Positions 1 to 64,000 of a DNA stretch of 64,000 nt are shown piece after piece. Origin of the DNA: Tenacibaculum ovolyticum DSM 18103 (GTDB lineage: Bacteria > Bacteroidota > Bacteroidia > Flavobacteriales > Flavobacteriaceae). The stretch's first letter is position 1. Each line of letters starts with the position of its first letter. The notes beneath the pieces were generated by a model. The model was given only the letters and a program-made list of their open reading frames with translations, was not told the DNA's origin and searched no databases. The stretch lies in the NCBI RefSeq assembly GCF_000430545.1, contig NZ_KE387163.1, positions 402,439 through 466,438 of the forward strand, read 5' to 3'. The position numbers and the translations under genes are program-made.

Positions 1-1226
1 GGCTTCATTAATGGGTTACTGTCAACCAATTCATCTGGTGTAAATACAGGTGATACTTTTTCTGAGAAGTTAATAATATCAACAAACAAACTTCTCATTA
101 AAATAATTGTTTCAGGGGTTTTATTAACTATATAAGAAAATAATTTTACGGGTCTGTATGGTATATCTCCAACACCGTTTTTATCTAAATCGTACCCTGT
201 GTATGAACTCCAGTAATTATTATCAAATTTATTATCGTTTATTTTACTATTGTAAGAAATATCAAATGAGTTATTCAAAAAATTATTATCCTTAAAAATA
301 TTAGTATAACATGCTCCCGCAATTTTTATTGACCAACCATTACTTATAAAATTATTTTTAAGGTAATTGATTCTTGTAGATCCTTCTACATTTATACCTA
401 TAGTATTTTCTTTAAAAGTATTATTCTCTATTTCTGCATCATAAATCTCTTTTAATAACAATCCATATGAAGCTGTTCCCCAATTTTTTGTAAATGTATT
501 TCCTGTCATTTTTATAAACTTAGAAAACATTACGGCAACTCCTGCCCCATTATTTTTAAAAATATTGTTATGGTATTCGTTTTTATTAGAAAACATGAAG
601 TGTAAACCATAGCGCATGTTATCATGACTATTATTATTTAAAACTTTACTTTCTTTAACAAATTCTAGATAAATACCATCTCTTAAATTATGTGCTTCAT
701 TGTTTTCAACAAGCATATTCGAACAGTTCCATAAATGAATACCATTTCCAGATGCTGATTGGTCTACAGCTTGACTTGAAACGTGGTTATTAATAATCTT
801 ACCATTATGAGATTTTTCAATTAAAAACCCAAAAAATACACTTTCCAATCTATTGTTCTTAAATGTAAAATGATTGCTTTTAGAAATATAAACTGCTGCA
901 TAATCTTTTGTATAACTTTTCCCTGGATTTATAATATTTAATCCAGATACCGAAACACTATCAGATTTTACAACAAGCACATATCCTTTATATTCACCAT
1001 TAATAATAGGCTTACCTTTACCAATTATTTGCAAAGGCTTATCTATTAAAACATTACTTTCTAAATAAGTACCTTTTTGTATAATAATTTTATCGTGGGG
1101 TTTTGCTTTAGCGATGGCATCGGTTAAAGTTTTAACCTTACAAGATGTACACACCTCAATAGTCTGAGAGTAACTATTTAAAGTAAAAATTATGATTCCT
1201 AAAAGTTGAATTATCTTCTTTTGCAT
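1..1226 (-). CDS. nosD: NosD, nitrous oxide reductase maturation protein (3' part missing)
   Basis: NosD is a periplasmic right-handed beta-helix protein that, with the NosFY ABC transporter, helps supply sulfur/copper for the CuZ centre of NosZ. The frame is open from the ATG (complement of 1224-1226) to the window edge, so about 408 codons are visible and the end is cut off. It starts with a signal peptide (MQKKIIQLLGIIIF) and a CTSC motif at about residues 26-29, followed by repeated N-rich beta-helix turns such as NGIHLWNCSNMLVENNEAHN and KNNGAGVAVMF. It is transcribed in the same direction as nosL and nosZ, but a 172-bp gap separates it from nosL, so it may have its own promoter. nosF and nosY are expected just outside the window. 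The family call is confident from the motif pattern and neighbours. Confidence 0.9.
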   Translation of the reverse strand, partial: MQKKIIQLLGIIIFTLNSYSQTIEVCTSCKVKTLTDAIAKAKPHDKIIIQKGTYLESNVLIDKPLQIIGKGKPIINGEYKGYVLVVKSDSVSVSGLNIINPGKSYTKDYAAVYISKSNHFTFKNNRLESVFFGFLIEKSHNGKIINNHVSSQAVDQSASGNGIHLWNCSNMLVENNEAHNLRDGIYLEFVKESKVLNNNSHDNMRYGLHFMFSNKNEYHNNIFKNNGAGVAVMFSKFIKMTGNTFTKNWGTASYGLLLKEIYDAEIENNTFKENTIGINVEGSTRINYLKNNFISNGWSIKIAGACYTNIFKDNNFLNNSFDISYNSKINDNKFDNNYWSSYTGYDLDKNGVGDIPYRPVKLFSYIVNKTPETIILMRSLFVDIINFSEKVSPVFTPDELVDSNPLMK

Positions 1227-1318
1227 TTTGTTATTTAATATTCAAAAATTAGTATCTTTTTTTAATGGTTATATAAAATATTATTCTTCAGAAACATGTA
1301 TCCTTTTTAAACTATTAA

Positions 1319-1332
1319 GAGTATTTATACTC
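1319..1332. promoter_or_regulatory. Small palindrome upstream of nosD
   Basis: GAGTAT-TT-ATACTC is a perfect 6-2-6 inverted repeat about 93 bp upstream of the nosD start, in the nosL-nosD gap. It could be an operator or a weak hairpin. It does not match the TGAT-N4-ATCA boxes at the nos and nap promoters. Confidence 0.25.
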
Positions 1333-1398
1333 CTATTATTAAAAACCTGCCCTAAAAATTAAATTTCAAGACAGATTTATTTAATTTTTAAATATATT

Positions 1399-1833
1399 CT
1401 ATTTCGAAAACCAACTCGTTTTAATTTCTTGCCAGTTAAATATTTTATCAGCATCAACTTTAGTAAATTTTTTAGCTTCTTCTTTTGAAGAAAATGCTGA
1501 TAAATTCGCCCCCATTGGACTTTTTATTGATGGACTAATTAAATATGTAGCTGCTTTTGCATCAATTAATAATGTTGGTTTTAAATAATCTGTAACTAAA
1601 AACAATGCTATTTTATCTATTTTTTTATCGTCTAAGTCATTTAACATACATTCAATAGCATCGTACTTATAAGGTTTTCCTTTTTTAGTAACTATTTGTG
1701 CTGCATGTGCTTTCTCTACAATATTCATCTTACAAAAAGAACAAGCGTCTTTGCCGTATTCAATCTTTGATGGCGCTATTGAACAAGCGAAAATTAGATT
1801 CAACATCAATAAAAATACGATTCCTTTTCTCAT
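1399..1833 (-). CDS. nosL: NosL, copper-binding lipoprotein of nos cluster
   Basis: NosL binds Cu(I) and delivers copper for NosZ maturation on the outer face of a membrane. The 144-residue protein has a lipoprotein signal with the lipobox ending at Cys17 (LIFACS). It then has the family motif CSFCKMNI at about residues 31-38, whose Cys and Met residues are the expected copper ligands, and a downstream YDAIECMLNDL segment typical of NosL. Length is normal for the family. Its ATG overlaps the stop of the upstream membrane-protein gene by 4 nt (ATGA), so translation is coupled. Confidence is high. Confidence 0.92.
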   Translation of the reverse strand: MRKGIVFLLMLNLIFACSIAPSKIEYGKDACSFCKMNIVEKAHAAQIVTKKGKPYKYDAIECMLNDLDDKKIDKIALFLVTDYLKPTLLIDAKAATYLISPSIKSPMGANLSAFSSKEEAKKFTKVDADKIFNWQEIKTSWFSK

Positions 1834-2441
1834 ATATTTTTAGTTTCTTTTTTTCCGACAAAAAATGCAATAATGGTAAGCATCATACCAACAAACATTA
1901 AATAACCTCCTGTGTGTGGTAAAGAAGTAACATCAAAATTTAACATTTTTTGATATCCTAATAATGGTGGCTTATAGCTCATAGGACTACCATCTGGGTT
2001 TACTACTTTTATAATAGCATGCGGATCTAAATCACTTCCGTATGCTGTTAACCATTGATTAAAATCATACATACCTAGCACACCTAAAACGGTCATTAAT
2101 ATAAACCAACCAATAAACCATTTATAGGAAACTTTACCAAAAAAACCAAGTAAACCAATTAACACACCCAGTCCTGCCATACCACCAATTACTTTCGGAA
2201 AAACTGAAAACTCCCACATATCTGCTGGTTTTGGTATTACTTTCATACCAATATAATGATTAAGACCATCAATATTTGTTAAATCAAATTCAGAAACTCC
2301 TTTAATACCATCTATATGAATGTTCATTCCTAAAGGATCTGGATATTGCGGAGCACCAAGCATAATGTTCCATAAAGGAAACTTGAATAAACTCAATAAT
2401 AGTAAAGAGCCGATAATCATAATAATACCTGCTTTTTTCAT
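1830..2441 (-). CDS. nos-cluster membrane protein of unknown function
   Basis: This is a 203-residue protein with about four hydrophobic segments (roughly residues 5-22, 83-103, 107-125 and 180-197) and a soluble loop between the first and second that contains LGMNIHIDGIKG. I believe similar proteins sit between nosZ and nosL in clade II nos clusters of Bacteroidota, but I know no assigned reaction. Its position suggests a role in NosZ maturation or electron supply. It is co-translated with nosL (4-nt overlap). The 128 bp between it and nosZ hold hairpins, so its level is probably lower than that of nosZ. Confidence 0.75.
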   Translation of the reverse strand: MKKAGIIMIIGSLLLLSLFKFPLWNIMLGAPQYPDPLGMNIHIDGIKGVSEFDLTNIDGLNHYIGMKVIPKPADMWEFSVFPKVIGGMAGLGVLIGLLGFFGKVSYKWFIGWFILMTVLGVLGMYDFNQWLTAYGSDLDPHAIIKVVNPDGSPMSYKPPLLGYQKMLNFDVTSLPHTGGYLMFVGMMLTIIAFFVGKKETKNI

Positions 2442-2454
2442 CTGTGTGTTTTTT

Positions 2455-2470
2455 AAACCTAAGAAGGTTT
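2455..2470 (-). other. Small hairpin just upstream of the nos membrane-protein gene
   Basis: AAACCT-aaga-AGGTTT forms a 6-bp stem 14 bp upstream of the start codon at 2441. On the minus strand it is followed by an A-rich stretch rather than a U-tract. It may shape the mRNA 5' end after processing. Function is not known. Confidence 0.3.
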
Positions 2471-2498
2471 TTATTTAGTATCTTTAGTTTTTAAAGAA

Positions 2499-2541
2499 GG
2501 CTGCTTGATAACTAAATATCAACCTATAAAATCAAGCAGCC
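2499..2541 (-). terminator. Stem-loop after nosZ (partial terminator or mRNA-stabilising hairpin)
   Basis: GGCTGCTTGAT (2499-2509) and ATCAAGCAGCC (2531-2541) are a perfect 11-bp inverted repeat with a 21-nt loop, 29 bp past the nosZ stop. No clean U-tract follows on the minus strand. Partial termination or 3' protection of nosZ mRNA is therefore more likely than full termination. Confidence 0.55.
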
Positions 2542-2569
2542 AAATCAACTAAAAATCAATTATAATTTA

Positions 2570-4531
2570 TTATTCACCATCTAAAGACCAAGATAATTTT
2601 ATGTCTGAGTTTTTTGGTGAAACTCTAATATACCCTTGCATTTCTTGATGTAATGCTGAACAGAAATCTGTACAATAAAAAGGCCAAACACCTACTTTTT
2701 TAGGATACCATGTAAGCGTTTTTGTTTGCCCTGGCATTATTAATAATTCAGAATTATTAGCTCCAATCATTGCAAATCCATGCGGTACATCAAAATCTTG
2801 TTCATGGTTTGTGATATGAAAGTATACTTTATCTCCTACTTTAACACCTTCAATATTATCTGGTGTAAAGTGAGATCGAATCATAGACATATAAATATGT
2901 ACGTCTTTCCCTTCTCTTACTACTTTTGCGTCTGCTGGTGATGTAATAGCATACGGATGCTTATTTTCATCTAACCTATAGAATTTTTTAGAATTATTTT
3001 TTATAATATCTGCTGGTATTGCAGCTGCATAATGGGGCTCACCATGTGTTGGGAAATCTAATAATAGCTCCATTTTCTCACCTGATATATCATATAATTG
3101 CGCAGAGTGTTCTAATTCTGGTCCCGTTGGTAAATAACGATCTTTTGTAATTTTATTCATTGCAAACATATACTTACCAAAAGGTTTTCTTGAGTTACCT
3201 CCAGGAATTGTTAAGTGACCTACCGAATAATAAGTTGGTTTTCTATCAATTACTTCCCATGTTCCTAATTTCCATTTTACAACTTCAGAAGAAATAAAGA
3301 AAGTAGTATATGCGTTACCTAAACCATCAAACTCTGTATGTAACGGCCCTAAACCTCCAGACTTAACAGAACCGGCTAAAACATCTTCATAATTTAAAAT
3401 AGGAATTCCATAAGCTTCACCATCAAATTTTTTATTTTCGATAGCTTCTAACATTTTAGAAAAAGAGTGAATTGTTAAATCTGCCGATAACTTTCCATTA
3501 CCAATAATATACTCACCTGTTGGGTCTACATCACAACCATGTGGTGATTTTGGAGTTGGTAAAAAATAAATAGCTCCAGGAATATCTGCCGGATTAACCG
3601 TTAATACTTCTTTTACCATTGTAGATGTTGCAGTATGAGTATGCTCATCATATACATTATGTGCATAGTTTGTTAGCATTTTAGTACCACCTCCATTATC
3701 TACATATTCTTCAATTTTTTTCCAGTTAATAGCTGCAATAAAATCTTTATCATTTTGTGAAGCATTTACTTCTAATAAAGTACTTGCTTCCTCAGTATTA
3801 TAGGTAGTAAAGAAAAACCATCCATGAGATTTATCTCTACCAGGGTGAGAAAGATCGTAGTTAAAACCTGGCATTAGTATTTGGAATTTAATTCCCATTC
3901 TACCTGTTTCTTTATCTACTTTTATAAAAGATAAAGCTCCTTTAAAATTCCCTTTATATTCATTAATAGGCACATCAACCTGTGGTACTGGAACAGAAAA
4001 ACGTGTTCCTGCAACGACATACTCTGTATTTTCAGTAATAAATGAAGAACTATGGTTACCTGCACTATTAGGTACTTCTATAATTTCTTCAGTCTCAAAA
4101 GTTGTAAGACTAATCCTTGCAATACGTGGTGTGTTATTACCATTTATAAATATCCAACGTCCGTCTAAAACTCCATTCGTTTGAGAAATATCTGGATGGT
4201 GAGAATCATCCCAAGGTATTTGACCAAAAGAAGTATTTAACATTGGTTTTGTTTCTTCAGAATATCCATAACCTGTAGTTGGGAATTGAGAAAAAACAGG
4301 AATTTCTTTAAACATTCTACCTGAAGGTAAACCGTAAACTGTTAAGTTACCACTATAACCTCCTGATATAAATGCATAATGCGAATCGTGTTCACCTGGT
4401 GCAACATATACCTTTTCTGCTTTACTACTATTTAAAGCACTTTTATTACTATTATTACCTTTATTACCACAACTTACAAACAAAAAAGAAGTTGATAAAA
4501 TTAATATTAAAAATTTAAAACTTGTTCTCAT
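2570..4531 (-). CDS. nosZ: Nitrous oxide reductase, clade II (Sec-type)
   Basis: NosZ reduces N2O to N2 outside the cytoplasmic membrane, taking electrons from cytochrome c. The 653-residue protein has a Sec/lipoprotein-like signal (FVSC, Cys21) and no twin-arginine motif, which marks clade II. The seven-bladed propeller region carries CuZ histidines such as DDSHHP (His111, His112). The C-terminal cupredoxin domain has the CuA ligands in YCTDFCSALHQEM (Cys620, Cys624, His628, Met631), with a further His in the PHGFAM segment. Length and metal motifs are complete. It lies 24 bp downstream of a cytochrome c gene that is a likely electron donor. The lipobox suggests membrane anchoring, which should be checked. 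Confidence 0.97.
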   Translation of the reverse strand: MRTSFKFLILILSTSFLFVSCGNKGNNSNKSALNSSKAEKVYVAPGEHDSHYAFISGGYSGNLTVYGLPSGRMFKEIPVFSQFPTTGYGYSEETKPMLNTSFGQIPWDDSHHPDISQTNGVLDGRWIFINGNNTPRIARISLTTFETEEIIEVPNSAGNHSSSFITENTEYVVAGTRFSVPVPQVDVPINEYKGNFKGALSFIKVDKETGRMGIKFQILMPGFNYDLSHPGRDKSHGWFFFTTYNTEEASTLLEVNASQNDKDFIAAINWKKIEEYVDNGGGTKMLTNYAHNVYDEHTHTATSTMVKEVLTVNPADIPGAIYFLPTPKSPHGCDVDPTGEYIIGNGKLSADLTIHSFSKMLEAIENKKFDGEAYGIPILNYEDVLAGSVKSGGLGPLHTEFDGLGNAYTTFFISSEVVKWKLGTWEVIDRKPTYYSVGHLTIPGGNSRKPFGKYMFAMNKITKDRYLPTGPELEHSAQLYDISGEKMELLLDFPTHGEPHYAAAIPADIIKNNSKKFYRLDENKHPYAITSPADAKVVREGKDVHIYMSMIRSHFTPDNIEGVKVGDKVYFHITNHEQDFDVPHGFAMIGANNSELLIMPGQTKTLTWYPKKVGVWPFYCTDFCSALHQEMQGYIRVSPKNSDIKLSWSLDGE

Positions 4532-4555
4532 CAGTGTTTATTTTATAATTAATTA

Positions 4556-5062
4556 TTATAATGTTCTAAAAAACTCTAGAACCTGCCTCGCTTCTTCTTT
4601 AGAAAGATTTTGATTGGCCATAGGTGAACCATTAAACTTCATTAATAACTCTTTTGCTATTGGATCATTCTTAACCATTTCGTCAGGATTTAAAATCATA
4701 TTCATTACCCATTCAGGTGAACGTCTTTTTAAAATATCTGTAGGGTTTGGACCAATAAATTTTCTATTTGTTCTATGACAAGCTGAACATTTACTTTTAA
4801 AAACTTTAGCTCCTTTATCTGCCATAGCTTTATCTATTGTTTCAGCTAATTCTACCGACTTAATAGGCCCAATACCTTTGTTATTTAAATCTATTGTTCC
4901 TGCTTCTTTAACTTTTTTAGTTGTTGTTTTTTTAGTTTCTGTTTTTTTTACCGCTGCTTTTTTTGCAGGTTTTTTATTATTTGAGGTATCCTTTTTTTCT
5001 CCACCTCCACAACTAACAAATAATGTAATTAACATTATCATTAACACATTTTGTAATCTCAT
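4556..5062 (-). CDS. Monohaem cytochrome c lipoprotein of the nos operon
   Basis: This is a 168-residue protein with a lipobox (FVSC, Cys18), then a Lys/Thr/Ala-rich linker (about residues 28-52), then a class I cytochrome c domain. The haem site is CSACH (residues 92-96) and the probable axial Met is in GSPMANQ (Met148). The flexible linker would let a lipid-anchored haem domain reach partner proteins. Its place between the fasciclin gene and nosZ (22 and 24 bp gaps) suggests it passes electrons to the CuA site of NosZ. Family and haem site are clear; the redox partner is inferred. Confidence 0.88.
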   Translation of the reverse strand: MRLQNVLMIMLITLFVSCGGGEKKDTSNNKKPAKKAAVKKTETKKTTTKKVKEAGTIDLNNKGIGPIKSVELAETIDKAMADKGAKVFKSKCSACHRTNRKFIGPNPTDILKRRSPEWVMNMILNPDEMVKNDPIAKELLMKFNGSPMANQNLSKEEARQVLEFFRTL

Positions 5063-5083
5063 TTTATATTGATTTTTAGATTA

Positions 5084-5656
5084 TTATTTATCACTTGGCA
5101 CTAATACGTCTCCAATAACATGTATCCAACCATTACTAACTTTTACAGATTTTAAAATTTTGGTTCCTCCAACAAATAATCCATCTTCTTTTTTAGTAAC
5201 TTCTAAATATTCTCCAGATGCCATATAAAGTTTTCTGTTTTTTCGTACGTTTTTCTCTAAAGTAGCAACAGTATAATTTGCTGGAGCAACATGATTTTTT
5301 AAGATAAATGATAGTTTTGATTTATTTTCAGGCTTTAATAATGTTGCTACAGTTCCTTCTGGTAGTTTATCAAAAGCTCCATTTACAGGTGCAAAAACAG
5401 TTAATGGACCTGCATTTACTAAAGTATTTTCTAAATCAGCAGCTTTAACAGCAACAACTAATGTTTTAAAGTCTTCTAAAGAAGCTGCTACTTGTAGCGC
5501 ATTAGGTTCAGAATCTTCATCTACCACAGCTGATTGCCCTTTATGTGCTTTCTCTGTAGTTGCATTAGTGCCATTAATAGTTTCTTTTTTTGTCTCTTTA
5601 CATGAAAAAAATGCAAAACATATGAATAGTGTTAAAATTGAAATTTTTGTTCTCAT
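5084..5656 (-). CDS. Fasciclin (FAS1) domain lipoprotein, first gene of nos operon
   Basis: This is a 190-residue protein with a lipoprotein signal (FFSC, Cys19) and one FAS1 domain over about residues 55-188. The domain shows the family's pattern of LVNAGPLTVFAPVNGAFDKL (H1-like motif) and a C-terminal VIGDVLVPS (H2-like motif). FAS1 domains are usually adhesion or ligand-binding modules. It is the promoter-proximal gene of the nosZ transcription unit, directly under the shared palindromic operator, so it is probably made under denitrifying conditions. Its role in N2O respiration is not established. Confidence 0.88.
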   Translation of the reverse strand: MRTKISILTLFICFAFFSCKETKKETINGTNATTEKAHKGQSAVVDEDSEPNALQVAASLEDFKTLVVAVKAADLENTLVNAGPLTVFAPVNGAFDKLPEGTVATLLKPENKSKLSFILKNHVAPANYTVATLEKNVRKNRKLYMASGEYLEVTKKEDGLFVGGTKILKSVKVSNGWIHVIGDVLVPSDK

Positions 5657-5679
5657 CAGTTGACTTTTTAAATTCTACA

Positions 5680-5687
5680 CAAAATTA
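5680..5687 (-). promoter_or_regulatory. -7 element of nos operon promoter
   Basis: Read on the minus strand this is TAATTTTG, a perfect match to the Bacteroidota -7 consensus TAnnTTTG, 24-31 bp upstream of the fasciclin start codon. Its last G (5680) lies 36.5 bp from the centre of the palindrome at 5710-5723, which would put that palindrome near -42 from the start of transcription. Confidence 0.65.
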
Positions 5688-5709
5688 AAGCAGCTGATTC
5701 TTTAAAAAT

Positions 5710-5723
5710 ATGATTAATATCAT
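5710..5723. promoter_or_regulatory. Crp/Fnr-type operator of the nos operon
   Basis: ATGAT-TAAT-ATCAT contains the Fnr/DNR/NnrR core TGAT-N4-ATCA. The arms extend by one base to TATGAT/ATCATA (5709-5724). It differs from the nap box at 6281-6294 at one of 14 positions. A class II activator site is inferred from its position near -42. The regulator itself is not encoded in the window. Confidence 0.7.
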
Positions 5724-5752
5724 ACAAAAAGACTTTTTTATCTTTTATTAAT

Positions 5753-6085
5753 TTATAAAAATTTTAATACTTGTTTATCTAAATGTTTCCATGAATTAAC
5801 ATTTATCGTTTCAAAAACAGCTATCATTTTAACTCCATAAGCTGTTAATTTTGTACCTCCCCCACTAACTCCTCCGACACTTTTAATAACCACAGGTTCA
5901 ATTGCATTATTATTAACAGATTCGATCAAGCTCCAAGCTTTTTTATATGAAATACCAAGCTCTTTAGCCGATTTAGATAAAGACTTAGTACTGTTTATCG
6001 ATTTTAATAATTTGACCCTTCCATCTCCCAAAAAAACATTGCCATCTACTTCAATCCAAATTTTACTTTTAATTTTATATTCCAT
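5753..6085 (-). CDS. ModE-like winged-helix regulator, DNA-binding domain only
   Basis: This 110-residue protein matches the N-terminal helix-turn-helix domain of the molybdate regulator ModE. Visible hallmarks are GDGRVKLLKSI at the start, SLSKSAKELGISYKKAWSLIE as the helix-turn-helix (about residues 36-56), and a GGVSGGGTKLTAYG wing (about 75-89). The C-terminal molbindin domains that sense molybdate are absent; the gene ends normally after the DNA-binding domain. It lies between the nos and nap operons. Nap needs molybdenum, so a role in Mo-cofactor or nap control is plausible. Its own promoter carries the shared palindrome. Confidence 0.85.
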   Translation of the reverse strand: MEYKIKSKIWIEVDGNVFLGDGRVKLLKSINSTKSLSKSAKELGISYKKAWSLIESVNNNAIEPVVIKSVGGVSGGGTKLTAYGVKMIAVFETINVNSWKHLDKQVLKFL

Positions 6086-6103
6086 AAATAAATATTAGTT
6101 CAT

Positions 6104-6111
6104 CAAAAATA
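6104..6111 (-). promoter_or_regulatory. -7 element of the modE-like gene
   Basis: Read on the minus strand this is TATTTTTG, a perfect TAnnTTTG match, 19-26 bp upstream of the start codon at 6085. Its final G (6104) is 36.5 bp from the centre of the palindrome at 6134-6147, the same spacing as at the nos and nap promoters. Confidence 0.6.
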
Positions 6112-6133
6112 ATGCTATAGATAAACCTAAACT

Positions 6134-6147
6134 ATGACATAAATCAT
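6134..6147. promoter_or_regulatory. Crp/Fnr-type operator of the modE-like gene
   Basis: ATGAC-ATAA-ATCAT is a one-mismatch version of the palindromes at 5710-5723 and 6281-6294. Its exact distance to the -7 element argues that it is a real site despite the mismatch. Confidence 0.6.
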
Positions 6148-6280
6148 CCTATTGGGTTACCTATTTATAATCATAACAAATTGAATACTTATCTCATTTT
6201 CAAATAATAGCTAAACACCTTATAAACAAAGGGTATAGATATATTTCGCTATTTCTTAAAAAACATAACGCCTTGATTTA

Positions 6281-6294
6281 ATGATAAATATCAT
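6281..6294. promoter_or_regulatory. Crp/Fnr-type operator of the nap operon
   Basis: ATGAT-AAAT-ATCAT holds the core TGAT-N4-ATCA. The TTTG of the -7 element lies at 6321-6324 (preceded by CTAA rather than TAnn), with its G 36.5 bp from the palindrome centre. It is 54 bp upstream of the napD start. Control by a Crp/Fnr-family NO or oxygen regulator is inferred. Confidence 0.68.
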
Positions 6295-6347
6295 GTAAAT
6301 TATGTTTTTAAATTCTCTAATTTGTACTAGAATTAAACAACTATTTT

Positions 6348-6584
6348 ATGCCTATTAAAAGTTATTTAGCACACCCTCATGATGGAAAAAAGGAAGAGCT
6401 TCAGCAAGCAATTTCAATTTTAAAAGGATGTGAAATAATTCCTGCAGAAAATGAAAATGTACTTGTTGTTCTCACAGAAACACAAGATGATGCAGAAGAT
6501 AAAAGTTTAAAAGAAACTATAGAAACCATTAAAAGTTTAAAATTACTTGCCTTGGTTTCTGGATTTAATACACCAATAAAATAA
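6348..6584 (+). CDS. napD: NapD-like chaperone of periplasmic nitrate reductase
   Basis: NapD is a small ferredoxin-fold cytoplasmic protein that binds the Tat signal of NapA and delays export until cofactor is inserted. This 78-residue protein has the usual NapD size. It shows the pattern of a conserved start (PIKSYLAHPHDGKKEEL), a central GCEIIPAENENVLVVLTE strand pair and a LKLLALVSGFNT end. It is the first gene of the nap operon and ends 7 bp before napA, which fits the role. Family assignment rests on fold pattern, size and position. Confidence 0.82.
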   Translation: MPIKSYLAHPHDGKKEELQQAISILKGCEIIPAENENVLVVLTETQDDAEDKSLKETIETIKSLKLLALVSGFNTPIK

Positions 6585-6591
6585 ATAAGAT

Positions 6592-8916
6592 ATGAACGCC
6601 TCTTTAACAAGTAGACGAAGTTTTATAAAAAAAATGGCTGCTACAGCAGCAATGACAGCTGCAGCAACTATGTTTCCTGGAATTATTTTTGCCAATGAAC
6701 AATTGGCAGGAATTTCAAATGGAAATTTAGATTGGAAAAAAGGACCTTGTCGTTTTTGCGGTGTAGGTTGTGGAATTTTAGTTGGTGTAGAAAATGGAAA
6801 AGCAATAGCCGTAAAAGGAGATCCTAATTCTAGCGTTAACAAAGGATTACTTTGTGTAAAAGGATACCACCAAATTATGTGTATTCAAGCCAAAGATAGG
6901 TTAGAATATGCTTTAGTTAAAAAGAATGGTGCTTATGTAAAAACTCCAATTAGTGAGGCATTAGATATAGTTGCTAACAAAATGAAAGAAACCATTGAAA
7001 AACATGGTAAAGATTCTGTTGCTATGTACACTTCTGGGCAATCTACGATTCCAGAAGGCTATGTAGCTTCAAAGTTTATGAAAGGAGCTATTGGTACAAA
7101 TAATTTAGACTGTAACGCTCGTTTATGTATGGCAAGTGCAGTTACAGGCTTTTTAACAACTTTTGGAGCTGATGAACCAATGGGCTGTTATGAAGATTTT
7201 GATCATGCAGATTATTACATTACTTGGGGAAATAATATGGCAGAAATGCACCCTGTATTATTTTCTAGAATGTTGGAGCAAAAAAATACGAGAGGTGCTA
7301 AAATTATCGATTTTGCTACTAGAACAACACGTTCAAGTATGGCAGCAGATAAATCAATTTTATTCGAACCTCAAACAGATTTAGCTGTTGGTAACGCTAT
7401 TTGTTACGAAATAATTAATAATGGTTGGGTTAATAAGTCATTTGTAGAGAAACACTGCAACTTTAGTAAAGGACTTACCAAAATGGGGTATGGTTTAGAA
7501 GATAATTATAAATTTAAAGACAAGCCTACCAAGATAAATTTTGATGATTATAAAGCCTTTTTAGAAGATTATTCTCCTGAAAAAGTATCAAAACTCACAA
7601 AGGTTTCTGTTAAAGACATAAAATATTTGGCAGCTATTTATGGTGATCCAAATAAAAAAATAATGTCACTTTGGTGTATGGGTGTTAATCAACATACAAG
7701 AGGTACTTGGATGAATAACATTATTTATAACATTCACTTATTAACAGGTAAAATATCACAACCAGGTAATAGCCCGTTTTCTTTAACAGGTCAACCTTCT
7801 GCTTGTGGTACTGCTCGTGAGGTAGGTACTTTTACACATAAACTACCGAAAGGAGTTGTAATGAATCCAAAACATAGAGCTAAAGCTGCAAAAATTTGGA
7901 AAGTTCCTGTAGAAAAAATTCCATCAAAACCAACATACCATGCTACTGAAATGTTTAGAGCTGTTGATAGAGGTGATATTAAATTTATTTGGACACAGGC
8001 TGTAAACCCGTTAGTCTCTTTACCAAGAACAAGTAGATTCCGTCCAGGAATGGAAAAAGATTCTTGTTTTGTTGTAGTTTCTGACGTCTTCCCTACTCCA
8101 ACTTCAGATGTTGCTGATGTAATATTACCAGCATCTTGGCATATAGAAAAATCTGGACTTTACGGAAATTCAGAAAGAAGAACACAACACTGGGATCAAA
8201 TGGTAGAAGGACCTGGAGATACTACCCCTGATGCTTGGATGTTTATAGAAGTTGCTAAACGTATGGGATACGGAGATTTATTCCCTTACTCTAAAGAAAA
8301 CCATGTAGAAGAAATTTATAATGAATATCGTCAGTTTCATGAAGGAAAAAAACACGGTATGGCACCTCTTGAAGTTCTTAAAAAGGAATCTGGAGCAATA
8401 TGGCCATATGTAGACGGTAAATCAACTCAATGGCGTTTTAATTCTAAATACGATCCTGCATGTACAAATGGTGAAGAGTTTCATTTTTATGGAAAACCAG
8501 ATGGTAAAGCAGTTATTTGGCAACGTCCTTACGAACCTGCACCTGAAATGCCTGATAAAGAATATCCTTTCTGGTTAAATACGGGTCGTGTTATTGAACA
8601 CTGGCATACAGGTTCTATGACACGTAGAATTCCTGTATTACACCAAGGAATGCCAAATGCATATCTTGAATTTCATCCAGATGATGCAAAAGCTTTAGGT
8701 ATTAGAAATGGTGAAAAAGTAAAAGTATCATCACGAAGAGGTTCTTGTATTATGCCTGCTTCTATTAACGAAAGAGGTTTACCTACCAAAGGACAGGTTT
8801 TTGCTCCTTTCTTTGATGAAAACATGTTAATTAACGATGTAACACTAGATGCTTTTTGTCCTATTTCTAAAGAGCCAGATTATAAAAAGTGTGCAGTTAA
8901 AGTAGAAAAAGCATAA
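6592..8916 (+). CDS. napA: Periplasmic nitrate reductase catalytic subunit
   Basis: NapA reduces nitrate to nitrite with a Mo-bis-MGD cofactor and one [4Fe-4S] cluster. The 774-residue protein has a twin-arginine signal (RRSFIK, residues 8-13). Its cluster motif is C53-x2-C56-x3-C60 with the fourth Cys at 88 (LLCVKG). The molybdenum Cys ligand is in NARLCMASAV, followed by EPMGCYED and NMAEMHPVLF as in other NapA proteins. It is somewhat shorter than proteobacterial NapA (about 830). The gene starts 7 bp after napD and 3 bp before napB, so the three form one unit. Nitrate reductase rather than formate dehydrogenase is supported by the motifs and neighbours. Confidence 0.96.
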   Translation: MNASLTSRRSFIKKMAATAAMTAAATMFPGIIFANEQLAGISNGNLDWKKGPCRFCGVGCGILVGVENGKAIAVKGDPNSSVNKGLLCVKGYHQIMCIQAKDRLEYALVKKNGAYVKTPISEALDIVANKMKETIEKHGKDSVAMYTSGQSTIPEGYVASKFMKGAIGTNNLDCNARLCMASAVTGFLTTFGADEPMGCYEDFDHADYYITWGNNMAEMHPVLFSRMLEQKNTRGAKIIDFATRTTRSSMAADKSILFEPQTDLAVGNAICYEIINNGWVNKSFVEKHCNFSKGLTKMGYGLEDNYKFKDKPTKINFDDYKAFLEDYSPEKVSKLTKVSVKDIKYLAAIYGDPNKKIMSLWCMGVNQHTRGTWMNNIIYNIHLLTGKISQPGNSPFSLTGQPSACGTAREVGTFTHKLPKGVVMNPKHRAKAAKIWKVPVEKIPSKPTYHATEMFRAVDRGDIKFIWTQAVNPLVSLPRTSRFRPGMEKDSCFVVVSDVFPTPTSDVADVILPASWHIEKSGLYGNSERRTQHWDQMVEGPGDTTPDAWMFIEVAKRMGYGDLFPYSKENHVEEIYNEYRQFHEGKKHGMAPLEVLKKESGAIWPYVDGKSTQWRFNSKYDPACTNGEEFHFYGKPDGKAVIWQRPYEPAPEMPDKEYPFWLNTGRVIEHWHTGSMTRRIPVLHQGMPNAYLEFHPDDAKALGIRNGEKVKVSSRRGSCIMPASINERGLPTKGQVFAPFFDENMLINDVTLDAFCPISKEPDYKKCAVKVEKA

Positions 8917-8919
8917 ATT

Positions 8920-9603
8920 ATGAGAAAACGATTAGGTATCATATCGCTATTTGTAGTGCTATTCATTGCTTTTATTGTTATTTGGAATTATAGTTATTAC
9001 CAAGGACAAGAAGAAGCTTATATTCCTATAAAAACGAATAACGCTGTTCCTACAATTCCTACGGAAGCTGGTGTTTTTAAACGTTCTGAACATGCTTTAG
9101 ATTATACTAATATGCCTGTAGATTTTGAACATCAAAGAACATTAGAAACATATTATGATAATAGAGCATATCATGGAGCACCACCTAGTATTCCGCATCC
9201 TGTAAATGAGCATCAAAGCTTAGGAGCAAATGATTGTTTAAAATGTCATGAAAATGGTGGTTTTGTTGAAAAATATAAAGCATACACACCTGTTACTCCA
9301 CATCCTGAATTGGTTAACTGTAGGCAATGTCATGTAACTCAAAAATCTAAAACCTTATTTAAAGCAGGTAATTTTGCAAAAGTACATGCACCGAAAGTAG
9401 GAAACAATAATGCTTTAATTACGAGTCCACCTGTTATACCTCATCAAACACAATTACGAGAAAACTGTTTAGCATGTCACGCAGGCCCTAGTGCTCCAAA
9501 AGAAATAAGGGTATCACACCCTGAGCGAGTTAATTGCAGACAATGTCATGTACCAAACACTAAAGAACTTACAGAGATAAAAGCTTTTATACGAGAACAA
9601 TGA
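8920..9603 (+). CDS. napB: NapB-like cytochrome with duplicated dihaem domain (four CXXCH)
   Basis: NapB normally is a dihaem c-type cytochrome that passes electrons to NapA. This 227-residue protein has an N-terminal membrane segment or signal (about residues 5-23) and four haem motifs: CLKCH 106-110, CRQCH 134-138, CLACH 183-187 and CRQCH 206-210. Two NapB-like units are visible in tandem: APPSIPH...CLKCH...TPHPELVNCRQCHV and SPPVIPH...CLACH...VSHPERVNCRQCHV. This is double the usual haem number and suggests internal duplication. The stop overlaps the next cytochrome's start (ATGA). Function as the NapA electron donor is inferred from the family and operon. Confidence 0.88.
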   Translation: MRKRLGIISLFVVLFIAFIVIWNYSYYQGQEEAYIPIKTNNAVPTIPTEAGVFKRSEHALDYTNMPVDFEHQRTLETYYDNRAYHGAPPSIPHPVNEHQSLGANDCLKCHENGGFVEKYKAYTPVTPHPELVNCRQCHVTQKSKTLFKAGNFAKVHAPKVGNNNALITSPPVIPHQTQLRENCLACHAGPSAPKEIRVSHPERVNCRQCHVPNTKELTEIKAFIREQ

Positions 9604-10229
9604 TAAATACAAATTACATAAAACAAGGTTGGTTTTTAAGTATCGCTTTCTTATTTATTGCTACATCTTGTAAGCATAAAGAAGATGAATATCATAGTGT
9701 TACTGATAAAATTGAAGCTAAGAGTAAACATTATAATGGTATTTCTATTTCTTCAGAAAAATACACTGGAAATTTAAAGTTAATAGAAATAACAGAAAAT
9801 GGTATAACCTTTTCTATTCCTGAACGAAAGGGTGAAATAAAATCATATGCCTGTACTGAGTGTCATTCGAAACCTTTACAGCAAATGCAACGTAAAGATT
9901 TAAAAAAAGCACATTGGAATATTAAATTAAACCATGCCAATGCTAACACTATGAACTGTACAACTTGTCATGATGGAAATAGCATGAACAATCTTAAAAG
10001 TATAACAGGACATAGTATTGATATTAACAATAGCTATAAACTATGCAGCCAATGCCATCAAAAACAATATAAAGATTGGACAGGTGGCGCACATGGTAAA
10101 CGAATAGGTAGTTGGGCTCCTCCAAGAGCTTCTTTAACTTGTGTGAATTGTCATAACCCACATTCACCAGGTTTCGATACCGAATGGCCTGCAAGGTTTA
10201 ATACACAAGTAGCTAAAGAACGAAAGTAA
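9600..10229 (+). CDS. Tetrahaem cytochrome c lipoprotein of the nap operon
   Basis: This 209-residue protein has a lipobox (ATSC, Cys24) and four CXXCH motifs: CTECH 85-89, CTTCH 120-124, CSQCH 149-153 and CVNCH 181-185. Extra histidines (HWNIKLNHANA, GGAHGKR, HNPH) could serve as distal ligands, as in the cytochrome c3/NapC-NirT type superfamily. It lacks the NapC membrane helix. It is translationally coupled to napB and sits between NapAB and the Fe-S/NrfD pair, so it probably relays electrons from the membrane complex to NapB. I cannot name a specific family. Confidence 0.85.
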   Translation: MINTNYIKQGWFLSIAFLFIATSCKHKEDEYHSVTDKIEAKSKHYNGISISSEKYTGNLKLIEITENGITFSIPERKGEIKSYACTECHSKPLQQMQRKDLKKAHWNIKLNHANANTMNCTTCHDGNSMNNLKSITGHSIDINNSYKLCSQCHQKQYKDWTGGAHGKRIGSWAPPRASLTCVNCHNPHSPGFDTEWPARFNTQVAKERK

Positions 10230-10289
10230 CCTAACATTTCTTTAATATCAATTTATTTGATGTTGATGATTTTATAGAAAATATAATAT

Positions 10290-11420
10290 ATGAGTGGAAT
10301 TGGTAAATATTTTAGGTTAAACTTAAACAGTACAACCAAACAAGAATCTTCTAGTGGCGGTTGTGGTTGTAATAGTACTTCTGGAGGTTGTAATTCTCAT
10401 GCATCTAAGGAAGAATTAAATAATGAAGAGTTTTTTGAAGCTGCTGTAGATGCTTCTATAGGTGAAGAAAGACATAAAGACGGATTTGAACAGGTTTTTG
10501 ATGTAAAAATGGATCGTAGATCTGCTTTTAAAAAATTAACCGCTAGCTTATTAATTGGTGCAGGTGCAGTTTCTTCTTGTACTAGTGTCGTTTCGAGTGA
10601 AGAGTCTAAAGAAAAAGCACAAATAGATTGGGAAGAGCAATTTAAAGGAAACTATAAATTGATGGATGATAAAGAAAAGAACGCAACTGTTGATCGACTT
10701 GTACGCTCTTATCAATTACGTACAGGTAAAAACGTTAGTATGTCTTCTAAAAATGCAGAAGAAGATGTATTATTTGGGTATGCTTTTAATATATCTAAAT
10801 GTCAAGGATATATGGACTGTGTAAGTGCTTGTGTTGAAGAAAACAATCAAGATAGAAATTCGCAAATGGAATATATCCGTATTCATGAAATGAAAGACGG
10901 AAAAGGATTTAATTTTAATGAAGCTGATGATAATTATTATCATGAAGTTCCTGCTGAAGGGCATTTTTATATGGGAACTCAATGTTTTCATTGCGATAAT
11001 CCACCATGTGTAGAAGTATGCCCTGTACAAGCTACTTGGCGAGAAGAAGATGGTATTGTAGTAGTAGATTACGATTGGTGTGTAGGTTGTAGATATTGTA
11101 TGGCTGCCTGTCCTTACGATGGTCGTCGTTTTAACTGGAGTAAACCTGAAGTTCCTGAAGAAGAAGTAAACAAAAATCAACATTATTTAGGAAACCGAAT
11201 GCGTAAAAAAGGTGTAATGGAAAAATGTACTTTCTGTGTACAGCGTTCTAGAGCAGGTAAAAACCCTGCATGTGTAGAGGCTTGCCCTACTGGTGCTCGT
11301 ATTTTCGGTAATTTACTAGATCCTGAAAGTACGATTCGTTGGGTATTGGAAAATAAAAAAGTATTTAGATTAAAAGAAGATTTGGGTACAGAGCCTAAGT
11401 TCTGGTACTTTATGGATTAA
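10290..11420 (+). CDS. Four-cluster 4Fe-4S protein, PsrB/NrfC-like, with Cys-rich N-terminal extension
   Basis: This 376-residue protein carries four ferredoxin-like Cys groups: CQGYMDCVSAC, CFHCDNPPCVEVCP, CVGCRYCMAACP and CTFCVQRSRAGKNPACVEACP. This is the layout of the electron-transfer subunits of polysulfide, DMSO and formate-dependent nitrite reductases. Before this comes an unusual extension: a Gly/Cys segment with Cys25, Cys27 and Cys34, then an internal twin-arginine-like motif MDRRSAFKKL (74-83), a short hydrophobic stretch and Cys97. This resembles the internal Tat signals of Bacteroidota alternative complex III ActB. An ATG at 10509 (residue 74) is an alternative start. It pairs with the NrfD-like gene downstream. 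Confidence 0.87.
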   Translation: MSGIGKYFRLNLNSTTKQESSSGGCGCNSTSGGCNSHASKEELNNEEFFEAAVDASIGEERHKDGFEQVFDVKMDRRSAFKKLTASLLIGAGAVSSCTSVVSSEESKEKAQIDWEEQFKGNYKLMDDKEKNATVDRLVRSYQLRTGKNVSMSSKNAEEDVLFGYAFNISKCQGYMDCVSACVEENNQDRNSQMEYIRIHEMKDGKGFNFNEADDNYYHEVPAEGHFYMGTQCFHCDNPPCVEVCPVQATWREEDGIVVVDYDWCVGCRYCMAACPYDGRRFNWSKPEVPEEEVNKNQHYLGNRMRKKGVMEKCTFCVQRSRAGKNPACVEACPTGARIFGNLLDPESTIRWVLENKKVFRLKEDLGTEPKFWYFMD

Positions 11421-11429
11421 TTACTATTG

Positions 11430-11536
11430 CGTTAGGGATTGCAGTGATATCCTTTTATTTGTCTCTTTGAGTCGAGTCGAAAAGTTATCAAATAAAAGAT
11501 TTAACGGAAAGCCCGACCCTTAGGGAACACCCTAAA
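11430..11536. repeat. Intergenic repeat-like element with two inverted repeats
   Basis: The 152-bp gap inside the nap operon holds a segment whose base use differs from its surroundings (GTTAGGGATTGCAGTGATAT, AGCCCGACCC). It contains a perfect 10-bp inverted repeat CTTTTATTTG (11452-11461)/CAAATAAAAG (11489-11498) and a small hairpin TTAGGG-aaca-CCCTAA (11520-11535). From memory, similar segments with a 'GGAAAGCCCGACCC' tail occur between many genes in Flavobacteriaceae genomes; I could not verify this. No second copy was seen in this window. Confidence 0.6.
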
Positions 11537-11572
11537 ATAAGATATATACTAAGAGTTATAATAAAAGATAAA

Positions 11573-12790
11573 ATGAAAAGACTTAAAGTTTTTGGAAGTT
11601 TAATTAAAGACAGTCTAGATGTAATTACACACGGAACTAAAAAGTACCATTTATGGATGGCTTTTTTAACCTTCTTAATGTTAATCGGAATGTATTGCTA
11701 TTCTATTCAGTTAGAACATGGCCTTAGTGTTACAGGAATGACCGATCGTGTAAGTTGGGGGTTGTACATCTCTAATTTTACATTTTTAGTAGGTGTAGCA
11801 GCAGCAGCAGTAATGTTGGTTATGCCAACCTATGTTTTAAAAGATGTAGACTTTAAACAAGCAGTACTTATAGGTGAAGGATTAGCAGTTGCTGCACTTG
11901 TAATGTGTTTAGCTTTTGTTGTTGCCGATATGGGAGGACCCTCTGTCTTATGGCATATGATGCCTATTGTAGGAGTTTTTAATTTCCCTAATTCGATGTT
12001 AACTTGGGATGTTATCGCCTTAAATGGATACTTGTTTATTAATATTAGTATTCCCTTTTATATTTTGTTTAGACATTATCAAGGTAAAGAATCTAAAAAA
12101 AATGTGTATTTACCAGGAGCAATACTTTCTGTTTTTTGGGCAGTTGGTATTCATTTAGTCACCGCTTTCTTATACCAAGGTTTACAGGCAAAACCTTTTT
12201 GGAATACAGCATTATTAGGACCTCGTTTTTTAGCATCTGCCTTTGCTGCTGGTCCTGCATTAATTATTTTAGTTTTAGCTATTATTAGAACTTATACTGA
12301 GTTTAAAATAGAAAATAAAACGATTAAAAAACTAGCTTTAGTAGTTACTGTTGCTGCTCAAATTAACTTAATTATGTTAGTTTCAGAATTATTTAAAGAG
12401 TTTTATGCTCCAACTCATCACAGTGAAAGTGCTTATTATTTGTTCTTTGGTTTACATGGAAAAACAGCACTATTACCTTGGATTTGGACAGCAATAACCT
12501 TAAATGTTATAGCAACCGTTATATTAACTTTTCATAAGCTTAGAAATAACTTTAAAGTTTTATTCTTTGCTTGTACTATTTTATTTATTGCTATTTGGAT
12601 TGAAAAAGGTTTTGGTTTAATTATTCCTGGGTTTATACCTGGTCCTTACGGTAAAATAGCAGAATATACTCCTACTGGAATAGAAATTGGAGTTACGATA
12701 GGTATTTGGGCTATGGGAGCACTAATTTTTACAATACTAGCTAGAACTGCTATTCAAATAGAAATAGGTAAGTTGAGGTATAAAAAATAA
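11573..12790 (+). CDS. NrfD/PsrC-like membrane quinol dehydrogenase subunit
   Basis: This 405-residue integral membrane protein has about ten hydrophobic helices, matching NrfD/PsrC, the quinol-oxidising membrane subunit that works with four-cluster Fe-S proteins. Recognisable segments include TDRVSWGLYISNFTFLVGVAAAAV and LVSELFKEFYAPTHHSES. In this operon it would take electrons from menaquinol and pass them through the Fe-S protein and cytochromes to NapA, standing in for NapC. It is the last nap gene and is followed by a strong terminator. The repeat-like element separates it from its Fe-S partner. Confidence 0.88.
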   Translation: MKRLKVFGSLIKDSLDVITHGTKKYHLWMAFLTFLMLIGMYCYSIQLEHGLSVTGMTDRVSWGLYISNFTFLVGVAAAAVMLVMPTYVLKDVDFKQAVLIGEGLAVAALVMCLAFVVADMGGPSVLWHMMPIVGVFNFPNSMLTWDVIALNGYLFINISIPFYILFRHYQGKESKKNVYLPGAILSVFWAVGIHLVTAFLYQGLQAKPFWNTALLGPRFLASAFAAGPALIILVLAIIRTYTEFKIENKTIKKLALVVTVAAQINLIMLVSELFKEFYAPTHHSESAYYLFFGLHGKTALLPWIWTAITLNVIATVILTFHKLRNNFKVLFFACTILFIAIWIEKGFGLIIPGFIPGPYGKIAEYTPTGIEIGVTIGIWAMGALIFTILARTAIQIEIGKLRYKK

Positions 12791-12808
12791 AACATTATAA
12801 TATATAAG

Positions 12809-12853
12809 TAGTTTTAGTGTTTTTACGTAATAAAGTAAATAACACTAAAACTA
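12809..12853. terminator. Bidirectional terminator between nap operon and manA
   Basis: TAGTTTTAGTGTT (12809-12821) and AACACTAAAACTA (12841-12853) are a perfect 13-bp inverted repeat with a 19-nt loop. The two operons converge here, and the right arm includes the manA stop codon. Confidence 0.75.
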
Positions 12854-14080
12854 TTTTACTTCTGGCACACTTGCTTTATATATCTCAACTCCTTTGGTAG
12901 ATATTATTGTGTAATTAGCATTTGCTTTTATTAAAACTGATTGTCCCTTTTTTACTTTAATACGATTCCCTTTTTGTATAACAGTAACCGAGCCTTCTAA
13001 AATAATTAGTATTTCTACTGATTTTGATTTCGATTTATAATTTAAAGGTCTTTCTGTTTGAATTTTACTTAATTTAAAATCCTTTACTTTTGTTCTATAA
13101 ACCAATTCACTATTACTAGGATCTTCAAGACCATATAAAATATTTGGTATGGTTTCTTCAAATTTTGTATTTTTTAAAAGTTCTATAACATCAATATGTT
13201 TAGTCGTTAAACCACCTCTTAATACATTATCCGAATTAGCCATTAATTCTATATTTCTGCCTTCTAAATAAGAATGCGGAACACCTGCATCCTGAAAAAT
13301 TGCTTCTCCCTTAGATAAGTTTACTATATTAAAAAAATAGATAGAAAATATGCCCCGATCAATATCTTTAGATTTTTTATTATTCAATACTTTTGCCGAC
13401 CAATATTCTGGAGAAGATTTATCTAGTTCGTTATTTAAAAATTTTGGTAAAATTTTTTCTGCCAGCGGTTTCAAAATTGTATTTACTTCTTTCTGGGGAA
13501 ATTCCATCACTTTTTTATACAATTCAAAATAATTCCCATCTTTAAAAACATCCAATAAAAAGTTTAATTCATTCGTTTTTTTTAAGTTTTCTATTAGCTC
13601 TTTTTTTTGCAAAAAACCATGTAGCAACCAAAAATCACCTAAAGCTACCATTATCTCTGGTTTATGATTTTTATCTTTATAGTTTCTGTTTTTTGCTGTT
13701 AAGGCAATCCCTTTTTTATTTTCAAGTTCAAACCCAATTTCTGCCGCTTCTTTTGTTGGATGCACTTGTATTGACAACATTTTGTTTACATCTAAAACTT
13801 TAAATAAATAAGGTAATTTACCAAAAGTGTTCGCAACTCTTACCCCTAAAGTTTCAATTGGTTTTTGTCGTAAAAAGAAGTCTAAAGTAAAATTACCTCT
13901 TTTTGTTTTTATAATCGAAGGAGCTTTTAAGTGTGCTCCTAACCAATATTCTGCACAAATGGCTACTTTTTTGTTTCTACGAAGTAAATTTGAAATAAAT
14001 TTTCTCCCTCCCCAATCATAGTTCTGTATTTTTCCTTCAATTAAGAAAATTTTCTTAATAGTTTTTTTTAAAATTATCAT
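12851..14080 (-). CDS. manA: Mannose-6-phosphate isomerase, class I
   Basis: ManA interconverts mannose 6-phosphate and fructose 6-phosphate, feeding GDP-sugar synthesis. The 409-residue protein shows the type I pattern: QNYDWGG near the start (about residue 18), the Zn-binding SIQVHP segment (about 102-107), HKPEIMVAL with the Zn-ligand Glu, and GVPHSYLEGRNIELMANSDNVLRGGLT near the C-terminus. The first dozen residues before the conserved start are Lys/Ile rich, and no later in-frame ATG is better placed. It lies next to the polysaccharide locus, so it may supply mannose-type precursors; that link is inferred from position only. Confidence 0.92.
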   Translation of the reverse strand: MIILKKTIKKIFLIEGKIQNYDWGGRKFISNLLRRNKKVAICAEYWLGAHLKAPSIIKTKRGNFTLDFFLRQKPIETLGVRVANTFGKLPYLFKVLDVNKMLSIQVHPTKEAAEIGFELENKKGIALTAKNRNYKDKNHKPEIMVALGDFWLLHGFLQKKELIENLKKTNELNFLLDVFKDGNYFELYKKVMEFPQKEVNTILKPLAEKILPKFLNNELDKSSPEYWSAKVLNNKKSKDIDRGIFSIYFFNIVNLSKGEAIFQDAGVPHSYLEGRNIELMANSDNVLRGGLTTKHIDVIELLKNTKFEETIPNILYGLEDPSNSELVYRTKVKDFKLSKIQTERPLNYKSKSKSVEILIILEGSVTVIQKGNRIKVKKGQSVLIKANANYTIISTKGVEIYKASVPEVK

Positions 14081-14125
14081 AGTTTTCTGAAAAAATTAAT
14101 AGTTTTTTGATTAATGTAATTTTAA

Positions 14126-14151
14126 GAGAAGATGTCATAAATATTCTTCTC
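14126..14151 (-). terminator. Weak terminator after the receiver-glycosyltransferase gene
   Basis: GAGAAGA (14126-14132) pairs with TCTTCTC (14145-14151), between the stop at 14178 and the manA start at 14080. The U-rich run on the minus strand lies before, not after, the stem, so termination strength is uncertain. Confidence 0.4.
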
Positions 14152-14177
14152 AAAAAAATTTTATTCTTTTTTTCATA

Positions 14178-15377
14178 CTATACTTGAAGTAAAGATTGGT
14201 TTTCTTTTATTGCTTTATTAAATTCTGTTTTTTTTCTTTTACCATTATAAAACCAAGCTATTTGACCTAATTGCCCAATAATTTTTACAGAATCTCTCAT
14301 TGATAATTTAGACCCATCAGCATGTATCCATCTTTTAAGAGGTTGTTCACATAATATTTCCTTTGCTTTTTTAAGTCCAAAATGAAGGGTAATTCTTCTA
14401 AAAATTTCTACATCAAAAATCCATTGTGTTATAAACTTCTTACCGAATGAAATTTCAATAACATCTTTCTTAAAGATTTTTGCTCCACATTGCGTGTCGT
14501 TAAAATCCATTGAAAGAATTTTTCTAATAACATAATTTATTGTCAAACTAATTATTTTCCTTGCAGACTCTTTGGTAATATTTGCTCCCATCCTACTCAT
14601 TCTAGAACCACTAACTATTTTATAATTAGAATTTTCGATAGTTGAAACTAAATCATCAAAATCTGTTAAATCTGTAGATAAATCTGCATCTAAAAAACCT
14701 ATATAATCTAAATCTTCTTGCTTAGCCATATATAACATACCTTGTCTTACAGCTTCTGCTTTTCCTCCATTTTTTTCACAGTTATACACTGTAATAAAAT
14801 CTTCTTTTCCTTTTCTTAAATCATGTAAAACTTCTAATGTTTTATCTTTACTACCATCATTTACAAAACATAAATGATAACCTGAATTTTTATCTATAAA
14901 ATCTATAAATTCTTTACTTAATAACCTTTTTTCTTCGTTATAACAAGGTATTACTACTCCAACACATCGCTGCTGTATAATTACACTTTTATATTTTGCA
15001 TCTTTATTTGTTGTTTCTGGTACCCCTATTAATCTTTTTACTCTAGCACAAACTTCAGTTAAACTTAAAGGTTTTTTCATATAATCATTAATACCTAAAT
15101 CAAAGCCTTTTGTTATCATTTGATCATCAGTATTACCTGACAAAATCATAATTGGTGTAGAAGATTTTTTAATATCTCTAATATGCTTTATAACCTCCAT
15201 TCCAGAAACTAAAGGCATATTTAAATCTACAATTACTAAATCTGGTTGAGAAGAATCATATAGTTCAATTCCTTTTAATCCATTAGATTCTGTAATAACT
15301 TCATATCCTAATTCTTTTAGTCTACTTTCTAGAGGAATTAACACTAATTTTTGGTCATCTATAGCTAATATTTTCAT
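14178..15377 (-). CDS. Response-regulator receiver domain fused to GT2 glycosyltransferase
   Basis: This 399-residue protein joins two domains that are normally separate. Residues 1-121 are a CheY-like receiver with the acid pair Asp7-Asp8, phospho-acceptor Asp51 (VIVDLNMP), Ser80 and Lys101 (KKPLS). Residues 137-375 are a family 2 glycosyltransferase of the polyprenyl-phosphate sugar synthase type, with VVIPCYNEE (141-149), NDGSKD (173-178), the metal/nucleotide motif DAD (230-232) and QWIFDVEIF. No C-terminal membrane helices are present, so it is probably soluble. The receiver has all catalytic residues, so phosphorylation could switch the enzyme. It is divergent from the large membrane protein gene of the same locus. 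Confidence 0.92.
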   Translation of the reverse strand: MKILAIDDQKLVLIPLESRLKELGYEVITESNGLKGIELYDSSQPDLVIVDLNMPLVSGMEVIKHIRDIKKSSTPIMILSGNTDDQMITKGFDLGINDYMKKPLSLTEVCARVKRLIGVPETTNKDAKYKSVIIQQRCVGVVIPCYNEEKRLLSKEFIDFIDKNSGYHLCFVNDGSKDKTLEVLHDLRKGKEDFITVYNCEKNGGKAEAVRQGMLYMAKQEDLDYIGFLDADLSTDLTDFDDLVSTIENSNYKIVSGSRMSRMGANITKESARKIISLTINYVIRKILSMDFNDTQCGAKIFKKDVIEISFGKKFITQWIFDVEIFRRITLHFGLKKAKEILCEQPLKRWIHADGSKLSMRDSVKIIGQLGQIAWFYNGKRKKTEFNKAIKENQSLLQV

Positions 15378-15402
15378 GGTTAAGTTTTCGGGGGTTAGTT
15401 AT

Positions 15403-15423
15403 AATACACTAATATAGTGTATT
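15403..15423. promoter_or_regulatory. Perfect palindrome upstream of the receiver-glycosyltransferase gene
   Basis: AATACACTA (15403-15411), centre ATA, and TAGTGTATT (15415-15423) form a 9-3-9 palindrome 26-46 bp upstream of the start at 15377. It is well placed to be an operator over the promoter. The regulator is not known. Confidence 0.5.
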
Positions 15424-15502
15424 TTACGAATTTACCAATGTAATTTCTAATAATTATTATTTACTATAGATGAACAGCAGTTTGGTACTGTTTAATGTAT
15501 GT

Positions 15503-15525
15503 TATACTTTAATTAAAAAAGTATA
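15503..15525. promoter_or_regulatory. Inverted repeat in the divergent polysaccharide promoter region
   Basis: TATACTTT (15503-15510) and AAAGTATA (15518-15525) are 8-bp arms around a 7-bp centre. Related ATACTT...AAGTAT arms occur at 24635-24658, before the TPR/beta-barrel gene. The sequence is AT-rich, so chance is possible. Confidence 0.35.
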
Positions 15526-15559
15526 TATTTACTATTGAGAATCATTTAAGATAATTAAC

Positions 15560-15588
15560 AAACAATAATTTACTTAAAATTATTGTTT
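15560..15588 (+). terminator. Leader terminator upstream of the polysaccharide operon
   Basis: AAACAATAATTT (15560-15571) and AAATTATTGTTT (15577-15588) make a 12-bp stem with a 5-nt loop, followed by a run of T. It lies 67 bp before the membrane-protein gene, and no plus-strand gene lies upstream within the divergent gap. It therefore looks like a leader (attenuation or antitermination) terminator, or the end of a small RNA. Confidence 0.55.
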
Positions 15589-15655
15589 TTTTGTAAAACG
15601 ATAAGTCAAAAAATAGTTTGCCTAAAAAGCAATTTATTTAAATAAAAATAGCCTT

Positions 15656-18600
15656 TTGAAAGAAACTTCTAATAAGTATTTAATTACCGCTTTGCTATTA
15701 GGGCTTGCATTTCATGGTACTTCTATCTTCTTTACTTTAGAAACAACCTATGATGCGTTAATTCATTTATTTTTTGCAGATCATTATGCTAACAGCTGGT
15801 TTGAGCCTTGGAATTATAAATGGTACACAGGTTTTACCGTTATGAGTTACCCGCCTTTAGTACATCAATCTATAGCTTTATTGTCTTTAATTGGTGGCTT
15901 AAAATTTGGAATGTTTACCGTAGCTATTATTGCCATAATTTTATTTATTACAGGTGTATATCGATTTTCTTTATTAATTACCTCTCATAAACAATCAGCT
16001 GGTTATGCAGCCGTATTAGCTGTATTCTCTTCATCATTTGTAGAAACATTACATATTTTTGGTCAATTACCAAGTATTATTGGGATTTCTGTATTAATGC
16101 ACGCTTTACCTGAAGTTTATTTGTGGTTAAAAACAGGTAAATACTGGTATTTAGCAACTTCACTTTCTTTAATTTCTGTAACGGTTACTTCACATCATGT
16201 AACTCCTATATTTGGAATGATTTTCTTTATTTTTCCACTCATAGGTTTGGTTATAATGGATGCTTCTAAAGAAGAAGTAAAAACAATGAAAGCTGTAAAT
16301 TTTAAGGTATTTATAAAATATTTTGCAAAGCTTTTTAAACGGATGATTACTTTTGGAGGATTATCTTTAGTAATCATTATTGGTTGTTTACTTCCTTATT
16401 GGATTAATTCTAAAAAAAACCCAATTACGCAAGTTCCTATTCCACATGGATCACGTGATAATTTTTTAGAAATCACCTCATCTGGATTAGTTTTCTTTAC
16501 AATTCCTTGGGGAATATTATTAATTCTTTTACCTTATTTTTTTTACAGATATTATAGTAAACGTTACTTATTTTTTGGTCTTTCATTTACTATCTGTGTT
16601 GTTTTAGGTACTGGGGGTACTACTCCAATTCCTAGAATGGTTTTAGGAGAAACAGCTTTTAATATTTTAACTTTAGATAGATTTACTTTATGGGCATCTA
16701 TTATGGCACTACCTTTATTAGGTGAGTTTACTTTTCGATTTGTAAACGGTGATTTAAAGACATTAATTCAATCTAAATTTGGCGCAGTATATCATCGTAT
16801 TATTGGTGGTATTTTAGCTTGTTTATTCGTATTTATGACTATTTTCACGATGAGTTTAGGTTATTTTAGACCATCACAGCCTCAGAAAATAAAAATGTTG
16901 CCTATTGTTAATTTTTTAAATCAAGATGATCACGATAAGTGGCGCTTTTTAACTTTAGGTTTTGGTGATCAAATGGCATGGTTAAGCTCCTTAACAAAAG
17001 GATTATCTGTAGATGGAAATTATCATTCTGCAAGGCGATTACCTGAGTTAACTACACGACCTATTGAACGTTTAGAGAATTCTAAATTTAAAGGCGTTGC
17101 TGGTATTGGTTCTTTACAGCAATTTCTAACAACCCCTGCTAAATACAATCTAAAATATATTTTCTCTAACGATAAGTTCTACGACCCTATCCTCTATTTT
17201 TGTGGATGGCAGCGATTACGACAGTTAGAAAATGGTATAATGGTCTGGGAGCGCTTAAATATACCTCCACTTTCTTCTATACTTCCAAAAGAAGATGTAA
17301 GTAAATGGCAAAAAATTCTTTGGGGTTTAATGCCATTTATAACTGTGCTCTTTGCTTTTGTTTTAAACATACAAATGTTATGGGTAAATACTTTAAAATC
17401 TAGAATTAAAAAAGCTCCTGAATTTTTAAAGTTTCAGAACAACTATACTAAATTTTCAAAAGGTCTTTTAACCATAACACATATTTGGACAATTATTTTA
17501 GCAATCATTTTAGGTTACGGTTTTTACGAGTTCTACTTAAGAAATGATTCTCATCGAAATCCTAAAAATGCAATTATTGCATATTATGACGCTTTAGATT
17601 TTAAAGAGTTTGAAAAAGCATATAATTTAATCGCCCCAAACAGCAATATGACAATTGCACAGTTTATGTTAGAGGTTTCTGTTACAGATGGTTTATTAAG
17701 TAGTTACGCAAAACTAGACGCCATTACTACTACCATTCTTCATAAAACCGATAGCTCTGCTATTGTAAAAGTTAATACAGAATGGATTACTCCGCTAGAA
17801 AAAGTAAATAAAGAAGAATTTAAATCACTTATAAAAGAAAAAACAAAGTGGTATATACAACCACAGGAATTAAATAATGATTTACCTCCTGATCAATTAT
17901 ATTCTAATAATACTACCAACTATTTTAACCAAGGAAGAAGACGTATTACTACCGAACAAACACTACATGAAGATGTATTAAAGCAACCTGTTTTAGAAGT
18001 TCTTTCTGCTAAGCTAGTTAAATTTAAACAACACTACGCCATTATTGGAGAGGTTCAAAACATAGACAATGTTCCTGCCGATGTTGTTTTAAAAGGAACT
18101 TTATATAATGATAATAACAAAAAGCTTGCTACCTATGATGCCAAATACCATGTTAAACATAAATTAATGCCAAAAGAAACTAGTTCTTTTAAAATTAATT
18201 TTGAAGGTATTGCTTGGTCAAACACCAAAGATTCAATTCCAAAAACTTTTAATCCTGATGAATTTACTCCTGTTGCTTTTGAAGAACAACCTACCAAATT
18301 CAATTTGCATATTGCAGGAAATGTTTCTGGATCTGATTTACATAAAAACATAACTTTAAGTAACCTAAAAACACATCCGAAAAGTGTCACAGGAACCATT
18401 TTTAACAGTGGTATACAAGAAATTACGGTACCACAACTACTAATTAGTTATTATTCAAAAAATAAAGACTTACTTTGGGTTGACCATCTATTTGTTAAAG
18501 AAGGTGTTCGTCAACAACGTAAACAACCTTTCGAGTATAATATTTTAGCTTGTGATTCTATAAAAATGATTTATACAGATATGAAAAATGTTTTTGTAAA

Positions 18601-18745
18601 CGGTTTACCTAATGAAGCAATCGCGAACAAAATAATAGGAAAAAGGATAAAAAACCATAGTTATAAGCAACTACAAACAATACAACATCAATATTTTAAA
18701 TATATAAATATTGAAATGAACGCATATATAGGTAATCCCAATTAA
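15656..18745 (+). CDS. Large polytopic membrane glycosyltransferase-like protein
   Basis: This 1029-residue protein starts at TTG; no ATG lies before residue 62 in frame, and the TTG gives a sensible cytoplasmic lead into the first helix. Ten or more hydrophobic helices fill about residues 8-575. The first periplasmic loop has TYDALIHLFFADHYANSWFEPWNYKWYTGF, typical of the PTPS-related/YfhO-like GT-C membrane proteins. A last helix (about 603-625) leads to a 400-residue outer part with an NTF2-like section (about 634-740) and beta-rich domains. GT-C enzymes use polyprenyl-phosphate sugars, which the neighbouring receiver-GT2 could make. The start of the next gene overlaps its stop by 1 nt. 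Confidence 0.8.
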   Translation: MKETSNKYLITALLLGLAFHGTSIFFTLETTYDALIHLFFADHYANSWFEPWNYKWYTGFTVMSYPPLVHQSIALLSLIGGLKFGMFTVAIIAIILFITGVYRFSLLITSHKQSAGYAAVLAVFSSSFVETLHIFGQLPSIIGISVLMHALPEVYLWLKTGKYWYLATSLSLISVTVTSHHVTPIFGMIFFIFPLIGLVIMDASKEEVKTMKAVNFKVFIKYFAKLFKRMITFGGLSLVIIIGCLLPYWINSKKNPITQVPIPHGSRDNFLEITSSGLVFFTIPWGILLILLPYFFYRYYSKRYLFFGLSFTICVVLGTGGTTPIPRMVLGETAFNILTLDRFTLWASIMALPLLGEFTFRFVNGDLKTLIQSKFGAVYHRIIGGILACLFVFMTIFTMSLGYFRPSQPQKIKMLPIVNFLNQDDHDKWRFLTLGFGDQMAWLSSLTKGLSVDGNYHSARRLPELTTRPIERLENSKFKGVAGIGSLQQFLTTPAKYNLKYIFSNDKFYDPILYFCGWQRLRQLENGIMVWERLNIPPLSSILPKEDVSKWQKILWGLMPFITVLFAFVLNIQMLWVNTLKSRIKKAPEFLKFQNNYTKFSKGLLTITHIWTIILAIILGYGFYEFYLRNDSHRNPKNAIIAYYDALDFKEFEKAYNLIAPNSNMTIAQFMLEVSVTDGLLSSYAKLDAITTTILHKTDSSAIVKVNTEWITPLEKVNKEEFKSLIKEKTKWYIQPQELNNDLPPDQLYSNNTTNYFNQGRRRITTEQTLHEDVLKQPVLEVLSAKLVKFKQHYAIIGEVQNIDNVPADVVLKGTLYNDNNKKLATYDAKYHVKHKLMPKETSSFKINFEGIAWSNTKDSIPKTFNPDEFTPVAFEEQPTKFNLHIAGNVSGSDLHKNITLSNLKTHPKSVTGTIFNSGIQEITVPQLLISYYSKNKDLLWVDHLFVKEGVRQQRKQPFEYNILACDSIKMIYTDMKNVFVNGLPNEAIANKIIGKRIKNHSYKQLQTIQHQYFKYINIEMNAYIGNPN

Positions 18746-19956
18746 TGAAACTTAAATACTCATATATATTTTTAATAGGATTGATTTTTTTATCATCCTT
18801 TTCTATCTTACAAGAAACGGAAATACCTTCTAATATAAAACTAATTACTAAAACTACTAAGTTTAAAGCTGGAGATGATATTACCTTAAAATTCGCTACT
18901 TCTAATAGCTCAAAACCATTTTTATATTGTACAAATAGTTATAGTACAATGCTTATAAAACCTAATTTAGAAAACAATGTTCTATACTATAAATTCCCAA
19001 AAAACCTGTGTAAAAAAAGAGGCATTGTACACTGGAAATTAAATAAAACTATACTTATGGGTAAGTTAAACATTGTTCCTTTACAAGAAGTAGCTACAAT
19101 GGAAACATATATTGGGCCTCCAAGTATTGAAGCTGGTAGAAAAGATTATAGTATGCATATAATTATACCTACAGATTCTTTAGATAATCCTTTAGCTGAA
19201 AAAACTTTAGTTACCACTAAATTTCAATTTTTAAACCAGCAAAAAAAAGAGGCTATCTATATTAAAAATTTAATAGCTTATAAAAATTTATATTCTCCTT
19301 TAAAGGATGGTCGTATGTTGATTTCTTCTGAGTGTTTAGATGAAAACTCTAAAGAATATACAGTAATAGTATATCCTGCAAATCCTACTAATTTTAAGAT
19401 CTTTGCAAAAAGACATCATTCATATGCTGATGGAAACCAAATCACTAATTTTTCAACCTCTGCGGTTAAAGACGAGTATAATAATATTGTAAGTGATGGT
19501 ACATTTGTTAATTTTTTTATCAGAAATAAAAAAGGAAATATTTTAAAAACATCTGGTACAACTATTAAAGGTATTGCTACCGCAAAAATGATTCATCCTG
19601 ACTACGAAACTACCTGGAAGGTTAAAGCCTATGTTGAAGGTATGGCTGAAAGTAATACTATTAGCGTAAATTATAAACAGGTTATAGAAGATTTTAAAGT
19701 TGATTTTTCTAATGATAATAGACTTATTACTATAGGCCCTTTGCAAAGTTTTATGCAACAAATGGTTCCTGACGGACTCATTGTATCTCTCTTTGTTTAT
19801 AAAAACAATGTGCTAATAAATTCTGAAATAAAAACATCATATAATGGATTTGTTAATTTTAATCTGAATACAGCAGCTTATAAAAAAGATACTTATACTT
19901 TAAAAATCACATCTGCTGGTTTAAAAAAAGAATTTAAAAAAATAACACTATGGTAG
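18745..19956 (+). CDS. Exported beta-rich protein of unknown function
   Basis: I do not recognise this 403-residue protein. It has a signal-type N-terminus (about residues 4-20) and then beta-strand-rich sequence resembling a series of Ig-like or bacterial adhesion folds, including a region about 220-310 with DEYNNIVSDGTFVNFFI that resembles invasin/Big-like repeats. It is coupled to both neighbours: its start overlaps the membrane-protein stop by 1 nt and its end overlaps the glycoside hydrolase start by 7 nt. The three products are likely to act together at the envelope, for example as a periplasmic partner in polymer handling. Confidence 0.7.
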   Translation: MKLKYSYIFLIGLIFLSSFSILQETEIPSNIKLITKTTKFKAGDDITLKFATSNSSKPFLYCTNSYSTMLIKPNLENNVLYYKFPKNLCKKRGIVHWKLNKTILMGKLNIVPLQEVATMETYIGPPSIEAGRKDYSMHIIIPTDSLDNPLAEKTLVTTKFQFLNQQKKEAIYIKNLIAYKNLYSPLKDGRMLISSECLDENSKEYTVIVYPANPTNFKIFAKRHHSYADGNQITNFSTSAVKDEYNNIVSDGTFVNFFIRNKKGNILKTSGTTIKGIATAKMIHPDYETTWKVKAYVEGMAESNTISVNYKQVIEDFKVDFSNDNRLITIGPLQSFMQQMVPDGLIVSLFVYKNNVLINSEIKTSYNGFVNFNLNTAAYKKDTYTLKITSAGLKKEFKKITLW

Positions 19957-21470
19957 GTATCAATAGAAATATTATTCGTTCCATATTAATAGCATCATAT
20001 ATAATGATTATAGCCTTTATTATTGGCGGTATTAGCGCACTTTTCAGCTACCTAAATACAGGTGCTGATAGGAGTTTAATGTTACATACCGAAATTGCAA
20101 AAGAAATATTATACACCCCTAAAATTACATGGTCTCCTTTGCAAAATGAAGGTAGGGAAATGGATTTAGAAAATTTAAAAAACTTAGAGAGAGATTATTT
20201 AAATGCTTGGTACGTAAAACATATTACATATAAAACAAATACAACTACTGGAATTGAAGATTATTATACAGATCATGCGCGTCAAAACATTTATGAGGCT
20301 ATAGAAATTAACAAAAAACAAAAAATTTCTATTGATGCCACTACCCTAAGGCATCAACCTACATTAAACTTTTTTAGTGAAGACGGACAATTAGCTATTC
20401 TTACTGATTCTGATGTTATTGAATACAAACGTGTTTTAGAAAAAAACAAACTTATTTTAGAAACATCTGAAAAAGCTACTTATAAAATTATCTTTTTATT
20501 AGAAGATGGTTTTTGGCGTATTCGGCACTTAGTTAAAGTAGATAGTGAAAATCACGTTCTTAAAAATAAATCAATTCCTATAGATAGTTTACATATAAAA
20601 GGTATTAATTATTATCCTAAAAACACTCCTTGGAATATGTTTGGTAGCACTTTTAGTGAAGATACCATTAATAATGATTTTAAAATAATTAAAGAAGCTG
20701 GTTTAAATTCGGTACGCATTTTTATACAGTATGAAGATTTTGGAAAAGCAACAGTTAGAAATGATAAACTAACTAAATTAATACAAACTTTAGATCTTGC
20801 AAAAGCTAATAATTTAAAGGTTGTATTAACACTCTTTGATTTTTATGGTAATTATTCTGTACTAGATTGGACATTAAACCAACAACATGCAACAACTATT
20901 ATTAAAACTGTAAAAGATCATGATGCTTTACTTGCTTGGGATATTAAAAACGAACCTAATTTAGATTTTAAATCTAGGGGAAAAGAAATTGTAATAGCTT
21001 GGCTAGATAACATGATTAGCCTAGTAAAATCCATAGATACTAAACACCCTGTTACTATTGGTTGGTCTAACACTAAAAGTGCTGTAATTTTAAAAGAAAA
21101 AGTTGATTTTATTTCTTTTCATTATTATGAAAATTTAGAAAACCTATCAACAGCTGTACAAGAACTAAGAGAGAAAATACCGAATAAGCCTTTAGTTATG
21201 CAAGAGTTTGGAATTTCTTCTTATAATGGTTTTTGGAAACCCTTTGGAAGCTCTAAAAAAGATCAAGCTAATTACCACAAAAAAGCCCAAGAACTTATTG
21301 AATTGAATGATTTACAATTTATGTCTTGGACTTTATATGATTTTGAAAAAATTCCTAAAAGTGTTGTAGGTAGTCTTCCTTGGAGAAAAAAACCTCAGAA
21401 AAAATTCGGTTTTATTACTAAATCTGGTAAGAAAAAAGCTGCTTTTAAATATATTTCAGGTTCTAAATAG
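19950..21470 (+). CDS. Membrane-anchored glycoside hydrolase (clan GH-A, GH5/cellulase-like)
   Basis: This 506-residue protein has one N-terminal transmembrane helix (about residues 10-34), an NTF2-like section (about 75-200) and a TIM-barrel hydrolase domain (about 214-500). The clan GH-A catalytic pair is visible: acid/base Glu335 in IKNEPN and nucleophile Glu419 in MQEFG, with HYYEN before it. Both catalytic residues are present, so it is probably active on a polysaccharide at the outer side of the inner membrane. Hydrolases of this kind in export loci trim or release the polymer (as PelA and PgaB do). It ends only 7 bp before the convergent GT4 gene. Confidence 0.85.
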   Translation: MVGINRNIIRSILIASYIMIIAFIIGGISALFSYLNTGADRSLMLHTEIAKEILYTPKITWSPLQNEGREMDLENLKNLERDYLNAWYVKHITYKTNTTTGIEDYYTDHARQNIYEAIEINKKQKISIDATTLRHQPTLNFFSEDGQLAILTDSDVIEYKRVLEKNKLILETSEKATYKIIFLLEDGFWRIRHLVKVDSENHVLKNKSIPIDSLHIKGINYYPKNTPWNMFGSTFSEDTINNDFKIIKEAGLNSVRIFIQYEDFGKATVRNDKLTKLIQTLDLAKANNLKVVLTLFDFYGNYSVLDWTLNQQHATTIIKTVKDHDALLAWDIKNEPNLDFKSRGKEIVIAWLDNMISLVKSIDTKHPVTIGWSNTKSAVILKEKVDFISFHYYENLENLSTAVQELREKIPNKPLVMQEFGISSYNGFWKPFGSSKKDQANYHKKAQELIELNDLQFMSWTLYDFEKIPKSVVGSLPWRKKPQKKFGFITKSGKKKAAFKYISGSK

Positions 21471-21477
21471 TTTATAT

Positions 21478-22665
21478 CTATACTTTAACTTTTTTATTTA
21501 TAATTTTTTCAAACTCATCTATATAAATTTTTGTTATTTTTTTCATTGGGTATGCCGTTGCTGCTTTATAATTAGCATCTTCTAAATACTTTCTATGATT
21601 ATCATTTGTTACTATTTTTTCAATAGCACTTGCTAAACTTGTTATACTTGTTGGTTCAAAATACTCTCCTTTATACCCTTCATCTTCTATTAAAGTTTTT
21701 AAATCTCCTAAATTTGGCATAACAACAGCTTTTGCATAACTTCCTGCTTGGTGTAAAACTCCTGAACTACCTGTTGTTGACGTATATGGAAAAACAACTA
21801 CTGCGCTTTCATTAAAGATTCTTGCTACATCACTTTCTTCAACATAGCCTGTAAATGTTAATTGAGGTGTTTGTTTATATTTTTCAGCTACTTCTGCTAA
21901 ATAGCCCTTTACATTTGGATTATCGGTACCAGCAATTACAATTTCTAAATCTAAACCTGTTTTTTTTCTAATTTCCACGACAGCTTCAATCATATTTTCT
22001 ACCTTTTTATAGGTACCAAACTTACCAAATGTCATAATTTTTAAAGCTCCTTCAGGTAAATCCCCTTCAGGTTTATCTGGGATTTCAAATGTTCCATGCG
22101 GAATCATTTTTACATTACTAACTTTATATTTATTTTCTAATGTTGTAACATATTTATGCATTGTTACGGCAACTAAATCTGCTTTTAAAATTAACTTTGT
22201 TAAAGTCGTTCCTATAAAATTATATATTTTTTGAGCTACTTTATTTTCTGTAAATCCTGCACTTTTTAAATCTACCTGCTCTAAAATATTATGCAATAAT
22301 ACTATCGTTGGTATTTTTTTCATCCTACAAACTAAGGGCAATAGTAGCCCCAAAGCTGCTGCTATTTTTTTATCTCCAAACTTCATAAACTGTAAATTAA
22401 ACAATACAGCATCTGGTTTCGTTTGTTTTACTGCTTTATTAACCGATCGTATCGTTTTATAACTATTAAATTTCCAACATTCTTTAACTGTTATTTTACA
22501 CCCCTCTTCTGTAAATTCAATATCCTTTGCGCCTGTTGTAACATCAGTTAATAAAATTAATTCTGTTATTCTTTCATGTTGTCTAAAATGCTTTGTTAAA
22601 TAATAAGCATATTCATTTAATGTTACTTTACTTGGTGGGTATGCTGTTACAATTGCTAATTTCAT
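21478..22665 (-). CDS. GT4-family glycosyltransferase
   Basis: This 395-residue cytoplasmic enzyme has the GT-B fold pattern of family 4: an N-terminal acceptor half starting AIVTAYPPSKVTLNEYAYYL, the donor-half start LKIMTFGKFGTYKKVENMIEA (about residue 208), and the retaining motif region ESDVARIFNESAVVVFPYTSTTGSSGVLHQAGSYAKAVV (about 292-325). Proteins of this type transfer a sugar from a nucleotide donor, such as UDP- or GDP-sugar. It is 59 bp downstream of the flippase gene and probably cotranscribed with it. The pairing of GT4 and MOP flippase is as in pelF-pelG. Confidence 0.88.
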   Translation of the reverse strand: MKLAIVTAYPPSKVTLNEYAYYLTKHFRQHERITELILLTDVTTGAKDIEFTEEGCKITVKECWKFNSYKTIRSVNKAVKQTKPDAVLFNLQFMKFGDKKIAAALGLLLPLVCRMKKIPTIVLLHNILEQVDLKSAGFTENKVAQKIYNFIGTTLTKLILKADLVAVTMHKYVTTLENKYKVSNVKMIPHGTFEIPDKPEGDLPEGALKIMTFGKFGTYKKVENMIEAVVEIRKKTGLDLEIVIAGTDNPNVKGYLAEVAEKYKQTPQLTFTGYVEESDVARIFNESAVVVFPYTSTTGSSGVLHQAGSYAKAVVMPNLGDLKTLIEDEGYKGEYFEPTSITSLASAIEKIVTNDNHRKYLEDANYKAATAYPMKKITKIYIDEFEKIINKKVKV

Positions 22666-22724
22666 GGCTATTCTTTTTTAATTATAGTTTATAATACAAC
22701 TATACATAGTTGAAGGGAAAAGAT

Positions 22725-23975
22725 TTAAATATTTTGTTTTATTAATATAGTATTATCCTTTAAGAAAAAGAAGCTTAGTTGAATAAGTAGTAATAAAATC
22801 ATAGCAAATATTTGCATATGTACCACTTGCTCTAAGGTTTTATGAAATAAAATTATTAAAATTATTTGTAACATTCCAAAAATACCAGAAACAATTACTG
22901 GGATATACTTATCTAATGACAAATAATAATAAGCAAAAATATTCGAAATTGCAAAAACGCCTGTAGCTAAAGCGTACTTCCATAATAATGGTGCAATTTC
23001 AAAGTAATCACTACCAAATAATATAGTTATAATTTGTTCTGGAAAAATAAAGCTAGCAACGATAATTAAAGTTGCAATAATAGAAATATAACCAACATAT
23101 TTTAATAGAATAGGTAATGTCGGTTTTCCTTCTTTTTTTAATTCAACAACAGTCGGTAATAATAACATTACAAACATCCAAGCTATAAAATAAACAACTC
23201 TACCAATTAATGCTAAAGAAGCATATAAACCTGCATCATAAGATTCGAAATAATGTTTTACTAGTAAAATATCACTGTTATTTATAATAATTTGTGTTAA
23301 TTCATAAAATGCTGTAATTATAAAAAAATTGCGAACCATTTTTTTATGAGAACTATCTAATGGTGTTTTTTTAGAAAATGAAATAATTTTATAACTAAAT
23401 GGTATTAAACCAAATACAAAAGACCCTAAAATTCCTATGGCTATTAATATTGATGATTCAATATTAAAAAAATACAATAATCCGAAAGTAATTAATAAAC
23501 GACTTATCATTTCTAGCTGATAAGTAATTGATAATGATGTTAACCGTTTTTTACCTTGAAAAATTCCTCTATTTACACTCATTAAAAAATAAAGAGGAAC
23601 TCCTAAACCAAATATAACAAACATACTATAGGAAGTTGTTCTGAAAAAATATTGTAATTCTTTAGAAAAAACAATAATTAACAATCCTAAAAATATACTT
23701 GTAATAAAAGCGTTTTTATAAACTTTTAGTATAAATTTTTTAAAAACTAATCCTTCAAAAATTACTGAAAATTTTGCTGTTACCAACTGAAAAGTCATTG
23801 CTACAAAAGAAAGTACTAATAAAAAAGTGACCATAATGGCTGCATCAGCAAATTTCTCAGGCCCTAAAAACCTACCTAATAGTAAATTATATAAATAATT
23901 ACCTCCATTTACAAGTAAAACACTTATCATAAACAATTGTTCTGACGAAATTTTATACTTTAAAACTTTTGGCAT
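22725..23975 (-). CDS. Polysaccharide flippase, MOP superfamily (Wzx/PelG-like)
   Basis: This 416-residue protein has about twelve hydrophobic helices. Its N-terminal FMISVLLVNGGNYLYNLLLGRFLGPEKFADAAIMVTFLL is characteristic of Wzx/RfbX-type flippases, which move lipid-linked glycans or, in PelG, help export a polymer across the inner membrane. It is the first gene of a two-gene unit with the GT4. The substrate is not predictable from sequence. Confidence 0.88.
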   Translation of the reverse strand: MPKVLKYKISSEQLFMISVLLVNGGNYLYNLLLGRFLGPEKFADAAIMVTFLLVLSFVAMTFQLVTAKFSVIFEGLVFKKFILKVYKNAFITSIFLGLLIIVFSKELQYFFRTTSYSMFVIFGLGVPLYFLMSVNRGIFQGKKRLTSLSITYQLEMISRLLITFGLLYFFNIESSILIAIGILGSFVFGLIPFSYKIISFSKKTPLDSSHKKMVRNFFIITAFYELTQIIINNSDILLVKHYFESYDAGLYASLALIGRVVYFIAWMFVMLLLPTVVELKKEGKPTLPILLKYVGYISIIATLIIVASFIFPEQIITILFGSDYFEIAPLLWKYALATGVFAISNIFAYYYLSLDKYIPVIVSGIFGMLQIILIILFHKTLEQVVHMQIFAMILLLLIQLSFFFLKDNTILIKQNI

Positions 23976-24146
23976 CTTTTTCTTAATTTAATATACGTAT
24001 CTCTTCAAAATTATTTTTTCTAACTCAGTTTATTTATTTTTAATAACTCACAAATAACATTATGTATTTTGTTATTTTATAAACCAATAATTGTTTTGTG
24101 AAAATTTTTAAATAACTGAATATCAAATTCAAAATGTAAGTAACAA

Positions 24147-24180
24147 AAAAAAAATAAAACATAAGTGTTTTATTTTTTTT
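24147..24180 (-). terminator. Terminator after the STAS gene; rest of the 342-bp gap appears empty
   Basis: A 15-bp stem with an A8-TAAAACA arm (24147-24161) and its complement TGTTTTA-T8 (24166-24180), loop TAAG. It lies 138 bp past the STAS stop and works on the minus strand, with a U-tract; on the plus strand the tract also ends in T. The remainder of 23976-24317 is AT-rich with no ORF I can support. Confidence 0.6.
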
Positions 24181-24317
24181 ATTTATTTGGGGATATATTT
24201 TAACATATAGAAAAATGAGTTTTCTTATTTTTTCATTAAAAGAATTGTGTTGGTGCTAAATAATATTTTAAGAATATTTTTTTTAGAAAAAAAATATCTT
24301 AATTTTTATTTAACTGA

Positions 24318-24596
24318 TTATGCTACATTAATTTCATTAAAATGATCATAAATTTCTTTACATCCATAACCTGTAACTGAAAATAATTTATCTTCTTTTA
24401 AGGCAATAGCTGTTAGTGTACTTATTGCATCTAAACCTTCTTTACTTATTTCTTTTACATTATCAATATTTATAGTTACATCTTTACAATGCTGTAAATT
24501 ATGTTCAAAATAAACAATAAAAAATCTAGAGGTTGTGGTATTTAGTTTACCGTTTAAATAAAATTTTCCTTTTTTTTGTGAGATTTGTAAAGCCAT
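24318..24596 (-). CDS. STAS-domain protein (anti-sigma-factor-antagonist-like)
   Basis: This 92-residue protein consists of a single STAS domain, the fold of SpoIIAA-type partner-switching proteins. The pattern FYLNGKLNTTTSRFFIVYF, a central DVTINIDNVKEISKEGLDAIS and LFSVTGYGCKEIYDHF matches the family. Ser51 in the EISKEGL loop is at the usual phosphorylation position. No cognate serine kinase or phosphatase is encoded nearby. It is divergent from the TPR/beta-barrel gene and lies within the polysaccharide locus, so it may regulate an enzyme there rather than a sigma factor. Confidence 0.8.
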   Translation of the reverse strand: MALQISQKKGKFYLNGKLNTTTSRFFIVYFEHNLQHCKDVTINIDNVKEISKEGLDAISTLTAIALKEDKLFSVTGYGCKEIYDHFNEINVA

Positions 24597-24634
24597 AATT
24601 TTATAGTTTAATGATTAGTTACATTACAAATATC

Positions 24635-24658
24635 ATACTTAAACTACTAAAAAAGTAT
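24635..24658. promoter_or_regulatory. Inverted repeat between STAS and TPR/barrel genes
   Basis: ATACTT (24635-24640) and AAGTAT (24653-24658) with a 12-bp spacer. The stretch AAAAAAGTATAT is shared with the region upstream of the large membrane-protein gene (15516-15526). A shared regulator is possible but unproven. Confidence 0.3.
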
Positions 24659-24737
24659 ATGTTATCGATGAAAAACCATTTTATATCGTTCAATGTATGG
24701 ATGCTATTCCTTAACTTGCATACAACAACAAAAAAAT

Positions 24738-26828
24738 ATGAAAATTAAAAAAATTATACTTCTGTTTTTATTTCTTATTACCGCTTCTATGTATTCTCAG
24801 AATATGAAAGAAGGTTTTACTTATTTAGAGACTGGTAAATACGAACAAGCTGAAACCTTTTTTATGGTTGTTTTAAAATCATATCCAAAAAATAAAACAG
24901 CAAGACTTTGTTACGGTAGAGCCATTGGTTTAAATGGGAATGCTGAAAAAGCAGTTTCTTTATTTACAAATCTTTTAAAAGATTTCCCTACAGATTTTGA
25001 AGTAAAATTAAATTATGCTGAATCTTTACTTTGGAATAAAAAATATAAAAAAGCTAAAAAGTATTATAAAACTCTTCTAGAAGAAAATAACAAAAGCTTT
25101 CCTACTCTATTAGGCTATGCCAATACATTATCTAATTTAAAAGAATACGACAAAGCTATTATTTACGTTGATAAAGCTTTAACTGTTTTACCTAAAAATA
25201 AAAATGCTTTAATTTCTAAAAAATACATGCGTTTGGGGTTGGCTAATAACAAAGTTAATACTCAAAACTATCTTGAAGCTGAAAAAATATTAAAAGAAAA
25301 TTTTAAGGACTTTAAAAACGATAAAGAAACTTTATTAAACTTAGCTAATCTATACTTAATCTCAAACCAAATAGATAAAGCTAAAAAGACATACAAAACT
25401 ATTGGTGAAACTCCAGAGAACAAATTATTATCTTTAAATGGAATTTCTCTAGCTTATCATCTTGATAGTGACAATAAAAAAGCATTAGAAATTAGCAAAA
25501 AAGCAATTAACCTTTTAAATGCGACAACAAATACAAGTATCAAAAATCAAACAAAAGAACGTTTTATACAAGCTTTAATTTGGAATAAAAAATACTCCTT
25601 AGCTAAAAAAGAAATTAACACTTTAATGTTAAACAATAAAAATCCAGAAAGTTGGATATTATCATTAAGAGCTACTTTAAACATTTACAAAAGTGATTTT
25701 AAAAAAAGTGTCGCTGATTATAATTTAATTTTAAAGAAAGATAGTGCTTCTTTTGATGGAAATTTAGGAAAAGCAAATGCATTAAAAGCTTCAGGATATT
25801 TTGTTAATGCTTATAAAAGTGCTGAAAAGACGTTATCTTTTTATAAAAATCAAAAAGATGCGACTAATTTTATCAAAAAATTAGATAGAAGTTTTACTCC
25901 TTTTGTAAAGGTAAAAAGCTCTTATTCTTTTGATAATGGAAATAACGAAACACATTTATACGCTGCCAATTCTGAGTTTTCATTTACAACAAAGTTCAAA
26001 CTATTAGGTAATTATAGCTACAGAACAACTGCAAATACTGTTACCAATGTAAATGCACACTCTAATAATTTTTTATTAGGGTTATCATATCAACTATTAA
26101 ACAATTTAACTTTTAAAGGTAGTTTAGGGATTACTGCTTCTAATACTGAATCGAAAAACTATAAGGAATTACTAACAGATTTATCATTAAGTATAAAGCC
26201 TTTTAAACTTCAAAATTTAGAATTAGGATATAAAAGAGAAATTCAGAATTTTAATGCTGACTTGTTAGATAGACAAATTGTTCAAAATAATTTTTTAGTA
26301 AATTATAGTTTAAATACAAATTTTAATTTAGGGTGGTATACGCAATATTACTACACTTCTCAAAACGATAATAATACCCGAAACTTACTTTTCACCTCAT
26401 TATATTACAATATTTTAGAAAAACCTTCTTTAAAAGCCGGTATTAACTACCAGAACATCTCTTTTAAAAATCAAGTTCCTTCAATTTACTTTAGCCCTAG
26501 TAAATTTAACGCAATAGAAGTTTTTTTTAACATTATAAAAGATGAGACTATTGCTAAAAATAAAGAATGGTTTTATGAATTAACTGCTGCAACTGGTTTT
26601 CAATATATTGAAGAAGGCAAAAAACAAAGTACTTATAGAGTACAAACAAAATTAGGTTATAAATTCTCAGAACGTAGTTTATTAAACATTTATGGTACTC
26701 AAAGTAATATAGCCTCAGCAACAGCTACTGCCGTAAACAATGGCTTTACTTTTACAGAAGTAGGTTTACAATTTAAATGGTATTTTCTTAAAAAACCTTT
26801 CTTTAAAAAGTTAGAGCAAAAAAATTAA
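24738..26828 (+). CDS. TPR protein with C-terminal outer-membrane beta-barrel
   Basis: The start is set at the ATG at 24738, which begins a signal peptide (MKIKKIILLFLFLITASMYSQ); an upstream in-frame ATG at 24693 would hide it. The 696-residue protein has TPR-like helical repeats over about residues 22-390 (ETGKYEQAETFFMVVLKSYP, AKKYYKTLLEENNKSFPTLL) and then alternating strands typical of an outer-membrane barrel (about 395-696), ending in an aromatic-rich LQFKWYF. This layout matches BcsC, PgaA and PelB, which export polysaccharide through the outer membrane. It is the likely outer-membrane exporter of the locus. Confidence 0.85.
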   Translation: MKIKKIILLFLFLITASMYSQNMKEGFTYLETGKYEQAETFFMVVLKSYPKNKTARLCYGRAIGLNGNAEKAVSLFTNLLKDFPTDFEVKLNYAESLLWNKKYKKAKKYYKTLLEENNKSFPTLLGYANTLSNLKEYDKAIIYVDKALTVLPKNKNALISKKYMRLGLANNKVNTQNYLEAEKILKENFKDFKNDKETLLNLANLYLISNQIDKAKKTYKTIGETPENKLLSLNGISLAYHLDSDNKKALEISKKAINLLNATTNTSIKNQTKERFIQALIWNKKYSLAKKEINTLMLNNKNPESWILSLRATLNIYKSDFKKSVADYNLILKKDSASFDGNLGKANALKASGYFVNAYKSAEKTLSFYKNQKDATNFIKKLDRSFTPFVKVKSSYSFDNGNNETHLYAANSEFSFTTKFKLLGNYSYRTTANTVTNVNAHSNNFLLGLSYQLLNNLTFKGSLGITASNTESKNYKELLTDLSLSIKPFKLQNLELGYKREIQNFNADLLDRQIVQNNFLVNYSLNTNFNLGWYTQYYYTSQNDNNTRNLLFTSLYYNILEKPSLKAGINYQNISFKNQVPSIYFSPSKFNAIEVFFNIIKDETIAKNKEWFYELTAATGFQYIEEGKKQSTYRVQTKLGYKFSERSLLNIYGTQSNIASATATAVNNGFTFTEVGLQFKWYFLKKPFFKKLEQKN

Positions 26829-26841
26829 CTTTTGCTCTAAC
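26810..26841 (+). terminator. Terminator after TPR/barrel gene
   Basis: GTTAGAGCAAAA (26810-26821) pairs with TTTTGCTCTAAC (26830-26841), a 12-bp stem overlapping the stop codon and followed by TTTTATTCTTT. It also separates the convergent type IX secreted protein gene. Confidence 0.75.
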
Positions 26842-26864
26842 TTTTATTCTTTCAACTTACCGAG

Positions 26865-29306
26865 TTAATTAATAAGTAATTTTAAAGAATTATACTTTTT
26901 ATTATTGCTTATTATTTTACATATATACATTCCAGAAGTTAGATTTTCTCTACTAACAGGTATTAAATTACTACCAATTTCTGTTGAATAATTAGTTTTA
27001 TACACTAACTGCCCTAAGTAATTATATATGTTCAACTTAACTTCTTCATTTTGATCTGCTGTAAAGTAAATATTCCCAGAACTGTTTATTGGATTCGGTA
27101 TTGCCAAAATTTTATTTTTTTCTACTAAATTTTCATCAAACTGATTTGCTTTCAATCCAAAAGCAACATCATTAACTGCTATTGTAAATGGAACATACGT
27201 AGCGTAATCTCCTTGTAATGAGAAAACAATTGTTTTTATATCTGTAATTTCTCCAGGGTTTCCATTTTTATCAAGAAAATCATTAAAAGAAATAGTGTAT
27301 AATATTTCATTGTCATTTGCTGGTATTGTTATTCTTAAACGATTATCCCAATCAGTTATTCCGTCTTGAACTAATATAACTTCTACTGGTTTTGTATTTT
27401 GAATTTTAAACTGAATTGATTCATAATCTGACACATCTAATGTTTGGTCTCCCCCTAATACATGTCTAAACAAATTAATAGTTCCTTTTATTTCCCCACT
27501 TACTGTTGGCTCTCTTTCTATTTGATAAATATCTTCACTATTATCTTTATCATTATTTTCAATATTAAAAGAATTTACACTTACATTTTCTTCTAAATAA
27601 TCAATTCCCCAAGGCCCATCAGCTAAATACAATGCATCTTGTTGTTTTGAAGTATTTGTACTTAAAGAAAGTCCTATATCAAATAATTGACCTGTAGGAA
27701 TAATTATAGTTTCATTCCATTCACCTGTTAAATTAACAACTTCTGACATATTTATTCTATCTGAAACTTCTGTTCTAGCTAAAACAGCTTCAAAATTTAA
27801 AGAACTTGCTTTTGTTTTATTAATAATGTTTAAATGTATGTTTCCATTTTTGTAGTAACCAGAACTAACAAATACTGGTGGTACTACATCTTCTAATGAA
27901 GAGCTTTTTAATGGTTTAATTGATTTAAACGTATCTAAAATATGGTTACTAAGTGTAAAAACTTGAGAGAAAGAGCTTCCCCATACCTGGAAATTATAAT
28001 AATTTCCACTCGGATATTGTTCTATATTCCAAAAGCTAAATAATTCGTTTTCGGTATCTCCTAATTTAATTGAAAAACCTAATGTGTATTCTACTTCACC
28101 TGTAGCTCTTTTTATTTTAGAACTTATTACTTGATGCCCTCTAACGGTTACTGTTCTTACATCTTCTAAAACCGAATTATTTAATCGATCGCATATTTCT
28201 TTTGAATGATCATAAACATCTCCTTCTGTTGCTGTTGCCAAAACCGCTGAGATTCTCTCTTCTCCAGTATATAAATCAACCGAGAATATTTCCTTTGCAT
28301 TTGTAATCCCTAATAAATCTTTTGGCGTAGATACAAATGCATTTTCTGTACCGTACATTCCTGTAACTGGTAAAAAAGCTTCTATGGTAGATGGGTTTAC
28401 CCCTTTTGATAATAATTTAGTTTTCTTTTTATATCTTTTTTGTAACCTTTTTTTATTAAATAATTTACCATTTTTCTTACGTTTAAAATTTCTTTGTGCA
28501 ATTAAATTTGCCAATTTACCATTACTCTCTAATCCTCCATCGAATGCTGATGTTACATTTGTTGCACTAGATATATCTACAAAATTTGTAGCTGTTATTG
28601 CTGAGTATGGACTTGCTGTTATATAAAAAACGGCGTCGTTAAAATCATTATCACAAGAACCATAATCACGTCTAATGTCTTCAAATCCTAAAATTATTCT
28701 CTCATTATCTGGATCATTTAATAATACATTATGATTTCTTAAATTTACATCTGCTTCTGGGTTATAATCTGGATTTGAATATACCTTCCAATACCCATCC
28801 ATAACCGTACTATAATTAGCACTCCATGCATTTGCTAACAATACCCAGCCAATTCCTGTTCCGGCAGGAAAAGTTCCTATCTTCACCTTATCTCCAACCT
28901 GAAGACCTCCTCCACTTCCTAAAGCAGATGCATTTGGAAATATAATTGTTATATCTTCTGCTGCTGGCGCTGTTGCTGGTGGGTTATTAGCATCATAAGT
29001 ATAAAAACCTAATACATTTCTATAACCTGCTCCTTCACTAACAAAAGTTACGTACACTTCTGCTTCTTCTGTAATTGACAAATCTGTGTCGTAACCAGAA
29101 GATATATAATGTGGATTATAATCTGGCACGGGATAACTCTCAGGAAGAGAATTACTAATCATTTCTAGTGTTTCTACTGATACATCATCTCCAGGACTTT
29201 CTAAATAAAGAGGAGTTCCGTTTGATGTATAAGACCCTAAGTATTGATAGTTCTGAGCATAAATAGTCGTTGTTGCTATAACTAATAAAAATAATAATTT
29301 TTTCAT
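26865..29306 (-). CDS. Type IX secreted protein with DUF4114-like domain
   Basis: This 813-residue protein has a signal peptide (MKKLLFLLVIATTTIYAQ). An N-terminal region (about residues 60-235) contains GFEDIRRDYGSCDNDFNDAVFYI, typical of DUF4114. A large central beta-rich part follows. The C-terminal sorting domain (about 735-813) contains KILAIPNPINSSGNIYF and YNYLGQLVYKTN...LTSGMYICKI, so it is exported by the type IX secretion system. It is a paralogue of the next gene: both share the GGLESN-L-LI-RN linker, the STPKDLL/STPLDLV segment and the whole C-terminal half. It may be a matrix or surface protein linked to the polysaccharide locus. Confidence 0.85.
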   Translation of the reverse strand: MKKLLFLLVIATTTIYAQNYQYLGSYTSNGTPLYLESPGDDVSVETLEMISNSLPESYPVPDYNPHYISSGYDTDLSITEEAEVYVTFVSEGAGYRNVLGFYTYDANNPPATAPAAEDITIIFPNASALGSGGGLQVGDKVKIGTFPAGTGIGWVLLANAWSANYSTVMDGYWKVYSNPDYNPEADVNLRNHNVLLNDPDNERIILGFEDIRRDYGSCDNDFNDAVFYITASPYSAITATNFVDISSATNVTSAFDGGLESNGKLANLIAQRNFKRKKNGKLFNKKRLQKRYKKKTKLLSKGVNPSTIEAFLPVTGMYGTENAFVSTPKDLLGITNAKEIFSVDLYTGEERISAVLATATEGDVYDHSKEICDRLNNSVLEDVRTVTVRGHQVISSKIKRATGEVEYTLGFSIKLGDTENELFSFWNIEQYPSGNYYNFQVWGSSFSQVFTLSNHILDTFKSIKPLKSSSLEDVVPPVFVSSGYYKNGNIHLNIINKTKASSLNFEAVLARTEVSDRINMSEVVNLTGEWNETIIIPTGQLFDIGLSLSTNTSKQQDALYLADGPWGIDYLEENVSVNSFNIENNDKDNSEDIYQIEREPTVSGEIKGTINLFRHVLGGDQTLDVSDYESIQFKIQNTKPVEVILVQDGITDWDNRLRITIPANDNEILYTISFNDFLDKNGNPGEITDIKTIVFSLQGDYATYVPFTIAVNDVAFGLKANQFDENLVEKNKILAIPNPINSSGNIYFTADQNEEVKLNIYNYLGQLVYKTNYSTEIGSNLIPVSRENLTSGMYICKIISNNKKYNSLKLLIN

Positions 29307-29562
29307 AGTATATGTATTTAGTGTTTATACTATAAATTTAATCACTTATTAAAAACAAACTTAAATTACTAGTTATATGGTAATTAAAAATAGGTGAAAT
29401 GCAAACATCTTATGTTTAAGCAAAATCTATTTTTAAAAAACAATAAATATTACTTAATAATAAAGCTTTATATACTTGATTTTAAACAAAAAGGCATCAA
29501 TTATTATTTCCTATTATGTTTTATAAATAATCCCTCAAGAACTTCCTATATCATACATTAAA

Positions 29563-29607
29563 ATTTCACTTTTAAAATTAGTTGAAAACCAATTTTAAAA
29601 GTGAAAT
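29563..29607 (-). terminator. Terminator between the two type IX secreted protein genes; rest of gap appears empty
   Basis: ATTTCACTTTTAAAATT (29563-29579) and AATTTTAAAAGTGAAAT (29591-29607) are a 17-bp perfect inverted repeat after the stop at 29636. On the minus strand T-rich sequence follows. The remaining 29308-29562 is AT-rich with no supported gene and probably holds the promoter of the downstream gene. Confidence 0.7.
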
Positions 29608-29635
29608 ATATTTTGTTCTAATTAGATAATTATTT

Positions 29636-32233
29636 TTAATGAATCAATAACTTAACATTCTTGTAAGGTAATTTTTGACTTATTAATTTACAAAAATATA
29701 ACCCTGCTTTTAATGATTCTCTATTTAAAATTATTTTATTTTCACCTATCTTGGTTTTAAAATCTATTTTATATACTAATTTTCCTAATTGGTCATATAC
29801 AGCAAACTTTAAGTTTTCTTCCTCTTTTGCATTAAAATGAAAACTACTTTGTGCCGTCATTGGGTTTGGAGCTATAATCACATTATTTTCATTTCCTACT
29901 ATTACTACTGATGGTTTTTCTTCTTTAGAAAAGCGAATATCAGACAAGTTCATTTCTTTAGTTACACTACTACCATCTTTAGATGTCATGGTAAATACAA
30001 TTGTTACTACATCATCTAATACTAATTCATTTCCTTTTGATGATTTAAAATCTTTAAATGGTATTACATAACTCTCTAAAGAATTATTTAATACAATGGT
30101 TGATTTGTATTGCTCATCAAATGAAGAAATGCTTTTCTTTACAAACGTAATTTCTAAATTTCCAGTCCCTCTAGCTTTTAATTTAAAACTATTGTAATCT
30201 GTTAAATCTACTGGTTTAAAACGAGGTGTTAAAGCTCTGTATGCTGCAAAATAAGTACTTGTTGTTGCTGACAGTTGAACATTTCGTTCTATTGGAAATT
30301 CATTATCCTCAAATATAAAATCATTAGGTAATATTTTATAACTTGTTATTGATGTAGATGTTTCAGAATCATCTACACCCCAAGGACCGTCTGACATGAA
30401 TAAATCATCTGGAGTAGCAATACCATCACCAATTCTAAAACCAATATCAAATAAGTTTCCTGTTGGTACTTGTAAATTTGTTATATATTCTTTGCTTAAA
30501 TCGATTGTTGATGTTGAGTTCTTAAAATCACTTGTTTCTGTTATTCTATAACCAGCATCGAAATTTACATTTTCACTTGCATTAGTATTTACTACTTGTA
30601 AATCTAATGAACCATTATTATACTTCCCTTTTCTTACAAATACTGTAGGGGGCGTTGAAATTTTATAAGTAGAAATTGGTTTTTCTATATTTAATAAACT
30701 TACCACTTCTTTACCTAATGAATATAAATCATCTAAAGAATTTGACCATATTTGAAAATTATAAAAAGTAACATCTGCTTCATACTTATCTAAATTCCAA
30801 TGACTTTCTATTTCGAAATTGGTTTCGCTGTTTACAACCTTTGCTGAAAGACTTAATACAAACTCTACTGTATTATCGGCATTTTTAATTAAAGATTTAA
30901 TAAACTGCTGTCCATTTATTTCTATTGTTGACACAGAGATTAATTGTGCTCCAAGCAAACGATCACAAATATATTTAGTGTGCTCATATACACCGTTTTC
31001 TGTTTTTAAAGCCATAATTGACGCTATAGCAGTTCCACTTTTCATATAATCTACTGCATAAATAGCTGTTGCATTTGTTATTGCTACTAAATCTAAAGGT
31101 GTAGATTCAATTGTTACATCTTCATTTATAATTCCTAAAGGTATAAAGTCTTTTAACTCAAAACCTGTTGCTTTTTTTCTTTTATAGTCCTTCGTTTTTA
31201 TAACTCTAGCTGCTTTACTACGATCAAATTTATAATTGATTTTTGTACGATTATAATTTCTTTTATTTATAAGCTCTGATAATCGACTGTTACTTTCTAA
31301 ACCTCCTTCATTTCCTCCTGAAGTTGGTGGTAAAATAACATCACACTCTCCATAACCTGAACATGAAGGGTCCTCACAATCAATTAACCCATCACCATCA
31401 TCATCTATTCCGTTATCACAAATTTCTTGAAGTACTGGTGCCGTAGGACAACGCGCTCCGTCATTACTCGCACTCGATGGTCCAAAAGCAAATAAGTTTG
31501 AATCCATATCATCTGAAGGACTTAAATCTTGAACACTTTGTATAACATAGATTGTACCTGTTTGGTTTGCTGATACATAAAATCTTCCTGAAGCATCAAA
31601 ATAAACTGCACCGTACGTATAATCCAAGCCTGATAATATTGGTACTTCCCCTAACGACTCAACAATACTCGTTGTTGGGTTAATACGATATAGTATATTA
31701 GAATTCTTTTCAACAGTGTATAAATTACCGTCAACTGCGTTAAAAGCCCAGTCATGAATACTTATATTTTGAGATAGACTTTCTGTTGCTAAATGTTGAC
31801 TATATGTTGCTGAATTCGGATCTAGATCTATTTTATAGTAAGTTGTTCCTCCTCCTTTAAGGTAATAAACACCTGTAGCACTTATGTCTCCAACATATCT
31901 ATTATTACTAGGTAATTCATCTATATAAAAGGTTGTTGTTGAAAAATCATTTCCAATTCGTACTATTGTTTTGGCTGGAGAACTTAATGAACCCCATATA
32001 AAACCATCCGCGGGGTTATAAGCAGCTGCATTTATACTTCCTGGAGTAACATCTTCTGCTACAAGATAAGAGTTACCCGATGCTAAATCAATAGAATACA
32101 CATCGTTATATTGGAATAAGTATGCATCATAAACACAATTAAAAGGAGTATTTTGTGCATTTAATGCTATACTGAATAAGAGTAGTAGTAATAATAATAA
32201 ATTGGGGGTCGAGTTAGTAGTTTTTCTTTTCAT
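29636..32233 (-). CDS. Type IX secreted protein with propeller-like N-terminus and MopE-type motif
   Basis: This 865-residue protein has a signal peptide (LLLLLLLFSIALNAQ). A region at about residues 30-260 resembles the DUF6923 beta-propeller (DAYLFQYNDVYSIDLASG, HDWAFNAVDGNLYTVEKN). Next is an acidic EICDNGIDDDGDGLIDCED motif (about 270-288), which probably binds calcium. The central and C-terminal parts are homologous to the neighbouring 813-residue protein and end in a type IX sorting domain (VIIAPNPMTAQSSF...LKAGLYFCKL). It lies 106 bp downstream of the LytTR regulator gene, with a hairpin between, so it may be under that regulator's control. Confidence 0.85.
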   Translation of the reverse strand: MKRKTTNSTPNLLLLLLLLFSIALNAQNTPFNCVYDAYLFQYNDVYSIDLASGNSYLVAEDVTPGSINAAAYNPADGFIWGSLSSPAKTIVRIGNDFSTTTFYIDELPSNNRYVGDISATGVYYLKGGGTTYYKIDLDPNSATYSQHLATESLSQNISIHDWAFNAVDGNLYTVEKNSNILYRINPTTSIVESLGEVPILSGLDYTYGAVYFDASGRFYVSANQTGTIYVIQSVQDLSPSDDMDSNLFAFGPSSASNDGARCPTAPVLQEICDNGIDDDGDGLIDCEDPSCSGYGECDVILPPTSGGNEGGLESNSRLSELINKRNYNRTKINYKFDRSKAARVIKTKDYKRKKATGFELKDFIPLGIINEDVTIESTPLDLVAITNATAIYAVDYMKSGTAIASIMALKTENGVYEHTKYICDRLLGAQLISVSTIEINGQQFIKSLIKNADNTVEFVLSLSAKVVNSETNFEIESHWNLDKYEADVTFYNFQIWSNSLDDLYSLGKEVVSLLNIEKPISTYKISTPPTVFVRKGKYNNGSLDLQVVNTNASENVNFDAGYRITETSDFKNSTSTIDLSKEYITNLQVPTGNLFDIGFRIGDGIATPDDLFMSDGPWGVDDSETSTSITSYKILPNDFIFEDNEFPIERNVQLSATTSTYFAAYRALTPRFKPVDLTDYNSFKLKARGTGNLEITFVKKSISSFDEQYKSTIVLNNSLESYVIPFKDFKSSKGNELVLDDVVTIVFTMTSKDGSSVTKEMNLSDIRFSKEEKPSVVIVGNENNVIIAPNPMTAQSSFHFNAKEEENLKFAVYDQLGKLVYKIDFKTKIGENKIILNRESLKAGLYFCKLISQKLPYKNVKLLIH

Positions 32234-32288
32234 GATATTGTTTTATACCATCAATTTAAGAAATTTCTTTTAAAAACTACTTTTTTTT

Positions 32289-32332
32289 CGTTATAAACAA
32301 CTGATTTATAGATGAGTTGTAATTTTATAACG
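32289..32332 (-). terminator. Hairpin after the H-NOX operon
   Basis: CGTTATAA (32289-32296) and TTATAACG (32325-32332) with an inner pair CAACT/AGTTG (32298-32302, 32315-32319). It sits 7 bp after the LytTR gene stop. On the minus strand AAAAAAAA follows rather than U, so it may be only a weak terminator. Confidence 0.45.
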
Positions 32333-32338
32333 TTTATA

Positions 32339-33034
32339 TTATAATAAATTTAAACGTTTCATTAATTCTGGCCTGTTAGAACGACTTACTGGAATAACTT
32401 CCCTTTTTATAAGCACACTATTATCTTCAATATCAATAATTTTTTTAACATTAATAATATATGAACGGTGTATTTTAAGAAATAATGATTCTGGTAATTT
32501 TTCTTCTATCTTTTTTAAAGTAGAATGCACAACGTAATTTTTATTCTCAGTTTTTATATTAATATAATCCCCTTTGGCTTCTATAAGATAAATACTTGGT
32601 AAATCAATTTTTATAAGTCGCCTATCTATATTTACATAAAAATCATTTGTGTTTTCTGAAATTATTTCTGAAGCCTTTTCACTTTTATGTTTTTGAGCTT
32701 TCTTAATTGCCTTTTCAAATCGAGGAAACTCAACTGGCTTCAATAAATAATCTACAATAAAATCATATTCAAAAGCTTCTATAGCAAACTTAGGGTCTGA
32801 AGTAGTTAAAATTATTTTTGGAGGATTTTTAAGCGTTTTAATAAAATCTAAACCATTAAAGCTTGGCATGTGAATATCTAGAAAAATAAGATCTATATCA
32901 TTCGAGTTCAAAAACTTTATTGCATCCATTGCATTAGAAAATTCATCAACCACCTTTAAAGAGCTTATTTGATTGCAAAGAGTTTTAATAATAACTCTTG
33001 CTGTTTTTTCGTCATCTACAATAATACAATTCAT
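32339..33034 (-). CDS. LytTR-family response regulator
   Basis: This 231-residue regulator has a receiver domain (residues 1-120) with phospho-acceptor Asp53 (FLDIHMP) and Lys98-type KPVE. Its C-terminal LytTR DNA-binding domain (about 130-231) contains FYVNIDRRLIKIDLPSIYLIEAKGDYINI and LPESLFLKIHRSYIINVKKI. It is the last gene of the H-NOX operon, 4 bp after the Hpt gene, and is the only transcription factor in it. It is the likely transcriptional output of the relay. Possible targets include the two secreted protein genes directly downstream. Confidence 0.9.
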   Translation of the reverse strand: MNCIIVDDEKTARVIIKTLCNQISSLKVVDEFSNAMDAIKFLNSNDIDLIFLDIHMPSFNGLDFIKTLKNPPKIILTTSDPKFAIEAFEYDFIVDYLLKPVEFPRFEKAIKKAQKHKSEKASEIISENTNDFYVNIDRRLIKIDLPSIYLIEAKGDYINIKTENKNYVVHSTLKKIEEKLPESLFLKIHRSYIINVKKIIDIEDNSVLIKREVIPVSRSNRPELMKRLNLL

Positions 33035-33038
33035 AATC

Positions 33039-33356
33039 TTAAATAGTTTTCAAATATTCCGAAATAACTATTAAAATTTTCTCAAAATCTTCAACCTTAT
33101 CTAAATTAAGTTCTCTTAGATTATGTTCAAATTCATTAGCTATTTTATAACTTTTTTCAAGTCCTAAAATACTAATTTTATGTTTAAGTCTATGAACATT
33201 TTCTTCTATTTTTTTAAACTCCTTATTTTTTAAACTGTCATAATAGTCTTTTTTCTCTTCAGGAAATTCAGTTTTAATAACATCTATAAGCATTTTACTT
33301 ACTGATTCGTCTCCATTTGCTAACTTAGCAACATACTCTAAATTAGGTTTTTCCAT
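33039..33356 (-). CDS. Histidine phosphotransfer (Hpt) protein
   Basis: The ATG at 33356 (MEKPNLEY) is chosen, giving 105 residues and no overlap with the upstream kinase; an earlier in-frame ATG at 33416 would add 20 residues and overlap it by 58 nt. The domain is a helical Hpt module with the phosphorylatable His55 in VHRLKHKISILG. Hpt proteins shuttle phosphate between receiver domains. Its place between the second kinase and the LytTR regulator indicates that it links several receivers in this operon and perhaps elsewhere, such as the receiver-GT2 fusion at 14178-15377. Confidence 0.85.
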   Translation of the reverse strand: MEKPNLEYVAKLANGDESVSKMLIDVIKTEFPEEKKDYYDSLKNKEFKKIEENVHRLKHKISILGLEKSYKIANEFEHNLRELNLDKVEDFEKILIVISEYLKTI

Positions 33357-33358
33357 AA

Positions 33359-34402
33359 TTATTTTTTTATTGTAAAATGAAAGGTAGAACCTAATTTTAA
33401 TTGAGATTCTATCCAAATATTACCTTTATAAAGGTCTATAATTTTTTTAACAATAGATAATCCTATTCCTGCAGATTTGTAATCATTCTCTAATTTAGAA
33501 AAAGCTATGAAAATTTTCTGAAAGTATTTTTCTTCAATACCTTTTCCGTTATCTTTTATATAAAATTTCCAAAAATCAGCATCTTCTGAAAAACCTATTT
33601 CTATTTTTATATTCTTTTTGTCATTAAATTTAATTGAATTATCAATTAAATTTAAAAACAATTGCTCTATTCTGTTCTCGTCTCCCTTTATGTTCGGTAA
33701 CTTTTTAGGAATATCTATATTTATATTATCAGGTAAGTTTAATTCTTTTTTAATCGTTTTTAATAATTTATCTAAATCTAAATTAGATCGTTTATGTTCT
33801 TCTTTATCAATAGTAGAATACTTATGAATTGCTCTTACTAAAGTATCAATTTTCTGAGTATTCTCTCTTATTAGTTCTATTCTGTCTTTCCCTTCATTAT
33901 CTAACACCTTACCATAATCTTCCCTAAGCCAAACAGACAAAGCTTCTATATTTTGTATTGGTGTTTTTAAATCATGAGAAATCATATGAGTATAATCATT
34001 TAACTCCTGATTCTGTTGTTCCAAACTTTTTAATAATGAATCTTTTTGTTTATTTATTTTAATAATCTCTTTCGTTTGATTATCTATAAAATCAACTAAT
34101 TTTAATGAATCTGAATTTTCTATAGGCTTATCTTGTTCTAAATCGTAAAACTTAAGAGTATCAATTACACTTTTAAGTTTTTCTATAACTTTTCTTTGAG
34201 AATTAGTTTCTTCCTTTAATTTTTCATTTGCATCAAAAAGTTCTTCAGAACTTATCGCTGTAGCTCTTTGCAACATTGCAAATTGATTTTCTGATGTCTT
34301 GTAAGACTTATCTATAGCATCTAAAAAAGTTTCTAACTTTTTATCTGATAACAATTCTTCAGGTAAATACTTTCTAATTTGTCTTTTTAAAAGTGAGTTC
34401 AT
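33359..34402 (-). CDS. Soluble histidine kinase (second kinase of the H-NOX operon)
   Basis: This 347-residue kinase has no membrane segment. The N-terminal helical part (residues 1-130) has RKYLPEELL and ATAISSEELFDANEKL, a stretch I associate with soluble flavobacterial kinases and their dimerisation coils. The HisKA box carries His143 (MISHDLKTP), and the ATPase part has NLIDNSIKF (N box), DNGKGIEEKYF and GIGLSIVKKIIDLYKG. No sensor domain is apparent, so its input is probably the FIST protein or H-NOX acting in trans. Its start overlaps the FIST stop by 1 nt. Confidence 0.88.
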   Translation of the reverse strand: MNSLLKRQIRKYLPEELLSDKKLETFLDAIDKSYKTSENQFAMLQRATAISSEELFDANEKLKEETNSQRKVIEKLKSVIDTLKFYDLEQDKPIENSDSLKLVDFIDNQTKEIIKINKQKDSLLKSLEQQNQELNDYTHMISHDLKTPIQNIEALSVWLREDYGKVLDNEGKDRIELIRENTQKIDTLVRAIHKYSTIDKEEHKRSNLDLDKLLKTIKKELNLPDNINIDIPKKLPNIKGDENRIEQLFLNLIDNSIKFNDKKNIKIEIGFSEDADFWKFYIKDNGKGIEEKYFQKIFIAFSKLENDYKSAGIGLSIVKKIIDLYKGNIWIESQLKLGSTFHFTIKK

Positions 34403-35547
34403 TATTCGCTAATTAGCGTTACAGTCATTGTTTGATTATGTAATTGACAATTATTTTCTCCATTAAACGGGGCTATCTCTCCATAAGAATAAAACCCGCA
34501 AAAGGTGGTTTGATTACCAATAACCTCTATTACCTCTTCTACCTCTTCTTCTACTCTTTGATCTAACACTAGTTTTCTACCAATACAACTAACTAAAATT
34601 GCCAATTGTGGTTTATTCTGTCTCAATTCATTTGCATTTATAGCTGCTATTTCTGCTGCATTAACAATATTATCTACATTAGTCATCATTAACTGTACTT
34701 TAGAATTTTCAAAAATATCTCCTGCTAATATCATTGAATTATCCTCTTCATTAATATTTAAAATTGTTCTAACAATAGACTGTTTATCATTTGTAGATTT
34801 TACTTTTAACGGATATAATAAAGCTGCTCCTGGTAATTCTTTAGAGTTCTCTCCTAAATATTTTTTGTATAAATCTAATGCTAATAAGTTATCTAGTTCA
34901 TATAAAATATTTCCTTTAGATTTTGTTACTATTCTTTCTGGACCAAAAGGTGTCCAACCTCCATTAATAGAAAAAGTTACTTCTAAAGATTCTCCATATA
35001 AACCTATCGCAACTATTTCTCCAGGTTTAGGGTTCTCATTATAAGACGATATCGTTTTCTCAAACCGTGCATCATCACCACATAAAGCACCTGTAATTAA
35101 CAAATTATCATTAGTAGCTGAATTCATTCCTTTTGTTAATTGACTACCATTTATAAAACTTCCTTCTGAAATAATAAATACATGCTTTAATCCTTCTTCT
35201 GAAAATTGATTAATTAATTCTTTACCAACTAAAAAACTATCTATTTTTGAATCTAAACTTGAATCTAAAAAATTGGTAGTCTTTATTACAAAATTACTTT
35301 TCTCAAATTCAATAGCTGTGATAGTTATAGTATTTTCATCAATAGATTCTGAAGAAATGTCTCCACAAGAAGAGCCAAATACAATATGACCGTCTTTAAA
35401 AATAGTTCTTATCTCTTCATAAATAGTCTCACTTTCTAATAAAAATCTATTCCCAAAAACTAAAACCAGAGGTTCTTTAAGTTTTATTTCTTCTGATAAA
35501 TATTTCCAATCAGAATTATTTTTTCTTTTAAGTTGTAATGTTTTCAT
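34402..35547 (-). CDS. FIST-domain sensor protein
   Basis: This 381-residue soluble protein has FIST_N and FIST_C domains and nothing else. Family marks include the early LVLVFGNRFLLE and HIVFGSSCGDI (about 60-68), GALCGDDARFEKT (about 152), GEIVAIGLYGESL, and the C-terminal FCGFYSYGEIAPF-----CQLHNQTMTV. FIST domains are predicted to sense small ligands, such as amino acids, in bacterial signalling. It lies between the two kinases (20-nt and 1-nt overlaps), so it likely forms one complex with them. Its ligand is unknown. Confidence 0.9.
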   Translation of the reverse strand: MKTLQLKRKNNSDWKYLSEEIKLKEPLVLVFGNRFLLESETIYEEIRTIFKDGHIVFGSSCGDISSESIDENTITITAIEFEKSNFVIKTTNFLDSSLDSKIDSFLVGKELINQFSEEGLKHVFIISEGSFINGSQLTKGMNSATNDNLLITGALCGDDARFEKTISSYNENPKPGEIVAIGLYGESLEVTFSINGGWTPFGPERIVTKSKGNILYELDNLLALDLYKKYLGENSKELPGAALLYPLKVKSTNDKQSIVRTILNINEEDNSMILAGDIFENSKVQLMMTNVDNIVNAAEIAAINANELRQNKPQLAILVSCIGRKLVLDQRVEEEVEEVIEVIGNQTTFCGFYSYGEIAPFNGENNCQLHNQTMTVTLISE

Positions 35548-37642
35548 TTAATTCTTTTTTTATAGTAAAGTAAAAAGTAGTTCCTTTATTAGGTTCACTT
35601 TCTAACCAAATATCTCCCTCGTTTAAATCAATTATTTTTTTAACAATAGATAATCCAATACCTGTGGAGTCTTTTCGTTTATTTAATGAGTGAAATACTT
35701 GAAAAATTTTATCATGATATTTTTTTTCGATTCCAATTCCATTATCTTTTATAGAAAACTGATGAAAAGTTTTCTTTTCACTGTAATCTATCTCTATAAT
35801 GCCAAATTCTTTATCACTAAACTTAATAGCATTACTTAGAAAATTCTGAAACAATTGTTGAAACTTAGTTTTATCTCCTTTAACTGTAGGTAGTTTATTT
35901 AATATATTAATTGATATATTTTCAGGTATAAATAATATTTTTTTTAGATCATTTAAAGTAATATTTAAATCAACTTCTTCTTTTTCTTTTGTTTCTGAAC
36001 CAGCACTAGAGTATTCTAAAACATTAGAAATTAACTTTTCCATAGTTTCAAGTGTAGTACCAATTAAATCAAAATTATCAAGTGTTGGCTTATCAAGTTT
36101 ACCTTCATTATCTGCTTTAATCCAAGAAACTAAAGCGTCGATACTTCTTAACGGAGATTTTAAATCATGAGAAACAATATGTGCATATTCATGTAACTCA
36201 TCATTACTTCTTTCTAATTGATTTAAAAGTTTAATATTTTTTAATTCTATTATTTTTCTTTCTTTTATATTTATTGCACTTTTAAACTGCATAGAAACTA
36301 AACTAGCAATATTTTCTAATGTTTCTAAATGTTTTTCTCTGTAATGATTTTTTTCTTTATGCTCAGAATCTATAACACCTATAACCTTACCTTCACTTAT
36401 TATTGGTACTGATATTTCAGAGAAACGTCTTTCATCTTCTATGATATACCTATCATCTTTAGAAGTATCATTAACAATTTCTCCTTTTCCTGATTTTGCA
36501 ACACTTCCTACAATTCCTTTACCAATAGGTAAAGTATATTCGTTTATAATTTCTCTATTTACTTTTAATCTATAAGAAGCTATTTGTTCTAATTTATTAT
36601 TATTGTGGTTTACTAAATAAATCACACAATCTTTAGACTCTAAATACTTCGCTATTATTTTAGTTACTTCCGATGCTATTTCATAAATATTATCTCTTCC
36701 TAATATAGATTTAGCAAGATCATTTATCATGTCAATAATTAATGTTCTTTCTCTTTTTAACGTAATATCTTCAATAAGTGTTACATGATACTTTATTTTA
36801 CCATAAGAATCTCTTACAGCATTTACATTTGTTTTAGTCCATAAAACAGAATCATTTTTTCTTTTGTACCTTTTATTTATAACAAAATTATCAATTATTC
36901 CGCTATCCATTTTTTCAAAATGCTCTTTAGATAATTGAAAATCTTCTTTAAAACAAACGTTTTTAATTGTTAATTGTAAAAGTTCTTCTTGTGAATACCC
37001 TAGAAAATTTTGAAAAACACTATTGGTTTTCAAAAAACGACCTTGTTCTGTAAGTGTTATTCCTAATGATGAATTCTCTACAATTACATCTAACTCTTTT
37101 TTTTGTTCTTCTATTAGTTCAGTCGTTTTTTTTGACTCTGTTATATTTCTAATTATTCCTTGGGCTGCAATTTTTTTACCTTTTTTATCATATATTAAAC
37201 TAGCGTTTATTTGAACCCATTTAACCTCTTTCTCTTTAGTTAAAACTCTAGCAGTATAATTTGAAAAGGATCCTGTTTGATACAATGCATTAAAAGATTC
37301 AAAAGCATAAACACTATCTTCTGGATAAATAAGATTTACTACATTTAATTTTTCTTTTGAAATATCATACCCAAAAAACTTAACAGCTGTATCATTCATT
37401 TTAAGAACATTACCTGTTAAGTCCATTATTATATAAGAGTCATTGATATTATCAAAGACTCCTTTTAATTGTGATGATTTTTCTTTTAATAATCCTTCGA
37501 GTTTTAAATTTGTTTCTTTTAATTCTTCAGATATTGAATACAAATCTCTAGACTTATCTTCTAATATTTTTTCAGCTATTTTTCTTGCAGCTTTCTCTCT
37601 TTTTAGAGCTCTTTCTAGTATATCAATTTTGTTCTGACTCAT
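35528..37642 (-). CDS. PAS-PAS-GAF histidine kinase, probable H-NOX partner
   Basis: This 704-residue kinase has no membrane helix. It has a coiled-coil start (residues 1-60, ERALKREKAARKIAEKILEDKS), PAS domains at about 60-175 and 185-297, a GAF domain at about 320-455, a HisKA box with His492 (IVSHDLKSP) and a HATPase with NFLSNAIKFSD, DNGIGIEKKYH and GIGLSIVKKIIDL. It directly follows the H-NOX gene (1-nt overlap). Stand-alone H-NOX proteins generally regulate the kinase encoded beside them, so this is the likely NO-responsive kinase. Confidence 0.92.
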   Translation of the reverse strand: MSQNKIDILERALKREKAARKIAEKILEDKSRDLYSISEELKETNLKLEGLLKEKSSQLKGVFDNINDSYIIMDLTGNVLKMNDTAVKFFGYDISKEKLNVVNLIYPEDSVYAFESFNALYQTGSFSNYTARVLTKEKEVKWVQINASLIYDKKGKKIAAQGIIRNITESKKTTELIEEQKKELDVIVENSSLGITLTEQGRFLKTNSVFQNFLGYSQEELLQLTIKNVCFKEDFQLSKEHFEKMDSGIIDNFVINKRYKRKNDSVLWTKTNVNAVRDSYGKIKYHVTLIEDITLKRERTLIIDMINDLAKSILGRDNIYEIASEVTKIIAKYLESKDCVIYLVNHNNNKLEQIASYRLKVNREIINEYTLPIGKGIVGSVAKSGKGEIVNDTSKDDRYIIEDERRFSEISVPIISEGKVIGVIDSEHKEKNHYREKHLETLENIASLVSMQFKSAINIKERKIIELKNIKLLNQLERSNDELHEYAHIVSHDLKSPLRSIDALVSWIKADNEGKLDKPTLDNFDLIGTTLETMEKLISNVLEYSSAGSETKEKEEVDLNITLNDLKKILFIPENISINILNKLPTVKGDKTKFQQLFQNFLSNAIKFSDKEFGIIEIDYSEKKTFHQFSIKDNGIGIEKKYHDKIFQVFHSLNKRKDSTGIGLSIVKKIIDLNEGDIWLESEPNKGTTFYFTIKKELNENITT

Positions 37643-38181
37643 TAATCTTGATTAATAACAAATTTTACTTCAGTACCATCTTCTTTTATTTTTTCTAAAA
37701 CAATTGTTGCCGTAGCATTAAAGTGTTCAAATGTTTTATTCATTAAACCAAGACCAAAATGATGCATAGCTCTACTAGACTTGTAAATCATTACTAATGA
37801 TTTATCTTTTCTATCTTTAATTACAAAAGTAGGTAGCTCTGCTTCTGGATAAATTTTTCTTACCTCTATATGAATATGATCTTCAATAGAGGCTAGCATT
37901 TCTATAGGATCTTTATAAGTTGCCAAAAGACCTGGATAGCTCTTTTCTATAACGCTAAAAAAATGCTCTGCATACACTAATAATAAATCATCTATAGATA
38001 TAGCTGTGTTTTTACTTAAATTTTCTAGTAATTGTAACATTTCAGAAAAGCTGTAAGTTCCTATTGATGTATATATACCTTCAGATTCTAATGTTGATTG
38101 AGAAATAATTTTATCTACCATCTCTAAACCAAATTTATCTTCTACCAAGTCTAAAAATTCAGTAAAAACTATGCCTTTCAT
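37642..38181 (-). CDS. H-NOX haem nitric-oxide sensor
   Basis: H-NOX proteins bind NO through haem and control a partner kinase or cyclase. The 179-residue protein is the normal size for a stand-alone H-NOX. The haem ligand is probably His104 in HIHIEVRKIYPEAELPTF (His102 lies two residues before). The haem-propionate motif YxSxR is present as Tyr133-Ser135-Arg137 (IYKSSRAMHHFGLGL). It is the second gene of a tightly packed operon and overlaps the next kinase start by 1 nt. The organism also encodes NosZ and Nap, so it would meet NO. No distal-pocket Tyr assignment was attempted. Confidence 0.93.
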   Translation of the reverse strand: MKGIVFTEFLDLVEDKFGLEMVDKIISQSTLESEGIYTSIGTYSFSEMLQLLENLSKNTAISIDDLLLVYAEHFFSVIEKSYPGLLATYKDPIEMLASIEDHIHIEVRKIYPEAELPTFVIKDRKDKSLVMIYKSSRAMHHFGLGLMNKTFEHFNATATIVLEKIKEDGTEVKFVINQD

Positions 38182-38183
38182 AT

Positions 38184-38597
38184 TTAATATTTTTTTAATT
38201 CATTCATGCTCCAATAAGATAAAACTGTTTCTATTTTTTCAACATAGTCTTCATATTTTAAAGGTTTTAAAATATAACCAGAAACTCCAATTCTATAACA
38301 TTCTTCTAAATCTTTTTGATTATCTGAGGTTGTTAGAATCACTGTTGGAATGTGTTTTAAATCATCGTTATTTTTTAATATTGTTAAAAATTCTATACCG
38401 TTAATTTTTGGCATGTTTAAATCTAGTAAAATTAAATCAGGTAAACTACTTTTTTCTTCTAAAATCTCAAGTGCTTCTTCTCCATTTTTTGCTTCACTAA
38501 TATCATGCTTAAGTTCTAAGGATGAATTAGTTCTTTTCATTTTCATTATTTCAATAATGTTATCTTCAATCAGTAAAATGTTTAGTCTTTTTTTCAA
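38184..38597 (-). CDS. CheY-like response regulator, first gene of H-NOX operon
   Basis: This 137-residue single-domain receiver starts at TTG (complement of 38595-38597); no ATG alternative lies near the conserved LNILLIEDN. Asp59 (LLDLNMP) is the phospho-acceptor, with acids Glu11-Asp12, Thr89/Thr90 and Lys111 (ILKPLKYED). It has no output domain and ends in a short tail (WSMNELKKY). As a lone receiver it may act as a phosphate sink or bind a protein partner. It is 2 bp upstream of the H-NOX gene. Confidence 0.9.
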   Translation of the reverse strand: MKKRLNILLIEDNIIEIMKMKRTNSSLELKHDISEAKNGEEALEILEEKSSLPDLILLDLNMPKINGIEFLTILKNNDDLKHIPTVILTTSDNQKDLEECYRIGVSGYILKPLKYEDYVEKIETVLSYWSMNELKKY

Positions 38598-38629
38598 AAT
38601 ATATAGAATAATGGGGTTATTACCATAAA

Positions 38630-38654
38630 AATACCTTTTTATATAAAGGGTATT
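38630..38654. promoter_or_regulatory. Inverted repeat at the H-NOX operon promoter
   Basis: The arms AATACCTTTT (38630-38639) and AAAGGGTATT (38645-38654) pair with one G-T at the seventh position. It sits 33-57 bp upstream of the first start codon. Its ATAC...GTAT ends recall the inverted repeats at 15503-15525. It may be an operator, for example for the operon's own LytTR regulator. Confidence 0.35.
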
Positions 38655-38823
38655 AATTACATATGTTTAATTAATCTTTTCTATAGTTAAAATGCATCTA
38701 AGTGTAGATGAATAGTTTTCTTATTTAAAGAAATTTTATATAGTAACACTTTTAATAAAGTTCAAGGAAAATAGGAAGATCTTCTTATTATACTCTTTTG
38801 TTGTGTATATAAAAATAGTGTAA

Positions 38824-39204
<381 letters not shown>

Positions 39205-39216
39205 TATAACAATCGT

Positions 39217-39603
39217 ATGCAATGTCCTTGTAATTCTAGTAGAGCATATAATGAATGCTGTAAAAATGCACATCAAAATATTGAATCAGTAACAACTGCT
39301 GAATCTTTAATGAGATCCAGGTACAGTGCTTTTGTTTTAGCAAATATTAATTACCTACAAGAAAGTCATCATTCAACTACACGCCCTTCTAACAGAGAAA
39401 AAAAAGAAATTCTTACTTGGACTAAATCTGTTGAATGGATTAAATTAGAAATAATTAACACAACTAAAGGCTGTTATACTGATTTAACTGGTACTGTTGA
39501 GTTCAAAGCTTTTTTTATGGAAAATGGTAATATTGACATTATACATGAAAATTCTTCTTTTTGTAAAGAAAACAACCATTGGAAATACCTTAAAGCAAAT
39601 TAG
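39217..39603 (+). CDS. YchJ-family protein (SEC-C/UPF0225)
   Basis: This 128-residue protein has the YchJ layout: a metal-binding SEC-C motif at the start (CPCNSSRAYNECC, residues 3-15) and then AESLMRSRYSAFVLANINYL. The rest is an NTF2-like fold ending in HENSSFCKENNHWKYL. YchJ proteins carry a zinc site, and their exact job is not known. Normal length for a short YchJ. Confidence 0.9.
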   Translation: MQCPCNSSRAYNECCKNAHQNIESVTTAESLMRSRYSAFVLANINYLQESHHSTTRPSNREKKEILTWTKSVEWIKLEIINTTKGCYTDLTGTVEFKAFFMENGNIDIIHENSSFCKENNHWKYLKAN

Positions 39604-39672
39604 CATTTACTTACAAATTATTACTTTATTTATATTTTTTTAAAAAATTCAACAATGTTTTAAAAAAAAGTT

Positions 39673-39680
39673 TACATTTG
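39673..39680 (+). promoter_or_regulatory. -7 promoter element of the thr operon
   Basis: TACATTTG is a perfect TAnnTTTG match, 9 bp upstream of the leader-peptide ATG. Transcription would start only a few bases before the leader ATG. Confidence 0.5.
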
Positions 39681-39688
39681 CCGTAATA

Positions 39689-39793
39689 ATGTTAAACAAT
39701 AAAGGAAATATAAACTCATTATCTATCGTAAACTTTACGACAGCTATTGTGTACACTACAATTATTTCTATTACAATTATTATTACCCTTTAG
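39689..39793 (+). CDS. thrL: Threonine/isoleucine-rich leader peptide (attenuator) of the thr operon
   Basis: A 34-codon ORF lies 111 bp upstream of thrA. Its peptide (MLNNKGNINSLSIVNFTT, then AIVYTTIISITIIITL) has 6 Thr and 9 Ile among 34 residues, with the regulatory codons concentrated in the second half. This matches the Thr/Ile control peptides of enterobacterial thr attenuators. The stop (39791-39793) sits in a small ACCC-TTTAG-GGGT hairpin. A shared role in sensing charged tRNA-Thr and tRNA-Ile is inferred. The stretch 39604-39688 holds only promoter-like sequence. Confidence 0.75.
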   Translation: MLNNKGNINSLSIVNFTTAIVYTTIISITIIITL

Positions 39794-39825
39794 GGGTCTA
39801 CTTTACACATATAATCCAATCATCC

Positions 39826-39862
39826 TATTTATATTTTCAAAAGATTTGAAAACAGATAAATA
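39826..39862 (+). promoter_or_regulatory. Leader hairpin between thrL and thrA
   Basis: TATTTAT (39826-39832) pairs with ATAAATA (39856-39862), and TTTTCAAA (39834-39841) with TTTGAAAA (39845-39852), loop AGA. The small internal loop is one base on one side and three on the other. It could be the attenuator or antiterminator stem, but no clean U-tract follows at once. Confidence 0.45.
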
Positions 39863-39904
39863 ACAACTAAAATTCTATAATCAATTATTTTTATACCTTT
39901 TAAA

Positions 39905-42346
39905 ATGAAAGTTTTAAAATTCGGAGGCTCATCTGTAGCCAACAGTCAAAACATTACCAAAGTAGTTCAAATAGCATCTAATGCTGCTATTAAAGAAAAA
40001 GTCGCAATAGTTGTTTCAGCATTTGGAAAAACTACCAATAAATTAATAGCTTCAGCAAATAAAGCTGCTAACAACGAAGTTAATTACACCAACCTTTTTA
40101 AAGAAGTAAAACAGCATCACTTGCAAGTTGTTAATGATCTTGTAAATAAAAATACACAAGATGAAGTTTCGCAAAAAGTGAATACTTTATTTAGTCAATT
40201 ACAAACTCTATTAGAGGGGTGTTTTTTATTAAAAGAAGTAACTCCTAAAACCATGGCAGCTATAAGTGGGTTTGGAGAATTACTCTCTTCATATATAATC
40301 TCAGAAGTAGCAAAGAACAATTTAGATGCTACTTATAAAGATAGTAGAGAGCTTATTAGCACATCTAATGTTTTTGATAAAGCACAAGTAAATTTTAAAC
40401 TAACGAATAAAAATATTCAAGAATACTTTAATCAAAACCTGCATCAAATTACTGTTTTACCAGGTTTTATAGCAAAAGCAGAAAATGGTTTATCTACAAC
40501 CTTAGGTAGAGGTGGTTCTGATTATACTGCTGCAATTTACGCCGCAGCTTTAAATGTTGATGAGTTACAAATATGGACCGATGTTAGTGGAATGTTTACT
40601 GCAAACCCAAGTGTTGTAAAACAAGCTTTTCCTATACCAGAAATATCATATCAGGAAGCTATGGAACTTTCTCATTTTGGAGCCAAGGTAATCTACCCTC
40701 CTACTATACAACCTGTATTAGAAAGAGAAATTCCTATCGTAATTAAAAACACTTTTGAACCAGAAAATACAGGAACTTTAATTACCAAAGAAGCGAAAAG
40801 TTTAAATCTTGTAAAAGGAATTAGCCATATAGAAAATATTACCTTATTAACCTTAGAAGGTAGTGGTATGGTTGGTGTTTCTGGAGTTTCTAAACGTTTA
40901 TTTGAAACGCTTTCAAATAAAGACATTAATATTGTATTAATTACTCAAGCGTCATCTGAACATTCTATTTGTGTTGGTATTTATGATGAAGACGCAGAGA
41001 AAGCGACTAAAGCAATTAATGATGCCTTTGAAATTGAAATTGAACGTAAAAAAGTAAAACCTGTTATTGTAGAACAAGGTCTTGCTATTTTAGCTTTAGT
41101 AGGTGATAATATGAAAAACCATCAAGGTTTAAGCGGACAAATGTTTAGTGCTTTAGGTAAAAACAATGTAAATATTAGAGCTATTGCTCAAGGAGCTTCT
41201 CAAAAAAATATATCGGCCGTAATAGATAGTAACGACGCTAAAAAAGGGTTAAATACATTACATGAACAATTCTTTGAAGAAAAAGTAAAGCAACTTAATT
41301 TATTTGTTACTGGTGTTGGTAATGTAGGTGAACGTTTTTTAGCTCAAATACATCAACAGCAACAATACTTAAGAGACCATTTAAAAATGAATATTCGTGT
41401 TGTTGGTATTGCTAACTCAAAAAAAATGGCTTTTAATACAGATGGAATCGATTTAACTAATTGGAAAGATTTATTAGCAAATGGAAAACCGACAACTTTA
41501 GATGAGTTTTTTAACAGAACTAAAACATACAACCTTCGTAATTCTGTTTTTGTAGATAATACAGCAAATCAAAAAGTATCAGAAGTTTATGAAAAATATT
41601 TACGCACTAATATTGCCGTAGTTACCTGTAATAAAATAGCTTGTGCTTCTGATTTAGAAAATTACAAAACTCTAAAAAAAGTATCTAGAAAATACAATGC
41701 TCCGTTTTTATTTGAGACCAATGTTGGTGCAGGCTTACCTATTATTGACACGCTAAAAAACTTAATCGCTTCAGGTGATAGAGTTCATAAAATACAAGCT
41801 GTATTATCTGGTAGCTTAAATTTTGTTTTTAACAACTTTAATACTTCATCAACTTTTCATGATGTCGTTAGTGAAGCTCAAAAACAAGGATATACCGAAC
41901 CAGATCCTAAAATTGATTTAAGTGGTATTGATGTAGCTAGAAAAATATTAATTCTTGCTAGAGAAAGTGGATATGATTTAGAATTATCAGATATTGAGAA
42001 TAACTCTTTCTTACCTGAGAAAAGCTTAAATACGACTAATAATGATGATTTTTACGCAAGTTTAACCGAATTTGAAGCTCATTTTCAACAAATATTTAAA
42101 GAAGCTAACGATAAAAATTCTCGTTTAAAATATGTAGCTGAATTTTCTGATGGTAAAGCTAAAGTTGGCTTACAACACATCCCGTCAGATCATCCTTTTT
42201 ATAATTTAGAAGGAAGTGATAACATTGTATTATTTTTTACAGATAGATACCCTGTTAATCCTTTGATTATAAAAGGTGCAGGTGCAGGTGCTGATGTTAC
42301 AGCTTCAGGAATTTTTGCTGACGTAATTAGAATAGGTAACAATTAA
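39905..42346 (+). CDS. thrA: Bifunctional aspartokinase/homoserine dehydrogenase
   Basis: ThrA catalyses the first and third steps from aspartate to threonine. The 813-residue protein starts with the aspartokinase motif MKVLKFGGSSVANSQNI. It has GRGGSDYTAA (about 199-208), an ACT-domain region at about 300-460 (LITQASSEHSICV, NIRAIAQGASQKNISAV) and a homoserine dehydrogenase half from about 462 (LFVTGVGNVGERFL, Rossmann motif). Later motifs are VTCNKIACAS, ETNVGAGLPIIDTL and LSGSLNFVFN. Length equals other ThrA proteins (about 810-820). It heads the thrABC operon after a Thr/Ile leader. Confidence 0.96.
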   Translation: MKVLKFGGSSVANSQNITKVVQIASNAAIKEKVAIVVSAFGKTTNKLIASANKAANNEVNYTNLFKEVKQHHLQVVNDLVNKNTQDEVSQKVNTLFSQLQTLLEGCFLLKEVTPKTMAAISGFGELLSSYIISEVAKNNLDATYKDSRELISTSNVFDKAQVNFKLTNKNIQEYFNQNLHQITVLPGFIAKAENGLSTTLGRGGSDYTAAIYAAALNVDELQIWTDVSGMFTANPSVVKQAFPIPEISYQEAMELSHFGAKVIYPPTIQPVLEREIPIVIKNTFEPENTGTLITKEAKSLNLVKGISHIENITLLTLEGSGMVGVSGVSKRLFETLSNKDINIVLITQASSEHSICVGIYDEDAEKATKAINDAFEIEIERKKVKPVIVEQGLAILALVGDNMKNHQGLSGQMFSALGKNNVNIRAIAQGASQKNISAVIDSNDAKKGLNTLHEQFFEEKVKQLNLFVTGVGNVGERFLAQIHQQQQYLRDHLKMNIRVVGIANSKKMAFNTDGIDLTNWKDLLANGKPTTLDEFFNRTKTYNLRNSVFVDNTANQKVSEVYEKYLRTNIAVVTCNKIACASDLENYKTLKKVSRKYNAPFLFETNVGAGLPIIDTLKNLIASGDRVHKIQAVLSGSLNFVFNNFNTSSTFHDVVSEAQKQGYTEPDPKIDLSGIDVARKILILARESGYDLELSDIENNSFLPEKSLNTTNNDDFYASLTEFEAHFQQIFKEANDKNSRLKYVAEFSDGKAKVGLQHIPSDHPFYNLEGSDNIVLFFTDRYPVNPLIIKGAGAGADVTASGIFADVIRIGNN

Positions 42347-42428
42347 CATCCATAGTATAAAATTATACAAAAATCATATCAAGAAGGAAGCTTTAATACA
42401 GCAACCTACTTGTTTTAATTGTAAAAAA

Positions 42429-43361
42429 ATGAATTATATAAAAATATTTGCTCCTGCAACCGTTGCTAATGTTTCTTGTGGATTTGATTCGATGGGATTC
42501 GCTGTAGATACGATGGGTGATGAAATGACCTTCACTAAAACTACAGAAAAAGGAGTGCAAATAACAGAAATTACAGGTGCAGATGGTTTAAGTTTAAATC
42601 CTACAGAAAATGCTGCTGGTGTAGTAGCTTTAGCAATGTTAGCAAAGCATCCTGTTAATTTTGGTGTTAAAATAACCATGCACAAAGGTTTTTCACCAGG
42701 TAGTGGTTTAGGTAGTAGTGCCGCGAGTTCAGCAGGTGCTGCTTTTGGTGTAAACGAATTACTAAACAAGCCTTTTTCAGCATTAGAACTAACAAAATTC
42801 TCTATGTTAGGTGAAGAAGCTGCTTGTGGTACTCCAATAGCTGATAATGTAGCAGCAGCTGTTTATGGTGGTTTTGTTCTTATTAGAAGTTACGACCCTT
42901 TAGATATTATAAAACTACCAGTACCTGATGAATTACAACTGGTTGCTATTCATCCGCAGATTGAAGTAAAAACCAAAGATGCTCGTGAAGTTTTACCTGA
43001 TAGCGTACCTTTAAAGAGTGCAGTTACACAATGGGCAAATGTTGGTGGATTAGTAAGTGGCTTACACACCAGTGATTATCAACTGATAAGTAATTCTTTA
43101 ACTGATGTTATTGTTGAACCTGCTCGTAAACATTTAATTCCACATTTTGATTTAGTTAAAAGTGAAGCTATTAAAGCTGGTGCTTTAGGTGCAGGAATTT
43201 CAGGATCGGGACCAACTATTTTTGCTCTATGCAAAGGAGAAGAAGTTGCTAAAAAAGTACAAGCTGCTATACAAAATGCGTATGCTGATAAAAATATTGA
43301 TTTCACTTTGTTTTCATCAAAAATAAATACAGAAGGTGTTCGAATTTTAGATTCAAAATAA
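42429..43361 (+). CDS. thrB: Homoserine kinase
   Basis: ThrB phosphorylates homoserine with ATP to O-phosphohomoserine. The 310-residue GHMP kinase has the start KIFAPATVANVSCGFDSMGFA, the ATP loop GFSPGSGLGSSAASSAGA (about 93-110), and the third GHMP motif ALGAGISGSGPTIFAL (about 251-266). Normal length. It lies between thrA and thrC. Confidence 0.95.
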   Translation: MNYIKIFAPATVANVSCGFDSMGFAVDTMGDEMTFTKTTEKGVQITEITGADGLSLNPTENAAGVVALAMLAKHPVNFGVKITMHKGFSPGSGLGSSAASSAGAAFGVNELLNKPFSALELTKFSMLGEEAACGTPIADNVAAAVYGGFVLIRSYDPLDIIKLPVPDELQLVAIHPQIEVKTKDAREVLPDSVPLKSAVTQWANVGGLVSGLHTSDYQLISNSLTDVIVEPARKHLIPHFDLVKSEAIKAGALGAGISGSGPTIFALCKGEEVAKKVQAAIQNAYADKNIDFTLFSSKINTEGVRILDSK

Positions 43362-43467
43362 AATGATTTTTTGTTTAGAATCGAAATTACTTCGGCAATA
43401 AAAAACAAAATAATATTATAAAAAAACTACATTGCTAACTGCAATGCAACACACAAACAACACAAAA

Positions 43468-44754
43468 ATGAACTATTATAGTCTTAATAAAAAATCACCC
43501 AACGTAAGCTTCCAAGAGGCTGTAGTTAATGGGTTAGCACCAGATAGAGGTTTGTACTTCCCTGAAAACATTACACCATTACCTAAAGACTTCATTGATA
43601 ATATCGGAAACTATTCTAACGAAGAGATAGCTTATGAAGCTATTAAACAATTTGTAGGCGATGAAATTCCTACTGAAATATTAAAGAAAATTATTTCAGA
43701 AACCTTATCATTTGACTTTCCTGTTGTAGAAATAGAAGAAAATGTAAGTACTTTAGAACTCTTTCACGGCCCTACAATGGCTTTTAAAGATGTTGGTGCT
43801 CGATTTATGGCGCGTTGTTTAGGTTATTTTAACAGAAATAATGACAATGAAGTTACTGTATTAGTTGCCACTTCTGGAGATACAGGAGGAGCGGTAGCTG
43901 ATGGTTTTTTAGGTGTTAAAGGTGTAGATGTTGTTATTTTATATCCTAGTGGAAAAGTTAGTGATATACAAGAAAAACAATTAACTACACTCGGACAAAA
44001 CATTACCGCTTTAGAAGTAGATGGTGTTTTCGATGATTGTCAAGATATGGTTAAAACTGCATTTTTAGATAATGAAATCAACCCTATTTTAACTTCGGCC
44101 AACTCTATTAATGTAGCTCGTTGGTTACCACAAATGTTTTATTTTTTCTTTGCTTACAAACAAGTATACAAGCAACAAAAAGAAGTTGTTTTTTCAGTAC
44201 CAAGCGGAAATTTCGGAAATATCTGCGCAGGTATTATGGCACAAAAATTAGGTTTACCTGTCAAGCACTTTGTCGCTTCTACAAATATAAATGATACCGT
44301 ACCTAATTATTTGATAAATGGATTGTATGAACCAAAGCCTTCAAAAGCAACTATTTCAAATGCTATGGATGTAGGAAATCCAAGTAATTTTATACGTATT
44401 CAAGAATTATTTGCAAACAATATTGAAGCTTTAAAAAATACGTTCTCATCATTCTCTTTTACAGATAAAGAAACTCGTGAAGCTATGGAGTTAATTTATA
44501 AAAAAAATGGCTATGTTGCAGATCCACACGGAGCAGTAGGATATTTAGGTTCTAAAGAATACCAAAAAGAGAATCCTAATGATTTATGTATTTTTTTAGA
44601 AACTGCTCATCCTGTTAAGTTTTTAGATGTAGTTGAAAATACATTAAAAATTAAAGTAGCTATACCAGAACAAATTAAATCTATAATAAATAAAGAAAAA
44701 AGTGCTATTAAAATCAGTAATTACAATGATTTAAAAAACTATTTAAACTCATAA
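43468..44754 (+). CDS. thrC: Threonine synthase
   Basis: ThrC converts O-phosphohomoserine to threonine with PLP. The ATG at 43468 is chosen: it begins MNYYSLNKKSPNVSFQEAV, the usual start. An upstream in-frame start at 43432 adds 12 unconserved residues. The 428-residue protein has the PLP lysine in HGPTMAFKDVGARFMAR, the phosphate loop ATSGDTGGAVADGFLG and VFSVPSGNFGNICAG. A small hairpin CATTGC-taact-GCAATG (43430-43446) precedes the start. It ends 6 bp before a strong terminator. Confidence 0.95.
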   Translation: MNYYSLNKKSPNVSFQEAVVNGLAPDRGLYFPENITPLPKDFIDNIGNYSNEEIAYEAIKQFVGDEIPTEILKKIISETLSFDFPVVEIEENVSTLELFHGPTMAFKDVGARFMARCLGYFNRNNDNEVTVLVATSGDTGGAVADGFLGVKGVDVVILYPSGKVSDIQEKQLTTLGQNITALEVDGVFDDCQDMVKTAFLDNEINPILTSANSINVARWLPQMFYFFFAYKQVYKQQKEVVFSVPSGNFGNICAGIMAQKLGLPVKHFVASTNINDTVPNYLINGLYEPKPSKATISNAMDVGNPSNFIRIQELFANNIEALKNTFSSFSFTDKETREAMELIYKKNGYVADPHGAVGYLGSKEYQKENPNDLCIFLETAHPVKFLDVVENTLKIKVAIPEQIKSIINKEKSAIKISNYNDLKNYLNS

Positions 44755-44759
44755 AAAAA

Positions 44760-44797
44760 TATTAGCCACTTTTTAATGTGCTAAAAAGTGGCTAATA
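44760..44797 (+). terminator. Terminator of the thr operon
   Basis: TATTAGCCACTTTTTA (44760-44775) and TAAAAAGTGGCTAATA (44782-44797) form a 16-bp perfect stem with loop ATGTGC. It is shared with the convergent minus-strand gene ending at 44819. Confidence 0.8.
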
Positions 44798-44818
44798 CTC
44801 TAAAAAATTTTTATTAGG

Positions 44819-45244
44819 TTAATCTATTCTATTGATTTTCATTTTAATTGATGCAGATGTATTTGTATACTTATCAGAAAGGATAAGGATTTTATAATTC
44901 TCCAAATCAAGACTAAACTTATGTTTATATTTAATATCGGAACTGTAAAAACTATACATTTTCTCAATATCTTTTACTAAAATTCTTAAAGTGTATTGTA
45001 CATCAGAATAATAATTACGGTTCTCAACTTCTGGTGGTGCATCATACCCCCACTCTTCAATAAAATTTATTATTTCTATTTTTAGGCATTCATCTTTGCT
45101 TCTAACTACAGCTCTTTTATTACTAGATAATAAAAAAGTCTCTCCAAACTGAATTGGTAATTCTTTCACCTTTGTTTGTGCAATTACATTTACTTGCATT
45201 AATGAAATAACTATTAATAGAATTATTGTGCCTTTACTTATCAA
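44819..45244 (-). CDS. Exported protein of unknown function
   Basis: I do not recognise this 141-residue protein. It has a clear signal peptide (about residues 1-22, LLIVISLMQVNVIAQ) and a beta-rich mature part with CLKIEIINFIEEWGYDAPPEVENRN. The next gene upstream (45304-45969) encodes a membrane protein, 59 bp apart, so the two may be cotranscribed. Confidence 0.6.
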   Translation of the reverse strand: MISKGTIILLIVISLMQVNVIAQTKVKELPIQFGETFLLSSNKRAVVRSKDECLKIEIINFIEEWGYDAPPEVENRNYYSDVQYTLRILVKDIEKMYSFYSSDIKYKHKFSLDLENYKILILSDKYTNTSASIKMKINRID

Positions 45245-45303
45245 GATATCTTATTGTATAAAATTAAAGAATAACTTTTATGATTTTCTCCTTATTTCTT
45301 TGC

Positions 45304-45969
45304 TTACATTTTTATTGTTGAAAAATAAATATTTTTCTTGTATCCTTGGTTATATAAGGTATTGGTAATTTTAGAAAATTGCTTTTTATGAGTTTCGTTA
45401 AAAATAAAATATGTTGGAAATTTTTCTCCATCAATTGATAAAATTATAGGCACTATAGCTTCTTTAGTATCATTGATTTTTATTTTATCCATTACCGAAT
45501 ACGTAAACTCTTTGTCTTGTATTTTACATATTTTATCTATGTCACTTATAAGCATTATAGCATCAATTCTAATTTTCCCCGTTACATTTATTTTATCTAT
45601 TTGTAAACCAGAAACTTTATTTATGTTTGAATTATAAAAAATATTTTCATCAAATTTTAAATCTTCGTATTCAAAAAATAAACCTTCCTCAAGTTGAGTG
45701 GATATTTTTTTTCCATAAAGGTATTTTTTCACTAAAATAAAAGGTGTTATTATTATAAAAACAATAACTGCTAACACAAATCCAATAATAGATGAAATAA
45801 TCGCTTTACCACTAACAGAACTTTTAAAGAATAATTCCCAATATTCTCCTATAGTATTTGTCTTAAAACAATATGATATTATTTTAATCAAATTTCCTGA
45901 ATTAATAAAAAAGTTAATTATTAATATTATAATTCCAACTCCTAGCAATATTATCCTTAATCCATCCAT
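45304..45969 (-). CDS. Two-helix membrane protein of unknown function
   Basis: This 221-residue protein has two N-terminal hydrophobic helices (about residues 5-22 and 53-82) and then a soluble domain of about 130 residues without recognisable motifs (INVTGKIRIDAIMLISDID, KEAIVPIILSIDGEKFPTYFIF). No function can be assigned. Confidence 0.6.
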   Translation of the reverse strand: MDGLRIILLGVGIIILIINFFINSGNLIKIISYCFKTNTIGEYWELFFKSSVSGKAIISSIIGFVLAVIVFIIITPFILVKKYLYGKKISTQLEEGLFFEYEDLKFDENIFYNSNINKVSGLQIDKINVTGKIRIDAIMLISDIDKICKIQDKEFTYSVMDKIKINDTKEAIVPIILSIDGEKFPTYFIFNETHKKQFSKITNTLYNQGYKKNIYFSTIKM

Positions 45970-46076
45970 ATTGTTAATTCTTTTCCTTTTTTTTTGTTTT
46001 TGCTTAATTTAAAATAAAGAAATATCATTTTTAGTAACTAAAACTCTAATTTTTCTTTACCATTTCGTAGTTAGTT

Positions 46077-46427
46077 CTAATGTCTATAGTCATAATCACA
46101 AAAAATAGCTAGTACTTTACGACTCTTATTTTCTTTTTCTAAATAGAGCATTGCTTCTTTTATGTGTTGTTCTACTCCCTCTGAATCAATAACGTCAAAT
46201 TCTAACGAAACATCAATCATCCCTGTATCTCCTATCGGCGTTATTTCTCCTATAGTAAGGTTCTTAATTTTGGCATTTTTCGCTACCTTTTTTGCTTCGC
46301 AATAACCATTAGATATTTTTTCGTGAACATCTTTCTTTATCTGATCTTTAAAAGTCATTTTTTTACCGCAAGAATTTGCGAACATTATAAATACCACAAT
46401 CATTAATGGATAAACTACCTTTTTCAT
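46077..46427 (-). CDS. Small lipoprotein of unknown function
   Basis: This 116-residue protein has a lipoprotein signal ending at Cys20 (FANSC) and a mature domain with an alternating polar/hydrophobic pattern (IDVSLEFDVIDSEGVEQHIKEAMLYLEK). A long palindrome lies upstream of its start (46519-46537). Family unknown. Confidence 0.6.
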   Translation of the reverse strand: MKKVVYPLMIVVFIMFANSCGKKMTFKDQIKKDVHEKISNGYCEAKKVAKNAKIKNLTIGEITPIGDTGMIDVSLEFDVIDSEGVEQHIKEAMLYLEKENKSRKVLAIFCDYDYRH

Positions 46428-46518
46428 TTCTTATTTATTTTTATTCAATTCCCAGAAAACTATTTTCTTTCTATTTTTTTTACATTGTATAAGCACTAAA
46501 GTAGTTAAAAAAATTAAT

Positions 46519-46537
46519 TCATGATAAATTATCATGA
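46519..46537. promoter_or_regulatory. 19-bp perfect palindrome in the 46428-46739 gap
   Basis: TCATGATAA-A-TTATCATGA is symmetrical over 19 bp and lies 92-110 bp upstream of the small lipoprotein gene. It contains TGAT-N5-ATCA, one base wider than the TGAT-N4-ATCA boxes at the nos and nap promoters, so it is probably a site for a different regulator. Apart from this and a terminator, I see nothing in the 312-bp gap. Confidence 0.45.
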
Positions 46538-46667
46538 GGACTGTATAAAATTATTAGAATAAACAAAAACAACTAAAAACATTATTATAACAGTTTAAAT
46601 ACAATCACCACTTGTTACTAATAGCACACTCATAATAGTATATACTATTTATATGCTTGATAAATAA

Positions 46668-46688
46668 AAAAGCCCCAAAAGGGCTTTT
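46668..46688 (-). terminator. Terminator after the serine hydrolase gene
   Basis: AAAAGCCC (46668-46675) pairs with GGGCTTTT (46681-46688), loop CAAAA. On the minus strand it is followed by TTTTTATTTA, downstream of the stop at 46740. Confidence 0.8.
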
Positions 46689-46739
46689 AATTTCTGTTTT
46701 TCTAAATTAATACAACCATTACTTTATTAACCTTTATTT

Positions 46740-47807
46740 TTAATTAACTACTTCATTAAATTTCTCCCAAAAAATAGTATCGAAGGAAGACAGCGCAAAA
46801 TTATTTCCAGATCCTGTTGCCTCTCCCATTCTAATAATTACGATATTCTTACTAGGTATGATGTAAATGCGTTGACCATCTTTCCCCATAGCTGCAATCA
46901 TATCTTTGGGAGCATTAAAAACCAGTTCGCCTGTAAACTTTGTTTGAGAAGATGGTAACATATATTCGTTTTTTCCGTTTAGCCACCATAAATACCCATA
47001 AGATGGATTAATGTTTTGAGATGTTGTTGTACTTTCTATAAAGAAGTTTTCGTTAACAATTTGCTTTCCGTCCCATTTTCCATTTTGAGAAGCTAATAAA
47101 CCAAACCTAGCCATACTCCTTGCATCGCTATTATAAATACGATAGATAAAACCATTATTCCAAGATCCTGTCATACCTATTTTGTTACGTAATTCATTAT
47201 TAAAATAATTTTCAAAATCTGTAGTACTTGTCTTTTCAATAATATTCATCAATCGTTGAAATACATTAGCATATGCCCACCTTGTTCCTGCATTAGCTAG
47301 ATAAGTTAAATTAGATTTAACAACTAACTGTGATTCATCATTTAGTCCTGATGTCATCGATAGTAAATTTTTTATTGTAATTAAATTTTCTTGTTGAGTT
47401 GTTGTGTTCGTCCATCCGTCACCTAGGTATTCTGATACTTTATCTTCAATATTAATTAATCCATTTTTTTGAGCAATACCCGTAGTTGCTGTAACCAAAG
47501 TTTTTCCTGCGCTGTTCCATTGCCAAGTATCATTAACTGTATGTCCATTATAATATTCTTCTACCACAATTTTGCCTTCAACCAATACCATAAAAGATTT
47601 CGTATTCTCATTAATAAGAAAACGCTCTAATTCTTCCAACTTATTCAAGTTCCAATTTAACTTATTGGGTAGTGTAGTTTCCCAATCAGTCGTATTATTT
47701 GGCGGAAAATAAAAAGCTTCTTCTAGTGAATCCAATTTGATTGATTCATCAGACTGACAACCTAAAACTGTAAAGAAAATAAATATTACAAATAATCTAT
47801 AAACCAT
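46740..47807 (-). CDS. Serine hydrolase, class C beta-lactamase family (lipoprotein)
   Basis: This 355-residue protein has a lipobox (VLGC, Cys17) and the beta-lactamase-fold serine hydrolase core. The catalytic SxxK is Ser99-Lys102 (WNSAGKTLV), with Tyr179 in WAYANVF as the YxN-type motif and SYGYLWWLNGKNEYM in the third region. Members include esterases and D-amino-acid peptidases as well as lactamases. The YAN in place of the usual YSN fits esterase-like members. The substrate is unknown. Confidence 0.87.
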   Translation of the reverse strand: MVYRLFVIFIFFTVLGCQSDESIKLDSLEEAFYFPPNNTTDWETTLPNKLNWNLNKLEELERFLINENTKSFMVLVEGKIVVEEYYNGHTVNDTWQWNSAGKTLVTATTGIAQKNGLINIEDKVSEYLGDGWTNTTTQQENLITIKNLLSMTSGLNDESQLVVKSNLTYLANAGTRWAYANVFQRLMNIIEKTSTTDFENYFNNELRNKIGMTGSWNNGFIYRIYNSDARSMARFGLLASQNGKWDGKQIVNENFFIESTTTSQNINPSYGYLWWLNGKNEYMLPSSQTKFTGELVFNAPKDMIAAMGKDGQRIYIIPSKNIVIIRMGEATGSGNNFALSSFDTIFWEKFNEVVN

Positions 47808-48068
47808 AATTGTTTTTATTTTTTGACACTATTTATTAAAAAAGGTTTAATCTAATTAATTAGATACTTTATCAAAAAAGTAGATTAGTCTAAATATACT
47901 TTTATAAGCACACTTTCTTTTGTTTTTTTTTAGAAAAAAATGAATGGAAAGCATATCTTTTATTTAAAATAATTAAAAACATAGAAAATTAAATATTACA
48001 GACAATAAAAAGGCACCAGATAGTATGTTTTTATTATAACTTTGCTTTTTATAAAACCTTTAAATAAA

Positions 48069-48533
48069 ATGTTTTCAACTTTATTAACTCTGCATTCTAT
48101 AACTCGCTGGATTGTATTAGTTTTTTTGCTCTTTTCTATTTATCGGGCACTAGTTGGTTACATAACTAATAAAGCTTTTTCAAAAACAGACAATGCTTTT
48201 CGGCATTGGACAACTACTTTTGCCCATATTCAATTAATGATTGGTATGACCCTTTACACTCAAAGCGCTATTATAAAATACTTTTGGTCAAATACTAAAT
48301 TAGCTATAAAAAACTTAGAATTAACATTTTACAGTTTAATACATATTGTTTTGATGACAACTGCCATAGTATTATTAACAATTGGCTCTGCCATAACAAA
48401 AAAACAAACAAGTGATAAAGATAAATTTAAAACAATGTTAGTGTGGTTTTCCATTGTACTAATTATTATTTTTATTGCAATTCCTTGGCCATTTTCTCCA
48501 TTATCAAGCAGACCTAATTTTAGAGCATTTTAA
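48069..48533 (+). CDS. Four-helix membrane protein (cytochrome b-like, unassigned)
   Basis: The ATG at 48069 (MFSTLLTLHSITRWIVL) is chosen over a non-ATG start at 48042. The 154-residue protein has four hydrophobic helices and conserved-looking His residues near them (LHSITRW, FRHWTTTFAHIQ, LIHIVLM). That pattern suggests a small haem-b or quinone protein, but it has no signature I can name. A strong terminator follows. Confidence 0.65.
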   Translation: MFSTLLTLHSITRWIVLVFLLFSIYRALVGYITNKAFSKTDNAFRHWTTTFAHIQLMIGMTLYTQSAIIKYFWSNTKLAIKNLELTFYSLIHIVLMTTAIVLLTIGSAITKKQTSDKDKFKTMLVWFSIVLIIIFIAIPWPFSPLSSRPNFRAF

Positions 48534-48562
48534 TTTTGAAAATACTTTATTATTTTCTTAAT

Positions 48563-48592
48563 TTATTTTATGTTTTGTATAACATAAAATAA
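48563..48592 (+). terminator. Terminator after the four-helix protein gene
   Basis: TTATTTTATGTT (48563-48574) pairs with AACATAAAATAA (48581-48592), then C and a run of eight T. Confidence 0.8.
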
Positions 48593-48917
48593 CTTTTTTT
48601 TAACTATTTTCGACTTATGAACACATATTTATTCACTTCAAACAAATTAAATCTTAGTATTAAAAGTTTACTTATATTTATTTAAAAATACTCCTTTATT
48701 ATTGCTAATAAAGATAATAACATACAAATTAATCAGAAGCGTAAAATTTAAAATAGTTAAAGACGACAAAATTAATTTTAATAAAAATTACAACAAAATA
48801 ATAGAACTAAAAGAAATAGTTATGCTATAAAATATTTAATGTATTTTAAACATAAGACTTATAAAATCGTAACAATTCATATATAAAACTTTTATTTAAT
48901 AAACTCACTTAAAAATT
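48593..48917. other. AT-rich gap with no supported gene
   Basis: This stretch is very AT-rich with repeated ATAAAA and TTAAAA motifs. I see no ORF with a plausible protein, no RNA fold and no clear operator. It must hold the promoter of the following arginase-family gene. Confidence 0.5.
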
Positions 48918-49916
48918 ATGTTACAATTATTTTCTCAAAAAAACATTACAGATTTTGTAAATCCCCGAGAAGGAGAAACAAAACTAGGTGAACATGCACA
49001 AACCATTTTATCAATTGAAAAGCTTACAGATTCTAAAGCTAAGTTTGTTATTATTGGTGTTCCTGAAGATATTGGTGTAAGAATGAATTATGGTAATGGT
49101 GGTGCACATACTGCTTTTACACCTGCTTTAAAAGCATTTTTAAATACACAAGAAAATCAATTTATAAGCGGAAAAGATATTCTTATTTTAGGGTATTTAG
49201 ATTATTTAAAGGAAGCATTAAATTTTGATGGCTCAGATAGAGAAAAAGGAGATTTATTGGTGAAAATTATCGACAAAGAATTATCTGAAATTATTAAACT
49301 AATTATTAAAAGTAACAAAACTCCTATTATTATTGGTGGCGGACACAACAATTCTTACGGTAACTTAAAAGGATTATCAGAAGGTAAAAACAATCCTATT
49401 AACGTAATAAATTTAGATGCACACACCGATTTACGTCGTTTAGAAGAGCGTCATAGTGGTAATGGATTTTCTTACGCAATAGAACATAACTATTTAGATA
49501 AATATTTTATGTTTGGTTTACATGAAAATTACACCCCTCAATATGTTTTTGATATTATTCATAGTAATACAAATATAGATTATAATACCTATGAAGAATT
49601 AGAAGTATACAAATCAATTCCCTTTGAAAATGAATTGCTACGTGCTAAAAACTTTATTAAAGATAAATATTTTGGTATTGAAATTGATTTAGATTGTATT
49701 CAAAATTTTCCAAGTAGTGCAATGACTCCTAGTGGATTTACATCTCAACAAACAAGAGAGTTTGTTTATTATTTTGCTAAAAACATCAATGCTAGTTATA
49801 TTCATATATGTGAAGGTGCCCCGTCAGTAGTGCAAGATCCTACTGCTATAAACCAAGTTGGAAAATTTATTAGTTATTTAATTTCTGACTTTATAAAAGC
49901 AAAAAACAATATCTAA
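48918..49916 (+). CDS. Arginase-family hydrolase, formimidoylglutamase-like
   Basis: This 332-residue enzyme has the binuclear Mn site of the ureohydrolase family: GGGHNNSYG (about 141-149), NLDAHTDLR (about 161-169, DAHxD) and GIEIDLDCIQNFPSSAMTPSG (the DxD motif). Formimidoylglutamase (HutG) of histidine breakdown is the most likely member in Flavobacteriaceae. Arginase or agmatinase are not excluded. No hut genes are next to it here. An ABM-domain gene follows 52 bp later. Confidence 0.85.
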   Translation: MLQLFSQKNITDFVNPREGETKLGEHAQTILSIEKLTDSKAKFVIIGVPEDIGVRMNYGNGGAHTAFTPALKAFLNTQENQFISGKDILILGYLDYLKEALNFDGSDREKGDLLVKIIDKELSEIIKLIIKSNKTPIIIGGGHNNSYGNLKGLSEGKNNPINVINLDAHTDLRRLEERHSGNGFSYAIEHNYLDKYFMFGLHENYTPQYVFDIIHSNTNIDYNTYEELEVYKSIPFENELLRAKNFIKDKYFGIEIDLDCIQNFPSSAMTPSGFTSQQTREFVYYFAKNINASYIHICEGAPSVVQDPTAINQVGKFISYLISDFIKAKNNI

Positions 49917-49968
49917 TCTCATTTTTTAATTATACAACTCAATAAACTATATTTAATATTTAAATAAA

Positions 49969-50247
49969 ATGAAAAACATAATAGTAGCGCAAATAAGCGT
50001 TAAAAAAGAATTTAATACTGAATTTTTAGATTTTGCAGAAATAATGGTTGCTAAAAGTAATAATGAAGATGGTTGTATTACATACCGTTTAAATAAAGAT
50101 GTATATAATGATAGTGAATACATTTTTTACGAAGAGTATATAAATAAAGAAGCCATCGATTTTCATAATACATCTAGTCATTTTATTGATTTTATCAATA
50201 AAATTTCACCTATGCTTTTAAAAGAACCTATTATTAATATTTATTAA
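49969..50247 (+). CDS. Antibiotic biosynthesis monooxygenase (ABM) domain protein
   Basis: This 92-residue protein is a single ABM domain of the YgiN type (NIIVAQISVKKEFNTEFLDF, then NEDGCITYRLNKDVYNDSEYIFYEEYINKEAIDFH). Such proteins act on quinones or haem-like compounds or serve as small oxygenases. It follows the arginase-family gene and is followed by a strong terminator. Confidence 0.88.
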   Translation: MKNIIVAQISVKKEFNTEFLDFAEIMVAKSNNEDGCITYRLNKDVYNDSEYIFYEEYINKEAIDFHNTSSHFIDFINKISPMLLKEPIINIY

Positions 50248-50252
50248 CTTAT

Positions 50253-50284
50253 AAACAGCGATTAACATATATTGATCGCTGTTT
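50253..50284 (+). terminator. Terminator after the ABM gene
   Basis: AAACAGCGAT (50253-50262) and ATCGCTGTTT (50275-50284), a 10-bp stem followed by more T. It also faces the convergent LytTR gene ending at 50309. Confidence 0.82.
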
Positions 50285-50308
50285 TTTTTAACTTAATGTA
50301 TTTAACCA

Positions 50309-51064
50309 TTAATCAATCCAGTTTTTAAATTCTTTTACACGCTCTCTACTTACTATTATTTCAGTTTCTGTATAAGTGTGTAGTATTATTTTTAAACGAG
50401 AATTTGTATATGAAATAATGTCTTTTATAGCATTTATATGAACGATAAAAGTTCTATTAACACGAAAAAAATGTTCAGGATTTAATTGTTCTTGCCAATG
50501 CTCAAGAGAATGATCTATTAAATAATTTCTATTAGCGTTCGTATGAATGTAAGTTGATTTGTTTTCAGAATAAAAGCATTCAATTTCATCAACATGTATA
50601 ATCTTTATATGTTGACCAACCTTAATTGTAAAACGCTTTTTAAACTTTCTATCAACTGGGTTAATTAATAACTTTCTAATATCATCAATATTAACCTGTA
50701 CATCAGATTGTTTTATCTGGTTTTCTTTAAACTTATCTACAGCAACCTTTAACTCGTCTTCATCAAGTGGTTTTAATAGATAGTCAATTGAATTTAATTT
50801 AAATGCTTTTAATGCGTATTCATCGTAAGCTGTTGTAAAAATAATGGCTGATTTCACTTCTATTTCTTCAAATATTTCAAATGATAATCCGTCAGATAAC
50901 TGAATGTCTAAAAATATTAAATCTGGATGTTTGTTGTCTTGAAACCAATTAATAGATTCTTCAACAGAATGTAACATTGTTTGCACTTCTATATTTAATC
51001 CAGAAAGCATTCTACTTAAGCGTCTTGCTGCTGGTTTCTCGTCTTCAATAATAATAACATTCAT
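50309..51064 (-). CDS. LytR/AlgR-type response regulator (LytTR)
   Basis: This 251-residue regulator has a receiver (residues 1-118) with acids Glu7-Asp8, phospho-acceptor Asp53 (FLDIQLSDG) and a KPLDEDEL lysine. The LytTR DNA-binding domain (about 145-251) includes FTIKVGQHIKIIHVDEIECFYSENKSTYIHT and FFRVNRTFIVHINAI. It is the last gene of the operon led by the LytS-like kinase and the 2TM proteins, and would be that kinase's partner. Confidence 0.92.
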   Translation of the reverse strand: MNVIIIEDEKPAARRLSRMLSGLNIEVQTMLHSVEESINWFQDNKHPDLIFLDIQLSDGLSFEIFEEIEVKSAIIFTTAYDEYALKAFKLNSIDYLLKPLDEDELKVAVDKFKENQIKQSDVQVNIDDIRKLLINPVDRKFKKRFTIKVGQHIKIIHVDEIECFYSENKSTYIHTNANRNYLIDHSLEHWQEQLNPEHFFRVNRTFIVHINAIKDIISYTNSRLKIILHTYTETEIIVSRERVKEFKNWID

Positions 51065-51076
51065 ATGCTAACTAAA

Positions 51077-51403
51077 TTAATTCTTATCCATGTATTGTTT
51101 AACCTTACGCTCTTCCCAACTCTTGCTAAACAAATTTTCTTTACCAAATACATTAAATGCATGTATTAATAAACCTATTCCCCACCAAAAGAAAAAACGG
51201 TAATTGTCAATATCAAAAAAAGCTTCTTCAAATGAATCCCCGTATTTAATATCTTTATAAATTCTTCTTCCAATGAAAAACAAATTTACAAGTATATATA
51301 CAACTAAGTGTTTGTAAAACTTTTTAATTTCTGTAACTCTTTCTTGTGCTTTTAGATATCTTTCTGATTGATTATTTAACTCCATACTATTATTCTGTTT
51401 CAT
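51077..51403 (-). CDS. 2TM-domain protein 1
   Basis: This 108-residue protein has the 2TM domain: an amphipathic YLKAQERVTEIKKFYKHL segment, two transmembrane helices (about 32-50 and 69-87), and a closing FSKSWEERKVKQYMDKN. The ATG at 51403 overlaps the upstream gene by 14 nt; a start at 51385 (MELNNQ) avoids this. It is one of four single 2TM proteins in a row between the kinase and its regulator. Its function is unknown; the domain is small and membrane-bound with polar ends facing the cytoplasm. Confidence 0.85.
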   Translation of the reverse strand: MKQNNSMELNNQSERYLKAQERVTEIKKFYKHLVVYILVNLFFIGRRIYKDIKYGDSFEEAFFDIDNYRFFFWWGIGLLIHAFNVFGKENLFSKSWEERKVKQYMDKN

Positions 51404-51695
51404 TCATTAATTCTTCTACTTTCTGTTTTTCCCACTTCTCTATAAAAGTAACTTTATATTTAAAAGTATACAGACCATGTATTAAAAGCCCAAACGCCCA
51501 TAATAAACAGTTTACCCAAATATTAGTTCTTGCCCATTTTAATGTACCTGGATTATGAATATGGCTTTCGAAGAAATCAAATATTCTATTTGAAAAAAGT
51601 AATAAAACAATCATCATAATTGCAAAAACCTGAAGATGATTATAAAATTTCTTAATTCTTTTTACTCTTTTTTCAACTTGTGTATAATTTCCCAT
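51390..51695 (-). CDS. 2TM-domain protein 2
   Basis: This 101-residue paralogue has EKRVKRIKKFYNHLQVF, two helices (about 20-40 and 57-76) and a WEKQKVEELMNE end. It shows more divergence in the loop than its neighbours, with the WE-x-KKVE ending kept. Spacing to the previous gene is 2 bp. Confidence 0.83.
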   Translation of the reverse strand: MGNYTQVEKRVKRIKKFYNHLQVFAIMMIVLLLFSNRIFDFFESHIHNPGTLKWARTNIWVNCLLWAFGLLIHGLYTFKYKVTFIEKWEKQKVEELMNETE

Positions 51696-51697
51696 TA

Positions 51698-52018
51698 TTA
51701 AAATTTATTATCATCCATATACTTTTCAACTTGTTTTTTTTCCCATTCTTTGCCAAAAAACAAATTAGATCCAAAAACTCCTAACCAGTGAAAAAACACT
51801 CCTATTCCCCAAAACAACCAAGTTGAGTAGGTTCCGAAATGGGTTGCAGCTTCTTTAAAGCTTAGCTCATTGTCTTGGGTTAATCCAAAAATAATAACCC
51901 CAGAAATAAAAATATTTACAAGTATATAAATGGCTAAATGAATATAAAATCCTTTTATTTTTTCAACTCTTTTTTTTGCTAATAAATATTTATGCTCTTC
52001 TGTAAAATCTCTTTCCAT
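51698..52018 (-). CDS. 2TM-domain protein 3
   Basis: This 106-residue paralogue starts KYLLAKKRVEKIKGFYIHLAIYILVNIFISG, keeps WLFWGIGVFFHWLGVFG in the second helix region and ends EWEKKQVEKYMDD. The upstream gene stops 2 nt before its start. The acidic/basic ending is the conserved part of the family. Confidence 0.85.
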   Translation of the reverse strand: MERDFTEEHKYLLAKKRVEKIKGFYIHLAIYILVNIFISGVIIFGLTQDNELSFKEAATHFGTYSTWLFWGIGVFFHWLGVFGSNLFFGKEWEKKQVEKYMDDNKF

Positions 52019-52019
52019 T

Positions 52020-52313
52020 TTAGTTATTATTTTGTTCGTTCATTAATTCTTTAATCTTCTTTTCTTCCCAACTTTTTCCTAAACCGATCATTTTAAAACC
52101 AAAAACATTTAACCAGTGTGAAAAAAGTCCTATTCCCCAACCTACTACTGAAAACCAAAACCAATGAAAATGTGGCTCAAAATTTAAGTTTGTAAAAATA
52201 ATAATAGGTATAACTATACAGTAAATTGTTAAATGTGTGTAAAATCCTTTTATCTTCTTTACTCTTTTTTTTGCTAATTGATACGTATGTTCAGGAGTAT
52301 TATATTTTTCCAT
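52020..52313 (-). CDS. 2TM-domain protein 4
   Basis: The ATG at 52313 (MEKYNTPEHTYQ) is chosen because the kinase stop is at 52315-52317, giving 97 residues; starts at 52322 and 52337 overlap the kinase. It has YQLAKKRVKKIKGFYTHL, WFSVVGWGIGLFSHWLNVFG and GKSWEEKKIKELMNEQ. It closely resembles the C-terminal domain of the kinase just upstream, suggesting that the array grew by copying this domain. Confidence 0.83.
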   Translation of the reverse strand: MEKYNTPEHTYQLAKKRVKKIKGFYTHLTIYCIVIPIIIFTNLNFEPHFHWFWFSVVGWGIGLFSHWLNVFGFKMIGLGKSWEEKKIKELMNEQNNN

Positions 52314-52314
52314 T

Positions 52315-53664
52315 TTAGTCATATTTTTTAGTTTCACTTTCTTTCATCATTTCTTTAATTTTTCGTTCTTCCCAACCTTTTCCTAAAAAAATATTATAAT
52401 TATTTACTTCTAAAAAATGAAAAGTTAATCCTATTCCCCAACCAAATATCGGAAACCAAAACCATTGAAAACCAGGTGAGAATTTTAAATTAATAAATAT
52501 TAAAAAAGGAATTACCACACAATATGATGCTAAATTTTGATAAAATTCTTTTAATTTTTCTACTCTTTCTACAGCTCTTACATATTTGCTATTTTCAATA
52601 TTATTTGTATTAAATGACATATCTCTTGTTTTTGTTAACAGTGGTAAACTCACTGTAAATATTTTATTATTATTTGTTATTTCAACACTTTTATTCGTTA
52701 TTAAACCATAACGATCTGCAATGTTTCTTAACCCAACCTTTGTGCTTTTCCCTAAAGTTTCTTTAGGATTAATATTATTTTTAATTTTTAAAAAACCTTC
52801 TTTCTCAAAAATATTTATCTCTAATGGCTTTGACGATGAAACCACATTATGTTTTACTGCATTCTCTAATAATAATTGTAATGATAATGGAACAATTTTT
52901 AATTCTGAATTACTAACTTCTAACGGAATATTAAACTGTATCGCATCTTCAAAACGCATTTGTAATAACTCCATATAAGCTCTCGCAAATTTTAATTCCT
53001 CTTCTAACGGAACCAATTCTTTATTTCGTTGTTCTAAAACATATCTATAAATTTTAGATAATTTAGTAGTAAATCTTTCTGCTTGATTGGGATTTTCTCC
53101 TATTAAAGAAGTTAATACATTTAAGCTATTGAATAAAAAATGTGGATCTATTTGATTCTTTAATGTCTCAAATTTAGCTGTTTCTGTTTTCGCTACAATT
53201 TCATGCTGGGTAGTTTCCTGCTTTACAGAATCTTTCCAATTTATCATAAATCCACGTGCATGATAAAAAACTGCAATACCTAATGATATTATAATTGCAA
53301 ATAAATGCACCCAGATTAAATATCCTTTAAAAAAATTAGATACTGGATGACCAAACATAACTACATATTGTATGTAATGAATGACTAAAACAGCTACAAC
53401 TGTATAGGTAACTGTAGCAATTACACCTGCCCAAACACGTTGATCCGTTTGGGTTACCCAATCCCACTTTGTATTTAAATAATCATTAACTATCCCATTA
53501 CCTAAACCTAATACAAAAGAATACATTGCTGAAATTAAGAATGTTAAAGCAGCACCTTTTAATGTAAATTGTTGATTTATTACGATAAAAAAAACACCAA
53601 ATGCAATAGTTAACTTTAAACAAATCCAAATATCATTTTTTATACTTTTAATAGGTGTTTTCAT
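52315..53664 (-). CDS. LytS-like histidine kinase with C-terminal 2TM domain
   Basis: This 449-residue kinase has four N-terminal transmembrane helices (about residues 12-30, 37-56, 80-102 and 112-133). The LytS-type His kinase domain has His175 (QIDPHFLFNSLN), a PLQLLLENAVKHN N box and a GLRNIADRYGL G box. An extra 2TM domain (about 355-449: YVRAVERVEKLKEFYQNL, WFWFPIFGWGIGLTFH, GKGWEERKIKEMMKE) is fused to its end. The same domain occurs as four separate genes directly downstream. It is probably paired with the LytTR regulator at 50309. Confidence 0.9.
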   Translation of the reverse strand: MKTPIKSIKNDIWICLKLTIAFGVFFIVINQQFTLKGAALTFLISAMYSFVLGLGNGIVNDYLNTKWDWVTQTDQRVWAGVIATVTYTVVAVLVIHYIQYVVMFGHPVSNFFKGYLIWVHLFAIIISLGIAVFYHARGFMINWKDSVKQETTQHEIVAKTETAKFETLKNQIDPHFLFNSLNVLTSLIGENPNQAERFTTKLSKIYRYVLEQRNKELVPLEEELKFARAYMELLQMRFEDAIQFNIPLEVSNSELKIVPLSLQLLLENAVKHNVVSSSKPLEINIFEKEGFLKIKNNINPKETLGKSTKVGLRNIADRYGLITNKSVEITNNNKIFTVSLPLLTKTRDMSFNTNNIENSKYVRAVERVEKLKEFYQNLASYCVVIPFLIFINLKFSPGFQWFWFPIFGWGIGLTFHFLEVNNYNIFLGKGWEERKIKEMMKESETKKYD

Positions 53665-53687
53665 ACTTTTTTCTTTAAATAATACTT

Positions 53688-54104
53688 TTAAAACTTAATC
53701 TCTAAAGATACATCTTTATCAATAACGGTAAACTTGGCGTCTTCAAATACAGGAGGCCCAAAACGATTTATATTATTTGTTGAAACCCCATAATCTTCAA
53801 TTGGCATTCCATTTGCTTGAAAATCCATTTTATCATTATCATTTTTATCATGAAAACAAATAACAGCGTATTCACCTTTTGGCACATCATTAAAAACGAC
53901 AATACTTTTACCTTCTTTTATAACAGATGATTTTGCTAGTATAGGTTCATTTCTAAAGTTTTCTTTATTGTATAAAGCATAACTTACTTTTCCTGCATCT
54001 GAAGTAGCATTAATAACAGTTACCGTTATTTTACTACTTTGGGCAGTTAATTTTTCTGTTACAAAGAATACTATCATTAATAAAGATATTGTTAAGAATT
54101 TCAT
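53688..54104 (-). CDS. DUF2141-family exported protein
   Basis: The ATG at 54104 starts the signal peptide (MKFLTISLLMIVFFVTEKLTAQ); an upstream ATG adds 9 unlikely residues. The 138-residue protein shows the DUF2141 pattern: SDAGKVSYALYNKENF, DVPKGEYAVICFHDKNDNDKMDFQANGMPIEDYGVSTN. The function is unknown. It is 23 bp upstream of the LytS-like kinase gene and probably leads the same transcript. Confidence 0.87.
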   Translation of the reverse strand: MKFLTISLLMIVFFVTEKLTAQSSKITVTVINATSDAGKVSYALYNKENFRNEPILAKSSVIKEGKSIVVFNDVPKGEYAVICFHDKNDNDKMDFQANGMPIEDYGVSTNNINRFGPPVFEDAKFTVIDKDVSLEIKF

Positions 54105-54255
54105 GATTTTATTTTTATTGGTTAAACACACTACAAATATGCTTCTGAAGTACTGTTTTTAAAACTAAAAAGAACTCAATTGTATTTTTTTTAGGATGAA
54201 CTGTAACAATTCGTATTTTTGAGCTACTTATAGACAATCAACTGTACTAAACTTA

Positions 54256-54750
54256 GTGAAAAAAGAACTAGAAAATAAATTTTTAGCAGATTTCGAAGCC
54301 AATCAAAACATTGTGCACAAGATATGTAGGCTTTACACTACAAATCAAGATGCACATAACGATTTGTTTCAAGAGATAACTATTCAGTTATGGAAAAACT
54401 ATAGTAAATTTAGAGGAGACGCTAAATTTAGTACTTGGATGTATCGAGTTGCTCTAAATACAGCAATTTCTTTATATAGAAAATCTACGAGAACTGTAAA
54501 AACGCAAGATATTGCTGATTATGCTTTTAAAATAAAAGCCGAAGATTATGATGAAACTGAAGAATTACAATTAAAAGCGTTATACAATGCAATTCGTAAA
54601 CTAAATGATATTGACAAAGCGCTTATCTTTTTATACTTAGAAGATAAACCCTACAAAGAGATATCAGTAACTTTAGGTATTAGTGAAGTAAATGCTAGAG
54701 TTAAAATGAACAGAGCAAAAGATAAATTAAGAAAAGTATTAAACCCATAA
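54256..54750 (+). CDS. ECF-type RNA polymerase sigma factor
   Basis: This 164-residue sigma-70 family protein starts at GTG (54256); no near ATG keeps region 2. Region 2 shows ANQNIVHKICRLYTTNQDAHNDLFQEITIQLWKNYSKFRGDAKFSTWMYRVALNTAISLYRKS, here described only by its ends. Region 4 has LEDKPYKEISVTLGISEVNARVKMNRAKDKLRKVL. It is followed 7 bp later by a membrane protein gene that may encode its anti-sigma factor. Confidence 0.92.
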   Translation: MKKELENKFLADFEANQNIVHKICRLYTTNQDAHNDLFQEITIQLWKNYSKFRGDAKFSTWMYRVALNTAISLYRKSTRTVKTQDIADYAFKIKAEDYDETEELQLKALYNAIRKLNDIDKALIFLYLEDKPYKEISVTLGISEVNARVKMNRAKDKLRKVLNP

Positions 54751-54757
54751 ATTAGAA

Positions 54758-55402
54758 ATGGATTTAGATAAATATAAAAAAGCATGGGATAATCAACCTA
54801 AAGAAACAGATACTGTTTCTAAAGTTGATATCTATAAAATGGCACATTCGAAGTCATCATCAATAGTAAAATGGATTTTTATTATTGGAATATTAGAGTT
54901 CTTATTTTGGATTGTATTAAACTATTTAACCGCAAAGAGCGATTATATGAAAGTTTATGACAAACTACATTTAACCTCTTTTATTAAATTTACCTATTAC
55001 GTTCATTATGTAGTTATAGTTATTTTTTTATATGTTTTTTATAAAAATTATTCATCCATTTCTATAATGGATGGAACAAAAGATCTTTTAAAGAACATCT
55101 TTAAAGTTAGAAAAACCGTGAAGCTTTATGTATATTATAATCTAATTACTTCTGTTGTTATATCTCTAATCATAAATATTATTATATTTAGTGATCAAAA
55201 TAAATTAAAAGAAATTTTTAAAACAGAAAGTACTCTTATTAATGAATCTAGCTTTTTTATTACAATGATAGTAGTTCAAATAGTAGCTCTGCTAATCTTC
55301 TTAGTCTTATTTTGGCTCTTCTACCAACTACTTTATGGTATTTTATTAAAAAAATTAAACAAAAATTACAAAGAATTGACTAAATTGGAGGAATTAAATT
55401 AA
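54758..55402 (+). CDS. Membrane protein, possible anti-sigma factor
   Basis: This 214-residue protein starts MDLDKYKKAWDNQPKETD, a short N-terminal tail typical of proteins encoded after flavobacterial ECF sigma genes. It then has four hydrophobic helices (about 37-54, 76-93, 126-146 and 166-192). It has no ZAS-type Cys/His motif. The anti-sigma role is inferred from its position only. Confidence 0.65.
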   Translation: MDLDKYKKAWDNQPKETDTVSKVDIYKMAHSKSSSIVKWIFIIGILEFLFWIVLNYLTAKSDYMKVYDKLHLTSFIKFTYYVHYVVIVIFLYVFYKNYSSISIMDGTKDLLKNIFKVRKTVKLYVYYNLITSVVISLIINIIIFSDQNKLKEIFKTESTLINESSFFITMIVVQIVALLIFLVLFWLFYQLLYGILLKKLNKNYKELTKLEELN

Positions 55403-55408
55403 TTTCTC

Positions 55409-55891
55409 ATGAAAAAAATAATATTTTTTTGTTTTGCTTTATCATCAATAGTAAGTTTTTCTCAAGATTCTAATTTTTGGGGCAATGTTCGTATTGGAGG
55501 TACCTTTGGTTTTAGCCTTGGCTCAAACAGTACTAGTGTAGCTATTTCACCTAGTGCTATTTATGATTTTAATGAAGAGTTTTCTATAGGTGCCAGTATT
55601 GGATACTTGTATAATAAAAGTAAAAGTTATAGTGCTAATGTTTATTCTGCTAGTGTTATTACCTTATATAGACCTATTCGTACAATAGAGTTTTCTGGTG
55701 AATTAATACAATCTTATGTTAATAGAACCATCGGAATTATTAAAGACAACTATAGCTATCCTTCTTTAAATCTTGGTGCTGCATATGTTACAGGAAAAAT
55801 TGCGTTTGGTGTTCAATATGATGTTTTACATAAAGAAGATAAGAGTATTTATTCAAACCCCTTATCTCCTTTTGTAAGAGTTTTCTTCTAA
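55409..55891 (+). CDS. Small outer-membrane beta-barrel protein
   Basis: This 160-residue protein has a signal peptide ([19 protein letters not shown]) and eight or so amphipathic strands ([34 protein letters not shown]) ending in a C-terminal Phe (FVRVFF), as in OmpX/OmpA-type barrels. It is 6 bp after the anti-sigma-like gene and may be a target or sensor of the sigma factor. Its end overlaps the convergent threonine aldolase gene by 4 nt. Confidence 0.75.
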
Positions 55892-56907
55892 AAGCATTTA
55901 AGTTCATTTAACAGTTTTTCAAGCATTTCATTTGAAAAATCTAAATGGGTTACAATACGTATTTTACCTTCTCCCATAGAGATCAATAATATCCCCTTTT
56001 CTTCCATTTTATTAATAAAATCTAATGGGTTAATAGTATCATTTACATAAAAAATGATAATATTAGTTTCAATAGTTTCAACTTTTTTTACATAAGAACA
56101 GTTCTCTAAGATTTTTCCTATCTGCTGTGCTTTTTTATGATCTTCTGCTAAACGATTTACATTATTATCTAAAGCATAAATTGCTGCTGCTGCTAAAAAA
56201 CCAGCTTGTCGCATTCCTCCCCCAAATAATTTACGTACTCGTAATGCTTTTTCTATATGCTTTTTGGTTCCTATTAAAACAGACCCCACTGGTGCACCTA
56301 ATCCTTTTGATAAACAAATAGAAATTGTATCAAACAACTCACCATATTGTGCTGTTGTCTCGTTTTTAGCTACCAACGCATTAAATAAGCGAGCTCCATC
56401 TAAATGAAATGCTAAATCATTAGCATTTGTTATTTTTTGAATTTTCTTTAATTCTTCAAAATCCCAACAAGCCCCTCCTCCTTTATTTGTTGTATTTTCA
56501 ATACAAACTAATCTATTAAATGGAACATGAATATCTCCTCTACCAATAACTGCTTTTGCTAATTGATCGGCAGTAAACATCCCTCTATTACCATCTATTA
56601 AATGAGAAGTTACTCCAGAATTAAAAGCAGCTCCACCACCTTCATAATTATAAACATGTGCCCATTTATCACAAAACATTTTATCTCCTGGTTGTGTATG
56701 TATTTTAATAGCAACCTGGTTTGCCATTGTTCCTGAAGGAAAAAATAACGCAGCTTCCATATTAAACATTTTTGCTACTTTTTCTTGTAGTTCATTTACC
56801 GTGGGATCTGCACCAAAAACATCGTCACCAACTTTAGCACTCATCATTGCCGCTAACATTTCTTTTGATGGCCTTGTAACCGTATCACTTATTAAATCTA
56901 TTGTCAT
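55888..56907 (-). CDS. Low-specificity L-threonine aldolase
   Basis: This 339-residue PLP enzyme splits threonine or allo-threonine into glycine and acetaldehyde. It has the usual start [35 protein letters not shown], the [12 protein letters not shown] segment (about 56-67), [10 protein letters not shown] (about 169-177) and the PLP lysine Lys201 ([12 protein letters not shown]). Length is normal. The call is LtaE/GLY1 type rather than serine hydroxymethyltransferase. Confidence 0.95.
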
Positions 56908-57060
56908 TTTTATTTAATTAAAAGTCATTACGAATAAAACGATACAGTCTCATTTTATAAATTGTTTCACTTTGTTCGATATGACGGTGTTTTTAATATT
57001 AATAATTACTCCCAATTAGTAAATTATCTAGTATTTTAGGAGTATACCTTCTTTTATATT

Positions 57061-57270
57061 TCAATTGGTTTTCTTAATTAGTAATAATTTCTTTCCCGGT
57101 TTTATAAATTCAACTGCTACTCCATCACCAAACTCCTCTTTATCTAATCTTACATCATTCAATTGCATATCTTCGGGCAAAGAACAAACATGTAAAAAAT
57201 CAGAATTTAATTTACCTACTTCTAAGAATGTCATTACTTTCATCATAATAAAAAGTAAAGTATCCTTCAT
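57061..57270 (-). CDS. Small protein of unknown function (tentative)
   Basis: This 69-codon ORF encodes a peptide with a hydrophobic start (MKDTLLFIMMKVMTFL) and a soluble end rich in Asp/Glu/Lys (NDVRLDKEEFGDGVAVEFIKPGKKLLLIKK). That composition is more protein-like than the overlapping plus-strand frame. No family is recognised, and it stands alone between threonine aldolase and prfB. Confidence 0.4.
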   Translation of the reverse strand: MKDTLLFIMMKVMTFLEVGKLNSDFLHVCSLPEDMQLNDVRLDKEEFGDGVAVEFIKPGKKLLLIKKTN

Positions 57271-57454
57271 TTATTATCATTTTATTTTTCCATTAATAAT
57301 TGTAAAAATCCAGAAAATGAAGTACAAAAAAATAGAATAACAGTTATTAATTTTTTCGTAGCATAAAATAATTCCTTAAAAATAGAAAAAACTATTAGTT
57401 ATTTATAAAACACTCTCGTTCAATCTTAATTTTTAACTTATTTTTGTGACGATT

Positions 57455-58549
57455 ATGGTAACACAAGAACAGTTTAAAAATATATCAGAGCGTATCTCTA
57501 AATTAAAGTCGTATTTAGATATTGACAAAAAATTGATTGAAATAAATAACGAAGAAGAAAAAACTGTTGATCCTAACTTTTGGAATAACCCAAAAGAAGC
57601 AGAAATTTTAATGCAATCTCTTCGTTTTAAAAAAAAATGGGTAAATGATTATAATTTAATCATTTCAATGAATGAAGATCTTAATGTTTTATATGATTTT
57701 TATAAAGAGGGAGAAGTTGATGAAGCTGAAGTAATTGATCAATTTGATAAAACAATCACTTTTTTAGAAGATATTGAATTTAAAAATATGCTTTCTGATG
57801 AAGGTGATAGCCTAAGTGCAACTATTCAAATAACAGCTGGTGCCGGTGGTACTGAAAGTTGTGATTGGGTAGAAATGTTAATGCGTATGTATACCATGTG
57901 GGCAGAAAAACAAGGTTTTAAATTAAAAACTTTAAATTACCAGGCTGGTGATATTGCTGGAGTAAAAACAGTTACCATAGAAATTGATGGTGATTATGCT
58001 TTCGGATGGTTAAAAGGTGAAAATGGCGTACATCGTTTAGTTAGAATTTCTCCTTTTGATAGTAACGGTAAACGACATACTACTTTTGGATCAGTATATG
58101 TATACCCTGTAGCCGATGATACCATTGAAATAGAAATAAACCCTGCAGATATTGAAATTGTTACAGCTCGTTCTAGTGGTGCTGGTGGACAAAATGTAAA
58201 TAAAGTTGAAACTAAAGTTCAATTAACACATAAGCCAACTGGTATTCAAATTCAATGTTCTAACTCACGTTCACAACATGATAATAGAGCTACTGCTTTA
58301 AAAATGTTGAAATCGCAATTGTACGAGATTGAATTACAAAAAAGACTAGCAACTAGAGAAAATATTGAAGCAGGTAAGCTTAAAACCGAATGGGGTAGTC
58401 AAATTAGAAATTATGTAATGCATCCTTATAAGTTAGTTAAAGATGTACGTACAGCCCATGAAACGGGTAACGTTGCAGCTGTAATGGATGGAAACATTAA
58501 TCCTTTTTTAAAATCTTACCTAATGTTAAACGGACAAAAAGATAACTAG
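57455..58549 (+). CDS. prfB: Peptide chain release factor 2 (no programmed frameshift)
   Basis: RF2 ends translation at UGA and UAA. The ATG at 57455 (MVTQEQFKN) gives 364 residues; a GTG nine bases upstream (57446) is in frame. Present are the stop-codon recognition region ([21 protein letters not shown], with SPF) and the GGQ motif in [12 protein letters not shown] (about 244-255). At the place where most RF2 genes need a +1 frameshift (after the YL of KLKSYLDI) the frame is continuous with no in-frame UGA. RF2 is thus made without the usual autoregulation. Confidence 0.95.
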
Positions 58550-58582
58550 ATTGTTATTTATAACAACAAACCATATTTAATA

Positions 58583-58924
58583 ATGATAAAAATATACCAC
58601 AATAATAGATGCAGCAAATCACGTTGCGGATTAGAAATTTTAGAAAATTCAGGAAAAGAATTTGAAGTTGTGAAATACTTAGAAAATATTCCTACCGAAA
58701 ATGAATTAAAAGAAATTATTAATTTACTAAATATCTCTCCAATTCAACTTGTTCGTAAGAATGAAAAAATTTGGAAAGAGGTATTTAAAGGAAAAGAATT
58801 ATCCGATTCTGATGTTATCAAAGCTATGGTTGATAATCCTAAGTTAATAGAACGTCCGATTGTTATAAATGGTACTAAAGCTGTTATTGGTCGTCCTTCT
58901 GAAAATATTTTAGAAATTATATAA
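58583..58924 (+). CDS. ArsC-family thioredoxin-fold protein
   Basis: This 113-residue protein has the ArsC/Spx fold: IYHNNRCSKSR with the active Cys10, EFEVVKYLENIP, and LIERPIVINGTKAVIGRPSENI near the end with the Arg-Pro of the family. Glutaredoxin-linked arsenate reductase is the usual annotation. A non-arsenical reductase role is equally possible because no ars genes lie nearby. Confidence 0.9.
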   Translation: MIKIYHNNRCSKSRCGLEILENSGKEFEVVKYLENIPTENELKEIINLLNISPIQLVRKNEKIWKEVFKGKELSDSDVIKAMVDNPKLIERPIVINGTKAVIGRPSENILEII

Positions 58925-58931
58925 TGATAAC

Positions 58932-58945
58932 TCTAGAAATCTAGA
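58932..58945 (+). terminator. Short terminator after the ArsC-like gene
   Basis: TCTAG (58932-58936) and CTAGA (58941-58945) around AAAT form a 5-bp stem followed by a run of ten T. The stem is short but the T-run is good. Confidence 0.5.
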
Positions 58946-59036
58946 TTTTTTTTTATTTAACACTAATTAACAACTAAGTTTTTAGTTATTGGTTATTTCA
59001 TAGTATATTAGCTACTTAATTAATATACAATTTACT

Positions 59037-61841
59037 ATGAAGAAAATTTTATTGGGTATATCCCTCGCATTGCTTACCTCTATAGGATATAGTCAAAGTG
59101 CTAAAAAAGAAAAAATTAGTATAATGAAAATTCCGATTGATTCTTCAGTCAAGATAGGTAAACTGTCAAACGGAATGACGTATTATATTCAAAACAACCC
59201 AAAACCAGCCAACAAAGTAGAGTTACGTTTAGTCGTAAATGTTGGATCTATCTTAGAAGATAAAGACCAACTAGGTTTAGCTCATTTTATGGAACATATG
59301 AGTTTTAATGGTACAAAAAATTTTAAAAAAAATGAATTAGTCGATTATCTACAGTCAATAGGAGTTAAGTTTGGTGCACACTTAAATGCTTATACTGGTT
59401 TTGATGAAACAGTATACATTTTACCTATTCCAAGTGATGATAATACTAAGTTAGAAAAAGGTTTTCAAATATTAGAAGATTGGGCTCATGGCGCTTTATT
59501 AGAAGGTAAAGACATTGACGAAGAACGAGGTGTCGTTTTAGAAGAATATCGCTCTCGAAGAGGTGCAGATAGTCGTATGCTAGAAAAATACTTACCTAAA
59601 GTAATGCATGGTTCTAAATATGCAGAAAGACTACCTATTGGTACAAAAGAAAATTTAAAAACCTTTAAGCACGAAAGTCTTCGTCGTTTCTATAAAGATT
59701 GGTACCGTCCAGATTTAATGGCTGTTATTGCTGTAGGTGATGTAGATGTAAATATTTTAGAAGAAAAAATTAAAAAGCATTTTAATCAAATCCCTACTGC
59801 TAAAAACCCTAGAAAAAGGGAAGTTGCACCTCTAAAAAATCATAAAGAAACTTTTATTGCTATTGAAGCTGATAAAGAAGCTCCTTTTTCAAGAGTACAA
59901 TTAATGTATAAAGATTATGATAAAGCTAAACCAGAAACAACAGTTGGTGATTATAGAAACTCTTTAGTGAAGTCTTTATTTTCTCAAATGCTAAACAACC
60001 GTTTAGATGAGTTACGTAATAGTGAAACTCCTCCATTTGTTTATGGGTATAGTTATCACGGAGGTACTTGGGCTAGAGCTAAAAATGCTTATCAATCTAT
60101 GGCTGGTACTAGTGCCGATGGTCAATTAAAAGGATTACAAGCTTTATTAGATGAAAGTGAACGTGTAAAAAGATACGGATTTAAACAAGGTGAACTTGAT
60201 AGAGCAAAAAAGAACGTAATTGCTCGTGTTGAGAAATCTTTTAAAGACAAAGATAAAAGAGATTCTAATAGAATTATTGGAGAATATGTAAATAATTTCT
60301 TAGAGCAAGAACCTATTCCTGGAATTACTTGGGAGTATAAAACACATCAAATGCTATTACCTTCTATAAAAATTGATGAAGTTAATAACATTATTAAAAA
60401 CTTTTTACATGATGATAATCGTGTAGTTGTAATTACTGGTCCTAAAAAAGTAGTTACTGAACAACAAGTTTTAGATGCTTTAAATAATGTAAAGACAAAG
60501 AAACTAGAAGATTATAAAGATGAGGTTATTACTACTTCTTTAATCACAAAAGTTCCTACTCCAGGTAAAATCATCAATGCATCAGAAAATAAAGATCTAG
60601 GAACTAAAACTTTTACTTTAAGTAATGGTGCTAAAGTTACCTTTAAAAAGACTGACTTTAAAAACGATGAAATCTTATTTGACGCTTTTAGTTTTGGTGG
60701 TACATCTTTATATTCTGATAAAGAATTAAAAGCTACATCGTTCGCTAACGGAGCACTTTCTCAAGCTGGAGTTAACAGTTATACAAAAACAGATTTATCA
60801 AAAATGATGTCTGGTAAAATTGCACGTGTAAATCCTTATATCTCTGGTTTAAGTGAAGGTTTTAGAGGTTCTGCTTCACCTAAAGATTTAGAAGAGCTTT
60901 TTCAAATGGTCCATTTATACTTTACTTCTTTAAATAAAGATCAAAAAGCATTTAATTCTTATGTAAACAAGCAAAAAAGTTTTTTAGGAAATTTATTAGC
61001 TAGTCCTAATTTCTTCTTTCAAAAAGAAATGTCTGAATTTATGAATGAAGGAAATTCTCGTTACACAGGTTTCCCTACTCCTGAAAAATATGAGACTGCT
61101 GATTATGATTTAGCATATAAAAAGTACCAAGAACGTTTTGCTGATGCTGGTGATTTCCATTACTATTTTGTTGGAAATGTTGATGAAAAGAAACTAGCAG
61201 AATTTTCTATGAAATACTTAGCTTCTTTGCCTGCTAAAAATTCAAAAGAAACATACAAAGTGAGTTCATTCAGACCTTTATCTGGCGCACACTCAAAAAC
61301 AGTACAGAAAGGTAAAGATCCTAAAAGTAATGTAAATATAACTTATCAAGGAAAGGCTAACTACAATAAGAAAGATGCATTAGCTTTTTCTAGCTTAGGT
61401 GAAATTGTTGGAATTAAATTAACTGAAAAATTACGTGAACAAGAAGGTGGTGTATATTCTTCTAGAACTCGTGGTAGTATTTCTAAAATGCCTTATGGAT
61501 GGTATAGATTTAATATTTCTTTTCCTTGTGCTCCTGAAAATGTAGAAAAATTAAAAACAATTTCTGTTGACCAAGTTGCTTCTATTGTTAAAAACGGACC
61601 AACTGAAGAAGATTTAATGAAAACAAAAAAAGCGATAATTTTAGATCATAAAGAAGATTTAAAAAAGAATCGTTTTTGGCTAAGAACAATTAAAAATGTT
61701 GATTATCAAAAAAATGATGCTACAGATGCTCTTTCTTTTGAAGATCGCGTAAACGCTCTAACAAAAAAAGATATCCAAAATGTTGCTAAGAAATATTTAA
61801 ATAGCGGTTATATTTTAGGAATATTGAATCCTGAAAAATAG
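59037..61841 (+). CDS. M16-family zinc metallopeptidase
   Basis: This 934-residue exported protein has a signal peptide (about residues 1-20, ending IGYSQ) and two tandem M16 modules. The first carries the inverted zinc motif HFMEH (83-87) and the second-shell Glu in DEERGVVLEEY. The second module (from about residue 510) has no zinc site, as is normal for the structural half of this family. It is transcribed alone and followed by a terminator. A role in envelope protein turnover is likely but not proven. Confidence 0.92.
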   Translation: MKKILLGISLALLTSIGYSQSAKKEKISIMKIPIDSSVKIGKLSNGMTYYIQNNPKPANKVELRLVVNVGSILEDKDQLGLAHFMEHMSFNGTKNFKKNELVDYLQSIGVKFGAHLNAYTGFDETVYILPIPSDDNTKLEKGFQILEDWAHGALLEGKDIDEERGVVLEEYRSRRGADSRMLEKYLPKVMHGSKYAERLPIGTKENLKTFKHESLRRFYKDWYRPDLMAVIAVGDVDVNILEEKIKKHFNQIPTAKNPRKREVAPLKNHKETFIAIEADKEAPFSRVQLMYKDYDKAKPETTVGDYRNSLVKSLFSQMLNNRLDELRNSETPPFVYGYSYHGGTWARAKNAYQSMAGTSADGQLKGLQALLDESERVKRYGFKQGELDRAKKNVIARVEKSFKDKDKRDSNRIIGEYVNNFLEQEPIPGITWEYKTHQMLLPSIKIDEVNNIIKNFLHDDNRVVVITGPKKVVTEQQVLDALNNVKTKKLEDYKDEVITTSLITKVPTPGKIINASENKDLGTKTFTLSNGAKVTFKKTDFKNDEILFDAFSFGGTSLYSDKELKATSFANGALSQAGVNSYTKTDLSKMMSGKIARVNPYISGLSEGFRGSASPKDLEELFQMVHLYFTSLNKDQKAFNSYVNKQKSFLGNLLASPNFFFQKEMSEFMNEGNSRYTGFPTPEKYETADYDLAYKKYQERFADAGDFHYYFVGNVDEKKLAEFSMKYLASLPAKNSKETYKVSSFRPLSGAHSKTVQKGKDPKSNVNITYQGKANYNKKDALAFSSLGEIVGIKLTEKLREQEGGVYSSRTRGSISKMPYGWYRFNISFPCAPENVEKLKTISVDQVASIVKNGPTEEDLMKTKKAIILDHKEDLKKNRFWLRTIKNVDYQKNDATDALSFEDRVNALTKKDIQNVAKKYLNSGYILGILNPEK

Positions 61842-61866
61842 TGTATTTTTAAATTACATAATAAAG

Positions 61867-61884
61867 CTCCCAAGAAATTGGGAG
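61867..61884. terminator. Bidirectional terminator between M16 and GT2 genes
   Basis: CTCCCAA-GAAA-TTGGGAG is a 7-bp stem followed by T-rich sequence on both strands, between converging genes. Confidence 0.8.
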
Positions 61885-61887
61885 TTT

Positions 61888-62841
61888 TTATTTTTTTAAA
61901 AACTTCGACTCCAAAAATCCCAAACCATAACCATAAAACTGAGTAAAAGTGGTTATAATACTTAAAAAAGCAACTTTACCGTTTTTATTCTGACTTAAAG
62001 AGTCTATAAATATGAATAAGAAATAAAAGCTATAAAAAACTAAGAATTGCCAGTAGCCAAAGAAACTTAAGATAATACTTATATCAAAACCTATAATAAA
62101 CAAACTAGGAAACCAATAAGTGATTTTTGCTGTTTTTGGATACTTTCTACTTAAAATTGGTCTTGCTGTTCCAAATGCAAAAGTTTGTTTAAAAAACTGT
62201 TTTATAGTACTTCTACGCTTATGATATACAAATGCTTTTTCAATTAATTGAGTTTTAAATTCATTTTCCCATAAACGAAACGTTAAATCAATATCTTCAC
62301 CAGCTTTCATCTTAGAAAAACCTGCTGTTTTTTCAAAAGCTTCTTTAGAAATCCCTAAATTAAAACTTCTTGGTTGAAACTTCCCTACTCCTTTCTTCTT
62401 TCCTCTAATTCCACCTGTTGTTAACACTGAAGTCATAGAGTAATTAATCGCTTTTTGTAGTGATGTAAAGCTCTCATGTGCAGCATCAGGACCTCCAAAA
62501 GCATCCGTATAGTTTTCTTGCAAAGATTTTTGTACTTCTAATAAATACTGAGGAGGAACGATTACATCAGAATCTAAAATAATAAAATAGTTACCATTAG
62601 CACGTTCCATTCCAAAATTACGACTTGCTCCTGCACCACTATTATCTTTATAAAAATATTGTATACTTAGTCTATCCTTATAACAACTCACAACACCCTC
62701 TGAATAATATTGTGATCCATCTTCAATAATAATCACCTCAAAACTATCTTCAAACTCTTGTTTTACAAGGCTTTTAAGTAGTTCATAAATTTCTTGCGGT
62801 CTATTATAAACAGGAACAATTATAGAGAATTTTAACTTCAT
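61888..62841 (-). CDS. GT2-family glycosyltransferase with C-terminal membrane segments
   Basis: This 317-residue enzyme has the GT-A core: FSIIVPVYNRPQEI (residues 5-18), IEDGSQ, the metal-binding ILDSDVIVP motif (about 112-120), and GEDIDLTFRLWE (about 180-191). It ends with two hydrophobic helices (about 243-285). It overlaps the next upstream gene (DUF3050) by 1 nt, an unusual partner. The sugar donor is not predictable. Confidence 0.9.
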   Translation of the reverse strand: MKLKFSIIVPVYNRPQEIYELLKSLVKQEFEDSFEVIIIEDGSQYYSEGVVSCYKDRLSIQYFYKDNSGAGASRNFGMERANGNYFIILDSDVIVPPQYLLEVQKSLQENYTDAFGGPDAAHESFTSLQKAINYSMTSVLTTGGIRGKKKGVGKFQPRSFNLGISKEAFEKTAGFSKMKAGEDIDLTFRLWENEFKTQLIEKAFVYHKRRSTIKQFFKQTFAFGTARPILSRKYPKTAKITYWFPSLFIIGFDISIILSFFGYWQFLVFYSFYFLFIFIDSLSQNKNGKVAFLSIITTFTQFYGYGLGFLESKFLKK

Positions 62842-63620
62842 TACACTAAAATACTAAGGTTAATCTTTTTAGTAATACCATTCCAAAGATTAATCCTCTT
62901 TTGTAATGATTCTTTTGCATAATACAATACATCATCCCATTTTTGTTGGTCTTCACCACACAATTCTTCTATCATTTGTAGTGATAATGGTCCATGTTCA
63001 TCACCATCTAATTCTATATGTCTTTTTAAATAATACGTTAATTTATTATAATTAAGATTCGATTTTTCTTCAGTATTCTTAACTATCTCAAAAAACATAT
63101 CTGGTATTACATCTTCTCTACCGAAAGTAAAACTTGAAGCTATAATATGAGGCTCTGAAGTATTAATAACATCGAATGTAAATTTTAAAAATTCCTTTAC
63201 TTCATCAATAACAATACTACTATTTAGTACTTCATTAATATTTTTACCTTCAATTAGTTTAAAGATAAAGGAATTCATTTCAGCAATGTCAGCTCCTACT
63301 TCTTTCATTGCATCAATATACATTTCAAAATGACTTTTAGGCTCTCCTAATTCATTTACATCTGTTTCTTCACAAAGTACAATTTCATTAATAAATCGCG
63401 CTGTTTTTGGATTTACAACAGGAATCCATGGCAAATTCACACAAGTTAATTGTTGCTGTAGTGTTTTTAATAAAGACATAAAATCCCAAACTGCAAAAAC
63501 ATGAGACTCCATAAAAATTTTTATATCGTCAATGCTTTTTAGTGATGTGTATAAAGCATGCTCTTTTAATTGTTTTCTTAGAGGAGCTAATTCCTTTTCA
63601 ATATGTAAAATAGTATTCAT
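62841..63620 (-). CDS. DUF3050 protein, haem-oxygenase-like fold
   Basis: This 259-residue helical protein matches DUF3050: LAPLRKQLKEHALYTSLKSIDDIKIFMESHVFAVWDFMSLLK (given here only in part), LPWIPVVNPKTARFINEIVLCEETD and HIELDGDEHGPLSLQMIEELCG. These His/Glu positions recall metal-binding sites of the haem-oxygenase-like di-iron enzymes. The reaction is unknown. It is coupled to the GT2 gene. Confidence 0.87.
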   Translation of the reverse strand: MNTILHIEKELAPLRKQLKEHALYTSLKSIDDIKIFMESHVFAVWDFMSLLKTLQQQLTCVNLPWIPVVNPKTARFINEIVLCEETDVNELGEPKSHFEMYIDAMKEVGADIAEMNSFIFKLIEGKNINEVLNSSIVIDEVKEFLKFTFDVINTSEPHIIASSFTFGREDVIPDMFFEIVKNTEEKSNLNYNKLTYYLKRHIELDGDEHGPLSLQMIEELCGEDQQKWDDVLYYAKESLQKRINLWNGITKKINLSILV

Positions 63621-63639
63621 TTCTAATAATTATAAATAA

Positions 63640-63667
63640 AAAATGCAAATCTAGTGATTTGCATTTT
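63640..63667 (-). terminator. Terminator of fabI
   Basis: AAAATGCAAATC (63640-63651) and GATTTGCATTTT (63656-63667) form a 12-bp stem with loop TAGT, 23 bp past the fabI stop; a T-tract follows on the minus strand. Confidence 0.85.
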
Positions 63668-63690
63668 ATAATTTTTCTATGATTTAAAAA

Positions 63691-64000
63691 TTACTCTTCA
63701 GTAAATTTATCCATTACAGCTGTACTTACTCCCATGTTAGAAAAACCTCCATCATGAAACAAGTTTTGAAGTGTTACTTTTTTAGTTAAATCAGAAAACA
63801 ATGAAATTGTATAATCTGCACACTCTAATGCTGTTGCGTTACCTAATGGTGACATTTTTTCAGCATATGATATAAACCCATCAAAACCTTTTACACCTTG
63901 TCCGGCAGTAGTTGGCGTTGGTGATTGAGAAATTGTGTTTACACGTACTTTATGATCACGTCCAAAGAAATATCCAAAACTACGGGCTATAGATTCTAAA
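63691..64000 (-). CDS. fabI: Enoyl-[acyl-carrier-protein] reductase, 3' part
   Basis: The last 102 codons are visible; the frame is open to the window edge. The sequence has RVNTISQSPTPTTAGQGVKGF, SPLGNATALECADYTISLFSD and LFHDGGFSNMGVSTAVMDKF, matching the C-terminal part of FabI, which reduces enoyl-ACP with NADH in fatty-acid synthesis. The catalytic Tyr/Lys lie outside the window. Confidence 0.93.
   Translation of the reverse strand, partial: LESIARSFGYFFGRDHKVRVNTISQSPTPTTAGQGVKGFDGFISYAEKMSPLGNATALECADYTISLFSDLTKKVTLQNLFHDGGFSNMGVSTAVMDKFTEE

Follow-up and report, generated by a model that had tools for sequence, protein, structure and literature searches.

A predicted soluble phosphorelay pairing H-NOX and FIST sensor–kinase cassettes with T9SS-sorted surface proteins in Flavobacteriaceae

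Seven genes of Tenacibaculum ovolyticum, analysed within a 64-kb stretch of DNA (the window), probably encode a soluble multi-protein phosphorelay in which two sensor–kinase cassettes, H-NOX with HK1 and a FIST protein with HK2, converge on a single receiver–Hpt–LytTR relay leading to surface-protein genes. In the proposed mechanism, ligand-bound H-NOX would set HK1 activity via the HK1 N-terminal coil, and the FIST protein would set HK2 via the HK2 N-terminal module. Both kinases, of one catalytic-core type, would phosphorylate the same CheY-like receiver at D59, followed by transfer of the phosphoryl group to Hpt H55 and then to LytTR D53. The LytTR regulator would bind two ATTCGTCGACACTTAA direct repeats with a 21-bp period, placed at a constant spacing before the promoter, switching on the operon itself and T9SS-sorted surface proteins. 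The analysis shows the gene anatomy, its conservation, the co-inheritance and co-replacement of parts, and the operator as a sequence pattern; we infer the FIST ligand, whether each effect is that of a kinase or a phosphatase, the phosphotransfer at every step, and a regulator that binds DNA and activates rather than represses.

Anatomy and recurrence of the operon

All seven open reading frames were found on the minus strand, with gaps of 2, −1, −20, −1, 2 and 4 nt, in agreement with the tight packing described in the initial annotation. Pfam analysis bore out the domain identities assigned there, with Hpt just below the cut-off, and found no sensor domain in HK2, which had been read as a kinase without a visible sensor. 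The description of both kinases as soluble also held, since none of the seven products contains a transmembrane-like stretch (top 19-residue hydropathy mean of 1.36). The first receiver ORF starts with TTG, and the Hpt start is most likely the ATG giving 105 aa (33039–33356). The unit is wider than 32339–38597, with a predicted operator upstream (38675–38713) and two T9SS protein genes downstream (26865–32233). Sigma-70 and terminator scans gave chance-level results.

Table 1. Coordinates of the operon, its neighbouring genes and the predicted operator sites in the window.
Feature	Position	Strand	Evidence
RR, CheY-like single-domain receiver	38184..38597	-	PF00072 81.9 bits; D59
H-NOX, haem NO sensor (predicted)	37642..38181	-	PF07700 133.3 bits; PDB 6bdd/6bde matches
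HK1, soluble kinase: N-terminal coil + PAS-PAS-GAF + HisKA/HATPase	35528..37642	-	Pfam; H492
FIST protein (NosP superfamily)	34402..35547	-	PF08495/PF10442
HK2, soluble kinase with N-terminal module	33359..34402	-	Pfam HisKA-HATPase
Hpt	33039..33356	-	PF01627 22.9 bits, under cut-off 24.6; H55
LytTR response regulator	32339..33034	-	PF04397 76.5 bits, PF00072 69.7 bits; D53
T9a, T9SS-sorted secreted protein	29636..32233	-	Por_Secre_tail
T9b, T9SS-sorted protein, T9a paralog	26865..29306	-	DUF4114 + Por_Secre_tail
Predicted LytTR operator of operon, two direct repeats, 21-bp period	38675..38713	-	score 23.8
Weak operator match upstream of T9a	32279..32317	-	score 4.2, eighth in window listing

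Conservation of the gene order in relatives, which the initial annotation had left to be checked, was found in 80 fetched Flavobacteriaceae loci, the best 80 of 214 by H-NOX similarity. The order is RR-HNOX-HK1-[FIST-HK2]-HPT-LYT, with few rearrangements (L026, L044), and the recurrence of the set is more than chance; the loci were picked by H-NOX similarity and are mutually related, so that counts are not independent events. RR was called in 79, Hpt in 77 and LytTR in 78, and the absent calls correspond to contig ends (L018, L019, L046), except for L070, which is without Hpt. Loci L092 and L093 carry RR-HNOX-HK1, with neither Hpt nor LytTR found within the 18-kb stretch, and the relay is thus not always co-located.

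Sensors, kinases and cassette exchange

The HNOB domain of H-NOX scores 133.3 bits against a Pfam cut-off of 25.5, and a sequence search of the PDB returned 6bdd (E 2.3e-98) and 6bde (E 7.5e-98). Residues H104, Y133, S135 and R137 are invariant (81/81), corresponding to the proximal His and YxSxR motif of H-NOX. By sequence, the protein is an ortholog of the crystallised Kordia algicida H-NOX: the translation of the K. algicida locus, which carries all seven genes, is identical to 6bdd over residues 1–178, and its H-NOX is 84% identical to that of the window. Haem and NO binding are expected by analogy with this ortholog. A native alanine, A71, is present in 78 of 81 sequences; the native alanine hinge of H-NOX is reportedly the subject of Hespen 2018. 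HK1, with an invariant phospho-site H492 (81/81), is the predicted partner kinase of H-NOX, its type of N-terminal module adjoining H-NOX in all 80 fetched (training) loci.

The FIST protein matches FIST_N (134 bits) and FIST_C (124.3 bits), and the HK2 phospho-site H143 is invariant (54/54). The two genes are co-inherited: both occur in 54 of the 80 loci, neither in 25 (including the cut contig L018), FIST only in one (L046, also cut) and HK2 only in none, with 12 parsimony changes for the module on either the H-NOX or the LytTR tree. HK2-type module kinases in the fetched loci lie directly after the FIST gene in 49/50 cases, the exception being L044, where no FIST gene directly precedes. The HK2 N-terminal module is accordingly a predicted FIST partner.

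Kinase N-termini also track the sensors among held-out loci. Taking the best-scoring type, 22 of the 28 kinases after H-NOX were HK1-type and none HK2-type, 25 of the 33 after FIST were HK2-type and none HK1-type (8/33 had neither module), and neither module was found in the 23 kinases elsewhere. Removal of L096 (a duplicate of L002), L169–L174 (genes identical to L176–L181) and L175 (gene identical to L131) from these raw counts gave 21/27, 18/26 and 0/22, respectively. Ten 3.5-kb loci (L082–L091) were excluded, with the longer stretches L159–L168 in their place. The six exceptions after H-NOX are all HNOBA kinases, and their H-NOX proteins are unlike that of the window (35–50 bits with the operon H-NOX profile); the only one tested, from L106, is nearest Alr2278 and sGC beta-1. 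The cores of these six kinases group with those of HK1 and HK2 (support 0.81), which are themselves close paralogs. Several FIST-adjacent hybrid kinases match the HK1 module weakly, with 15–22 bits versus 37–41 for the HK2 module, hinting at a possible remote resemblance between the two modules.

In five loci, a divergent FIST occurs together with a replaced HK2 N-terminus, and the cassettes are separable in two split genomes, namely L026, and L070 with its FIST operon L176 (RR-FIST-HK2-HPT-LYT). A change of sensor goes along with a change of the kinase N-terminus, and the kinase core is retained. A broader reading, which is tentative and somewhat doubtful, is that of a plug-in hub with a fixed receiver–Hpt–LytTR relay and operator, into which sensor/N-terminus cassettes would be exchanged in nature with the kinase core kept, and in which two haem NO sensors in one operon would control T9SS surface proteins. 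Its cassette types comprise H-NOX/coil, sGC-type H-NOX/HNOBA, canonical FIST/HK2 module, divergent FIST/other N-terminus and a third kinase, present in L159 and L161.

Relay, candidate operator and surface-protein output

All four residues of a His-Asp-His-Asp relay are present, namely the kinase His, the receiver Asp, the Hpt His and a second receiver Asp in the LytTR regulator, which consists of a receiver and a LytTR domain (Pfam). RR D59 is invariant in 80/80 sequences, Hpt H55 and K58 in 78/78, and LytTR D53 in 79/79. In the distant relative L168, an HK-REC-Hpt fusion adjoins H-NOX (Hpt 25.1 bits, cut-off 24.6), and L167 is similar (Hpt 23.4 bits, just under the cut-off), with a LytTR regulator gene next; these fusions support the His-Asp-His-Asp order of phosphotransfer. 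A candidate HK-REC-LytTR fusion in L111 was set aside, as its linker (residues about 700–840) reads as frameshifted in a draft genome.

The repeat unit ATTCGTCGACACTTAA occurs as direct repeats with a 21-bp period upstream of both the operon and a T9SS-sorted protein gene. LytTR sites have been described, in the part of PMC4847170 concerned, as two 9–11-nt repeats with an 11–13-nt spacer, and the geometry here fits a site of this type: a core of about 9 conserved nt recurs with a period of 21, leaving a spacer of about 12. The repeats are thus predicted to be the operator bound by the LytTR regulator of the operon. The site at 38675–38713 is the best-scoring position of the window on both strands. 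Since training of the first operator model was circular, the fair tests are the cross-trained and held-out ones. In the cross-trained test, each promoter set was scored by the model of the other set, with control levels from 3000 control windows. All 78 RR promoters, the window included, exceeded the 99% control level with the model trained on T9 promoters, as did 54 of 58 T9 promoters with the RR-trained model. Among 16 held-out RR promoters, omitting L096 (duplicate) and L097 (RR not first), the operator outscored all other windows of the locus in 14, with no standout in L106 and L109. Spacing was analysed in 22 promoters (that of the window and those of 21 of the loci in which lytTR and T9 lie close together), 16 of which had a TAnnTTTG box; the site centre lies 60–62 bp before the box in 13 and 40 bp before it in three. 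For first-look candidates, at most 4 were scored per genome, and negatives are thus lower bounds.

T9a and T9b are identical at 184 of 561 aligned positions, and a search of the PDB by sequence gave no match for T9a. A homologue of either follows LytTR in 58 of the 74 loci with room, and is absent next door in 16. For T9 genes elsewhere, the operator is present in 6/9 and absent from 3/9 of family f1, and present in 0/4 of family f7. In the window, the operon's own site is clear and the T9a site is weak, scoring −6.0 with the RR-trained model, which exceeds the 95% control level and falls short of the 99% one; no operator match was found upstream of T9b in the window scan. The pattern suggests that the output is likely T9SS surface proteins together with operon autoregulation. 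This likely output and the shared LytTR-type operator go beyond the initial annotation.

Alternative readings and related systems

The initial annotation proposed integration of two sensors through a branched relay. Integration is well supported by the gene order, the invariant phospho-sites, the shared presence or absence of FIST and HK2, and the joint replacement of sensor and kinase N-terminus; branching was rejected in favour of convergence, because Hpt and LytTR still follow HK1 in 23 of 25 loci without FIST-HK2 (the others being the cut contig L018, and L070) and the HK1 and HK2 cores are paralogs. The same observations make it improbable that the operon holds two pathways, one from H-NOX/HK1 to the CheY-like receiver, acting for example on gliding machinery, and one from FIST/HK2 through Hpt to LytTR. 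In principle, either regulator could be a substrate of kinases that lack receivers, and machinery is among the targets of single-domain receivers; consistent with separate pathways, L092 and L093 retain the H-NOX half alone in the stretch, and the H-NOX operons of L026 and L070 have RR and LytTR and no Hpt. In both L026 and L176, however, the FIST operon comes with an RR, an Hpt and a LytTR regulator of its own, and the HK-REC-Hpt fusions adjoin H-NOX. We consider it very unlikely that the T9SS genes are not targets and that the common repeat reflects only promoter duplication or adjacency. The weak T9a site of the window, the loci without a T9 neighbour and the f1 genes without a site would fit such an explanation, whereas the matches of T9 promoters to a model trained on RR promoters only, the fixed spacing to the −7 box and the retention of the site by most same-family T9 genes elsewhere argue against it.

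Two further readings concern the FIST ligand, and both are compatible with the converging relay. In the first, which is in line with the other signal suggested in the initial annotation and a reasonable possibility, FIST would bind a small metabolite rather than haem, and the operon would join NO to a metabolic signal. FIST has been proposed as a small-ligand-binding domain. A search of the PDB by sequence gave no match for FIST, and its AF2 model (pLDDT 92.4; a first model from 10 similar rows, pLDDT 38.9, was discarded) shows fold similarity first to the FIST region of FBXO22 (Z 22.7, with 263 aligned and an rmsd of 3.4), then to chorismatase (Z 13–15) and to cyanuric acid hydrolase (Z about 11). 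A shared fold, however, shows no ligand, and the bacterial FIST–kinase pairs described in the relevant parts of PMC12570481 and PMC6769237 are NO/haem systems. A second predicted sensor is present as annotated, but a different signal is not required: since FIST shares a superfamily with the NO sensor NosP, it could plausibly be a NosP-like haem protein, in which case the operon would sense NO by two routes, each perhaps for its own concentration range. Consistent with this, the NosP–NosK pair similarly has a kinase in which no sensor domain is recognised adjoining the FIST gene (PMC12570481, in part), and H370 is invariant in canonical FISTs (50/50) and retained in many distant ones; the published haem ligand of NosP was not found among the open-licence matches listed. 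Against it, FIST scores 47.1 bits with the NosP equivalog of NCBIfam, versus a cut-off of 450, and H370 gives way to Tyr in the five replaced FISTs and is not kept in L123 or L157. Of 395 Bacteroidota genomes searched, 70 gave a NosP-profile match and none of these reached the cut-off, but the search missed the window's own FIST and its negatives are therefore weak.

The predicted architecture resembles several known systems. In the Shewanella HnoK/HnoB/HnoD network, as here, H-NOX lies beside a soluble kinase; no EAL, HD-GYP or GGDEF domain was found among the seven proteins of the present operon at E 0.001. The Spo0 phosphorelay (KinA-E, Spo0F, Spo0B, Spo0A) likewise has several kinases, a single-domain receiver, a phosphotransferase and a DNA-binding regulator as separate proteins, a likeness of architecture, with LytTR output and gas sensor input here. 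The part of PMC6769237 on Vibrio describes V. harveyi H-NOX/HqsK acting through LuxU on LuxO, and V. cholerae NosP/VpsS acting on LuxU. These systems also place a cytosolic sensor-less kinase under a stand-alone haem NO sensor, and a single Hpt, fed by several kinases, passes phosphate on to the regulator, as predicted here. They differ in their hybrid kinases and LuxO/quorum-sensing output, whereas the present operon combines H-NOX and FIST, separate receiver and Hpt proteins, and a LytTR output regulator. According to the relevant parts of PMC12570481 and PMC11237717, a FIST gene adjoins a soluble kinase without a recognised sensor domain in Burkholderia NosP-NosK-NosR and Legionella nosP-nahK-narR, respectively; here, the NosP score is below the cut-off and the relay ends in Hpt/LytTR rather than a c-di-GMP-type regulator. 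FIST genes have been recorded near ‘group 1’ H-NOX in a genome-neighbourhood network (PMC8738867), section 10 of which sets out neither a relay nor an operator nor an output for these genes. Among the open-licence matches listed, no study of Bacteroidetes H-NOX operons, or of H-NOX joined with LytTR, was found.

For the structurally solved Kordia H-NOX, the operon offers a predicted pathway that runs all the way from gas to target gene. The natural domain swaps single out, in each kinase, the segment that would serve for docking, and may help in understanding the contacts of stand-alone H-NOX and FIST sensors with their kinases. The operator pattern makes the target genes directly testable, and the pathway would tie gas sensing to the T9SS surface proteins of marine flavobacteria.

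Conservation of the H-NOX operon

The Flavobacteriaceae genome from which the window derives (relatives by H-NOX similarity) shows a G+C content of 25–34% along this stretch. Seven minus-strand genes with gaps of −20 to +4 nt make up the operon described in the initial annotation; they encode a CheY-like receiver (RR), H-NOX, a kinase (HK1), FIST, a second kinase (HK2), Hpt and a response regulator of the LytTR type. Profile searches of the genome returned one H-NOX, one FIST and 35 HATPase_c matches. With the HK1/HK2 core profile, a 425-residue kinase on contig C5 of this genome, apparently membrane-anchored by sequence, scores 236 bits over its core, compared with 113 for the next other kinase of the genome tested; it is possibly a further input into the relay.

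Comparison of the best 80 of 214 loci (L handles), ranked by H-NOX similarity, revealed a common gene order of RR-HNOX-HK1-[FIST-HK2]-HPT-LYT, with departures at contig ends (L018, L019, L046) or through rearrangement (L026, L044, L070). Median identity to the window was 0.82 for H-NOX, on which the loci were chosen, 0.76 for LytTR, 0.73 for FIST, 0.70 for RR, 0.57 for HK1 and HK2, and 0.52 for Hpt. H-NOX was present in 33/296 sampled genomes of the order.

A PDB sequence search identified 6bdd (E 2.3e-98) and 6bde (E 7.5e-98) as the nearest solved structures to the window H-NOX. These correspond to the Kordia H-NOX and a hinge mutant, because the translation of Kordia algicida OT-1 locus L008 is identical to 6bdd residues 1-178, over which 6bde differs by Gly in place of the hinge alanine. 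L008 contains all seven operon genes, and the hinge alanine is retained in 78/81 aligned H-NOX. To judge by its title, Hespen 2018 reportedly concerns this native alanine. In both entries, the molecule name given for the H-NOX chains is that of an aldolase, an unrelated protein.

Coordinates of the operon, neighbouring features and side observations
Feature	Locus	Position	Strand	Remark
Seven-gene operon	window	32339-38597	-	
T9a, T9SS-sorted protein gene	window	29636-32233	-	
T9b, T9SS-sorted protein gene	window	26865-29306	-	
Second-best operator-like match	window	50731-50769	+	score 12.8
Third-best operator-like match	window	24656-24694	-	score 10.9
Flavo-1 RNA (RF01705)	window	11424-11522		53.3 bits, gathering 42; unrelated to operon
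425-residue kinase	L131/L175 (own genome)	7000-8274		
Third kinase between HK2 and Hpt	L159	4215-5600		GAF domain
Third kinase between HK2 and Hpt	L161	7917-9209		no GAF found
Rearranged operon	L044	3245-10810		FIST-HK2 pair upstream of RR; extra HK2-type kinase within the operon, no FIST directly before
Hpt-LytTR tandem duplicate after H-NOX operon	L104 (window's genus)	10950-13239		
Rejected HK-REC-LytTR fusion	L111	9260-12460		probably frameshift in draft genome

Kinase N-terminal modules and natural swaps

Profiles of the candidate docking segments, residues 1-58 in HK1 and 1-100 in HK2, were trained on the 80 loci above, where the HK1 module directly follows H-NOX in 80/80 cases and the HK2 module directly follows FIST in 49/50. 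Held-out kinases from other loci were assigned by best-scoring module type. After H-NOX, 22/28 were HK1-type and none HK2-type; after FIST, 25/33 were HK2-type and none HK1-type; elsewhere, neither module was found in any of 23 kinases. Removal of duplicates gave 21/27, 18/26 and 0/22, respectively. The HK1 module cross-matched some FIST-adjacent hybrid kinases weakly (15–22 bits, versus 37–41 for the HK2 module), and the HK2 module was also detected in Azospirillum FIST-adjacent kinases (E about 1e-7).

All eight exceptions after FIST fall among the distant FISTs L113–L122, and at five loci (L035, L040, L064, L066, L071) a FIST only about 20% identical is followed by a kinase with no HK2-type N-terminus. 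The six exceptions after H-NOX all contain an HNOBA domain in the kinase, and their H-NOX differs, scoring 35–50 bits with the operon's H-NOX profile; the one tested (L106) was nearest to Alr2278 and sGC beta-1. These six genomes keep the RR, FIST and HK2 homologues in unchanged order, followed in 5/6 by Hpt and LytTR; in the sixth (L109), one homologue each of Hpt and LytTR is found upstream on the opposite strand beside another kinase. The L109 genome carries a pair of equally scoring H-NOX genes separated by 57 kb. In the kinase tree, the HNOBA kinase cores form one clade with HK1 and HK2 (support 0.81), and do not group with hybrid H-NOX kinases of other families.

FIST and HK2 behave as a unit: among the best 80 of 214 loci, 54 have both and 25 neither (including L018, on a cut contig), one has FIST without HK2 (L046, contig end), and none has HK2 without FIST. 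Parsimony gave 12 gains or losses on the LytTR tree and likewise 12 on the H-NOX tree, where L018 was coded as lacking the pair. A FIST elsewhere in the genome was found in 6 of 24 FIST-less genomes searched. The L070 genome has a separate RR-FIST-HK2-HPT-LYT operon (L176) and an H-NOX operon without Hpt; in the other five, the kinase after FIST is a hybrid whose N-terminus is HK2-type (30–41 bits) but whose core scores only 91–97 bits versus 314 for L176. L026 shows a like split on one contig, with an HK1-LytTR interval too short for Hpt.

The FIST ligand may be haem or a metabolite. In structure comparison, the AlphaFold model (27 rows, pLDDT 92.4) came out nearest to human FBXO22 over its FIST region (Z 22.7, rmsd 3.4, 263 aligned), ahead of chorismatase at Z 13–15 and cyanuric acid hydrolase at a Z of about 11. 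In a profile test, the window FIST fell below the equivalog cut-off for NosP, the NO sensor of this superfamily. Only one of its three histidines, H370, is invariant in 50/50 canonical FISTs, and it is not universally kept among distant FISTs.

Predicted relay, operator and T9SS output

The phospho-sites are invariant across all aligned rows. In two loci of family f7, the gene after H-NOX encodes a kinase fused to REC and Hpt (Hpt 25.1 bits in L168 and 23.4 in L167; cut-off 24.6), and in L167 a LytTR regulator gene lies directly after it; L166 has an HK-REC with a tail, in which Pfam called no Hpt, and then a LytTR gene. These fusions and adjacent LytTR genes support the order HK -> REC -> Hpt -> LytTR, along which we infer phosphotransfer. 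The proposal that the operon integrates two sensor inputs is largely borne out, with a relay that is probably convergent rather than branched.

From 105 nt beyond lytTR, the operon's strand encodes T9a and T9b, two T9SS-sorted paralogs with a shared C-terminal region of ~560 residues (33% identical), which a search with T9a found only in these two in the genome; a third match comprised 71 residues of sorting tail. Direct repeats were found in the lytTR-T9 gap. With a model trained on RR promoters alone, 54/58 T9 promoters exceeded the 99% level set by 3000 random windows; with one trained on T9 promoters alone, 78/78 RR promoters did so. In 14/16 held-out loci the RR promoter outscored all other tested 300-bp windows of its own locus. 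A TAnnTTTG box, the Bacteroidetes -7 element, occurs in 16/22 short promoters examined; the operator centre is 60–62 bp upstream of the box in 13 of these and 40 bp upstream in the other 3. The repeat period of 21 agrees with LytTR sites, described in PMC4847170 as two 9–11-nt repeats with 11–13-nt spacers. Since AgrA repeats are centred near −60 (PMC4227749), the 60–62 bp spacing gives the predicted operator an activator's geometry. The window operon's own site scores 23.8, the highest in 64 kb; T9a has a weak one (4.2), and the 64-kb scan gave no match upstream of T9b.

Of 74 loci with room, 58 have a homologue of T9a or T9b after lytTR. In the order sample, scoring at most 4 candidates per genome, the T9 module was found in 14/33 H-NOX genomes versus 10/263 others (Fisher p 2.5e-9, uncorrected for kinship), and within the window's own family all 11 genomes with the module have H-NOX. 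Among T9 genes that are distant from the operon or on a different contig, 6/9 in the window's family and 0/4 in f7 pass the 99% operator level. The operon's output can likely be named as T9SS-sorted proteins.

The operon is a variant on known H-NOX and NosP signalling. Its interest lies in the natural swaps and the predicted operator, whose availability opens the mechanism to testing.
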